DNA of 39,859 nt from a virus. The position numbers and the translations under genes are program-made. This document shows positions 1-39,859 of this stretch, piece by piece. Where the stretch lies: the IMG/VR virus record IMGVR_UViG_3300030101_003298, positions 1 through 39,859 of that record. One strand, written 5' to 3'. Each line of letters begins with the position of its first letter. Within the stretch, counting starts at the first letter, position 1. Under the pieces are notes generated by a model. That model was not told the DNA's origin and did no database searches. It was given only the letters and a program-made list of their open reading frames with translations.

Positions 1-99
1 CCCACGAGCGGCTTCCAGAGCTGAAGTTTGGTCCATCACCGTCACGTTGGTGGGACGTCCACCCATATGTGCTGCCATCAAACCGATAGCTCGTCGCAA
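1..99. repeat. Left copy of the 99-bp terminal overlap
   Basis: Bases 1-99 are identical to 39761-39859, the last 99 bases of the window. The overlap lies inside the coding sequence of the giant virion protein, and the reading frame is continuous across it. The simplest reading is that a circular or circularly permuted genome of 39,760 bp was assembled and one k-mer length remained at both ends. A true terminal redundancy is possible but would be an odd place for one. Confidence 0.97.
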
Positions 100-3084
100 G
101 TTGTCACGGACTTCGGTGCGTGGAGATGTAGCGGAGATGTAGGAAGCAAACAACTCGACCAGGTCTCGCTTGCCCTTCAAGAATGGGAACGCACGAATAA
201 GGTCGCTACCGAAAGCCTCGTACCAGAATCTCTGGGCCCACGTCCCACCAAGCGAGTCAGAGACAAATTCTGCGTTTGGGGTTCGCACTTTGCCGTCGTA
301 CTTCTGTACGTGATAGATCGGCTGGGGATCGGTGACTGAACTGTCACCAGGGTTTCGGTTGACGTAATCCTGGTACTGCTCTTCAGTCAAGACGCCGCGA
401 GCTGAAGGGTCAATGCCATCACGAGTGTTGCCAATTGCAAACTGGACCTCACCCTCCTCCAGACCTTCAGTCTTGACCAACGCTACACGACGAGCCACGT
501 CCTCTTCAACTTGGTCAATCGCGTCGTCGCCGTGCCGGAGACGAACCGCGTTCTTAGAGTCTTCCATGATCTGGTCCATCTCTTGCTGAGTGAGACGGAC
601 AGAGGTAGGGGGTTTGGATGCACGGAGCGAAGAGACAGACACCGGGTCAGCATCGCCGTATGTCGCGAAGTCTTTGCCAGACACCATCTGAACTGGCTCT
701 CCAGGTCGTAGCGGATACGCATCGCGCGATCCCTTACGGATACCTTCAGGCACTTGATTGCGAACGTCTGATTCTGTGACGTTTGACTTAGCTTTGCCGT
801 ACCCTTCAGGGCGGGCGAAGGACATCCCACTAAGTGTTCTTACTGCTTCGTCATCCTCTGCCCGAGGAGGAAGAACGCTTGGGTGTCCGTGAGGGGTTGC
901 GTACGGATCAGACCTGGCATGTGATTCTGCCGCTTGAGCAAACGCAAGTTGCGCCTGCTGAGACATTCCTCCAAGAGGTGTACCACTTGCAAGCTTTATA
1001 CCGTCAGCTGCGTCTGCGGTTGCCTCAAGAAGAGACAACAACTTGGTGGCGAACTGAGCCTGTGTACCCAGAACACCCATGGCAGCAAGTCGCTCAGACA
1101 CTGGTCCAGTAAGTTCCTGAGCGCCCTCTTCGATAGCCTGGGTCAAGCCTTCGGTAACGATGCCGGCTTGCTCTTGAGCGGTAAGTTCTGACACCTCGAG
1201 CACGCCAGCCAAAGCGGCGGTGATGCGCTGGTTTTGCTCGTTCCTTCGAGGGTCACCGGCATCCCGGTTGAAATACTCTCGAGCTCCACGCAGAGCATTT
1301 GTCTTGCCGGCCAGCTCTTCGATTTGCTGGTACAGCTCAGGGTTCGTGTGCTGGATCAGGTGCAACATCTCGTGCAAACCACGACCAAGATATTGCAACC
1401 TCTGAGCTGTTTTGTTTTTGAGCGGCGTGTTGTTGCGACGAATGAAGATTGTGCCAGGAGCATTTGGGTTGTAGAACGCAGGCGCAGCTCCTACCGCAGT
1501 ACCAAGACCGCCGTCGTAGAAGACAGCTCGCGAAGCCCCTAGACGTTGAAGACGTTCTTTGACCGACAACTCTTCTGGTGTCAAGGCGGCATCATCAACC
1601 AACGCAACTGGTTCTCGTGTGGCATCTGAATCTTCATCAGTTACCGGAGACTGCTTGTTGATGTCATCAATAACTTCTTCGGCGGTTTGGACTGTCAGGC
1701 CCAGTGCCTCCTGGGCAGTCTTGCCTTGATTCAAGCTCTCGTGGACGTCACCAGCTGCGTCAAGGATGGTCTTCTGAGTGTTAAGATCACGACCTAATTC
1801 TGTGATCTCATCTTGAATCATCTCAATTTCTGACACGGCTTCTCGACGTTCTGCCGGCGATGTCGATTCGTCATTAGCAACAGCTGCCAGTCCTTTTTGC
1901 TTTTCGACCAGGGCATCGAACTTGTCAAGCATGCCGGTGACCATCTCGCCTCGAGCATTTAGTTCTGCTTGACGTGCGTCTGCGTCTTTACCACTGAACG
2001 ACTCCAGGACAGCCGAGGTCTCACCAACAACGCTATCACGCAAGGCATCTTGCACAGCAGGTATCAACTTGCCAGCTTGATTGGTGTCTTGCGCTTTGCG
2101 AATAGCACCCTGTATAGATTGGGAGGGCACGCTTACAATGCCGCCCACAGCAGCACCCAGAACAAACGATTGAAGGACAGCCGTTGGATCTGCACGGTCA
2201 AAGTAGTCTTCTCGACCTGCAATCATGTCAAAGACCTGGGCGGTTGAAGCCTGACTAACTTCAGCAATAGCTTCTTCTGCACCCTCGGTCAACGATTCTT
2301 TGCCGTACCTACTAAGAAGTCCGGCGATGCCTCGAGACACCTGCTGCTGAGCTGGCTTACTTGCCTGTTTACCACCAGGGACTCGGTTGAGCAGAAGGCC
2401 GACCGTGACTTCGGTAGCCCCGGCAGAGAAGCCACGGATGTTCGCTTCTTTGGAGTCGAAGGGCAGGGGTGCTTTGCCTTCTTTGACTCGCTGCCTGTTG
2501 AAATCAATTTGTTCATTGATGGTCTGGTTGTACCCACCGTCGTAAGACCTGAGGTACATCTTGAGCAAACCAGCGCCACCACCAATGATGCCGCCAAGTA
2601 CAGCGCCACCAGGACCTGCGAAAGCACCGATGCGAGCACCAATTAGAGCTGGAGCAAGCCCTTCGGCCAGTACCTGACCCGTGGTAAAGCCAATCTGCTC
2701 ACCCATAGTCTCGCCTGCTTGACCAGCACGTTGTTGTTGGTAGGCGCGGAGACGGGCCATGTCTTCTTCTGACGAAAGACCAAGCTGTTCACCAAAGAAC
2801 TGTTGAACTTGTATGCCGGCATCTTCGGTCGCCTGACCAAGTCCACCAAGGAGGTTTGCACCAATGCCTTCGTAGGGATCAAGGCGGCCCTCACGCAGTT
2901 GGTTTTCATACGCGCGATACGCTTCGGGGCTGTCGAAGAGACGCGGCAGCAACATTTCAAGACCAGGTGCACCCTGAAGCATGCCTTGGCCCGAGCTCAA
3001 GCCGCCCCGCTGTCTACGGGGACGACTGCCCAAGCCTTGCGACTCAAGGAAGTCAGCTACAAAGTCAGCGTCGCTGGTGTACAT
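1..3084 (-). CDS. Giant internal virion / polyvalent protein, N-terminal part (residues 1-1028 of 3,540)
   Basis: This is the 5' part of a gene that runs off the left edge and continues at 39760 down to 32222. The ATG at 3084-3082 directly follows the TAA of the upstream gene, and no stop occurs in frame down to base 1. The protein starts MYTSDADFVADFLESQ. Visible parts in order: a Gly-rich hydrophobic stretch at about 148-180 (LIGARIGAFAGPGG...), a second at about 305-325, a polar helical part at about 360-480, then a zincin-like region with a beta-strand GTIFIRRN just before HEMLH at 571-575. SFARP follows at 755-759 and QFAIG at 881-885. A helical region with ATSPRTEVRDN begins near 975. 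Its position last in the late operon, after three internal-protein-like genes, suggests a T7 gp16-type ejected protein. The architecture is that of large polyvalent phage proteins. The fold assignments are inference. Confidence 0.88.
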   Translation of the reverse strand, partial: MYTSDADFVADFLESQGLGSRPRRQRGGLSSGQGMLQGAPGLEMLLPRLFDSPEAYRAYENQLREGRLDPYEGIGANLLGGLGQATEDAGIQVQQFFGEQLGLSSEEDMARLRAYQQQRAGQAGETMGEQIGFTTGQVLAEGLAPALIGARIGAFAGPGGAVLGGIIGGGAGLLKMYLRSYDGGYNQTINEQIDFNRQRVKEGKAPLPFDSKEANIRGFSAGATEVTVGLLLNRVPGGKQASKPAQQQVSRGIAGLLSRYGKESLTEGAEEAIAEVSQASTAQVFDMIAGREDYFDRADPTAVLQSFVLGAAVGGIVSVPSQSIQGAIRKAQDTNQAGKLIPAVQDALRDSVVGETSAVLESFSGKDADARQAELNARGEMVTGMLDKFDALVEKQKGLAAVANDESTSPAERREAVSEIEMIQDEITELGRDLNTQKTILDAAGDVHESLNQGKTAQEALGLTVQTAEEVIDDINKQSPVTDEDSDATREPVALVDDAALTPEELSVKERLQRLGASRAVFYDGGLGTAVGAAPAFYNPNAPGTIFIRRNNTPLKNKTAQRLQYLGRGLHEMLHLIQHTNPELYQQIEELAGKTNALRGAREYFNRDAGDPRRNEQNQRITAALAGVLEVSELTAQEQAGIVTEGLTQAIEEGAQELTGPVSERLAAMGVLGTQAQFATKLLSLLEATADAADGIKLASGTPLGGMSQQAQLAFAQAAESHARSDPYATPHGHPSVLPPRAEDDEAVRTLSGMSFARPEGYGKAKSNVTESDVRNQVPEGIRKGSRDAYPLRPGEPVQMVSGKDFATYGDADPVSVSSLRASKPPTSVRLTQQEMDQIMEDSKNAVRLRHGDDAIDQVEEDVARRVALVKTEGLEEGEVQFAIGNTRDGIDPSARGVLTEEQYQDYVNRNPGDSSVTDPQPIYHVQKYDGKVRTPNAEFVSDSLGGTWAQRFWYEAFGSDLIRAFPFLKGKRDLVELFASYISATSPRTEVRDNLRRAIGLMAAHMGGRPTNVTVMDQTSALEAARG

Positions 3085-4581
3085 TTAGTCCACGGCTCCT
3101 CGCTGCCTGGTGCTGATTCGTTGATCTTCGGGTGATCCACCAGGAATAGTATCTAAGTCTGTCGAGGTTTGGCGTACCCCGGTACGCATGAACTGGTACA
3201 TCATTTCTTTCTCAATCGGAATTGGGTTGCCGCCGGCATCAAATTGATTTGACATCAAGATTTTTCTGTTGGTCAGGTGAGTTACAATCGCGTCAGCCAA
3301 CTCATCGCCCTGAGCTCCAAGTTTTATCAACTCCTGTACGAGCTCCGCATCACCAAGGCCCAAGAGTTCCTGGCGTCCATTTGCGGCAAACACGTCTCTG
3401 GTGAGAGCAGCGCCTGCCTGCACTGATTCTAATGCGGAGAGGACTCCGTCTTCGTTGTCATCAAATCGTTCAATAGCACCCTGTTTACTGCTGAGATTCA
3501 TCGTGTTTGCTCTTGCAGTAATTTCTCCAGACGTGAGGCTGCTGGCCAACTCTCCGCGTTGTCTAAGAATAGTGGCTGTTTGCACACCGCCTTGTGCGCT
3601 AAGAATCCGGTTGGTAATTTGTTCTGCGTATTCGTCGGAAACACCTGTGCCGATACCGGACAAAGCTGTCTTGATTCTGGTCAGCAAGTAACCAACACGA
3701 CCGTCGTCCGGCGGCAAAGCGCCTCCGGCTTCACCAACTTCTCTTTGGAGATCGGCAATAATTTTGTTTGCCCGGTCGTCTCTAGTCAACAGACGCAAAG
3801 CAACACCACTCACGGCGTCAACATTTTCTGGAGTCTGGAAGTCAGGGCTAATCTCTACAAGTTGTTGCATGATAGAGACGGCTACTGCACCATCCGATGA
3901 CGCAGCCATACCAGCAGCGTCTAGGGTGTTGCCTTGGGCGTCTTTTCTTCGTTGTTGCTCCAGACTCAACTTATTTGCTTCCTGACGCAAAGCTCCAAGC
4001 ATGAAACTTTTCCTGTCCGCGCGTCGTGTCTTTTGTGCCTCACGCTCGGCTTGTCGTTGAGCTCGACGGTCAGTCAAATCCAAACTGGCAAGGTACGCCA
4101 GGGTTTGCATAGGCCGCTCTTCGTAATTGTTCGCATAGAACTCGGCTGTGCCCTCACCTAAGAACCCTGAGAACTGTGCGTTCTGGATCAGGTCTTGGAA
4201 GATTTGCCTGTTCTCTTCGCGGTAGGTGTCTCTGTTGATCTGGTCAACCGCCTGGGCTGCGTACTTGCGGCGTGTCTCTTCTCGCTTACGAATAGCAGCG
4301 ATCATCTCGCCAGATGAGACTTGGATGACAGCACCGTTGGGAAGTTTGGCGACAGGCCGGCCATAGGAAGTCCCGAAGTCAATGCCCTCCAAGCCCTGGT
4401 ACTGTCCTGTGCTCAACGCCTCCATGGCGTCAGAAGCATTCAGGTTGCCAAACGCTTTCATGTCGCCCGATGTAATAGCCATGCCGTCTCGCTTCGCGAA
4501 TCGTTCCAAAGCAGTACGCCCGTCGTCAGACATGGGATACTGGACTTGTGAATTTAAAATTGTGTTGTCGCCTTTTGCCAT
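3085..4581 (-). CDS. Putative internal virion protein with an EF-hand-like loop (498 aa)
   Basis: I do not recognise this family by sequence. The protein is polar and helix-rich, with an Arg/Glu/Gln-rich segment at about 160-215 that could form a coiled coil, and no membrane segment. At residues 374-385 there is a textbook calcium-binding loop: D-D-N-E-D-G-V-L-S-A-L-E, with D, N, D, S and E at positions 1, 3, 5, 9 and 12, Gly at 6 and Leu at 8. The gene lies immediately upstream of the giant protein; its TAA abuts the giant's ATG. It overlaps the preceding gene by one base (TGATG). By position it matches the T7 gp15 slot between small and large ejection proteins, which is a synteny-based guess. 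Confidence 0.85.
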   Translation of the reverse strand: MAKGDNTILNSQVQYPMSDDGRTALERFAKRDGMAITSGDMKAFGNLNASDAMEALSTGQYQGLEGIDFGTSYGRPVAKLPNGAVIQVSSGEMIAAIRKREETRRKYAAQAVDQINRDTYREENRQIFQDLIQNAQFSGFLGEGTAEFYANNYEERPMQTLAYLASLDLTDRRAQRQAEREAQKTRRADRKSFMLGALRQEANKLSLEQQRRKDAQGNTLDAAGMAASSDGAVAVSIMQQLVEISPDFQTPENVDAVSGVALRLLTRDDRANKIIADLQREVGEAGGALPPDDGRVGYLLTRIKTALSGIGTGVSDEYAEQITNRILSAQGGVQTATILRQRGELASSLTSGEITARANTMNLSSKQGAIERFDDNEDGVLSALESVQAGAALTRDVFAANGRQELLGLGDAELVQELIKLGAQGDELADAIVTHLTNRKILMSNQFDAGGNPIPIEKEMMYQFMRTGVRQTSTDLDTIPGGSPEDQRISTRQRGAVD

Positions 4582-4961
4582 CAGAATTCCAACTTTCCAT
4601 CAAACATCTTAGAAGTGTCAGCTTCAGGATCTTTGCCAGACATAGCTTGGCCAACTTTCATCCCGAGGCTAAAATCCAATGCACTTTGCAGCTGGTTGTT
4701 TTTTGCAACTTCGCCTTTGATACTTTGGTCGATGCTTGAGAATCCAAGCTTGTCCAGTTCTGCTGATGTCGCAGCGTCCAACTTTTCAGTGAAGTCCTTC
4801 AGACCAGTGATACCAGTGTCAAACGCAGCAGCAAACCCTGCTCCGCTCAGACCCATCTTCGATCTGCGATTGCCTTCTGCGGCCAAGCCGGCAGACAGAG
4901 ATGTAGCAAACCTTGCCAGCATCTGTGCTCCAGCACCAGGTTTCTTATTTTCATCAGCCAT
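4581..4961 (-). CDS. Small putative internal virion protein (126 aa)
   Basis: The 126-residue protein is unrecognised. It has an Ala/Gly-rich N-terminal half (LSAGLAAEG, GAGFAAAFDTG) and a polar C-terminal half ending KMFDGKLEF. It shares one base with both neighbours: TAATG at its start and TGATG at its end, so translation is likely coupled through the internal-protein block. Location between the 258-aa and 498-aa proteins suggests a virion role. No motif shows a function. Confidence 0.8.
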   Translation of the reverse strand: MADENKKPGAGAQMLARFATSLSAGLAAEGNRRSKMGLSGAGFAAAFDTGITGLKDFTEKLDAATSAELDKLGFSSIDQSIKGEVAKNNQLQSALDFSLGMKVGQAMSGKDPEADTSKMFDGKLEF

Positions 4962-5737
4962 TAGCTATCTCCTCCCATTGGGATGCCGAGTGAGTTCGCA
5001 ATTCCACCAGTTGCAAGGGAAAGACCAGCTCCGACCAAAGCCCCGCCAAGGTTGAAACCAGTTCCAATATTCTGTGCCCTGCCCATGGCGGTATCAAAGC
5101 CGCCTTCTGCAATGTTTTCGCCACCCTGCAACATCCGCTCAGCAAGGCTAGTTTGCAAACCGCTGATACTGGTTGTGTAGGCGCGGCGTAGATCGCTGAG
5201 TGCCCCAGCCTGGTTGCCGATAAGGTCAACCTGTTGCTGTCCCGCCGTGGACATCGTGGTTGCCCTGTTGAGCTGAAGCTCGATGTCAGCCATACGGTAC
5301 TTCTCTTCAGCCCGACGAACCTCTCTCTGCCCCTCGGTGCGGATAGCTCCGAGCTGAGACTGACCGAAGGATGTTTGACTAAGGCCAGTCAGAGAGTTCT
5401 GTGCCATTTGTCGGAGCTCAGCAGACTCAGACATACGTCTAATGTCATCCTGCTCCATGGAGAATCCCTGGTCGAGTTTGGCTTGAGCAGAATCGAACCC
5501 CTCAGTCAGGGAGCCCATGACAATATCGTCGAACACCTTCGCCTGCTGAGCAAAAGCTTCCTGCAAAGCTGTAATGTCTGCCTGCTCTGCTGTACGCACG
5601 TCAGCAATGGTCGCCAACATACGGTCCTCAAACTCTGTGAGGTAACTGCTCATGCTGTCGCGGTAATCCTCAAAGCCTTGAGCCATCGCACGGTCGCGAG
5701 CAGCCTCATCTCCGAACAAGTCGTTTAGAAAGCCCAT
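4961..5737 (-). CDS. Putative internal virion protein, T7 gp14-like position (258 aa)
   Basis: Start chosen at ATG 5737 (MGFLNDLFGDEA) rather than the in-frame TTG at 5743, because AGGAG lies nine bases before the ATG and only three before the TTG. The first 200 residues are polar and strongly helical with regular Gln/Glu/Arg heptad-like spacing. The C-terminus has a Gly/Ala/Leu-rich hydrophobic segment (LGGALVGAGLSLATGG) that could enter a membrane. A small, helical protein with one hydrophobic patch directly after the tail tubular B-like gene matches the place of T7 gp14. Sequence similarity to gp14 itself is not claimed. Confidence 0.82.
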   Translation of the reverse strand: MGFLNDLFGDEAARDRAMAQGFEDYRDSMSSYLTEFEDRMLATIADVRTAEQADITALQEAFAQQAKVFDDIVMGSLTEGFDSAQAKLDQGFSMEQDDIRRMSESAELRQMAQNSLTGLSQTSFGQSQLGAIRTEGQREVRRAEEKYRMADIELQLNRATTMSTAGQQQVDLIGNQAGALSDLRRAYTTSISGLQTSLAERMLQGGENIAEGGFDTAMGRAQNIGTGFNLGGALVGAGLSLATGGIANSLGIPMGGDS

Positions 5738-5739
5738 CG

Positions 5740-8382
5740 TCAAACGCTCCTAAATGGTCCGCCGTCATCGACATCGACGGAAATGTCTTCTAGTGCCCAT
5801 GCGCGAGAGTTCGCGCCGATGTTTACAAATACGTCGCTCGCACGAATCCTGGAGCGCTTTGCCGTGGAACGACCACGGGACAACAATACGTTTTCTGTTG
5901 AGTCACCAATACCGAACCCACTGTTTGACAGAGTGGCAAACTCGTCTGGCGGAATGTACGGTGGTGGTCGATTATCTGCGCCAGCATCACTAGCATTGAG
6001 TTGGATGGTGGTCGGGAACCCAGACACCGTGCTGGTGGTTTGGTAGTAAGCGATGTTGGACTCTTTGAGTTCCCACTTACCGTCGCTGTTGCGTGACAAA
6101 GTCCAGCCACCAGGGCCGGCAAAAACCGTGTTGTTCAACAGGGTCTCGGTTGTCTGCGGGGTGTACACGCCATCTGCGGGAAATGCCAAACCGCCCCAAA
6201 GACCTGCGGTGTATGTTTCTGAACCACCGGTCTCGTCGCCCCCATCTGCCGCCACGCCAAGGGTTGTGGTCTCGTATGTTTCTGACCCATTCTCCTCATC
6301 ACCGCCGTCAATCAAAGTTGTGGTGGTGGTGATTTCAGCGCCACTGATAAAGCCGATGGCAGCCTGAGCAGACGAGCCAGACAAGATGCTCAAGAAGGGG
6401 CCAGTGGTGACCGTATCCGTTTGGTCTTCAGCTTTCTCACCCAACAACACCCGCACGTCTTTGAGCAGAACACGCCGCGACGGGTCGGTGTTGATTGGTC
6501 CAATGATCAACTCAGAAGCAAAGTCAACCTCTGTGCCGGCAGTCGTAACTGGCGGGTGGTTGGCCCCACCTGTACCAAAGGAGGAGCTTGTGTCTACACC
6601 ACCGTCAGAGTGCAGGATCAACGTCTCTGGTTGTGAAAGCAGCGCTCCAGATGTCGTTCCCAACAGGGGAGCAGTACGGTCACTGTCAGTCGGTCGGAAT
6701 GCTGTGACGGACTTTATGCCACGCATGGACGTGTTTGCAATGACCCACTTCCACCAGCCGCCAGCAGACATGTCCAGGGCAAAAATTTCACCTGACGTCA
6801 CGTCGTCGTTCTTGGTGATGCACATCAAAGCGGTGCTTCGTGCGTCGTCGTAGCCCATCACAATCTCGGTGTTCTCAAAGTCCAACCTTGAGAACAGTTG
6901 GTCAAGGCGGTCTTTGCTGACTCGAGCACCACGCTCGATGTCAAACGAGTTGGGGTCGATGACGAACACGCCTTCAGACGAGCAGATAAGAGTTGACATC
7001 TCGCTGGCTGTGGTGAATGCCCTTTTGCTAATCACGCCAACAGACCGACTGATTTGACGGAACTTGACGTCCGCAAATGCTGGGTCACCGGTAATCATTG
7101 TCATAGAGTTGGTGCAGCCAAACACAAGGCTGTTTGTACCCACTGGGATCAGAGCCTTGATGTTGTCGCCGATTTGACCAAACTCTGTGCCGGACGACCC
7201 TGCGATAGCTTCAACCTCTGTGCCTGCGCCAAAGCCAGGTGTCCAGTCGAACGGATCGTTGATCTTGCTCATGAACCAGTTGGTTGGTGCTGATTTGATA
7301 CCTGACAGCACCATGCGAGCGCCAAACTGTCGGATTAGTTGTGCCCGGTAGGTTATGCCGCCTTGGTCTGCGCTAACAGTTTTGTATGGGCCAATCCACT
7401 GGCTAATTCTGGCAGGTGACACGCTCAGGTCTACTTTCACATACTTTGTGCCATCGGTCATGTAGACGTAGTTGTGGGGGGCGCTGTCCAAACCGCCAGT
7501 AAATGTTGCTGTTGCAAAAGAGGCTTCCGAGGACGTTTCAGCAACTGTTGTGTTGCCAGCCAGTCCAGCCAAACGTTGCGTGAATGTGACAGTTGCACCG
7601 CTGGCCTCTGCGATAATTGAGCCATTGTGCCCGTTAGAGCTGTTGACCATGTTGGCGATGTTGGTGGCAGTCCCGGCAGCACTGCCTCCAATCTCGAACT
7701 CTTGGCTTGTGGCAGTTGCGCCCTCTGCTACTTTTGCGGTGTAAGTTTTTGTAACCGGAGTCGAAGCATTGTCTGTAAGAGTGAACGTCTCGTCAGCGTT
7801 CATGACATCTGTCAACGTAAGGACTACTTTTGCCCTCTGCGCTCCGCTGGCAATTTCGTCCGCACGACCAACATGCTTCATGACGGCAATTTCAACTTCA
7901 GCATCGTTAGTAAACACTTGGTTTGTTCCGGCAGTGCCTCCCGTGAAATCAGGCAGTGCTTCAACCACTTGGCTTGATGGTGCAGCCGCCCGAGGCTGCA
8001 AAGTGCTGTCTGTGCTCTCTGAGTCATAAGAAGCATTGAAAGCATTTCGACCAGTAGTGTCAACAGCGGTCGCCTGCACCGGGTCACCCGACAAATCGGT
8101 TACGAAGATTTTGCCGTCAGACACATAGATAAGCTGACGCTTCAGGACGGGTGATGAGCCACCTTTGTCAACAAATGACTCGGTGGCGGTCATGGCTTGA
8201 ATAGATTTTCCCGTGTTGCCGATTTGCAAGAACCCTTGGCGTGTGCCAACCCGACGACGCCCATCAAAAGCGTCGAAGGGATACACGTTTTCACACCGCT
8301 TTGTAAAACCTTCTGCCGCCTGGCGGAAGGACAAAGAGTCGGTGAGACCTTGAATCGGGATGGGAAGACGAGAGTATGCCAT
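5740..8382 (-). CDS. Tail tubular protein B-like / nozzle protein (880 aa)
   Basis: The N-terminus (QGLTDSLSFRQAAEGFTKR, then CENVYPFD and RVGTRQGFL) follows the usual opening of podovirus tail tubular B or nozzle proteins, in which a Q-rich start leads to N-x-Y-P and a 'kRpGT' segment. The body is beta-rich, as expected for a propeller platform. An insertion at about 185-300 (TDVMNADETFTLTD ... FTGGLD) resembles a small beta module often inserted in virion proteins. Near residues 690-725 there is a 21-residue tandem repeat containing GGDE..GSETY. Length fits T7 gp12 (794 aa) plus the insert. It sits between the fibre-like gene (1-bp overlap) and the internal proteins. Confidence 0.75.
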   Translation of the reverse strand: MAYSRLPIPIQGLTDSLSFRQAAEGFTKRCENVYPFDAFDGRRRVGTRQGFLQIGNTGKSIQAMTATESFVDKGGSSPVLKRQLIYVSDGKIFVTDLSGDPVQATAVDTTGRNAFNASYDSESTDSTLQPRAAAPSSQVVEALPDFTGGTAGTNQVFTNDAEVEIAVMKHVGRADEIASGAQRAKVVLTLTDVMNADETFTLTDNASTPVTKTYTAKVAEGATATSQEFEIGGSAAGTATNIANMVNSSNGHNGSIIAEASGATVTFTQRLAGLAGNTTVAETSSEASFATATFTGGLDSAPHNYVYMTDGTKYVKVDLSVSPARISQWIGPYKTVSADQGGITYRAQLIRQFGARMVLSGIKSAPTNWFMSKINDPFDWTPGFGAGTEVEAIAGSSGTEFGQIGDNIKALIPVGTNSLVFGCTNSMTMITGDPAFADVKFRQISRSVGVISKRAFTTASEMSTLICSSEGVFVIDPNSFDIERGARVSKDRLDQLFSRLDFENTEIVMGYDDARSTALMCITKNDDVTSGEIFALDMSAGGWWKWVIANTSMRGIKSVTAFRPTDSDRTAPLLGTTSGALLSQPETLILHSDGGVDTSSSFGTGGANHPPVTTAGTEVDFASELIIGPINTDPSRRVLLKDVRVLLGEKAEDQTDTVTTGPFLSILSGSSAQAAIGFISGAEITTTTTLIDGGDEENGSETYETTTLGVAADGGDETGGSETYTAGLWGGLAFPADGVYTPQTTETLLNNTVFAGPGGWTLSRNSDGKWELKESNIAYYQTTSTVSGFPTTIQLNASDAGADNRPPPYIPPDEFATLSNSGFGIGDSTENVLLSRGRSTAKRSRIRASDVFVNIGANSRAWALEDISVDVDDGGPFRSV

Positions 8383-10061
8383 TAGGTTGCTCTAATGAAA
8401 ACACTAGAAGAAGTTGTAGGATTAGCAGGGTCAACGGCATCAAAGTCACCTGCGCTTCGTGCAACCAAAACATCTACATTTAGATCGTCACCAGCACCAC
8501 CTGTTGCAATATCACCAATGGCAAATGAGACCGCATAAAACTTATCGGTTGTTCGGTTTGGAATCACGGCGGTACTACTCGCTATATCGGTAAAACTAGC
8601 GCTTGCTATAGTTGTGCTGCACACTTCAAATTCAAAATCGCTCGACAACAATTCTTGTGCAGTGTATTGGCGTAAGCTCATTGTTCCAAAAACACCACTT
8701 GCTCCAGTGTTGGGGGATTCCATTTGTAGGCGAAATGCAAGAGACCCAGAATTTGCAGGAACTTTTATAATGTATCCGTTGGTTGTGTCATCATTCGATC
8801 CGTCGTACCCCGTCTCAATATCTGAAGATGTGCCAACTATCGGCAAAATGGTAAGAGTCGGTGAATCGGAACCAGTGACACTCAAACCAAACGAATGAGG
8901 GGCGGAACCTAAAACAAGTGGAAACAACCTTGTTCGGTTTCTTACATCAAACTCAGTAAATTTAGATACTGCGTAATAAAAAGGACCACTAGTTCCGGCG
9001 ACAGTGGATTCAATCTCATCTTTACGCAACACTGACGCAGCGTTTGTACTGCGACTGGTAACATCAATCTCGGCGTCAGCAAACGTAGCCTTGCCTTCAG
9101 CAGTGATGTTGCCGGCGTAGTCGATCTCTGCAAGATTTCCTGACGTGCCGTTCTTAGCAACGGTGATTGCCTTGTGTGAAGCACCTGCCGCGCTGTTACC
9201 GGCAAGCTCTATTTCTCCAATCATCGACGTACCACTGCCGGAAACTTTTGCGCGGAAGTGTGGATCGTCTAGGTGGTGAGTAGCATCAGCACCACTGTCT
9301 GTGTTGTTAGGGGTTGTAGCAGACCGGACAACGCCGAAGTTAGATGGGTCTGCGTGGTTTGGTGTGTTGCCCAAATTCAAAGTTTTGACAAACACTGACG
9401 AACCTTGTGCAATCTTGAACAGATCGGTCCCGTCTGCTTCTTGCACTCGCATGATTGGGTTGTCGGAGTTACCAGATGCTGTAACCCTGAACGCCGTATC
9501 GGTAACGCCATCGTCATCGACCGGCACAATCGACACGTTGCCTGAGTGATCAACGGCCAAGCCTTTACCGACCTGACCCGCATCAGGTTGCACCCGAAGC
9601 AGGTCGCCGCCAGAGTTATCGTCGTCTTGATCTAATTGCCCAAAGACAGACAGAACCACGTCTGCGGTTTGTCCGTGACTTTCAATTGCAACCAACGCAG
9701 CCCCGTCAGAAGACTCGTCGTCAGACACTTTGAAGATGTCAAATCCGTTGCTGTCCTCGACCACAAAGATTGGGACGGACTGACCGGACGCACCAGTAAC
9801 GGTGAGAGGGGTGCTGCCAGAAGGCTGCACTCCACCCATCTGGGTCTCGGAGTGCCCAGGCATGTAGTAGAATCGACCGTCTGCGTCCGCTTTTAGTTGA
9901 AGCCAGTTGTCAGACCCATTACCGATGACGATGTATCCGCCTGTTGTGCCAGATGGCTGAACGACAAGCACCTCGCCGTCAGCTGGAACAATTGGAGCGT
10001 TACCATGGGAGGCATCAAACTCAGCCTCTGTCCCCCTGCGTAGCTGGATTTTGATTGCCAT
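8382..10061 (-). CDS. Tail fibre / receptor-binding-like protein (559 aa)
   Basis: The N-terminus MAIKIQLRRGTEAEFDA followed by PADGEVLVV and GGYIVIGNGSDNWLQL is the 'RRGT...GE...IGDG' opening shared by many phage tail fibres and appendages. The middle is repetitive: segments such as NGFDIFKVSDD and DGTDLFKIAQG mark repeated beta-helix-like units from about 95 to 240. The last 200 residues look like a separate beta-sandwich tip. There is no intramolecular chaperone motif that I can see. The gene is fused into the late operon by one-base overlaps at both ends. It is the best candidate for host recognition together with the two LamG-like proteins upstream. Confidence 0.78.
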   Translation of the reverse strand: MAIKIQLRRGTEAEFDASHGNAPIVPADGEVLVVQPSGTTGGYIVIGNGSDNWLQLKADADGRFYYMPGHSETQMGGVQPSGSTPLTVTGASGQSVPIFVVEDSNGFDIFKVSDDESSDGAALVAIESHGQTADVVLSVFGQLDQDDDNSGGDLLRVQPDAGQVGKGLAVDHSGNVSIVPVDDDGVTDTAFRVTASGNSDNPIMRVQEADGTDLFKIAQGSSVFVKTLNLGNTPNHADPSNFGVVRSATTPNNTDSGADATHHLDDPHFRAKVSGSGTSMIGEIELAGNSAAGASHKAITVAKNGTSGNLAEIDYAGNITAEGKATFADAEIDVTSRSTNAASVLRKDEIESTVAGTSGPFYYAVSKFTEFDVRNRTRLFPLVLGSAPHSFGLSVTGSDSPTLTILPIVGTSSDIETGYDGSNDDTTNGYIIKVPANSGSLAFRLQMESPNTGASGVFGTMSLRQYTAQELLSSDFEFEVCSTTIASASFTDIASSTAVIPNRTTDKFYAVSFAIGDIATGGAGDDLNVDVLVARSAGDFDAVDPANPTTSSSVFIRAT

Positions 10062-10189
10062 CAGTCAAGTTCCTTCAAGATTTTGGCTTTGAGCCACTCG
10101 AGGATGGGTCGTCCAACCCACACTCCGGCGAGGAAGGCCCCGGACACGACGAGCAAGGAGGCAAGAACATTAGAGAACGAATCGAACAT
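10061..10189 (-). CDS. 42-aa single-membrane-segment protein
   Basis: This small gene starts at ATG 10189 with AAGGA about ten bases upstream. The product has a short polar start (MFDSFSN), one hydrophobic segment of about 20 residues (VLASLLVVSGAFLAGVWVG) and a charged tail (WLKAKILKELD). Its reading frame stays open upstream to 10534, but the upstream translation looks like a shadow of the 156-aa gene. It overlaps that gene out of frame by 115 bases. Position before the fibre gene and the one-helix layout suggest a role at the membrane, such as a holin or holin partner. That is inference. Confidence 0.65.
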   Translation of the reverse strand: MFDSFSNVLASLLVVSGAFLAGVWVGRPILEWLKAKILKELD

Positions 10190-10545
10190 AATTTGAGATC
10201 CTTTAGATTGATTCCAAATACCAGCGTTGCCACCCCAACTGTCCCGATGATCAACACCAGGGTCCACAGATAGGTCAGAGCTTCCGCCAGCAACACATTC
10301 AGGACAATAAGACCAATACCAGTAAGTAGGGGAATCCACCCCTTGACTCCACGGCTGATGAAGAGCAGCACTGCCCCGCTCATCAGACACAGCCCCCCCG
10401 CCCACCGGAAGGGTTCCAGAGCTGCTATCGCTGGGTCCGCTGCTTGTTCGGGACTCAGCCCCACCTGGGGCAAAGTAAAACCCAAGCCACCTCCTCCAGA
10501 GGTTTGGCAGCCAAGCATCAGAAATATCCACCAATACCGCATCAT
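10075..10545 (-). CDS. Lipoprotein-like membrane protein with three membrane segments (156 aa)
   Basis: The product starts MMRYWWIFLMLGCQTSGGG, where LMLGC reads as a lipobox with Cys13. Three hydrophobic segments follow at about 50-64, 70-90 and 92-110. The last 45 residues (KDLKLCSIRSL... to SGSKPKS) are polar, Ser/Pro-rich and overlap the 42-aa gene in another frame, so the tail composition may be dictated by that gene. Two start ATGs are adjacent (10545 and 10542), and the second overlaps the upstream TGA. This gene, the 65-aa and the 42-aa genes form a membrane-protein cluster that could be the lysis cassette, but no endolysin is recognised beside it. Confidence 0.65.
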   Translation of the reverse strand: MMRYWWIFLMLGCQTSGGGGLGFTLPQVGLSPEQAADPAIAALEPFRWAGGLCLMSGAVLLFISRGVKGWIPLLTGIGLIVLNVLLAEALTYLWTLVLIIGTVGVATLVFGINLKDLKLCSIRSLMFLPPCSSCPGPSSPECGLDDPSSSGSKPKS

Positions 10546-10739
10546 TTCTCTGTCTTACCTTCTAAACGTGCAATACGCTGTTCTACGCTCTGGGTTCGTG
10601 TTTCAAGCAGTCTAACTGCTTGGTCCAGGCGGTCCACGGCGTGCCGCAGCGATTCGATGGCAGCTTTGACTTGAGCCGCACCGAAGATGATTCCAACGAT
10701 GATTGAGGCTGGTGTAGCCCATGCGTCAATGTGTTCCAT
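10542..10739 (-). CDS. Small membrane-anchored coiled-coil protein (65 aa)
   Basis: ATG at 10739 is preferred to the in-frame GTG at 10742 because it overlaps the upstream TGA as TGATG. Residues 8-25 (TPASIIVGIIFGAAQVKA) are hydrophobic. The remainder is a regular heptad coiled coil (LRHAVDRLDQAVRLLETRT) ending in basic residues. This layout resembles small phage holins or XhlA/Rz-type accessory proteins, but the family cannot be fixed by eye. Confidence 0.72.
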   Translation of the reverse strand: MEHIDAWATPASIIVGIIFGAAQVKAAIESLRHAVDRLDQAVRLLETRTQSVEQRIARLEGKTEK

Positions 10740-10984
10740 CACTTCTTCTTCTTTCTTCGACGACCGCCTGCGGTCACGGCATATTCGACCCTGGAGGGTC
10801 CAGTCTTACGGGCGGCAGCCGAGCGCTTCTCTGCCGCTGTCATTCGCTTGGCAACCTTGGCTGGCCGGCAGGCGGGGTAGGGACGCTTGCCCTTCTCTTT
10901 GCCTGAACGACCACACTTTTTGCCGGTCTTGATGTCCCGCCAGTCCTCTTTGAACCACTTACGCAATCCGCCTTGGTACGCCAT
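10739..10984 (-). CDS. Small Lys/Arg-rich protein of the 'KWFxEDWxDI...CGR...YPxCxP' type (81 aa)
   Basis: The protein is very basic. It contains LRKWFKEDWRDIKTGKKCGR, then RPYPACRP, MTAAEKRSA and a terminal run RRRKKKK. From memory this order of motifs is a recurrent small-protein family in aquatic phages and some large eukaryotic viruses; no biochemical role is known to me. Two Cys (near 24 and 39) are spaced as a possible metal pair. It shares one base with both neighbours. A nucleic-acid-binding or virion-packing role is a guess from charge. Confidence 0.75.
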   Translation of the reverse strand: MAYQGGLRKWFKEDWRDIKTGKKCGRSGKEKGKRPYPACRPAKVAKRMTAAEKRSAAARKTGPSRVEYAVTAGGRRRKKKK

Positions 10985-11589
10985 TACGCCCTCTTTCGTT
11001 TATTGAATAAACAGCTAATCGTGAGAAGTGGCCAGACCCCTGCTTCAGGGATCGTCGTATACTCATCTCCCCCCAAATCCCAATCCAAAAGGAGCATCTC
11101 TTGACCACTATTCTCGAAGACAAAGACTGGATCGACGAAGAGGTCATTTTGCTCGATGGCCTGGAACAAGCTTTGATTGGGATCGGTGAGCAGAATGGCG
11201 GCATCGGGCAGGTAGCTACCTACAGCGTCAGAAAAATACTGGACATCTTGATGACCAGAGACGACATCTGTTGGGAATGCGCGTTCGAGTTCTTCAACTT
11301 CAACATCGCTGGCCTCGGCCTTGGAGTCAAGACTCCCGTCCTGGTCCACGACCTCGAACCCGACGATGCCATCAGGCACTCCGACACCTGTAGCTGCTGC
11401 GACGGAGCCAATTGTTGTTGAGAGGCCCAAAGCAAAGTCCAATGACTCTTTGCCGGCGAGTGTAGAAACGACAGTAAGAGCCAACGTAAGACGCTGGTTC
11501 TTGGCGCTGATTTCTTTGCAGCGACTTTCACAGTCGGAAAGTTGCTTCTGTTCTTCAGCCTGTCGCTTCTGACACTCGGGACAACTCAT
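10984..11589 (-). CDS. Unrecognised late protein with N-terminal CxxC and PEP-CTERM-like tail (201 aa)
   Basis: Start chosen at ATG 11589 (MSCPECQKRQ), which overlaps the upstream stop as ATGA. The frame extends further upstream, but that part is antisense to nothing and out of frame with the 55-aa gene. The N-terminus is polar with CPEC and two more Cys (DCESRC), then a hydrophobic stretch at about 33-72. The middle is acidic and beta-rich. The last 23 residues have a Pro-Glu-Ala motif (TIPEAG), a short hydrophobic run (VWPLLTISCLF) and a basic end (NKRKRA), the three-part pattern of PEP-CTERM sorting signals. No signal peptide is evident, so export is uncertain. Confidence 0.75.
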   Translation of the reverse strand: MSCPECQKRQAEEQKQLSDCESRCKEISAKNQRLTLALTVVSTLAGKESLDFALGLSTTIGSVAAATGVGVPDGIVGFEVVDQDGSLDSKAEASDVEVEELERAFPTDVVSGHQDVQYFSDAVGSYLPDAAILLTDPNQSLFQAIEQNDLFVDPVFVFENSGQEMLLLDWDLGGDEYTTIPEAGVWPLLTISCLFNKRKRA

Positions 11590-11753
11590 TTGTAACCGCC
11601 GCCACGCTTTTTGTAGGTGCGAACCAACCACGCATTTGCATATGCAGATGGGTACACATCAAACTTACGCTTGGCCTCCGCCTTCACCCGGCTGTACAGC
11701 GATGGGTTACTGGGCTTTGGCCCGGACTTTTTTTTGGCTTTTTTCTTTGCCAT
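11586..11753 (-). CDS. 55-aa basic protein with YPSAYANAWLVR motif
   Basis: A short gene from ATG 11753 to TGA 11586, overlapping both neighbours (TAATG upstream, ATGA downstream). It opens MAKKKAKKKSG and continues LYSRVKAEAKRKFDVYPSAY, then ANAWLVRTYKKRGGGYK. The 'RVKAEAKRKF-VYPSAYAN-W-V-YKKRGG-Y' core is, from memory, a widespread tiny phage protein family of unknown function. Such a strongly conserved core in a 55-residue peptide supports real coding. Its charge suggests it binds DNA or a capsid surface. Confidence 0.82.
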   Translation of the reverse strand: MAKKKAKKKSGPKPSNPSLYSRVKAEAKRKFDVYPSAYANAWLVRTYKKRGGGYK

Positions 11754-11878
11754 TACTTACGACGCTTCATCACTTTCTTGCCGAAAGCAGTGTTGCCAAA
11801 CTTCTTAGCTCCACTTTTAGCGACTCTTTTTTTACCCATGGTCTTCTTCTTGCCATTGGTTTTCTTTCGTCCAGCCAT
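11753..11878 (-). CDS. 41-aa Lys-rich peptide
   Basis: ATG at 11878 overlaps the upstream TAA (TAATG), and the TAA at 11753 overlaps the next ATG. The product MAGRKKTNGKKKTMGKKRVA... is almost half Lys/Arg and ends KKVMKRRK. There is no recognisable fold. Coding is supported by the one-base overlaps at both ends, the same junction used throughout this operon. A role in condensing DNA inside the head is plausible from charge only. Confidence 0.68.
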   Translation of the reverse strand: MAGRKKTNGKKKTMGKKRVAKSGAKKFGNTAFGKKVMKRRK

Positions 11879-12399
11879 TACAAACCTCGTCTTTCTTTGA
11901 CGTATTGAAAAAATTCAGGGCTTACCTTGTCGTAGTAGCCCATTTGTTGGAGCACTTCGGATGTCTTGTTTACGACAGACAGCCGTTGCACAAACACTAA
12001 CGAGTACGCCTCGTCTAGTAACTTTCCCCAGTGATCTGGTTCTAGATCAGGATCATCAGGATCTTCGTCCCCCGCTATGAACGGAAGTAGAACTAGGTCG
12101 ATGTTTCTCTCGACCAACTCTTTGTTTGTCTGGTCGCAGTATTCTTCCAAACCGCTGCTGCCCTCTTCGGACACTGCAAACGCAATAATCTCGTAAGAGT
12201 CGTCCCACGAAAGAATCGCGTCTGTAAGTTCTTTTTCGCCACCAAGCATTACCAAACACTTGTCTTGCACCCATGCTTTCTTTGCAAACGGGCAGGGCTT
12301 GTGTCCACTGTAGTGATCGCTTGGTACGTCAAGATAGTTCAAGATCCAATTTTGAATCTCTTGGGTCACGTTCTTTATGTTGAACTGAGCCGTTGTCAT
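11878..12399 (-). CDS. Hypothetical protein with HKPCPFAKKAW motif (173 aa)
   Basis: The 173-residue soluble, acidic protein has SGHKPCPFAKKAWVQDKC near residue 31. I recall the CPFAKKAW core from hypothetical proteins of aquatic phages and bacteria, but not a function. Following it are alternating strand and helix segments (KCLVMLGG, DDSYEIIAFAVS, NIDLVLLPFI) compatible with a small alpha/beta fold. It overlaps the LamG-like gene by four bases (ATGA) and the 41-aa gene by one. Confidence 0.78.
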   Translation of the reverse strand: MTTAQFNIKNVTQEIQNWILNYLDVPSDHYSGHKPCPFAKKAWVQDKCLVMLGGEKELTDAILSWDDSYEIIAFAVSEEGSSGLEEYCDQTNKELVERNIDLVLLPFIAGDEDPDDPDLEPDHWGKLLDEAYSLVFVQRLSVVNKTSEVLQQMGYYDKVSPEFFQYVKERRGL

Positions 12400-13232
12400 A
12401 GTGCGCCAGCCAATTCGTCTGCGACCAGGTTGCCGTTGAGATCCAAATCTAAGTCGCCGGCAAGCTTTTGATTGTGCATGCCCATCAAGCCGAATGCAGG
12501 CTTCAGCACCTTGTAAACATGAGCAGTCGGTATGTTTGCTTTCAAGCCGTATTTTTCGGCTAGGTAGCCTTCAATTCGCAGCCTTTCTTTTGTCCGTAGC
12601 GTAGCGCCGCCAACCAAAATCTCAGCGATATCGCCGGTCATTGGGTTGCCGCCGACTGCTGTCGCTCCAACATCAAAAACACTACTGTTGTCAATAGAAG
12701 CGGTGTTTGTTGTTCCAGTCGTGTCCATTGCAGCGCCATTGACAAACCCATTACAGGTCGATGACGCACGAAATGCGGTTACAACAACAAACTCGGTGCG
12801 ACTCCAATTACCGGAATTTTGGATGGGAATGTTAGAAGCACTTCCAAGGCGGCATTGCAAAGCGCCTGTCTTAGTACACATCAAGGCGAATGAGGTTGTT
12901 CCCTTTTCAAATACAAACTGAACCCCCCCGTCATTAGTTGATTTGAACACAACGGCCATCCAGATGTCGCCCGTACCAACATCCAAAGCGGCAATGTCAC
13001 TATCGCTCAAAATATCATTTGTGCCGTCAAACCTTACAACCGGCAGACTGTTCAATTCGTTGGTTTGCAAGGTAGGCTGTCGTGAAGATGTCGCTTGGCT
13101 AGCAGTATTTCCGTTGCCACTTGAGTCCGACCAGGACGCGATAGAATCTCCGTCTGAACCAGAGACAGAGTCAGCTTTGAACCAGGCGTGCAGCTTGCCA
13201 GCCTTTAAGTTAGATGGGTTCCAGCTTGCCAT
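12396..13232 (-). CDS. LamG/concanavalin-like virion lectin, copy 2, with C-terminal EF-hand-like loop (278 aa)
   Basis: The opening LHAWFKADSVSGSDGDSIAS, then WSDSSGNGN and PVVRFDGTND, is the usual start of a LamG-like jelly-roll (concanavalin A-like) domain that fills residues 10-235. A helix (LRTKERLRIEGYLAEKYG) follows, a common cap after such domains in virion and secreted proteins. The extreme C-terminus carries D262-L-D-L-N-G-N-L-V-A-D-E273, an EF-hand-like loop with D, D, N, G and E at 1, 3, 5, 6 and 12. The domain and helix match the 292-aa protein encoded just upstream, so the two are paralogues. Likely a head or tail decoration that binds glycans. Confidence 0.82.
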   Translation of the reverse strand: MASWNPSNLKAGKLHAWFKADSVSGSDGDSIASWSDSSGNGNTASQATSSRQPTLQTNELNSLPVVRFDGTNDILSDSDIAALDVGTGDIWMAVVFKSTNDGGVQFVFEKGTTSFALMCTKTGALQCRLGSASNIPIQNSGNWSRTEFVVVTAFRASSTCNGFVNGAAMDTTGTTNTASIDNSSVFDVGATAVGGNPMTGDIAEILVGGATLRTKERLRIEGYLAEKYGLKANIPTAHVYKVLKPAFGLMGMHNQKLAGDLDLDLNGNLVADELAGAL

Positions 13233-13567
13233 TAGGTGTACGCCACCATGACTTTGATATTGGTGTTCGTGCCGGCAGCAGAAACCTTTGCCCGCATGAA
13301 TGGGAAGATGGTCACGCTGTAGCCCTCGAGAATGTCGGAGCCAACACGAGAGACTTCTTTGACATCAACGAAGTTTGTGCCGTCGATAGACCCTTGCAGC
13401 TGAACTGTTGCAGTGCTGTCAGAGATATCGAAAGTACATACGCCACTGAAGGCGTTGTTGAAGTTGCGAACTGCATTCGTATGATCTGGGTAGATCGTAA
13501 ATGTGCTGCCCGTTACGGCATCACTTTGATCAGTCAAGTCCATGAGTGTAAGTCGTTTATGTGCCAT
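13232..13567 (-). CDS. Small beta-rich virion-type protein, copy 2 (111 aa)
   Basis: This protein is clearly homologous to the 106-aa product at 14450-14770: both share GS-DGTNFV-VK-VSRVGSD-LEG-SV-IFP-MR-KVS in the same order. The sequence alternates short strands and ends in IKVMVAY, consistent with a small beta-sandwich. Function unknown. Each copy sits directly upstream of a LamG-like gene, so it may be that lectin's partner or attachment protein. It starts four bases after the stop of the 292-aa gene. Confidence 0.82.
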   Translation of the reverse strand: MAHKRLTLMDLTDQSDAVTGSTFTIYPDHTNAVRNFNNAFSGVCTFDISDSTATVQLQGSIDGTNFVDVKEVSRVGSDILEGYSVTIFPFMRAKVSAAGTNTNIKVMVAYT

Positions 13568-13571
13568 TATT

Positions 13572-14450
13572 TTACTTTCCGAAAGTTGGGGTTAGTGACA
13601 GACGGCTTGAGAGCCCACCCTCAAGCAATTGATCCAGGCCGTCTTTTCTGTTTTCAAATCTGGCCAAAGGTCGGTATTCCTTGTACTGATGCGATGCCGG
13701 CAATTGACCTTCTGCTCCAAACTTGTGTGCGTACCAGCCTTGCAGCCTGCTTCTTTCGCTTTCAGATGGGACGTAGTTCAAAATAACCAGGTCGCCAATG
13801 GTTCCTTCAAATTGTTTGCGTGTGTCAAGTACGCCACTTTCGTCGCCCAGTGCGAGAGATTCGTCGTTGTCAAAGTTTGTTGCAGTCTCATCTTCAATGG
13901 TTGCAACAAGAGACCCGTCCAAGAAGTAGGTGTGTGTATCTAGATCGTCTGGTGGGACCTCTTGCTCAAACTGTGCCTCGATGATGTGAAACCCACTGAG
14001 AAAGTTGTAAGTGCCCAGGGTTTGCGTGGTCGGTCCCGTGTTGGCTTTCGCTGTAATTGTCGTCGAAAAGAATGACTTGCTGGTCAGGATTTGAGTATCA
14101 GATGGTTGCGACGAATCGGACTTGATCGTCAGAACGATGGCATCACCGTTCGGCTTTGATCGAGCGTGGCCAATAAGGATGTATCGTTCACCACTTCCGA
14201 TAGAGCTCAGCCGCCCTGACTGCGACTGTGCAACGTAATAGTCGTCGCCTTCTTCAAAGTCCAACACAGCGTTGCCGGACAACGTCGCCAGTTCAGGACG
14301 ATCATCAGAGTTACCCGCGAAATCAATGCCCGTAAACTCACCGCTCGGCTGAACAGCGCCAGCTTCGTTGCTGCCGACCGCAGGGATATCGTTGATGTTC
14401 AACCACATCTGGACGTTCTTGGCCAAGTTGTCAGGAGCCCAATACGTCAT
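13572..14450 (-). CDS. LamG/concanavalin-like virion lectin, copy 1 (292 aa)
   Basis: The protein starts with WAPDNLAKNVQMWLNINDIP and contains a beta-sandwich with FHIIEAQFEQ, DTHTYFLDGSLVATI and GTIGDLVILNYV strands. It ends with the same cap helix as its paralogue (RSRLQGWYAHKFG here, RLRIEGYLAEKYG there), followed by the parallel H-x-Y-K segment (SHQYKEYRPL here, AHVYKVLKP there). The N-terminal strand pattern is more diverged than in copy 2, and the EF-hand-like tail is absent. Probable role: carbohydrate binding on the virion. It overlaps the upstream 106-aa gene by one base (TAATG). Confidence 0.78.
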   Translation of the reverse strand: MTYWAPDNLAKNVQMWLNINDIPAVGSNEAGAVQPSGEFTGIDFAGNSDDRPELATLSGNAVLDFEEGDDYYVAQSQSGRLSSIGSGERYILIGHARSKPNGDAIVLTIKSDSSQPSDTQILTSKSFFSTTITAKANTGPTTQTLGTYNFLSGFHIIEAQFEQEVPPDDLDTHTYFLDGSLVATIEDETATNFDNDESLALGDESGVLDTRKQFEGTIGDLVILNYVPSESERSRLQGWYAHKFGAEGQLPASHQYKEYRPLARFENRKDGLDQLLEGGLSSRLSLTPTFGK

Positions 14451-14770
14451 TACTCGAATCCAATGGTTAGCTTGATGTTGGCTGCACCAGTCGTGCTAGA
14501 CACTTTGCCCCTCATGTGGGGAAAGATGCACACTGAGTGGCCTTCTAAAACATCCGATCCAACACGAGATACAGACTTGACAGTTACAAAGTTTGTGCCG
14601 TCTAGTGATCCTTCCAGGAGGACAGTCGCGTTATTGCTATCAATCTTGAACACAGCAACACCGTTGTTGCTACGAATCACTCGATCATTCAAGCCGGCAT
14701 AAGGCGAGAAAGATGTGCCAGTAGCTGCTCCAGATTGGCTTGTAAGGTTGAGCAAATTAGAGACTCTCAT
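14450..14770 (-). CDS. Small beta-rich virion-type protein, copy 1 (106 aa)
   Basis: Start set at ATG 14770 (MRVSNLLNLTSQSG) because homology with the 111-aa paralogue begins there; the upstream extension to 14845 is Thr/Lys-rich and overlaps the 60-aa gene. The start lies inside the upstream gene, giving a 14-base overlap. The core DGTNFVTVKSVSRVGSDVLE is nearly the same as in copy 2. Function unknown; see the paralogue at 13232-13567. Confidence 0.82.
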   Translation of the reverse strand: MRVSNLLNLTSQSGAATGTSFSPYAGLNDRVIRSNNGVAVFKIDSNNATVLLEGSLDGTNFVTVKSVSRVGSDVLEGHSVCIFPHMRGKVSSTTGAANIKLTIGFE

Positions 14771-14939
14771 CTTCGAGATCCTCGTCGTCGTTCGGGTAGT
14801 CGTCTTCTTTGAACAAGATGTCAACCGCAACTTCAGCAAGAACACCGGACACAGTCCACTTGTTCATGTTGAACTCAAGCGCGTAGTTTGTAACAAGTTG
14901 CTCGAGTTTGTGCTTGAGGTGTTGCGGTGGTGTGATCAT
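14757..14939 (-). CDS. 60-aa acidic protein
   Basis: ATG 14939 overlaps the metallophosphoesterase stop (ATGA). The product starts MITPPQHLKHKLEQLVTNYA, has a hydrophobic helix (VSGVLAEVAVDILF) and ends in an acidic run (DDYPNDDEDLEDESL). It is unrecognised. The much longer frame that extends upstream to 15632 is an out-of-frame shadow of the metallophosphoesterase. Confidence 0.72.
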   Translation of the reverse strand: MITPPQHLKHKLEQLVTNYALEFNMNKWTVSGVLAEVAVDILFKEDDYPNDDEDLEDESL

Positions 14940-15706
14940 GGCATCGTCAGAAGCTCTGCTTCCCATTCCTTCGCATTCAATCTTGAAGCTGTCTCCATCC
15001 TCGCTTCGATGATCGCCATCCCCGATCCCCAGTTCCCCGTGTCCTTCCGGCTCATGTAGTCCGGCTTCAGGGGTCCACAGGTCCCAACATTCATAAACCA
15101 CCAGGGCAGGGAAACCTTCTTCGTTCTCATCATCCTGGTCGTTGGGATTGGTCGATGGGTGTGGCCCCTCACAAACAGGCGGTAGGGGTGACATCCCGTC
15201 GAGTTGTTCATCTGGAGCCCTTCGAGTTCGTCCGATGTCAACCCGCAATCGAACCCGTGGTAGAACACGATCTGGCCCACCTTGTAGCAGCCCTTCGATG
15301 ATTTGATGTAGGGCCGCCAGTGCCACTGCTTGAACTCGCTCGCGTACTCCGTGTTCATCCAGTCGCACGTCTCCCTCAAGCCCTTGGGTATGCGTCTCGG
15401 GTCCGCTCTCCGAATGTTGTCGTCGTGATTCCCTTCGCAGACGACCATCCGGCAGCTGTCCGGCAAAGCCTCCCTGATGCTCTTCATGAAGGCGGCGGCA
15501 TGCCGATACTCGTCCATCAAAGTATGGTCGCATTCGTCCGGATGAACGGAGGCTGCGGCGGCGTCGAATACGTCTCCGCAATGCACGAAATGAGTCACAC
15601 CGTCCAGTTTGTCGAGGTTGTCGAGAATCCACTTGTGGGTCTCCGGTGGGGTGTGAGGACTATGAGTGCAACTGATTGCAACGATTTTGGCGTAATCGTG
15701 AGACAT
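14936..15706 (-). CDS. Calcineurin-like metallophosphoesterase with Cys in the first metal-ligand position (256 aa)
   Basis: The five blocks of the calcineurin-like phosphoesterase fold are present in order: ISCTH (C13, H15), CGDVFDA (D45, D48), CEGNHDD (N93, H94), FYHGF (H150) and RGHTHRP (H182, H184). Such enzymes bind two metal ions and cleave phosphomonoesters or diesters. The first block is normally D-x-H; here the Asp is Cys13, in an otherwise intact site. The protein is Cys-rich. It is encoded within the structural operon, one codon boundary after the basic Cys-rich gene (TGA then ATG). The substrate is unknown; nucleic acid or nucleotide processing is the usual guess for phage members. 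Confidence 0.9.
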   Translation of the reverse strand: MSHDYAKIVAISCTHSPHTPPETHKWILDNLDKLDGVTHFVHCGDVFDAAAASVHPDECDHTLMDEYRHAAAFMKSIREALPDSCRMVVCEGNHDDNIRRADPRRIPKGLRETCDWMNTEYASEFKQWHWRPYIKSSKGCYKVGQIVFYHGFDCGLTSDELEGLQMNNSTGCHPYRLFVRGHTHRPIPTTRMMRTKKVSLPWWFMNVGTCGPLKPDYMSRKDTGNWGSGMAIIEARMETASRLNAKEWEAELLTMP

Positions 15707-15997
15707 TCAGCATCTCCATCTCCGCCGTGCTGCACATATACGCTTCTTTGGTGTCTTGGAGCAGTTGATGCCGTGCATCTTCATCTGGCCGGCAGATCGT
15801 GAGCAGTAAGACTTGCGCCTCTTTGCTCTCGAACCTGTAGGCTTTTTTTCTGTGACTGCGGTCTTGAGCTTCGACCCAGGGTTGCGTCGGCGGTACGCTG
15901 CTACACCCTTTTTGGTCATGCCTGCACCCTTGGACGTGGGCCGCTTGTGCCCGCTCCGAACGCTCATACCCTTCATGCCTTTTCTTTTAGTAGCCAT
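15707..15997 (-). CDS. Basic Cys-containing DUF6321-like protein (96 aa)
   Basis: ATG 15997 overlaps the upstream TGA (TGATG), so it is preferred to the TTG at 16000. The sequence has MTKKGVAAYRRRNPGSKLKT, a linker, then RRKSYCSRSAG and a C-terminal KRICAARRRWRC. This order (T-KG-a-YnR, GS-LK, R-SFCaR, then R-W-C at the end) matches small phage proteins I remember as DUF6321. No function is known to me. The Cys residues could bind zinc, and the charge suggests contact with packaged DNA. Confidence 0.8.
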   Translation of the reverse strand: MATKRKGMKGMSVRSGHKRPTSKGAGMTKKGVAAYRRRNPGSKLKTAVTEKKPTGSRAKRRKSYCSRSAGQMKMHGINCSKTPKKRICAARRRWRC

Positions 15998-16797
15998 CAA
16001 GAGGGGTCCGGAATGCTGCCGTTAGGGAAGAAATTCAAGCCTGAGTAAGCGGAACCTTTGCGAACCGCCAGGGGGATTGCACCGTAGTTGGGAGCAGTTG
16101 TCCCATCACGCCTCAACGCTTGATCGTAAATTGGACCGGCCTCGACGGCGGCCACACGCTGGCTGGCATCGCCGTACTCGCCGCCTTCACCAAACGCCCG
16201 GATGTACTCCAGGAACAGGGCGATGGCGGTGTCGTCAACCGGGAGCTCAAACAGCAGAGAGGCATTGGCACTTGTGTCCGAGCCAGTCACGTCCGTGGAA
16301 CGCACGTTCGGAAAGTTCCGTCGATATCGGATTATCAGTGCTGTTGAGTCTGTGGTTGATGGCTTGGGATAAATCTCAAGACGAACGTCGTTGATCGCAG
16401 TGCCAAAATTTGTGTCGGTCTTTGTCACCAAGATGAAGAACTGTCCATCGGTCAGCTCCAGGTTGTTTGCCTCGAGCTGTCCAAACTTCTCAGGGGACAC
16501 AAACTGCACAGTGCGGAACGTGTTGCCGTTCGGGACCACAGACAAAATCTGACCAGACAGAACCTCGTTCAGAACACTGTCCGCCGGCAAGGTCACCGAA
16601 GAACTTCCTGCCGTGAATTGCAGGTTGGTTGTTGCGGTTCGTTCTTTCCAGGACCACCCGTGATGAAACAGCTGATGTCCTGCGGAGTTGATGATCTCCG
16701 CAACACGTTCATCCACGGTCATACCCGTGGCAGTCGAAGGGTTGCCACCGCAAGCAAGAAGTACGGCAGCCTTTGCTCGTTGTACGGTAATCGGCAT
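15997..16797 (-). CDS. Head-tail connector / tail tubular protein A-like (266 aa)
   Basis: Residues 28-60 (DERVAEIINSAGHQLFHHGW then WKERTATTNLQF) follow the pattern of podovirus tail tubular A and gatekeeper proteins: an N-terminal helix, a G-W motif, strands and a VTLPAD segment. A second helical region near 195-230 (DDTAIALFLEYIRAFGEGG) fits the C-terminal helices of that family, and the 266-residue length is close to T7 gp11 (196 aa) and its relatives. It follows portal, scaffold, capsid and decoration genes, the expected place. No Shine-Dalgarno is visible: the 14 bases before the ATG are all pyrimidines on the coding strand. Confidence 0.75.
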   Translation of the reverse strand: MPITVQRAKAAVLLACGGNPSTATGMTVDERVAEIINSAGHQLFHHGWSWKERTATTNLQFTAGSSSVTLPADSVLNEVLSGQILSVVPNGNTFRTVQFVSPEKFGQLEANNLELTDGQFFILVTKTDTNFGTAINDVRLEIYPKPSTTDSTALIIRYRRNFPNVRSTDVTGSDTSANASLLFELPVDDTAIALFLEYIRAFGEGGEYGDASQRVAAVEAGPIYDQALRRDGTTAPNYGAIPLAVRKGSAYSGLNFFPNGSIPDPS

Positions 16798-16810
16798 GGG
16801 AAGAGGAGAA

Positions 16811-16826
16811 GGGGGCGGTAGCCCCC
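16811..16826 (-). other. GC hairpin between decoration and connector genes
   Basis: On the transcribed strand GGGGGC-TACC-GCCCCC forms a perfect six-pair stem with a four-base loop, followed by a pyrimidine-rich run up to the connector ATG. It could be a weak terminator or a 3' stability hairpin for the capsid/decoration message. Confidence 0.6.
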
Positions 16827-16847
16827 CTCTCCCGTGTGATCAAAAGA

Positions 16848-17324
16848 TCAGTCACCTTGTGCGGCAGATGCCGACACGGTGACGGTCAGACCGTCGAATT
16901 GAACGAGAGCCTTGCCTGTACCAGCGGCAGCGTTGCCGTCTTCGGTCAAAGCGACCCCGAGAATACGTCGGAATTCAGCAGGAGTGCCAGACGCAGCGCC
17001 GAGTTCGTGAAGCGAACCGACAACCCCGTCATCAGCAATCACTGCGTTACCGGCAGCAACGTCTCCTGATGCCTTACAAGCGAAGACACCACGGAGACCG
17101 ATGCGACCTACATTGCCAGCAGAGACATCATCAAGTGCTACACCAAATGCAGTCAAAACCACATCATCAGTCGCGCCAGTTGATACGCAAGCAGCGTAAG
17201 TGCCGTCAGAGCCAAGGGTGAGTTTGACAATGTCACCCGCCGAGAAAGCGTTGGTGCAAGTAATACGCACCGTTTCGCTTGCGAAGGCGACTTTTCCGTC
17301 GCCACCTTGTGTTGCAATTTTCAT
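16848..17324 (-). CDS. Capsid decoration protein-like (158 aa)
   Basis: The 158-residue protein is Gly/Ala/Val-rich and beta-rich, with VRITCTNAFSAGDIVKLTL, GVALDDVSAGNVGRIGLRGV and GTGKALVQFDG. The 'aGdvv.l....GvA..d.aaGe.g.v...Gv' pattern is that of head decoration proteins of the DUF2190 kind, which stabilise the capsid from outside. It lies directly after the major capsid gene and has a clear GAGG site upstream of ATG 17324. Identification is by pattern and position. Confidence 0.75.
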   Translation of the reverse strand: MKIATQGGDGKVAFASETVRITCTNAFSAGDIVKLTLGSDGTYAACVSTGATDDVVLTAFGVALDDVSAGNVGRIGLRGVFACKASGDVAAGNAVIADDGVVGSLHELGAASGTPAEFRRILGVALTEDGNAAAGTGKALVQFDGLTVTVSASAAQGD

Positions 17325-17351
17325 GGGAATAGATCCTCTTGAAAGTTAGGT

Positions 17352-18743
17352 TTAGCTAGTCACATCGGTAACGTGTGGGGCGATGATGCCGTGACGTTGA
17401 CGTGAGTTTGCGATGACGTTGTACCAGCTGTCCGTGATTTGGACGTAGGTAAACGGTTGGTTGGGGTGACGCATGACCTCGTGCTTCTCCATGTACCGGT
17501 TGGAGTGGAGAACAGGGGTGAGGTAATCACCGTTGATGAAGTAGAACCGAGCACCGTGCATGAGAGTGGTAGCACCAAACTCAGTACCGCCAGCGGCGGT
17601 GTCCAGGGTTTCACCTTGGAGTTCTGAGATTTGTTGTTGAGCACTGACATCTGCGCCCACCTTCGGGTGGATTGCAGCTTGGTCCAACTCAGAGACATAG
17701 GTCAAAGGCACACCAGAGTAGGTGGGCTGGTTATAACCGGCGTCTTGAGCAGTCACGGTTCGGTCGTTTTCGGATCGCAAAGCAGCCTTGTAAAGGTTGA
17801 TACCTTCACGCGAGCAGAGGATCTTCTGACGGTTGAACTGGATGTTCTCGAAGTATTGCTCGAAGGTTGGAGGCGGACGGAACTGAAGCCGCAAGAACAT
17901 CTCATCAAACGAGCCCAGCAAGCTGTACACGTTGATAGCTGCGAAGTCATTGATAGGCATCGTGCCGCCACTGGTTGCGTTGATCACGTTCTTAGCACCG
18001 TTAAAAGAACGAGTGACTGAAGAATCAGTGAACTCACCACCAGCTCCGATACCGTAAGCGGCAGATGAATCGTAGAACACAACTTCGTTGGTCCAACGCT
18101 GACCACTTCCGGAGACAGCTGGTGCGATTCCGAGCAGAGTGGTTTCAGAACCGCTGATGATTGGCAAGCCGCCACGGAGACCCGCAGCACCACCGCCATC
18201 AAGACCGGTTTGAATACACTTCTCGGTGATCAAAGCTGGGAGAGAGTAGGGCTGCTTACCAGTAGCGCCTTCCATCTCCGTAAAGTTGCCACCTTGGGTT
18301 GGCTTGAAGAGAGCTTCTTCCATACCGTTGACCATGGAGGTAACCATTCGCTGTTCCTTGGAACGCTTCAGGTTCTTGTACATGGCCTTGGTCGCGTCTG
18401 CGGTCAGACCAGCTCCACCTTGCAATTCGACTTCTGCGTCGGTGAAGGTCATGTGGTCCATCGAGAAGCGCCAGTTGGCGGTGATGGTGTCCAACACTTG
18501 CGGGTTGCTGTAAGTGAAGGTCTCGTTTGGTTGATAGAATTGGAAAGACCGTGCGTCATCCATCATGAGGACGTCACGGATCTCGTTGCCACCTTGGATG
18601 GCTTGGTTCTTCTCTCGAATCAAATCGCCGAAGAGGTAATTACGCTTTACAGCTTCGTTGATCAAGACGTCAGGACCGGTCAGATATACCGGGCCAGTCG
18701 CCTCCATGAAATCGAGGAAGTTCTTGATGTGGGTTCCTGCCAC
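17352..18743 (-). CDS. Major capsid protein (463 aa)
   Basis: Position after the scaffold gene and before the decoration gene, and the length, identify this as the main head protein of the HK97-like fold. The N-terminal helix region (AGTHIKNFLDFMEATGPVYL) is followed by strand-rich sequence with conserved-looking FRPPPTFEQYFENIQFNRQK (spine helix area) and a C-terminal MHGARFYFINGDYLTPVLHS region. It starts with GTG at 18743, preceded by AAGGAG with seven bases spacing, a strong site. No signal, protease or cleavage motif is seen. Subunit number and maturation cannot be read from sequence. Confidence 0.88.
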   Translation of the reverse strand: MAGTHIKNFLDFMEATGPVYLTGPDVLINEAVKRNYLFGDLIREKNQAIQGGNEIRDVLMMDDARSFQFYQPNETFTYSNPQVLDTITANWRFSMDHMTFTDAEVELQGGAGLTADATKAMYKNLKRSKEQRMVTSMVNGMEEALFKPTQGGNFTEMEGATGKQPYSLPALITEKCIQTGLDGGGAAGLRGGLPIISGSETTLLGIAPAVSGSGQRWTNEVVFYDSSAAYGIGAGGEFTDSSVTRSFNGAKNVINATSGGTMPINDFAAINVYSLLGSFDEMFLRLQFRPPPTFEQYFENIQFNRQKILCSREGINLYKAALRSENDRTVTAQDAGYNQPTYSGVPLTYVSELDQAAIHPKVGADVSAQQQISELQGETLDTAAGGTEFGATTLMHGARFYFINGDYLTPVLHSNRYMEKHEVMRHPNQPFTYVQITDSWYNVIANSRQRHGIIAPHVTDVTS

Positions 18744-18767
18744 GATAAAACTCCTTGAAAGGGACTA

Positions 18768-18781
18768 GCCCCTTGCGGGGC
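18768..18781 (-). other. GCAA-tetraloop hairpin upstream of the capsid gene
   Basis: On the transcribed strand GCCCC-GCAA-GGGGC forms a five-pair stem capped by a GNRA tetraloop, between the scaffold stop and the capsid Shine-Dalgarno. There is no U-run after it. It may protect the capsid message 5' end after processing. Confidence 0.6.
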
Positions 18782-18785
18782 GGGT

Positions 18786-19685
18786 TTATCGCATTGCGGC
18801 ACGCCTCGCGTCTTCTACAGAACCACCTTTTAGGATCACGTCGAGTGCAACGTCATCAGCTTCATCCGGAGTCAATGGGCGCTCAGCTCTAACTGTTGTG
18901 CCTTTCGGCGGAGTAGAAACTTTGGCTGGGTCCACTGACGTACCCCGGTCAATCGCTTTCGACTTGGGAACTCCCATGATGTCCGTAGTAGCACGCTTGG
19001 CTAATACCTCAATGCCATTGAAATCACCTGGAGATTGTTTGAAGAGTTCGGTCATCCTCTCTGCGACTTGTGCTCTTTCGCGGTCTGTGACTTCGTCATA
19101 TTCCGCAAGAGCCTGGTCAATCCGCAGTTTGGCAACCTCGCCGATCAAGGTCTCCACAAGTAACTGTTGATTGCTGTCCGTAACGTCCAGAAGCTTGGTT
19201 GAATCTTTGACGTCAGGTTGTCCATCTTCAGTCTCGGCGACATCCGTTGGTTCGGGGTCGTCAGGTGCGCTGCTTGGTTCCGCAGTCCGCGTTTCGTCAC
19301 TTTCGGATTGGTTGTCCTGAGCAGCGACTTGCTCTTCGAGTTGGCGCATCTTTTCAGAATAGCCGTCAACATTCCCTTGCATCTCAATGAGGCTGTCGGC
19401 CCATTCCGCAAGCTGCTGTGGGTTGTCAGCCAGCCTGGAGAGCACTGCCTCAGGTACTTTGGCCCGCTTGAGAGCACGCTCTCGCTCAGGCGTCAGTGTG
19501 AGATCCTTGGGTTGTTCGTTCTGTACGACGGGCGGGGCTGTTTGTTCCCCAGAATCTTCCGTCTTTTTTGCCTGTTGTCCGGTTCTTTCCATGAACCTTT
19601 CAAAACTGGTCTCTTTTTGCTCGATGATTCTGTCGAGAATTGCGTCTTCTTCTGGTGTGAACTCTGGTTTTTCGTCTTCAGACAT
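18786..19685 (-). CDS. Scaffolding protein (299 aa)
   Basis: ATG 19685 (MSEDEKPEFTPEED) is preferred to TTG 19688 because it overlaps the upstream TGA. The protein is highly charged, acidic, low in aromatic residues, with a coiled-coil stretch (YSEKMRQLEEQVAAQDNQSE) and a long disordered Ser/Glu/Asp-rich middle. The C-terminus (LDVILKGGSVEDARRAAMR) is a short basic helix, the part that usually contacts capsid protein. Composition, position before the capsid gene and length match phage scaffolds. Confidence 0.85.
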   Translation of the reverse strand: MSEDEKPEFTPEEDAILDRIIEQKETSFERFMERTGQQAKKTEDSGEQTAPPVVQNEQPKDLTLTPERERALKRAKVPEAVLSRLADNPQQLAEWADSLIEMQGNVDGYSEKMRQLEEQVAAQDNQSESDETRTAEPSSAPDDPEPTDVAETEDGQPDVKDSTKLLDVTDSNQQLLVETLIGEVAKLRIDQALAEYDEVTDRERAQVAERMTELFKQSPGDFNGIEVLAKRATTDIMGVPKSKAIDRGTSVDPAKVSTPPKGTTVRAERPLTPDEADDVALDVILKGGSVEDARRAAMR

Positions 19686-19987
19686 CAATCTCGCTCCAAT
19701 CCATACCGCCCCATGATCTCTCTCTCATGTCTGCGAGAAGAAATAATGGGTTGGCCTTTTTTGTTTGTCTCACAGCCAGGCAAATTTCTTGGCATTTGTT
19801 GGCTGACGTAGGGATACTTGTGAGTCACAACCTCAATCTCGGAAGATAGTTGTGAATCACTTACAAGTCTGGTGTATTTGACACCGTCACGCTCGATGAC
19901 TGAGCCAATAGACGGCGCATCAGCCATTCGGAAGTGGAACTCAACCACTTTTCCGTCAGATTCACGGCTGAACTCGTACATCGGCAT
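19685..19987 (-). CDS. FmdB-like small protein lacking the zinc cysteines (100 aa)
   Basis: The start MPMYEFSRESDGKVVEFHFR followed by ADAPSIGSVIERDGVKYTRL parallels FmdB-type zinc ribbon proteins ('MPiYey.C..Cg..fe......ap'), which are frequent next to phage portals. The two N-terminal Cys pairs are missing, so a zinc site is unlikely. The C-terminal half is basic and ends IMGRYGLERD. It shares one base with the portal and scaffold genes. Function unknown. Confidence 0.7.
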   Translation of the reverse strand: MPMYEFSRESDGKVVEFHFRMADAPSIGSVIERDGVKYTRLVSDSQLSSEIEVVTHKYPYVSQQMPRNLPGCETNKKGQPIISSRRHEREIMGRYGLERD

Positions 19988-21753
19988 CAGAATCCACCCC
20001 TGCCACGCGCACTTCGCTCTTGATTGCGCAATTCTTGCGAAGCATCTGCCGGCCCGGTCTGCATTCGGCTGCGTGCTGCGGACTGTTGGGACGCTGCCTG
20101 GGCCTCTTGCTCCTGCATCTGGGCTTGTTGGGCCTGTTGAGCCTGTTCCATGGCCTGTTTGAGCTCTTTGGCGTTCAAGATGTCGCCCATGTCTGGAATA
20201 TTGAGGGCATCTCCGACGATTGCCATCAATCGTTCCCAGTTGATGAACGGCATGGCGGCAACCTGCTGGCCAACATTGCCAACAATCTGCATAAGCTCGA
20301 CGGCACGTCGCTGTTGGAGAGCTTCGCTGGTGCGTTCCATGGAGTATGCCTGAACATCGAGAGTCATCTCGGCCAGGTCTACACCCATGTCTGAACCTTT
20401 GGCCTTTGGTGGCAGCTTGTACGCGGCAGCCTTGGGACCCAACGGCACTTCAGTGTCGTCGTTGATGATGTACCAAGCAGCCTTGTACATGAGACTGTTG
20501 ACTGCATCGGCAAACTGGCGTTGGATGTAACCCAAACGAAGGTTCGAGGAAGAGGATGCTGTGGAAACCTCAGTCGCAGTAGCATCACCAGTCACCGAAC
20601 CACGGATCACCTCTGACATACCGGTCAGTCGGTCGATTCGGGCAGCCATGATGTTCTGGTAAGCCATCTGCTGCTCGGTCACGCCACCGATTTCCAGTGG
20701 AATAACACGGTCACGATCCATGTTCTCTGCTGGCACAACGAACATGTCTGGCGTAGACGCCACATCCTGAGCCATCTTTGTGCCACGAGAGTCCACCAGG
20801 ACCAAACGTCGGTATGCCGCAGCAGAGTATGACATAGTCTTGGCGTGATCATTGGTCTCTTCGATGAGCGGTAGAGCCATCGTCATTGGGCCAAGAGGAT
20901 AAACGTCAGACGGCACGGAGTACGCTCCGAACACCGCGTATGGGCCACAGGCTGGTCCGTAGTACGGCTTTGGTTCTCCAGCAAGCTGACAAGAGCTTTC
21001 CGTATCTTCGATCAAACGAACCAGCCCACCGTGGTGCTCGCCTTCTTTCGCGCCTTCAACCTCAAGCTCCGGAATCCACATCTCGATGATGGTGACTTCG
21101 TTGCGATCAGGGACGCTGATTGAAGCGCGAGCGTACTCCTCGTTCTTCTTGTCGTAGCCTGCTTTCACATCACGAACGACCTCTAGGTCGAACGCTGAAT
21201 CGGACTCAGCCTGCACGAGCAGGTCATCCAAATCCATCTTGTACTCGTGACCGTAGTAACGAGCCTCTCTCGCCGTCTCCGCAGCAGGGTCGATAAAGAA
21301 CTTCTCAGGAGCAATTCGGTAGATCCGGGGCATGAGACCAGCGCCACCCATGTCGATCCGACGAAGGTGTTTGACTGGCTCGGGCGTAACTAGACCAACA
21401 CCCCATGTCATGCACATGTCTGTAGCGATTTGCTGCAACGTGGGGCGGGTGGCCGAACGCTTGCACCACTGGTTCATTGCCAGCTCGAGTGCCTGCGCTC
21501 GTTTGTTGTTTTCAGGGTCGTCCGCAGTCACATGAACGCGAGGGACGTCGTATGCCACCCGTGGAAGCACCAGGGACACATACTGGCCGATGATGTTCTC
21601 GATGTCGTATTCGTAGTCGTAGCTGGCATCAGACCGGTAGCCAAGACCAGCGAACCGCTCCTTCATCCCACGCCAGTGACGAAGGTGCTTCTCACGCCAT
21701 TCACGAGCGGAGTTGATTTCATCACGCAAGTTGTCGTTGTCAATCCGAAGCAC
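19987..21753 (-). CDS. Portal protein (588 aa)
   Basis: The ring protein through which DNA enters the head. Start set at GTG 21753 (VLRIDNDNLRDEINSAREW) with AGAGG six bases upstream; the frame is open to 21828 but the extension overlaps the small upstream gene. Supporting features: the N-terminal helical region WREKHLRHWRGMKERFAG, NIIGQYVSLVLPRVA, a beta domain including PRIYRIAPEKFFIDPAAE, the long-helix segment GMSEVIRGSVTGDATATEVS typical of podovirus portals, and a C-terminal Gln/Ala-rich tail (EQAQQAQQAQMQEQEAQAAS). It is placed between terminase and scaffold as expected. Confidence 0.88.
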   Translation of the reverse strand: MLRIDNDNLRDEINSAREWREKHLRHWRGMKERFAGLGYRSDASYDYEYDIENIIGQYVSLVLPRVAYDVPRVHVTADDPENNKRAQALELAMNQWCKRSATRPTLQQIATDMCMTWGVGLVTPEPVKHLRRIDMGGAGLMPRIYRIAPEKFFIDPAAETAREARYYGHEYKMDLDDLLVQAESDSAFDLEVVRDVKAGYDKKNEEYARASISVPDRNEVTIIEMWIPELEVEGAKEGEHHGGLVRLIEDTESSCQLAGEPKPYYGPACGPYAVFGAYSVPSDVYPLGPMTMALPLIEETNDHAKTMSYSAAAYRRLVLVDSRGTKMAQDVASTPDMFVVPAENMDRDRVIPLEIGGVTEQQMAYQNIMAARIDRLTGMSEVIRGSVTGDATATEVSTASSSSNLRLGYIQRQFADAVNSLMYKAAWYIINDDTEVPLGPKAAAYKLPPKAKGSDMGVDLAEMTLDVQAYSMERTSEALQQRRAVELMQIVGNVGQQVAAMPFINWERLMAIVGDALNIPDMGDILNAKELKQAMEQAQQAQQAQMQEQEAQAASQQSAARSRMQTGPADASQELRNQERSARGRGGF

Positions 21754-22045
21754 GTTTACCTCTTGGCTTTCGCGGTGTCGCCTTCTTTGGCGGGTCGTAT
21801 GGGACAGGCTCAACAGGAGCCATGTCATCTTCGATGTCCGAGCGGCTTAGCAACAGAGGTGGCTCACTGGCTATCTCCAGGTGGGTCAGCAGATCAGTCG
21901 TGTCATCATGCGGAACGACGATCAGTTTTCTCCCCAGCATTTCCGCACAATCCGGATGCAGATGAACAGCACAACCCTGAGCCGTCACTTCAACAGCAGC
22001 GATAGAGCTCAAGGGCAAGTAGATGTTCAGAATCCGAATTAGCAC
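21740..22045 (-). CDS. Small protein between terminase and portal (101 aa)
   Basis: An unrecognised 101-residue product starting at GTG 22045 (LIRILNIYLPLSSIAAVEVT). It has a strand-rich first half (GRKLIVVPHDD) and a Pro/Lys/Arg-rich tail (YDPPKKATPRKPRGKRASD). A six-codon frame (22039-22056) overlaps its start, which may deliver ribosomes by re-initiation, as no Shine-Dalgarno lies at normal distance. The end overlaps the portal start by 14 bases. A different start is possible. Confidence 0.6.
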   Translation of the reverse strand: MLIRILNIYLPLSSIAAVEVTAQGCAVHLHPDCAEMLGRKLIVVPHDDTTDLLTHLEIASEPPLLLSRSDIEDDMAPVEPVPYDPPKKATPRKPRGKRASD

Positions 22046-22123
22046 AGTGACACCATAATCTCTTCTTCTCTCCTCTGTTCTCCTCTCCTCTCCTCTAGGT
22101 TCGCTTGTTGCGTTACGACTGCG
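22046..22123 (-). promoter_or_regulatory. Polypurine leader with repeated AGAGG/GGAGA boxes
   Basis: Read on the transcribed strand this gap first has two GTAACGCA copies right after the terminase stop. It then has a purine-only tract of about 35 bases (interrupted by one AC) made of repeated GAGGA units, and finally ATTATGGTG. The tract contains at least four Shine-Dalgarno-like sequences and could act as a ribosome standby site. No promoter boxes are apparent. Confidence 0.45.
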
Positions 22124-23878
22124 TTACTCATCGAGCACTATATCGTTATCCATGTTCAACATTGCTCGCCACGAGAAGTCGGGTTTGCCGTAATCGGTTA
22201 CGGCACGTTCGCTTTCCGGGTTCACTTCACCAAGAAGCATGACGCATCCACCGAAGGCGATCACACGGTCACCGTGGGCGTCACGGGCCCCTGAGCTGAC
22301 GTCGATCTCCAGCCTGGCCGGCCCGATGCCCCCGTCCTTGTAGATCACGGTGGATTCCATCTCATCCAGGATCTCAGCGTCGGCACAAATCACAGTGTCA
22401 TCGGCTATCGCACGGGCCAGGTCACCGAACAAAACCCGCTTTGTGACCCTTGTAGACGTCCATCCGACACGTTTTGAACGGGTCTCGACACGTTGTCCCA
22501 GCCGCCGGTGGTGGAATACGTTGTACCAACGCAGCCTCTCGAAGTCGTGCTGCATGGATGCACCAGGTCCGTTGACTTCCCAACCGATCAGCATGTCCGA
22601 CCGACCACGGGCCCAGCTTCGAGCAGCCCCGACCACCTCTCGAGCCAGGTCATACGGCGGGATCGCAGGGTCCACGAACGTCGCTACCACCTCACGTTGG
22701 TTGACATCCATCAACACGCAGCAGGCGTTTGCCGCCCCAGTTCCGTACGCCGGGTCCATGAACGCACACAGCACCGAGTGCTCGTCTGGCTCCTGAAAGA
22801 TCCGCCAACGTCCGGTTGGGTTATCCACAAGGTCTCCACGAACAGCCTCGCATCGGCGAGGTTTGCGGGTGTACTGACGCTGGCGTTCCAGGTCCACCAC
22901 GGGGAAGAAGCTTCGACCACGGCTGGACGGCAGGGCAAAGACGTTCTCACGAAGGTCATGGACGTCCCGTCGCTTCATCTGACGCTCAAGCCAAGGTGAC
23001 CACCAGTACCCGCGTCCGGGGTCCCCAGTGATCGAACCATCGACATCAACCCGAGCTTCACCCCCCGCCGACTTGTCGGGATCATCTACATAGGTCAATA
23101 GCAGGTCCTGAGGGTCGTGTGTGGCCTTTGCGGTCTCCCAGAGGGTCCCAGTGAAGTATGAGCCTACAAGGTGCGTAGAGACGGCCCAGCGGCTCGCAGC
23201 GGTATCTGCCGCAGAACGCCATCCTTCCTCGAATCTGTCCTGGGACGCGGCTTCGTCAAACAGGACCACCGTCTTTCGAGCACCCCGACCGATGTGGGAC
23301 GTCGTGGCTTCACCAGTGATCGCGTTCCCGTCAGGATGTTCAAGGATGCAGTGGCGTCTTCGCTTCCCACCCGGCAGCAGATCCGCCAAAGGACACGGCA
23401 ACCAGGACGGTGGGAGGTACTTGATGACGTGTTCGACCTTGGCAAACAGCGTATCGGGGTCACCAGTCCGGTCCACCAAGGCTTCAGTCCGAGAACACAG
23501 CAGTACATCCCAGCCTTTGAACAGCCAACCCCAGACTGACAGGGCTGTGCTTAGCACCGACACCCCGGTCTCCCGACTCTTAGCCACCGCCATGTCCCGA
23601 CCGCTCTCGACGCACCCGGACATCATCCGGATCATCTTGATCTGGGCCGGCCACGGGATGAACGGGACCAGCTTGTGCTCGGCAGGCCGTTCCTCACCAG
23701 TCTCATCGTCCACGATCTTGACCCGCCGAGACCAAACACCCAGCGTCACAAACGCCACGGGGTCCCCGGCGGCCAGTTCCGCCCACGCCGCCACGTCAGC
23801 AGGCCCCCACCCGAACTCTTCGGGCTCTTTTGCGCCAGCCAAGACCAGCCGGATGTTCTGGATATCAGTCTGATTCAC
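22124..23878 (-). CDS. terL: Terminase large subunit (584 aa)
   Basis: The DNA-packaging motor. Start set at GTG 23878 (VNQTDIQNIRLVLAGAK), which overlaps the small-subunit stop by 14 bases; the open frame upstream is a shadow. ATPase: Walker A-type AKSRETGVSV at 99-108 and Walker B TVVLFDEAA with D208-E209. RNase H-like nuclease: D375 in FMDPAYG, E434 in GWEVNGPG and D532/D536 in DAHGDRV. All catalytic positions are present and the length is normal. It cuts concatemers and pumps DNA through the portal encoded downstream. Confidence 0.93.
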   Translation of the reverse strand: MNQTDIQNIRLVLAGAKEPEEFGWGPADVAAWAELAAGDPVAFVTLGVWSRRVKIVDDETGEERPAEHKLVPFIPWPAQIKMIRMMSGCVESGRDMAVAKSRETGVSVLSTALSVWGWLFKGWDVLLCSRTEALVDRTGDPDTLFAKVEHVIKYLPPSWLPCPLADLLPGGKRRRHCILEHPDGNAITGEATTSHIGRGARKTVVLFDEAASQDRFEEGWRSAADTAASRWAVSTHLVGSYFTGTLWETAKATHDPQDLLLTYVDDPDKSAGGEARVDVDGSITGDPGRGYWWSPWLERQMKRRDVHDLRENVFALPSSRGRSFFPVVDLERQRQYTRKPRRCEAVRGDLVDNPTGRWRIFQEPDEHSVLCAFMDPAYGTGAANACCVLMDVNQREVVATFVDPAIPPYDLAREVVGAARSWARGRSDMLIGWEVNGPGASMQHDFERLRWYNVFHHRRLGQRVETRSKRVGWTSTRVTKRVLFGDLARAIADDTVICADAEILDEMESTVIYKDGGIGPARLEIDVSSGARDAHGDRVIAFGGCVMLLGEVNPESERAVTDYGKPDFSWRAMLNMDNDIVLDE

Positions 23879-24521
23879 TCGGAAGTTCTTTCTGGTCGAA
23901 GTCCAACTTACCAGCCCACGCCTGGGCCGCAGCCCTAACAGCATCCGAACCTGCACCAATACCCATAATCGGACCCCCGTTGGGACCCGACAGCTCAACC
24001 CGCTCAATCCGAGGCAACCGGGCTCGCAGCCAAACCTCAGCCGCACGGATCTTGTTCCGCTCGTCCTCGGCAGACAAAGCCAAGCCCCGAAGCATGTCCA
24101 TCATCGCCTGATCGCCCTGACCCTCGGCTTCAGCCTCCTCCTCACGGAAGCCCTCCTGCCGGATTCGCCAGCTTCGCATGGTGTCGTAGTTCAGATCAAT
24201 CATTCGACAAGCTTCGGCGGCAGACCAGCCCTGCCTGCGGGCCTCCAGGTACGGGATCCGCTTGGTCTCCCATTGCCTTAGCTGTTTTGTTGGTGTGCTG
24301 TCCGAGTCCCCTCTCTTGCGGGAACCCTGTGCATGGCTTGCCTGCGGCTGACCTGCAAGCCTACCCCCCCCATCGCTGGCGGCTGGCTGGCCAGAGCCCT
24401 GCTCGCTGGCTGGCGGGGGGGCTGGCTCAGCCTGCTCCTCGTGCGCGTGTTGGCTGTGGTGCTGGTGGTGGCTGGCTGCGGGCTGCGGGTGGGGCTGGTG
24501 GTCTATCCGTGCTCGAGGCAT
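23865..24521 (-). CDS. terS: Terminase small subunit with His-rich N-terminal extension (218 aa)
   Basis: Start set at ATG 24521 because GAGGAG lies eight bases upstream; the frame is open to 24878, but that part covers the divergent promoter and the opposite early gene. Residues 1-75 are low-complexity with nine His among Gln, Pro and Ala (HHQHHSQHAH). A helix-turn-helix follows at about 92-120 (RRQGWSAAEACRMIDLNYDT and MRSWRIRQ), the DNA-recognition part, then an acidic coiled-coil oligomerisation segment. The C-terminus likely contacts the large subunit. It is the first gene of the late operon. Confidence 0.8.
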   Translation of the reverse strand: MPRARIDHQPHPQPAASHHQHHSQHAHEEQAEPAPPPASEQGSGQPAASDGGGRLAGQPQASHAQGSRKRGDSDSTPTKQLRQWETKRIPYLEARRQGWSAAEACRMIDLNYDTMRSWRIRQEGFREEEAEAEGQGDQAMMDMLRGLALSAEDERNKIRAAEVWLRARLPRIERVELSGPNGGPIMGIGAGSDAVRAAAQAWAGKLDFDQKELPSESD

Positions 24522-24651
24522 TGGCTCTGCTCCTCTACTGGCTCTACTGGTGTTGGGCCCGGCAACGGGGATAGGTGGGCCTGAGTGGGGTTGTACGCCG
24601 GATGGGCTCGACCCGTACAGAACCCGAACGAAAAAATATTTCACATTTGTC

Positions 24652-24680
24652 TTGATTGGCGATGTGTTGCGGCATATCTT
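24652..24680 (+). promoter_or_regulatory. Early promoter P1, sigma70-like
   Basis: TTGATT at 24652-24657, a 17-base spacer and TATCTT at 24675-24680. The spacer shares CGATnTGTTGC with promoter P2, so the two appear to be related copies. It would drive the first early gene at 24721. Confidence 0.6.
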
Positions 24681-24690
24681 CTTGTCTTGC

Positions 24691-24704
24691 GGGCGATGAT
24701 GCCC
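24691..24704 (+). promoter_or_regulatory. Leader inverted repeat GGGC-N6-GCCC, copy 1
   Basis: GGGCGATGATGCCC lies just after the expected transcription start of P1, two bases before the GGAGAA ribosome site of the 206-aa gene. Copies 2 and 3 lie at the same place before the next two genes. It could be an RNA hairpin at the ribosome site or an operator. Confidence 0.6.
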
Positions 24705-24720
24705 TTGGAGAATTGCGACC

Positions 24721-25341
24721 ATGAAACTTTTCAACGTACAACTGACTTCTGACAACATCGACTGGGCCCAGTTTGATCTGGGCGCACGCTTGGCGGACTC
24801 ATGCAACTGCTGCCCTTGGCGAGGCCGAATGACCTTCATCAAGGAATCCGAACTCGAGCGAATCCGCCAAAGCCCCAAGCAACTCTACGGTCGAGAGACC
24901 GCCGAGATCGTGAAGCGTTGGGCTCACACACCCGAGGATGGTTACGACGTGCTCGAGCATGATGGCGAGCGGTACATCCAGATCACTTCGGTTGGGGCTC
25001 AAGCCCTGCTCGAGATCAGCCCTGAGCCCTCCCACGCCCACCCGGACGAGGAGTTCTACCCTGAGCGGACCCTGAGCGTGTACTGGTTCTGCTGCGATCC
25101 TGAGACTAATGCTGATGACTGGGCGGGCGAGCCCTACGGCGGGTTCGACTCGCACTGGATCAACAAGTACGCCAAGCCTGTACGGGTCAATCGCTTCACG
25201 ATCCTGAAGGCCATGAACGATCTGTTCGCCTCGCACACCAAGTCGGACCCCGTGTACCGGATCTGCACTGAGCGTTGCGACGGCGATGACTGGGACTGCG
25301 TGTTCCAAGTGCTCGAGCACGGGACTGTCATCTACGGCTGA
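24721..25341 (+). CDS. Unrecognised early protein (206 aa)
   Basis: First gene of the early operon, with GGAG ten bases before the ATG. The product is soluble and acidic. It has clustered Cys (DSCNCCPWRG near 28; YWFCCDPE near 123; CTERCDGDDWDC near 181) that could bind zinc, though the spacing matches no ribbon I know. Long charged helices include IKESELERIRQSPKQLYG. The gene uses CTCGAG for Leu-Glu repeatedly. It ends at a UUCG-capped hairpin. First-expressed phage genes often redirect host functions, but nothing in the sequence shows which. Confidence 0.8.
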   Translation: MKLFNVQLTSDNIDWAQFDLGARLADSCNCCPWRGRMTFIKESELERIRQSPKQLYGRETAEIVKRWAHTPEDGYDVLEHDGERYIQITSVGAQALLEISPEPSHAHPDEEFYPERTLSVYWFCCDPETNADDWAGEPYGGFDSHWINKYAKPVRVNRFTILKAMNDLFASHTKSDPVYRICTERCDGDDWDCVFQVLEHGTVIYG

Positions 25342-25357
25342 TCACGACCCCCCACCT

Positions 25358-25377
25358 GTCCCCTCTTCGGAGGGGGC
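25358..25377 (+). terminator. UUCG-tetraloop hairpin, copy 1
   Basis: After the stop of the 206-aa gene, GTCCCCTC-TTCG-GAGGGGGC forms an eight-pair stem (one U.G) closed by C(UUCG)G, the most stable RNA tetraloop. No U-run follows, so it is more likely a processing/stability element or a leaky terminator than a classical one. The 20 bases before it are identical to those before copy 2. Confidence 0.6.
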
Positions 25378-25382
25378 GGACT

Positions 25383-25396
25383 GGGCGGCCCTGCCC
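25383..25396 (+). promoter_or_regulatory. Leader inverted repeat GGGC-N6-GCCC, copy 2
   Basis: GGGCGGCCCTGCCC precedes AAGGAGAACTACC-ATG of the 148-aa gene. There is no promoter between this copy and the previous gene, which argues for action on the message rather than on promoter DNA. Confidence 0.55.
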
Positions 25397-25410
25397 CAAG
25401 GAGAACTACC

Positions 25411-25857
25411 ATGACCAACCCTGAATTGATTTCATTCTACGACGCACACAGCCGGCTGAAAGTCCGTGCCAAGCGTGATGGCGAACTGCTCGTCGAGATC
25501 CAGTACCGTAAGAAATCCACCTTCAACGGCGGCACTCGGTACTTGGTACAAGTCGGATTCCACGACATCAAGCCGACCCTGAGTCAAGTCGGCCATGAGG
25601 CCGGGTTTGATCACCGGGGCGTCCGAATCAAGACCGACCGTGCTGGCGTTGAGAAGGTGCTCGAGGAGTGCCTTCGCAAAGGCCACATCAGCCAGACCAC
25701 GATGACCCTGATGCTCGCTGCCATCGACGATCAGATGCTTAGATCCTCGGGCAGTACCGGGCTGGATGCTGGTGCTGGCTGGGTGAAGATGATCGACGGC
25801 GAGCCCAAGTGGGGATACATGGACATGGATGCGGGCCTCTCGTTCATCGACGACTGA
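25411..25857 (+). CDS. Unrecognised early protein (148 aa)
   Basis: Strong ribosome site (AAGGAGAACTACC-ATG). The product has a basic first half (HSRLKVRAKRDGELLVEIQY, RKKSTFNGGTRYLVQVGF), helices in the middle (GVEKVLEECLRKGHI) and a Gly/Asp-rich end (WGYMDMDAGLSFIDD). No family is recognised. It is bounded on both sides by the same leader and hairpin elements as its neighbours, which suggests the gene-plus-control unit was duplicated or assembled from like parts, although the proteins do not look alike. Confidence 0.8.
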   Translation: MTNPELISFYDAHSRLKVRAKRDGELLVEIQYRKKSTFNGGTRYLVQVGFHDIKPTLSQVGHEAGFDHRGVRIKTDRAGVEKVLEECLRKGHISQTTMTLMLAAIDDQMLRSSGSTGLDAGAGWVKMIDGEPKWGYMDMDAGLSFIDD

Positions 25858-25873
25858 TCACGACCCCCCACCT

Positions 25874-25893
25874 GCTCCCTCTTCGGAGGGGGC
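25874..25893 (+). terminator. UUCG-tetraloop hairpin, copy 2
   Basis: GCTCCCTC-TTCG-GAGGGGGC again gives eight pairs with one U.G. Compared with copy 1 the bases TC are swapped to CT opposite GG, so pairing is kept in both. No U-run follows. Confidence 0.6.
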
Positions 25894-25929
25894 GGGATGA
25901 GGAGCCCTGATTATTTCCAAGTATTATGC

Positions 25930-25957
25930 TTGACAACGATCTGTTGCACCTTACAAT
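25930..25957 (+). promoter_or_regulatory. Early promoter P2, near-consensus sigma70
   Basis: TTGACA (exact consensus) at 25930-25935, a 16-base spacer and TACAAT at 25952-25957. It is the best promoter I can see in the window. It is preceded by an A/T-rich stretch (TTATTTCCAAGTATTATG) that could serve as an UP-like element, and drives the 78-aa gene and the packed genes behind it. Confidence 0.75.
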
Positions 25958-25962
25958 GATTC

Positions 25963-25976
25963 GGGCGATTGTGCCC
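25963..25976 (+). promoter_or_regulatory. Leader inverted repeat GGGC-N6-GCCC, copy 3
   Basis: GGGCGATTGTGCCC begins about six bases after the P2 -10 box and is followed by ACGGAGAACTGACC-ATG. It is closest in sequence and setting to copy 1. Confidence 0.6.
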
Positions 25977-25990
25977 ACGGAGAACTGACC

Positions 25991-26227
25991 ATGACCATTG
26001 AAGAAACATCACCATGGGCGCAAGACGCCGAGACCCTCGAGTCGATCCTCGATCAACTTGGATTTCCGGTGAAGCATCTTGACGGCACGATTGACAGCGC
26101 ATTTCACAGCGACGCGCAGGACCGAGTGATCTATCTGATCGACGTGCTCGATGGACACATCGACACCCTGATGACCAACGACGGCGTCAAGCAAGCCATT
26201 GCCAACGCAATGAGAAAGGGGAACTGA
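25991..26227 (+). CDS. Small acidic early protein (78 aa)
   Basis: First gene behind the strongest promoter. The product MTIEETSPWAQDAETLESIL... is acidic and helical (VIYLIDVLDGHIDTLMTNDG), with no known motif. Being the leader gene of the second early transcript suggests high, early expression. It ends two bases before the next start. Confidence 0.78.
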   Translation: MTIEETSPWAQDAETLESILDQLGFPVKHLDGTIDSAFHSDAQDRVIYLIDVLDGHIDTLMTNDGVKQAIANAMRKGN

Positions 26228-26229
26228 CC

Positions 26230-26526
26230 ATGCCACGAATCAAAGTTACACGAACCTACGTTGCCCACGTCATCGAGACCACCCACGTCTTCATGGACGT
26301 GCCTGAGGGGCGAGACCCCGAGGACTTCATCCTCGACATCGAGGCTGACAGTCTTGCTGGTGAACTGCTCGAGCAGGCTGAAGAGGATGCCTGCATCCAG
26401 TACGACAACGATGACCCAGAGGATGGGCCAGTGGCCCGCGAGAAGACGGTGTTCGTCGGCACGGATCAATGCGACCGCGTCTTCGACTGGGATTTCAACA
26501 CCTGCGAATGCGAGGTGGTCGAATGA
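26230..26526 (+). CDS. Highly acidic early protein (98 aa)
   Basis: Preceded by AGGGGA. About 27 of 98 residues are Asp/Glu against about seven Lys/Arg. The layout is a beta start (RIKVTRTYVAHVIETTHVFM), VPEGRDPEDF, an acidic helix (DSLAGELLEQAEEDA) and a strand end (DWDFNTCECEVVE). The next gene shows the same order (KTWEVTVPD, acidic helix, strand), so the two may be distant paralogues. Function unknown; such charge is seen in DNA-mimic inhibitors, but no specific similarity is claimed. Confidence 0.8.
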   Translation: MPRIKVTRTYVAHVIETTHVFMDVPEGRDPEDFILDIEADSLAGELLEQAEEDACIQYDNDDPEDGPVAREKTVFVGTDQCDRVFDWDFNTCECEVVE

Positions 26527-26876
26527 GCAAGCCAACCAAGACATTCATCGTGACCTCATCCCAGATGGTGGAGGTGGTCAAGACGTGGGAGGTCACTGTG
26601 CCTGACCTTGCCGAGGATTCTCAGGCTCTCGCCTACGACATTGCCGAGGAGTGCGACGAACTGGGGTGGGAGGAGGCTTCCCAATGGCGAAACGAAAATC
26701 CCCAAGGGGGCAAGCCAACCAAGTTTGACATCAACCACATCCCGGTGGAAGACATCGAGACCGAGTGGTCTATCGAGGAGATCGACACTCCTGACCAGTG
26801 GGGCAACGAACCCGGCTCACCGATGTACGGAGTCCCACCAGAGGGCGACCCATTCTGGAAGGAGAACGACCAATGA
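26523..26876 (+). CDS. Acidic early protein, possible paralogue of the preceding one (117 aa)
   Basis: Start set at ATG 26523, overlapping the previous stop (ATGA). Strand-helix pattern KTFIVTSSQMVEVVKTWEVT, VPDLAEDS, ALAYDIAEECDELGWEEAS parallels the 98-aa protein. The second half is polar with IPVEDIETEWSIEEID and a Pro-rich end (PPEGDPFWKENDQ). Unrecognised. Confidence 0.78.
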   Translation: MSKPTKTFIVTSSQMVEVVKTWEVTVPDLAEDSQALAYDIAEECDELGWEEASQWRNENPQGGKPTKFDINHIPVEDIETEWSIEEIDTPDQWGNEPGSPMYGVPPEGDPFWKENDQ

Positions 26877-27091
26877 CCAAGTTCACAGTATTCACCCGCA
26901 CATGGTGGCGAGAGAACCCAGACTGGCCAGATGGACTGGAGCCCTGTATGGGGCCGAAGAGGACTATCGGTCGCTGCCAGACCATCGAGCAGGCACGGGA
27001 GATGTGCCGCCAGTACAACGAAACCACGGGCCAGACCAAAGCCAACCGGCGACTGTCCCGCAAAGCAGAGTTTACGGAGGACGCACAATGA
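26873..27091 (+). CDS. Small early protein (72 aa)
   Basis: ATG 26873 overlaps the previous stop (ATGA). The product is mildly basic with a Trp-rich start (FTRTWWRENPDWPDG) and a helix (TIEQAREMCRQYNETTGQ). No family is recognised. Coding is supported by the four-base overlaps on both sides. Confidence 0.72.
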   Translation: MTKFTVFTRTWWRENPDWPDGLEPCMGPKRTIGRCQTIEQAREMCRQYNETTGQTKANRRLSRKAEFTEDAQ

Positions 27092-27513
27092 ACTCATTCA
27101 ACATCACATCTGAGATCACATGCCAGTACGAATACTCGCCGGTGGATGCAGCCACCACCGTGCAGTTCCTCTACAACGGCGACCCGCCCATGTCCATGGG
27201 CTTCACAGTCTGGCTTGAGGACGATGGCTCAGTGCTTTGGACAACCGAGAAGAATCCGGGGCAAAATCAGATCGGCCAAGAGACCGGCAACGGTGATGCC
27301 ATGACTGTGGCCCGTGCTCTCGACTCCATGCTCGAGTACATGCTCGAGGTCACCGGCACATTCTGCGGAGCACCGTGGGGATTGCAGGCCGATGTCGTGA
27401 CCATGATGGAGATTGCCGCCAAGGTGATCTACGACCAGCACGACGGACGGGTCGGCCAACTCGTGGACTGCGTACTAACCAACGGATCAAATACAGAAGG
27501 GGAATTTTTATGA
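27088..27513 (+). CDS. Unrecognised early protein (141 aa)
   Basis: ATG 27088 overlaps the previous stop (ATGA), with GGAGG ten bases before. The first half is strand-rich and acidic (YEYSPVDAATTVQFLYNGD; GFTVWLEDDGSVLW). The second half is helical and rich in Met (ALDSMLEYMLEVTG; VVTMMEIAAKVIYD). No motif is recognised. Confidence 0.78.
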   Translation: MNSFNITSEITCQYEYSPVDAATTVQFLYNGDPPMSMGFTVWLEDDGSVLWTTEKNPGQNQIGQETGNGDAMTVARALDSMLEYMLEVTGTFCGAPWGLQADVVTMMEIAAKVIYDQHDGRVGQLVDCVLTNGSNTEGEFL

Positions 27514-27725
27514 AACCAGTAAGCACCAAAGCAAAAGTTCTGTTCTTGCAGGACGAAGCGAGGTATCATCAACGCCAAGCGGCGTTGTGGGAGCGACGAA
27601 CCAACGTGGTCGAAGGCGAGCCTCTCGAGGCCGAGTACCGATCCCGGTTCCTGCAACACCAGGCCAAGGCCAAGGCAATGCAGCGGCAGATGGAGAATCT
27701 GCTTGGAGGTCACGATGACGGGTGA
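27510..27725 (+). CDS. Small coiled-coil early protein (71 aa)
   Basis: ATG 27510 overlaps the previous stop (ATGA). The product is almost entirely helical and Gln/Arg/Ala-rich (DEARYHQRQAALWERRTN; FLQHQAKAKAMQRQMENLL), a likely coiled coil. No function can be read. It precedes a 15-codon frame. Confidence 0.72.
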   Translation: MKPVSTKAKVLFLQDEARYHQRQAALWERRTNVVEGEPLEAEYRSRFLQHQAKAKAMQRQMENLLGGHDDG

Positions 27726-27762
27726 CCAGAAGATTTCGACCGATAAGGAGGGTCCACTATGA
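27715..27762 (+). CDS. Possible 15-codon coupling peptide
   Basis: An ATG at 27715 has GGAGGT four bases upstream and reads MTGDQKISTDKEGPL before a TGA that overlaps the start of the 124-aa gene (ATGA). It may be a short leader that couples translation across the gap. Coding cannot be proven at this length. Confidence 0.35.
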   Translation: MTGDQKISTDKEGPL

Positions 27763-28133
27763 ATTCAAATCAAAGTTTGCTTATTACCAAGATCGCTGAC
27801 AAGATCAGCGAGATCACCGGGGGGGACGGGGTCGTCCACTCCATCCGCATGCGATGCCCAAAGAAGCCAGCCATGCACGACGGCGTGGAGACCATTGTCC
27901 AAGAGGGCGCGGTCGCGTACTACAGCGTCAACAGGGGCGGGTTCTGCGTCCACTTCGTCGGGGCGTACTTGCCCGTGGACGAGGAGAAGTCGGCGTCGGC
28001 AAAGGCCAAGTTCTTCTGCGGCCAGTACGGGCTGTCTGTGTCCGAGGCGGAGGATCTAGTCATGGATCGGTACTACAAGAGTGAGGGCTCGGAGTGGCCT
28101 GCTCGCGAGAACCTCGTGGCGGAGGACTGCTGA
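27759..28133 (+). CDS. Unrecognised early protein (124 aa)
   Basis: AAGGAGG lies seven bases before the ATG, a very strong site. The protein has an N-terminal helix (LLITKIADKISEITGG), a central beta part (GAVAYYSVNRGGFCVHFVGA) and a C-terminal acidic helical part (LSVSEAEDLVMDRYYKSEG). No family is recognised. Confidence 0.78.
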   Translation: MNSNQSLLITKIADKISEITGGDGVVHSIRMRCPKKPAMHDGVETIVQEGAVAYYSVNRGGFCVHFVGAYLPVDEEKSASAKAKFFCGQYGLSVSEAEDLVMDRYYKSEGSEWPARENLVAEDC

Positions 28134-28135
28134 CC

Positions 28136-28717
28136 ATGGAGTTCTCACCCCAATACGCCATCTCCGAACTTGCCCCCCTGTTTCAGGGGGTCGAGGCCAA
28201 AGACAACAAGGGTCTGCCTCATTGCAGACTTATCGACCCAAGCAAGAGCCCCGGATTTGGGGTCAACTTGCTGCACGACATTGCCATCTACGAAGACGGA
28301 CTAAACCGGCCTATGTCAGTCATGTTGCCGGCACGTAGCAATCACGAAGCCGAGTGCATCTTCGCATTGATGAACGGGTTCTACCCTGAAGAGTACGACT
28401 CGCCAGAAGGTCGGCACTGCGTGAAGCCCGAGCCGCAGCACCACGGCAACCGACACGACATGCGTCCGGGCTGTTGGAAGTACCCCGACATGACGCAACT
28501 GCGTGTTGCTGATCGGGACGACATCATCTTCATGCTGAACAATCTGTACGCACGCCTGTGCAATAACATCCAGCGTTCGCTTGAAGCAATTGAAGAACAC
28601 ACGCCAGAGGATCAAGAGTCATTGGCTGATGACATGGTCATGGCATACAACGCACGCCTGATGACATACCGTCTGGCATACATCGAAAGGGATTACCGCC
28701 GTGAAAAGTTCGACTAA
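28136..28717 (+). CDS. Unrecognised early protein (193 aa)
   Basis: Start set at ATG 28136 with GGAGGAC upstream; the open frame before it overlaps the previous gene. The protein is His-rich in the middle (EPQHHGNRHDMRPGCWKYPD) and helical at the end (NLYARLCNNIQRSLEAIEEH). HHGNRHD resembles a metal site, but no known family fits. It overlaps the next gene by 17 bases. Confidence 0.78.
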   Translation: MEFSPQYAISELAPLFQGVEAKDNKGLPHCRLIDPSKSPGFGVNLLHDIAIYEDGLNRPMSVMLPARSNHEAECIFALMNGFYPEEYDSPEGRHCVKPEPQHHGNRHDMRPGCWKYPDMTQLRVADRDDIIFMLNNLYARLCNNIQRSLEAIEEHTPEDQESLADDMVMAYNARLMTYRLAYIERDYRREKFD

Positions 28718-28964
28718 GAAACCCTACCTTGGCTTGACTTGCAGCCAGACCATGATGGATCAACTCGACGAGTGGGCATCAACGGAATCAGCTCAGGTGT
28801 CCACGACGCTGGGCAACGTGGAGATCAACTTCTCCAGAGCCGAGATTGCACGCAGCATTCTGATGAAGGCCATCAACACCGAGATGAACAGCCGAACAGA
28901 CCTCGGCATGAAGTTGGCAAAGATCGCAACAAAAGGTCTTGACCAGCCACCCGAAGACGGGTAA
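28701..28964 (+). CDS. Ribbon-helix-helix-like small protein, possible regulator (87 aa)
   Basis: Starts with GTG (MKSSTKKPYLGLTCSQTMMD). A basic strand-like start, then two helices, QTMMDQLDEWAST and FSRAEIARSILMKAI, the latter matching the 'SRsEiaR.il..ai' second helix of CopG/Arc proteins. The loop between helices is longer than usual. If it binds DNA it is the only regulator-like protein seen in the window, and the GGGC-N6-GCCC repeats are candidate targets. Both points are inference. Confidence 0.6.
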   Translation: MKSSTKKPYLGLTCSQTMMDQLDEWASTESAQVSTTLGNVEINFSRAEIARSILMKAINTEMNSRTDLGMKLAKIATKGLDQPPEDG

Positions 28965-28976
28965 TCTCTTTGACCT

Positions 28977-28996
28977 AACTGGCTTGGTCGCCAGTT
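28977..28996 (+). other. Hairpin after the RHH-like gene
   Basis: AACTGGC-TTGGTC-GCCAGTT forms a perfect seven-pair stem with a six-base loop, 13 bases after the stop codon, followed by CTCCCCCCCGG rather than a U-run. Confidence 0.55.
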
Positions 28997-29033
28997 CTCC
29001 CCCCGGAGGAGGAACTTCGCTGCTTCCTTCGGG

Positions 29034-29052
29034 CTTTGCCTTCGGGCGACAA
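29034..29052 (+). repeat. 19-bp direct repeat, copy 1, with GCC-TTCG-GGC mini-hairpin
   Basis: CTTTGCCTTCGGGCGACAA is repeated exactly at 29096-29114. Each copy contains a UUCG-capped three-pair stem. The copies flank the hairpin at 29068-29091. Confidence 0.85.
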
Positions 29053-29067
29053 CCCCCCCTTCTGCCG

Positions 29068-29091
29068 GAGGCTGCATCCACCCGCAGCCTC
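29068..29091 (+). other. Eight-pair hairpin between the direct repeats
   Basis: GAGGCTGC and GCAGCCTC are perfect complements separated by an eight-base loop. The non-coding stretch 28965-29136 is otherwise pyrimidine- and G-rich with no credible small gene. It may be a regulatory RNA, a terminator/attenuator, or an origin element. Confidence 0.6.
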
Positions 29092-29095
29092 TGGC

Positions 29096-29114
29096 CTTTG
29101 CCTTCGGGCGACAA
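29096..29114 (+). repeat. 19-bp direct repeat, copy 2
   Basis: Exact second copy of 29034-29052, 62 bases downstream, ending 22 bases before the exonuclease ATG. Confidence 0.85.
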
Positions 29115-29136
29115 TCAATCAGCAAAGGAGCGACTG

Positions 29137-29994
29137 ATGTTACACACCAACGACCCCGGATATAGCGGGGAATACCAAGCAGAAGAGATGAGCAACGCCG
29201 AGTACCACTCGGTTGGATTGCCTTGGTGTTCTGCCCACCGCCTGGCCATGTTCTCCCAATGGGGTCCGGCCACCGTAACCCACGAGGTGGAGTGCCCAGC
29301 ACAGCCATCCGCAGCCATGGTCTTGGGCTCGGCCATGCACAGCAAGATCCTGACCCCCGACCTGTTCAATCAGGAGTTCCGGGTGTGGAAGGGTGACCGC
29401 CGCACCAAGGCCGGCAAAGAGGAGTACGCCCAACTTCAGCTCAACTCACAAGGCGCTGACATCCTCAACGCCGAGCAAGAGCACCAGGTCAACGGCATGC
29501 GTGACGCAGTCATGCAGCACTCGACCTTGGGCCGGATGGTTGAGCGAGCAGTGAAGCATGGGAACACTGAACGCTCTCTGTTCTACGAGTATGCGGACGT
29601 GCCGTGCAAGGCACGCATTGATGCAATCTCCATCATGGACAATAACGAACTTGTACTGCTTGACCTGAAGACCACGAGCCGATCCATGGCCGTGGATGAT
29701 CTCGTCCGCACCTGTGCCAACTACGGGTACGTCGAGCAACTCGCCTTCTACAGCGCCATGTGCAAGCAGGCCGGCATCAGTCACTCTCGGGTGCTGATCG
29801 GGTTCGTGGGCAGCAAGGCTCCGTACCCCGTCCGTGTCTGTGAACTGACCCCTGACTGGCTCCAGGCGGCAACGCAGGTCAACCTGCTCCGACTGTGCAT
29901 GTGGAAGAATGCCGACTGGGATTGCCCAGAAGACAACGAAGAACCCATCGCTGACCTCGAGATGCCAGCGTGGTATGGGAACTCGATCCAGTGA
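29137..29994 (+). CDS. PD-(D/E)XK exonuclease, RecE/DUF3799-like (285 aa)
   Basis: Start set at ATG 29137 (MLHTNDPGYSGEY) with AAAGGAG upstream; the longer frame back to 28939 runs through the repeat region. The RecB-type nuclease signature is complete: GSAMH at 64-68, E151, D162 in CKARIDAIS, D176 and K178 in LLDLKTTSR, and Q201/Y205 in EQLAFYSAM. Such proteins resect linear double-stranded DNA and act with a phage annealing protein; that partner is encoded two genes downstream. Together they form a lambda Red/RecET-type recombination pair, likely used to make concatemers. Confidence 0.87.
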   Translation: MLHTNDPGYSGEYQAEEMSNAEYHSVGLPWCSAHRLAMFSQWGPATVTHEVECPAQPSAAMVLGSAMHSKILTPDLFNQEFRVWKGDRRTKAGKEEYAQLQLNSQGADILNAEQEHQVNGMRDAVMQHSTLGRMVERAVKHGNTERSLFYEYADVPCKARIDAISIMDNNELVLLDLKTTSRSMAVDDLVRTCANYGYVEQLAFYSAMCKQAGISHSRVLIGFVGSKAPYPVRVCELTPDWLQAATQVNLLRLCMWKNADWDCPEDNEEPIADLEMPAWYGNSIQ

Positions 29995-30023
29995 TCTGGG
30001 TCTGGCTCTATCTGGAGAACCAC

Positions 30024-30110
30024 ATGACGATTGAACAAATACTTCTTGCCTTCGGTGCTCTCTGCATCCTGATCTCCGTGGGCCACATCGCAGCAACATG
30101 GAGGAAATAA
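30024..30110 (+). CDS. 28-aa single-span membrane peptide
   Basis: ATG 30024 with GGAG eight bases upstream encodes MTIEQILLAFGALCILISVG then HIAATWRK: one hydrophobic helix with a basic end. Its 3' end supplies the GGAGGA ribosome site of the next gene. Function unknown. Confidence 0.6.
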   Translation: MTIEQILLAFGALCILISVGHIAATWRK

Positions 30111-30112
30111 CA

Positions 30113-30883
30113 ATGCCTGCACCAGCACCAATCATTCAAAACATCAAAGGCAAGGACTACGAGGTCGTTGCCAGCCGGGTCGCCCGGTTTCGGTACGACC
30201 ACCCCGAACGTGCCATCCTGACCGAGTGCATCCACAACGGTGAAGACCGGGTGGTGTACAAGGCCACGATCTGTGATGCCAATCACCTGCCCATCGCGGT
30301 GGGCCATGCGGAGGAGTACCGCAACGCCGGCATGATCAATAAGACTTCGGCCACCGAGAACTGTGAAACTTCTGCCATTGGCCGCGCCCTTGGCGTTCTT
30401 GGTTATGATGTCTGCAACTCCATCGCATCAGCCGATGAAGTCGAGCGGGCCATATCCCAACAGAACTCTGGGCCTTTCTCTTCGTCTGCCCCAGCCCCCC
30501 ACGCTCCCCCTCCGTCTGCTACACCTCCAGCAGATCAGGGGGGCGGGGCAGCGTCTGGGCAACGCAACGCCCCCAGGCCAACCAACGTGCCTGATGACTG
30601 CGAGCACATAAAACTTCGCAAGTATTACGACAACACAACCTCCAAGGGACAGGCGTACCTCAAGTGCTTCGCCGATGTCAATGGCGAGGACATGGACGTC
30701 GTGTGTTGGGAGGACGCCCTGCTCCAGCAAGTGCGTGACGCATGCCCAGGAGAGTTGGTTGGCAAAGGTGAGTTCGACACCTTCCGTGGCAAGCGTCGGT
30801 TCAAACTGACCGAGATCGTGGACAACTCGGAGCAACCACCAGTTAAAGAGGAGATGTTCAATGACTCAGACATCCCATTCTGA
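30113..30883 (+). CDS. Single-strand annealing / ssDNA-binding protein, ERF-like, with SSB-type C-terminal tip (256 aa)
   Basis: ATG 30113 is chosen over 30098 because GGAGGA is correctly spaced before it. Residues 18-100 (VVASRVARFRYDHPERAILT, IAVGHAEEY, ENCETSAIGRALGVLGYD) follow the pattern of phage ERF-like proteins in which 'E-CETSAIGRALa.lG' is the hallmark. A Pro/Ala/Ser-rich linker covers about 120-160. The last part ends EEMFNDSDIPF, the acidic tip by which bacterial SSB recruits partner proteins. It would coat or anneal the strands made by the exonuclease upstream. Confidence 0.78.
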   Translation: MPAPAPIIQNIKGKDYEVVASRVARFRYDHPERAILTECIHNGEDRVVYKATICDANHLPIAVGHAEEYRNAGMINKTSATENCETSAIGRALGVLGYDVCNSIASADEVERAISQQNSGPFSSSAPAPHAPPPSATPPADQGGGAASGQRNAPRPTNVPDDCEHIKLRKYYDNTTSKGQAYLKCFADVNGEDMDVVCWEDALLQQVRDACPGELVGKGEFDTFRGKRRFKLTEIVDNSEQPPVKEEMFNDSDIPF

Positions 30884-31223
30884 TGCCATCTTCGAGCTGA
30901 CCATGACCGAGGTCGAGGCACGTCATGTGCAGACTGGCATCGGCCTGTTCTTGATCCAGCCACACCCGTACGTTGACACTTCCAAGTACCACCGTGAGAT
31001 TGCGGTTGGCCTGTACCGGCAGATCAGCGAGTGGATTGTTGAGCGACCCCGCACCAAGTTCTTCTTCTACAAGATTTACACCCAGATCCAGAAGGACGCA
31101 ATTGCTGACATCCTCAACCATGGCATGCAAGCGGAGACTCACGAGACTGTGATCGACCGTGTGCGTGAACAACTCTTTGGAGGCGGCAACGAGGACGATT
31201 ACCTCGGGGCTATTTCCTACTGA
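30861..31223 (+). CDS. Unrecognised early protein in the recombination cluster (120 aa)
   Basis: ATG 30861 lies within the SSB-like tip codons of the preceding gene (23-base overlap), with GAGGAG at good distance. The product has a strand segment (TGIGLFLIQPHPYVD), helices (IAVGLYRQISEWIVERPRT; YKIYTQIQKDAIADIL) and an acidic end (GGGNEDDYLGAISY). No family is recognised. Its place between annealing and replication proteins suggests a DNA-metabolism role. Confidence 0.75.
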   Translation: MTQTSHSDAIFELTMTEVEARHVQTGIGLFLIQPHPYVDTSKYHREIAVGLYRQISEWIVERPRTKFFFYKIYTQIQKDAIADILNHGMQAETHETVIDRVREQLFGGGNEDDYLGAISY

Positions 31224-31825
31224 TGTCGTGGATCAAGATGCGAACCAACCTTCGGACTGACGGTCGGGTCCGTCGTATCGCACGGTCCTGCGGCATCACC
31301 AAGGCCGAGTGCATTGGCCACCTCTTCGTCTTCTGGTCACTCGCCGATGAGCATTCCACCGATGGAGTCTTGAAGAACTGGGACAAGGAGTCCGTCGATG
31401 ATGAGACGTGTCCCGGCTTCTTCAGCGCCTTGGCGGAGGTCGAGTGGGCAGATGCAACCACAGATGGAGAGGTGGTCGTGCCTCGATTTGAAGACCACAA
31501 CGGTAGATCAGCCAAGAAGAGGGCTCAGGGAGCCTCCAGGGCTGCAAGCTACCGGGCAAGGGCCCAGGAGGTTCAGGACGCCGCCGCCCCCCAGGCGGCT
31601 CCTGAGCCCCAGGAAGAGGCAGCAGGTGGTAAGATCGAATGGTACAGCCGCCTCGATGCCATGGGACTGGACAAGATGCAGTCCATCCAACTGGTCAAGC
31701 ATGTGTTTGACGAGCATGGTGAAGCGGGGGAAGAGTGGCTGACCAGAGTGGTTGAGACATGCAACACGAAGAGAAGCCCAATCGCGTACCTGAGGAAGAT
31801 CATCAAGAATCAGTACGGTCTTTGA
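31223..31825 (+). CDS. Replication initiator, phage O / DnaD-like (200 aa)
   Basis: The first 100 residues (WIKMRTNLRTDGRVRRIARS; GHLFVFWSLADEHSTDGVL; FEDHNGRSAKKRAQGASRA) match the N-terminal winged-helix domain of many phage replication proteins. An Ala/Pro/Glu linker leads to a helical C-terminal domain ending IAYLRKIIKNQYGL, like a DnaD-type loader-binding region. Such proteins open the phage origin and bring in the host helicase. No phage helicase or polymerase is present, which fits host-dependent replication. Its start shares one base with the previous stop (TGATG). Confidence 0.78.
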   Translation: MSWIKMRTNLRTDGRVRRIARSCGITKAECIGHLFVFWSLADEHSTDGVLKNWDKESVDDETCPGFFSALAEVEWADATTDGEVVVPRFEDHNGRSAKKRAQGASRAASYRARAQEVQDAAAPQAAPEPQEEAAGGKIEWYSRLDAMGLDKMQSIQLVKHVFDEHGEAGEEWLTRVVETCNTKRSPIAYLRKIIKNQYGL

Positions 31826-32235
31826 TCTTCAGAGTGCATGGACGCCCAGTGCCCATGCCCAGACCAAGGGTGTACGGGGGCAGGGCGGTTTCGATTGCGA
31901 ACCCCAAAGCTCGAGCATGGAAGGGGGCGGTGTTGGCGGCTGCAAAAGAGGCGGCTGCGGCGTGTGGATGGACACCGTCTCACCGCCCCCTCCGGCTCGA
32001 GTTGACCTTCGTCTACGCCAGGCCGAAGAAGCACCTTGACAAAGACGGAATGGTCAAAGACAAGTACCACGATGCCCACGTCGTCGCTCGACCTGACATT
32101 GACAACCTGGCCAAACTGGTGATGGACGCCATGAACGACGTCGTCTACGTTGACGATTGCCAGATTGTTTACCTGTCGGCAACCAAGCAGTACGCCGCAG
32201 AAGACTCACTGCACGCCAAGATTACCGAGCTTTAG
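31822..32235 (+). CDS. rusA: RusA-family Holliday junction resolvase (137 aa)
   Basis: Residues from FRVHGRPVPMPRPRV onward match RusA. The catalytic block ARPDIDNLAKLVMDAMND then VVYVDDCQIV holds D92, D94, N95, K98, D102 and D111/D112, which correspond to the acidic metal site of E. coli RusA. The start is uncertain: a TTG at 31822 overlaps the previous stop and gives a normal 137-residue length; no in-frame ATG precedes the conserved start except within the previous gene. The stop overlaps the 3' end of the giant gene on the other strand by 14 bases. Confidence 0.88.
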   Translation: MIFRVHGRPVPMPRPRVYGGRAVSIANPKARAWKGAVLAAAKEAAAACGWTPSHRPLRLELTFVYARPKKHLDKDGMVKDKYHDAHVVARPDIDNLAKLVMDAMNDVVYVDDCQIVYLSATKQYAAEDSLHAKITEL

Positions 32236-35200
32236 CAGCTTCACGCTCTTCGCGATTACGCTTGCCCTCGTCGCGAGCCCACTTGAATACTTCCTTCTGC
32301 TCCCTGGTGAACTCAACGCCGAACTTTTCTCGCAGTTGGAATTCAGCAGATCGGATCTCCGCTGGGCTTGCACCAGTAAACAGAATTTCCAGCAGCTCAA
32401 ACGGAGCTCGAGCGGGGACACCAAGCAACGTCAAGAAGTCAACCGACGCACGCTCCAAGGCTTCTGCCTTGCGGTCTGGGTCTGCTGTCTGATAGGTCAA
32501 CTGTGTTTGACGCAGGGTGCTGATTGCCACACCAAGGCCCACGTTCTGAACAGAGGATTCCAGGTAACGGCCTTCGTCCCTGGAGTCGCGGTTCTCGCGG
32601 AAGGCGTGGATCTCTTCAGCGATCATTGCCCCAAGCGGTCGTGACAGCAAGAACGTGGCAACTGGGAACGGAGAAGCACGAACCAGGGTCTCTTCAATGA
32701 ACATGTCCAAGGCTCGGTCTGTTGACTTCTGCCGGTGCAGCTCGGCCAGGATCTTCTCCTTCTCATCCTCGTCGTCGTACAACGCTGCCTTCAGCATGCT
32801 CCAGAGATACGTCACCCCAACGTTGACCGCAGCATTGCCGGCAATTGAGACGGCTGCCACCCGTCCCCTTGTGCCTTTGTCTGCACCAGGCTCGTACAAC
32901 CTGGAGTAGGTCTTCATCGGGTCAGATGTAAAGGTCAAGAAAGCTTGGCCAAGACCACCGTTGGTGCGGAGGTTGGCCGTGACGTTGGAGTCATCGAGCG
33001 GCGACGAGGTGTTCTGTGTGCGACGTATAGATTGTTCAGCAGCCTTGATCGAATCGGAGGATGGAGCGTCAGTTTCGTTGCGACGATTCATCTCAATCTG
33101 AACAGCCGTGGCGACAATGAATCTGTCCAGAAGACGCAAGGTTGGGATCGCCTTGCTAATCGAACCGATTGATTTGACCGTCTGGGCCAGGTGTTCACGG
33201 GACAGGGACAGGTTGCCTTCACGAGCAGCCTTGCCTGACAGTGTGATATTGGTGATGACATCATTCATCACGTCCAGGAACTGAACCATATCAGCCATGC
33301 CTGCGGCTCCATCGTCACGGTTGAAGACGACACGCCTATCGACCGCGTTGCTGGAGTCACGATCCCAGAGATACCCCGACCGTTGAGCCACTTCCTTCTG
33401 GAAGAAGTCGTTGAACCCTCCAGCCGCCAGACGCTTGAACATCTGACCCGTGGCCTGAAGCAACTCTCCAGGTGCAGCCGTGATCTGCAAAGCATTGAGA
33501 CCACCGAAGAAGATGCGGCCCCAACTGGTTGGGCTCAACACCAAGATGCCACCAGTCACAGGTGCGAGCGCACCCAAGGCTGGGTCGGACCTGGCCGGCA
33601 ACACTCGAGTGGCATACCCGACGTGCTTTAAGATCCTGTCGTACTGCTCACTGCCCAGCTTGGTGGTGACCTCCCGACGAACATCTGGGTCAGTCAAGAC
33701 GGTCCAAAGCACCCGAGTTGGCTCAGCCATATGGGTCAGCTCCAAAGAACTGTCCAGGTGGTCGAGGTAGTCACTGGCAAAGTCAGAGACCACAGGCACA
33801 GTGTTGCGAGCACGCTGCTTGGTAAACCCTGCGTTCTCCGCAAAGATTTCCATGACGTTGTCGCTCTTCAGGATCTGATCCAAAGCTGCTTGGGCTGTCA
33901 TACGCTCCGCCGAACGGGGCTCGTACCCTTCGACTTGGGGAGGCATACGCCCGGTCAACTTGTAGAGCATTGCCATGGCTGGCCCACGAAGCTGCGACTC
34001 TCGGATCTCTTTAAGGTCAGTTACTAATCTCTTGGTGGGACCGTCAGCTATCTCGCGAACAGCAAGGATGTCACCACGAAGGTCTGCACCTTCGATCATC
34101 TGTCCTTCGCCAGCACGACCCACACGCAATGAGACCATGCCCCTGCGGTCGATGATGTCGAGCGTCTCGTTGTCCATGGCGAGGAGCTTGAGATACTGGC
34201 CCAGCGTGATATCCACTTCTTTGCCGCCAAGTTTGACCTTGCGGGTGGACACCATCGCACGACCTCGAGTCATGCTGGTCTGGGCGCGGAAGTCGGCGAG
34301 GTCTCGGAAGCCGGCACGACGTACCGCTTCGTCAGTCCTTGACATCACGCTGCGTCTATGGCTCAGCATGCGTGACTCGGCGTCGGTCAACGCTTCCCAC
34401 ATGAAGTCCAAACCAAGAAGCTTCAGCACGGACTCGAGATCCAGGCCACCTCTTTGAGCCATCCCAAACCGACTGCTTTGCGTGACGCCACCAGGGCCGA
34501 CCGGGGCTTCTGATTCACGAGTAGCCACAGCAGCTTTCGCCGCTTCAGTTCCTCGGTCCACATCTTCCCTGAACTCCGCACGGTTCTGCTTTTGTATGTC
34601 GCGATCGTCCTGGATGGCCAAGTCCAACTCAGTGTGCAGCTCTTCGAGCTCGTACAATGCCTGCTCGTACTGGTCAAGCTCGGCTGCGGTTGGCTTTTCT
34701 TTGAACAACTTGAGCAAGCCTTCCGCCTTGGCGGTCACAGCTTTGAGCTTCTGCCTAGTCTCGTCAGACATCTTAACGCCTGCACGAAGCAAAGACTTAG
34801 CCCGTTTGTTGAATGAGACTGTGGCTTCTTGCATCCGCCCCTGGGCAGCGATGTTCAAGACCTCTCGCTCAACTTTCAACAAAGCTGCTTCTGTCTTGGC
34901 TTGAGTCAGCTTGGTCAGGAGCTTTCCTCGAAGACGAACGGGCAGGTTCTTCTGGATGAACTTGCGTGTATCTTGCCGAGCCTCCTCAAGCTGGACTCTA
35001 TCCGCCTTGAGGTCCGCTTGACGCTGCCGCATCTTTCGCATTTGCTCGTCGAGTGCAGCCTTCTTGTCTTGCCGGCTCAGTTCCTTTTGGGCATCAACAC
35101 CTGCGGTGATACCGGACAGAGCAGCGATGTCAGGACGCATACCCTTCTTGCCAACAAGCCTTTGCTTCTCTCGATCCATGATGGTCTGAAGCACCGTGTC

Positions 35201-38200
35201 CAATCTGGACCCAAGACGATCTCGAGCCTGCTTCTCTCTGCGTTGACGCTCCCTGTCAACTCCTCGCATCTGAGGCTCTCGAGCATATGAGATTTCGTTG
35301 GTCGGGCCCAGATCAGTAACGCCAAGAATCCTGACGGTTGGCTTGCGATACGCAGGCATAGTGGGGTCAAGAATCGCATCAACCACATCGCCAGGCAACT
35401 GGTCATAGACGAACTGCCGGAACTCGTCTCTGCTGTTACGCCTCTGGAACTCTTGCCGTGCCTCTTCCTCGTTCCTTGCCGTGATGGTCACGCGGCCACG
35501 GTGCGAGGCATACGCGCCCCTGTCTCCACGGATGCTCGCGTTGTATGAGAACATGAAGTCCCTCTTCTTGGGACCACCGTATTCCCGTGCAAAGACGATT
35601 GGTGGAATGGTCTTGTCTGGGGTAGGAGTTCCTTCCGTCACAGCATTCAGCTGCATCTCTTTCTGTCGAGACTCCATGAGGTCTATCGAAGTCGAAGGAG
35701 CATTCTCCATGATGTGAGCTAGGCTGCCCAACGCCAGCTCGAGAACGGTCCTCTCCCTGCCCCTGTTATCGACCAGGGCTCTGTTGTCGATACCCATGGA
35801 CTGTGCAACAAACTCCAGCAGCTTTGCGAACGCGACGTTGCCCTTGTCAACCATCGCGATATCTTCGGGCCTCATGACTTGCACTTGAATGAAGTGATCG
35901 TTGCCGTTGCTTTGATCACCAAGCATTGGTGCAATCGGGCTCAAGCTCTTGCCCTGGTTTGCAGCATCAGCCGTGTCGATGATCTGCATCTGCGCCAACA
36001 TTTGCTGAAGGTGTTTGTTGTTTATGCACTGTGCCATGAACTCGTACAAATCGCCGGTAACGTACCCAGCTTGGACAAGGTCCATCATCAAATACTTTGT
36101 AGCGCTACGCTGTTCAGCCTCATCTCTTGAGACTGATTCTGCCATGTCCGGGTCCATCCGCATGGCCGCCTCTGGGTCTGCGACCAAGTGGGCGACAGCC
36201 ACATATGCAATACACAGATTTCTCATCCAAGGTCGCTGCTTCTCCAGCGGTGCTGAGAGATAGCTCATCGCCCTTTCGAGATCCACATGGCCTTGGGTTG
36301 TTGGTATTTGCTGACGAACCTGCTGAACCCCGGCTGCCTGGGAACCTAACTTGGCGCTTGGGTGTGCATGCGCACGAATAATCAGGTTAGCAAAGCCACC
36401 GTCTTGCGGATATGTAGTCTCCGACCCAAAGGCGTACATGCCCTGATCAATCCTTAGGGCGTCTTTGCCCACACCAGAATCAAGGATTTCAGTGGTTCCA
36501 AGCACACGCTGAAGCTCGTCTTGGATTACAAGGACCGACCGAGCATGTGTATACTCGTGAATAATCACGTCCAACCAATTGTGAACATCAATGCCGGCAA
36601 CAGAGTTCGCCCCGACAGCGCCTCTCTCTGTAAGCGGCTTTGGCTTTTCAAAGTTCTCCGCCAAATCCGGCGGTCCAAACACAATTGCGCCCCTCTTAGC
36701 AAACCCTTCTGGGTCTGCTTTCGCGGCTGGGTGATTCTCGAAGAATGTTTGTCCCCGCTCTGTAATCGCTCCCGCTGGAGCGGAAGGGTCCAAGCCTGAT
36801 CGTGAGAATCTCGCAGGAGGATGGTAGAACCCACTGCCATAATATTCCTTCACCTCAAAAGGAATGTCCAGGTCAATACCTTGATTCAAGATTTGACGTA
36901 CAACGTCTTGTGACGCTTTTATCTTCGGCTCCATGTGCTCAAGAATTGCGTCTTGAGCATCTGCAATGTTGTGGTAGACCACCAACGCCCGAGACTGCAA
37001 GTCCTCGTCTTCAATCTCAAATAATTTTTCTTCGAGTCTTTTGAGTCTGGCCTTCATTGAACTTCGTGGGTCCACCGTCAGCATGAGCTTCAACGCATCA
37101 CCTATTGTTTCCAGTCCATCAAGTCCAGGAACAACATCACTTGGGTGCAGGATCAGACGATCAACCGTTCTCTCCAGGTGATCCTTGGGGTCTCGAAGTA
37201 CGCCCGTAAGCCTAGTCTCTTTACTGCCATCGTCCACCAATCCTCTGAGGTCAAACTCAGTGATCTTCGCAAGCTCGTAAGCAGCGGCCCGGAGTTGGTC
37301 GTTGTCCAGGTTGTAGTGATCGTCTATGCCAAGAAGGCAAGCGCCGAGCTTTTGCCCGGTCCTGTCTCTGTGTGCGTACGCAATCTCTTTTTTCGCTTTC
37401 GCAGGGATGCGATCATCAACCAGAGAGCCACGATCTCGTTCGGATCTGGTGTCTACTCTTGCGTAGGAATAGATGGAGGAGTTGTCGCTTCGCTCTCTGG
37501 CAAAGCTGATTGCTCCATTGGATCGCTTGGAGATTGACCCGGCGACTTTGTCATTGGCCTCTTGTTGTTCTCGGAGGAAGTCGGCACGATGCGCTCTAAG
37601 GGATGACCGAAAGTGATGAAGGCGGAATGCTTGACTTCGTCCAACAGACTCGATAACTCTTGCTCTGTCATCTGGGTCGAGCTGAGCAACCCGTTCCCAT
37701 ACTGCCCTGGTTGCAGAGCGACCTTTGCGACCAGACGACCCTTGGGTGGCGGTGACTGAGGGCGCGATGAGGGCGAGCTTGTCTTCTCTTGTGGGGGCGA
37801 CTTGCTCGATGAGCTCTCGTTGCTTTTTGTTGAGGGCTCTTGTCCGCTTTGGTCTTCGTTGGTTTCCATCTAGTTCTCCTTTTGCTGCTCTTTCCTCGGT
37901 TCTCTTGAGGGCCCGATCAGTCCGTGTCTGTTCAATTGCTGCCGCGTCTCCAGACTCGACGGCGGCGTCGTAAGCCTGCTCGGCTTTGCGACGTGCCTTC
38001 CGCTTCTTGTCCAGAGCGGATTGAAGCTTTTCTTGTCTTTTGAGGAACGCTTCCTCAGATTCAAATACCTCCTGCCCACCCTCTCCGATGGGGATACCAT
38101 CATACCAAGTTCCGTTATCTATTTCTTTCTCGGCAGCCTCGAGAATGATTTCGTTCTCACGCTTTGTGATATCGGACTGTGTTGGGCCGATCTGACCCTC

Positions 38201-39859
38201 AGGGTAACCGGCGTCTTCCCACTTGGAACCGAACGGCAGGGAGTACCCACCATCAAGAGCAACTTGGGTTGGGCCGGCAATCTTGATGCCGTCGCCAAAC
38301 TCTGCCAAGCACGCGCCTTCAATCTGCTGCACTGACTTGGGATCGACTTGCCCAACCTCAAAGTCTGCGAAGGTGATGATGGTTCCGTTGGATACCTGCT
38401 GCACCAGGGGGTTCACATCTTTGTTGTCGATCTGCTTCAACACGTTGGCGATCTGCGTGTTGTTTACGTTCACACCAGGAATGAACACCAAGACTGGGCC
38501 GATCGACTCGGTGTCACCAGGCTCTCTTCGCTTCACGACGTGGGATGCAGCCGCTTCTTGAGCCAGTCCCAGCGAGATCATTCTGACTGCATCAGTCATT
38601 TCTTCGGCTGACAGTCCGGGGACAACCACGTTCACGACGTTGTTGACGATCATGTCGCCATCGGTGTCTGGGTATGCACCAAGCGGACCAGTGATAACAG
38701 CGCCACCATCCGGGCCCTGTCCAACATTGACGTTGCTAGGCGAGGTAGTTCGGAGATCAACGCGGAACTTTGCCACCTGGCCAAGAGCAGTGGTCTTGCC
38801 CAGTGGCCGGTTCAGGTCAGCGCCTGCTCCGTTCTCCACCAGCGTTTCGTTCGACATCAGTTTGACCTTGATCTCGTAGGTCTTTTTGCCGTGACGAATT
38901 GTGATGGTTTTGCCGTACAGCTTGCTTCGCTTGCCTTTGTTGATCGTGCCTCGCATCACCCCCATGCCGGCAGGATCAATGAGCACATCCAGCATGACGT
39001 CAGCGTCTGGAATCTCCATTGCCATGTCCAGCAGATTGCGAACACCAATGTCACGACGCTTGGCGGACAGTGTGTTCAGGAAGGCGTTGTTTGGTTTGAA
39101 CAACTCAGCCAAACGGTTCTGGAAATACGCTCTCTCTGACTCGGTGAGGTCAGGGTTGACCGACTCAGCCAACAAGTATTTGCCCATATGATTGGCACGA
39201 CGACCTTGCTTTGTAGCCTCGGTTGCGACTTCAACAGTTGCACGAGGACCGCCTCGATGCTCAGACGCGGGCTCAATGATCGTGTCCAAAGACTCTTCGG
39301 TGAATTGGTCTTCAGACATGCTGATCTGGTCACCATCTTTAGTTGCTTGACCAGCCTCGTACGCCTGCTCCAGAAACTCATCAAGAGACTCGGAGAATGT
39401 TCCTGTGTCGTCCAAGCGGTTGGACCACATAGCCGCCTGAAGTTGCCACGGTCGGAATGGCTCAACCATCATGGCTTCTTGTGGAGTCAGCTCCTGGCCC
39501 TGTGCCATCTTTGCCTTGGCGTCCTTGTACTCTTGAGTTTGCTGAGTCTTGGCGTTGATTGCGTCAGCAACACGACCCATGAACTCAGCCCCAAGTTCGT
39601 ACATCAGAGGGTTGGCAAACGCCTCCTGGGGAATACCAAAGAACCGAGCCATGATGACGTCCAACGTCGCCATTGGAACTTCAGTGGCTGTACCCATTCC
39701 CAGACCCAAGGTTTGGTTGAAAGACCCCACCTTGTACTGTCCTGGATTACGGCCATACCCCCCACGAGCGGCTTCCAGAGCTGAAGTTTGGTCCATCACC
39801 GTCACGTTGGTGGGACGTCCACCCATATGTGCTGCCATCAAACCGATAGCTCGTCGCAA
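32222..39859 (-). CDS. Giant internal virion / polyvalent protein, C-terminal part (residues 996-3,540)
   Basis: This continues the gene that starts at 3084 and passes the circle junction; the TTG at the window edge is an internal Leu codon, not a start. Parts in order: helical region to about 1060 (TLDVIMARFFG); a mixed beta region at about 1250-1550; a Lys/Arg/Glu coiled coil at about 1600-1680; SFARE at 1780 and SYARV at 1793; RFSRSGLDPSA at 2012-2022; a second zincin motif HEYTH at 2096-2100 (VIIHEYTHARSVL); VFARE at 2417; SYARE at 2519; a long coiled coil at about 2530-2790. A C-terminal helical domain from about 2800 has hydrophobic helices near 3050-3080 and 3325-3350. The C-terminal part, including FLTFTSDPMKTYSRLYEPG, resembles the ends of large polyvalent phage proteins. 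I find no RNA polymerase motifs. At 3,540 residues it takes over a quarter of the genome. Confidence 0.88.
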   Translation of the reverse strand: MRRAIGLMAAHMGGRPTNVTVMDQTSALEAARGGYGRNPGQYKVGSFNQTLGLGMGTATEVPMATLDVIMARFFGIPQEAFANPLMYELGAEFMGRVADAINAKTQQTQEYKDAKAKMAQGQELTPQEAMMVEPFRPWQLQAAMWSNRLDDTGTFSESLDEFLEQAYEAGQATKDGDQISMSEDQFTEESLDTIIEPASEHRGGPRATVEVATEATKQGRRANHMGKYLLAESVNPDLTESERAYFQNRLAELFKPNNAFLNTLSAKRRDIGVRNLLDMAMEIPDADVMLDVLIDPAGMGVMRGTINKGKRSKLYGKTITIRHGKKTYEIKVKLMSNETLVENGAGADLNRPLGKTTALGQVAKFRVDLRTTSPSNVNVGQGPDGGAVITGPLGAYPDTDGDMIVNNVVNVVVPGLSAEEMTDAVRMISLGLAQEAAASHVVKRREPGDTESIGPVLVFIPGVNVNNTQIANVLKQIDNKDVNPLVQQVSNGTIITFADFEVGQVDPKSVQQIEGACLAEFGDGIKIAGPTQVALDGGYSLPFGSKWEDAGYPEGQIGPTQSDITKRENEIILEAAEKEIDNGTWYDGIPIGEGGQEVFESEEAFLKRQEKLQSALDKKRKARRKAEQAYDAAVESGDAAAIEQTRTDRALKRTEERAAKGELDGNQRRPKRTRALNKKQRELIEQVAPTREDKLALIAPSVTATQGSSGRKGRSATRAVWERVAQLDPDDRARVIESVGRSQAFRLHHFRSSLRAHRADFLREQQEANDKVAGSISKRSNGAISFARERSDNSSIYSYARVDTRSERDRGSLVDDRIPAKAKKEIAYAHRDRTGQKLGACLLGIDDHYNLDNDQLRAAAYELAKITEFDLRGLVDDGSKETRLTGVLRDPKDHLERTVDRLILHPSDVVPGLDGLETIGDALKLMLTVDPRSSMKARLKRLEEKLFEIEDEDLQSRALVVYHNIADAQDAILEHMEPKIKASQDVVRQILNQGIDLDIPFEVKEYYGSGFYHPPARFSRSGLDPSAPAGAITERGQTFFENHPAAKADPEGFAKRGAIVFGPPDLAENFEKPKPLTERGAVGANSVAGIDVHNWLDVIIHEYTHARSVLVIQDELQRVLGTTEILDSGVGKDALRIDQGMYAFGSETTYPQDGGFANLIIRAHAHPSAKLGSQAAGVQQVRQQIPTTQGHVDLERAMSYLSAPLEKQRPWMRNLCIAYVAVAHLVADPEAAMRMDPDMAESVSRDEAEQRSATKYLMMDLVQAGYVTGDLYEFMAQCINNKHLQQMLAQMQIIDTADAANQGKSLSPIAPMLGDQSNGNDHFIQVQVMRPEDIAMVDKGNVAFAKLLEFVAQSMGIDNRALVDNRGRERTVLELALGSLAHIMENAPSTSIDLMESRQKEMQLNAVTEGTPTPDKTIPPIVFAREYGGPKKRDFMFSYNASIRGDRGAYASHRGRVTITARNEEEARQEFQRRNSRDEFRQFVYDQLPGDVVDAILDPTMPAYRKPTVRILGVTDLGPTNEISYAREPQMRGVDRERQRREKQARDRLGSRLDTVLQTIMDREKQRLVGKKGMRPDIAALSGITAGVDAQKELSRQDKKAALDEQMRKMRQRQADLKADRVQLEEARQDTRKFIQKNLPVRLRGKLLTKLTQAKTEAALLKVEREVLNIAAQGRMQEATVSFNKRAKSLLRAGVKMSDETRQKLKAVTAKAEGLLKLFKEKPTAAELDQYEQALYELEELHTELDLAIQDDRDIQKQNRAEFREDVDRGTEAAKAAVATRESEAPVGPGGVTQSSRFGMAQRGGLDLESVLKLLGLDFMWEALTDAESRMLSHRRSVMSRTDEAVRRAGFRDLADFRAQTSMTRGRAMVSTRKVKLGGKEVDITLGQYLKLLAMDNETLDIIDRRGMVSLRVGRAGEGQMIEGADLRGDILAVREIADGPTKRLVTDLKEIRESQLRGPAMAMLYKLTGRMPPQVEGYEPRSAERMTAQAALDQILKSDNVMEIFAENAGFTKQRARNTVPVVSDFASDYLDHLDSSLELTHMAEPTRVLWTVLTDPDVRREVTTKLGSEQYDRILKHVGYATRVLPARSDPALGALAPVTGGILVLSPTSWGRIFFGGLNALQITAAPGELLQATGQMFKRLAAGGFNDFFQKEVAQRSGYLWDRDSSNAVDRRVVFNRDDGAAGMADMVQFLDVMNDVITNITLSGKAAREGNLSLSREHLAQTVKSIGSISKAIPTLRLLDRFIVATAVQIEMNRRNETDAPSSDSIKAAEQSIRRTQNTSSPLDDSNVTANLRTNGGLGQAFLTFTSDPMKTYSRLYEPGADKGTRGRVAAVSIAGNAAVNVGVTYLWSMLKAALYDDEDEKEKILAELHRQKSTDRALDMFIEETLVRASPFPVATFLLSRPLGAMIAEEIHAFRENRDSRDEGRYLESSVQNVGLGVAISTLRQTQLTYQTADPDRKAEALERASVDFLTLLGVPARAPFELLEILFTGASPAEIRSAEFQLREKFGVEFTREQKEVFKWARDEGKRNREEREAAKAR
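39761..39859. repeat. Right copy of the 99-bp terminal overlap
   Basis: Exact copy of bases 1-99. These bases should be counted once when the genome is circularised at 39,760 bp. Confidence 0.97.

What the first reader, a model, noticed from the sequence alone, without database searches (positions are those of the whole stretch)
35279..37507. Recurring [SV]-[FY]-A-R motif in the giant protein, possible processing or linker signal
GMSFARPEG (about 753), AISFARERS (1778), IYSYARVDT (1791), PIVFAREYG (2415) and EISYAREPQ (2517) share I/M/Y-[SV]-[FY]-A-R, with weaker relatives VQFAIGNTRDGIDPSA (880) and RFSRSGLDPSA (2012). They occur between regions that look like separate domains, and two copies bracket the coiled coil and follow the zincins. 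A regularly placed short motif in a polyprotein with two candidate proteases suggests cleavage or docking sites.
Basis: partly seen in the sequence, partly recalled or inferred. Interest (0 to 1): 0.7.

Follow-up and report, generated by a model that had tools for sequence, protein, structure and literature searches.

The report
Border motif in giant phage protein
A three-letter amino-acid tag, Phe/Tyr-Ala-Arg, recurs at the borders between the parts of a giant protein of an uncultured phage, and a sister tag, Phe-Ser-Arg, marks shuffling borders in many other giant phage proteins, so it is a real punctuation mark whose purpose (a cutting site, a handle, or just a hinge) is still unknown.

Summary
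The five copies are real. They sit in a 3540-aa protein that runs across the ends of a circular 39.8-kb podovirus genome. [SV][FY]AR occurs 5 times against 0.2 expected. The only relative found (IMG/VR) keeps all five [FY]AR triplets although flanks are only 47% identical. It also has a sixth copy where a ~300-aa domain is inserted, so the extra domain is bracketed by two copies. In low-confidence AlphaFold models every copy lies in coil; two copies bracket a small folded domain, not the coiled coil.

The pattern extends to other phage polyvalent proteins. Among 46 non-redundant giants (Pseudomonas F116/H66 type), [FY]SR[SAGT] occurs 66 times against 12 expected. FSR ranks first of 3082 tripeptides in association with breaks in homology (76% of sites against 12.5%), and the enrichment persists when the motif is masked. 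H66 is 99% identical to F116 from exactly this motif onward.

So 'regularly placed border motif' is supported. 'Cleavage by the protein's own zincins' is not: motif density does not track HExxH presence, and 12 of 29 distinct junctions lack [FY][SA]R. The 880 'relative' is not a copy. No description was found in the papers searched. Function is untested; processing is my leading guess, docking and passive hinge the rivals.

The parts
1..3084 (-). giant protein, residues 1-1028 (first part; continues across the contig ends)
   Evidence: open frame; joins 39760-32222 through the 99-bp terminal repeat
32222..39760 (-). giant protein, residues 1029-3540 and stop
1267..1617 (-). predicted zincin-like domain 1 (aa 490-606), HEMLH at aa 571-575 = 1360-1374
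   Evidence: AlphaFold2 model, blocks at pLDDT 51-83 for aa 490-589: helix, three strands, HExxH helix, second helix; HExxH conserved in relative
802..828 (-). motif copy 1, GMSFARPEG (aa 753-761)
   Evidence: relative has IAFAREQ here, and a second copy IAFARSR on the far side of an inserted ~300-aa domain; coil in model, pLDDT about 25
400..447 (-). VQFAIGNTRDGIDPSA (aa 880-895): NOT a motif copy
   Evidence: identical in the relative inside a conserved block; no FAR/FSR
37487..37513 (-). motif copy 2, AISFARERS (aa 1778-1786)
   Evidence: conserved as IAFARKR; coil in model
37448..37474 (-). motif copy 3, IYSYARVDT (aa 1791-1799)
   Evidence: conserved as YAYARVDT; coil in model
36779..36811 (-). 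RFSRSGLDPSA (aa 2012-2022): FSR-form match just before zincin 2, not conserved in the relative
36545..36559 (-). HEYTH of predicted zincin 2 (aa 2096-2100)
   Evidence: HELTH in relative; fold not resolved by the model (low pLDDT)
35576..35602 (-). motif copy 4, PIVFAREYG (aa 2415-2423)
   Evidence: conserved as LVYARD with 6/24 flank identity
35303..35563 (-). small alpha/beta domain (aa 2428-2514) bracketed by copies 4 and 5
   Evidence: AlphaFold2 pLDDT about 54-76 for local residues 709-790; no significant PDB match
35270..35296 (-). motif copy 5, EISYAREPQ (aa 2517-2525), followed by the coiled coil
   Evidence: conserved as SAFARDPG; last strand ends 2514, long helix starts about 2524

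Best explanation
Shown by sequence: h-x-[FY]-[SA]-R is a selected short linear motif that marks borders between exchangeable modules of giant, multidomain phage proteins. The window's protein is one, using the Ala form. Inferred: the protein is carried in the virion and ejected like T7 gp16, N4 vRNAP or P1 DarB, because its gene ends the structural operon. Inferred, most likely function: the motif is a recognition or cutting site at which the chain is divided into its domains, during head maturation or after injection, by a protease whose identity is open (own zincin in trans or in cis, another phage protease, or a host protease).
For: Five copies against 0.2 expected. All five are conserved in the relative while flanks diverge, and the relative's inserted domain is bracketed by two copies. 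Copies lie in modelled coil and two bracket a folded domain. In F116, ART-PolyVal (542-674) ends 9 residues before FSR (683); in USP18 it lies between FSR 3021 and 3236. H66 and F116 resume 99% identity exactly at the F of FSR although the upstream module differs: LPD3 in H66, ART in F116. In 46 giants, [FY]SR[SAGT] 66 against 11.9; homology-block ends 12.5 per site against 1.0; with the motif masked, 76% of non-junction sites lie near a break against 27%; FSR first of 3082 tripeptides. L082 has FAR at the homologous junction where relatives have FSR. Zincin processing of polyvalent proteins is an existing prediction (PMC5512222).
Against: No cut has been observed. Motif density does not depend on HExxH. 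12 of 29 distinct junctions lack [FY][SA]R. DarB-type giants (JC1, SopranoGao and others) show little or no excess. N4 vRNAP has an HExxH and is reported as packaged unprocessed. Copy 1 has Pro after Arg, which would hinder a trypsin-like cut. [FY]AR itself is only weakly tied to breaks in the F116/H66 set, so equating the Ala and Ser forms rests mainly on L082 and on the shared bracketing.
Confidence: 0.42

Rival explanations
1. Docking or threading handle: the motif in the linkers binds a virion partner (portal, internal core protein, capsid inner face) or starts domain-by-domain unfolding and translocation; nothing is cut.
For: Border position and multiple copies; motif present without HExxH; N4 vRNAP is ejected as loosely connected domains; P1 DarB uses a short packaging signal, though N-terminal.
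Against: No partner identified; the motif is kept in phages with different structural proteins, and some giants lack it.
Confidence: 0.25
2. Passive hinge or shuffling scar: the triplet is a tail that travels with common modules (for example the 'PDIRFSR' end of ART-PolyVal cassettes) and marks where recombination is tolerated, without its own function.
For: Strong link to homology breaks; many ART-type modules end in GNxGxFDxxxPDIRFSR.
Against: Codons of the copies differ, so it is not a DNA crossover sequence; the motif is kept where the ART module is absent (H66, 8P) and in the window pair, where flanks diverge.
Confidence: 0.27
3. Chance: a post hoc pattern in a 3540-residue protein.
For: [FY]AR alone is only 3-fold over expectation; pattern chosen after inspection.
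Against: Conservation of all five in the relative plus a sixth at an inserted domain; independent border association in 46 giants.
Confidence: 0.05

Closest known systems
Phage polyvalent proteins (Iyer et al. 2017, PMC5512222)
   Same: very large multidomain phage protein, HExxH zincin-like domains between other domains, modules gained and lost between relatives
   Different: no Pfam, NCBIfam or PHROGs polyvalent domain detected in the window protein; the paper predicts zincin processing, and my term searches of its main text found no mention of this border motif
Hollowayvirus F116/H66 giant protein (LPD23, LPD3, ART-PolyVal, PLxRFG tail-700)
   Same: two zincin HExxH sites, [FY]SR at module borders, end of the structural operon; H66 gp60 is annotated as a mass-spectrometry-verified virion protein
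   Different: Ser instead of Ala in the motif; no significant homology of the compared C-terminal regions to the window protein
N4 virion RNA polymerase gp50
   Same: giant (3500 aa) ejected protein with an HExxH
   Different: no clear motif excess (3 [FY][SA]R, 1.5 expected) and reported as packaged intact
P1 DarB, DdrB, DarA
   Same: virion-carried large proteins; DarA cut by Pro, DdrB has HExxH
   Different: no [FY]SR punctuation in DarB or DdrB

Membership tests
Phage polyvalent protein | giant multidomain polypeptide with modules exchanged between relatives | tested here: met
   3540 aa; ~300-aa domain present in the relative and absent in the window
Phage polyvalent protein | zincin-like MPTase domain (three strands flanked by helices, HExxH helix, second helix) | tested here: met
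   zincin 1 modelled with that order; profile match to F116 zincin weak (E 0.0012, probability 19%); zincin 2 shown only by HExxH and context
Phage polyvalent protein | catalogued LPD, ART-PolyVal or MPTase-PolyVal Pfam domain | tested here: not met
   no Pfam hit to these domains in window or relative; so called polyvalent-like, not a member of a named domain family
Phage polyvalent protein | packaged in the virion and ejected | not testable with these tools
   inferred from gene order only
Self-cleaving polyprotein | conserved short motif at domain borders | tested here: met
Self-cleaving polyprotein | motif depends on presence of the encoded protease | tested here: not met
   no association with HExxH in 46 giants, p 0.38
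Self-cleaving polyprotein | mature fragments with termini at the motif | not testable with these tools
   no proteomic data found
PLxRFG / tail-700 (NF032893) | match to the NCBIfam model | tested here: not met
   H66 and USP18 match strongly; window protein does not

The most novel reading that the evidence does not exclude
h-x-[FY]-[SA]-R is a general punctuation code of giant ejected phage proteins, read by one conserved partner or protease, so that module swaps stay functional because each module keeps the tag at its border.
Probability: 0.3. Interest if true: 0.8.

Novelty: new variant of a known kind. Interest (0 to 1): 0.58.

Why it matters
How giant polyvalent phage proteins are packed, threaded through a narrow tail and turned into working parts is open, and zincin processing has been a prediction without a site. 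A defined motif at module borders turns this into a direct experiment in cultured laboratory phages of the F116/H66 group. It also gives a sequence rule for splitting such proteins into domains for annotation, structure prediction and expression.

Tried and rejected
Pfam, NCBIfam and PHROGs on the giant: nothing useful. tblastn of the giant and of the relative's inserted domain against 50,697 phage records: none. Four viral-contig scans with window queries gave one relative; one window query against genome contigs gave none. Foldseek of both models against PDB: nothing significant. Counting tripeptides after masking every homologous residue: the mask removes exactly the border sites, uninformative. 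Crude disorder scale around motifs: no clear signal. Idea that all copies in one protein share the same flavour (Ser or Ala): not supported (p 0.75). Motif in DarB-type giants: weak or absent. P1 DdrB and N4 vRNAP as yardsticks: not informative or negative. Published fragment data for F116/H66/Bcep22-type virions: not found in the library.

Full report
What is there. The window is a 39,859-bp virus record with a 99-bp direct terminal repeat (1-99 = 39761-39859), so the genome is circular or permuted. One minus-strand frame runs 3084->1 and continues 39760->32222: 3540 residues. The record is podovirus-like: large terminase 22124-24046 and a head-tail adaptor/portal 19987-21828, major head protein 17352-18743 and head decoration 16848-17324, Mtd_N-type fibre 8382-10061. 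The giant gene comes last in the structural operon, as in JC1, SopranoGao and H66. No capsid maturation protease was recognised.

The motif. [SV][FY]AR occurs five times (0.2 expected); [FY]AR five times (1.6 expected). The only relative in the searched collections, IMGVR_UViG_3300030099_004882, aligns over the whole protein. All five copies are kept: MSFARPE/IAFAREQ, ISFARER/IAFARKR, YSYARVD/YAYARVD, IVFAREY/LVYARDN, ISYAREP/SAFARDP. Flanks within 12 residues are 47% identical overall and 25% at copy 4, while A and R are identical in all five. Codons differ between copies, so selection is on the peptide.

Domain insertion. The relative has about 300 extra residues where the window has the short stretch before GMSFARPEG, and a sixth copy (HIAFARSRG) at the other side: motif-domain-motif against a single motif.

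Structure. With only two sequences, AlphaFold2 models are poor overall (mean pLDDT 39.6 and 35.9), so absence of structure is weak evidence. Two parts are credible: zincin 1 (aa about 490-589, blocks at pLDDT 51-83, HExxH in a helix after three strands) and a small alpha/beta domain (aa 2428-2514, pLDDT about 54-76). The latter is bracketed by copies 4 and 5, with the aromatic residue of the motif 6 to 10 residues outside its end strands. No copy falls in a modelled core.

Beyond the window. F116p60 (Pseudomonas phage F116) has two HExxH sites, ART-PolyVal at 542-674 and FSR at 521 and 683. USP18 has ART-PolyVal at 3043-3227 between FSR 3021 and 3236. H66 and 8P show no ART; H66 has LPD3 in that slot. 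Both keep one border FSR, and H66 is 98.97% identical to F116 over 967 residues starting at the F of FSR. A viral-contig scan with the following domain gave 79 loci; in a reduced set of 46, [FY]SR[SAGT] is 5.6-fold over shuffles, whereas S[FY]R is not enriched. Homology-block ends cluster at these sites: 12.5 per site against 1.0 at random positions, 6.0 against 1.1 with the shared junction excluded. Masking the motif and its scrambles before BLAST leaves the effect: 76% of 33 non-junction sites within 15 residues of a break, random 27%. An unbiased ranking of 3082 tripeptides puts FSR first (50 of 66 near a break, base rate 12.5%). These p-values treat related sites as independent and so are optimistic; the fold differences are the safer figures. 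Members used in that ranking share the tail domain, which also explains SWW and WWH on the list.

Linking Ala and Ser forms. L082 has MFARSK at the junction where relatives have MFSRSK. In that family [FY]AR overall is only weakly tied to breaks; many FAR there look like parts of conserved domains. So the equivalence is probable, not proven.

Function. The one test possible here does not favour it: motif density is equal in giants with and without HExxH (HExxxH variants and truncated loci blur this). Loss of [FY][SA]R at 12 of 29 distinct junctions shows it is not indispensable, though some of these have near variants (FRR, YSH, HSR). Docking or threading and a passive hinge remain open. I commit to processing as the most likely single function, at under even odds.

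Status. The border association is a tool result; conservation and bracketing are direct from sequence; virion location and any function are inference. I found no description of the motif in the papers I could search, a library that excludes most subscription journals and preprints.

Noticed in passing
1-99 and 39761-39859: 99-bp direct terminal repeat inside the giant gene; the contig is circular or permuted.
   Followed up: yes
L003 about 8402-9244: The relative's inserted domain holds RGHEARHRSS, a GHExRHR-like motif; no phage match by tblastn.
   Followed up: partly
25328-25393 and 25844-25909: 66-nt repeat at 86% identity with a CCCTC-TTCG-GAGGG hairpin, possibly paired terminators.
   Followed up: no
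29003-29052 and 29065-29114: Two 50-nt imperfect direct repeats 62 nt apart.
   Followed up: no
14936-15706: Metallophosphoesterase-like protein (phrog_221) within the structural operon.
   Followed up: no
L028 3688-15049: The giant gene is one frame in H66 but annotated as two (p59, p60) in F116; sequencing error or real split not checked.
   Followed up: no
L035 and L036, about residues 3240 and 2387 of the giants: Tandem DDIRYSQSNDGMKFSR: two variant tags in a row before the conserved domain.
   Followed up: no
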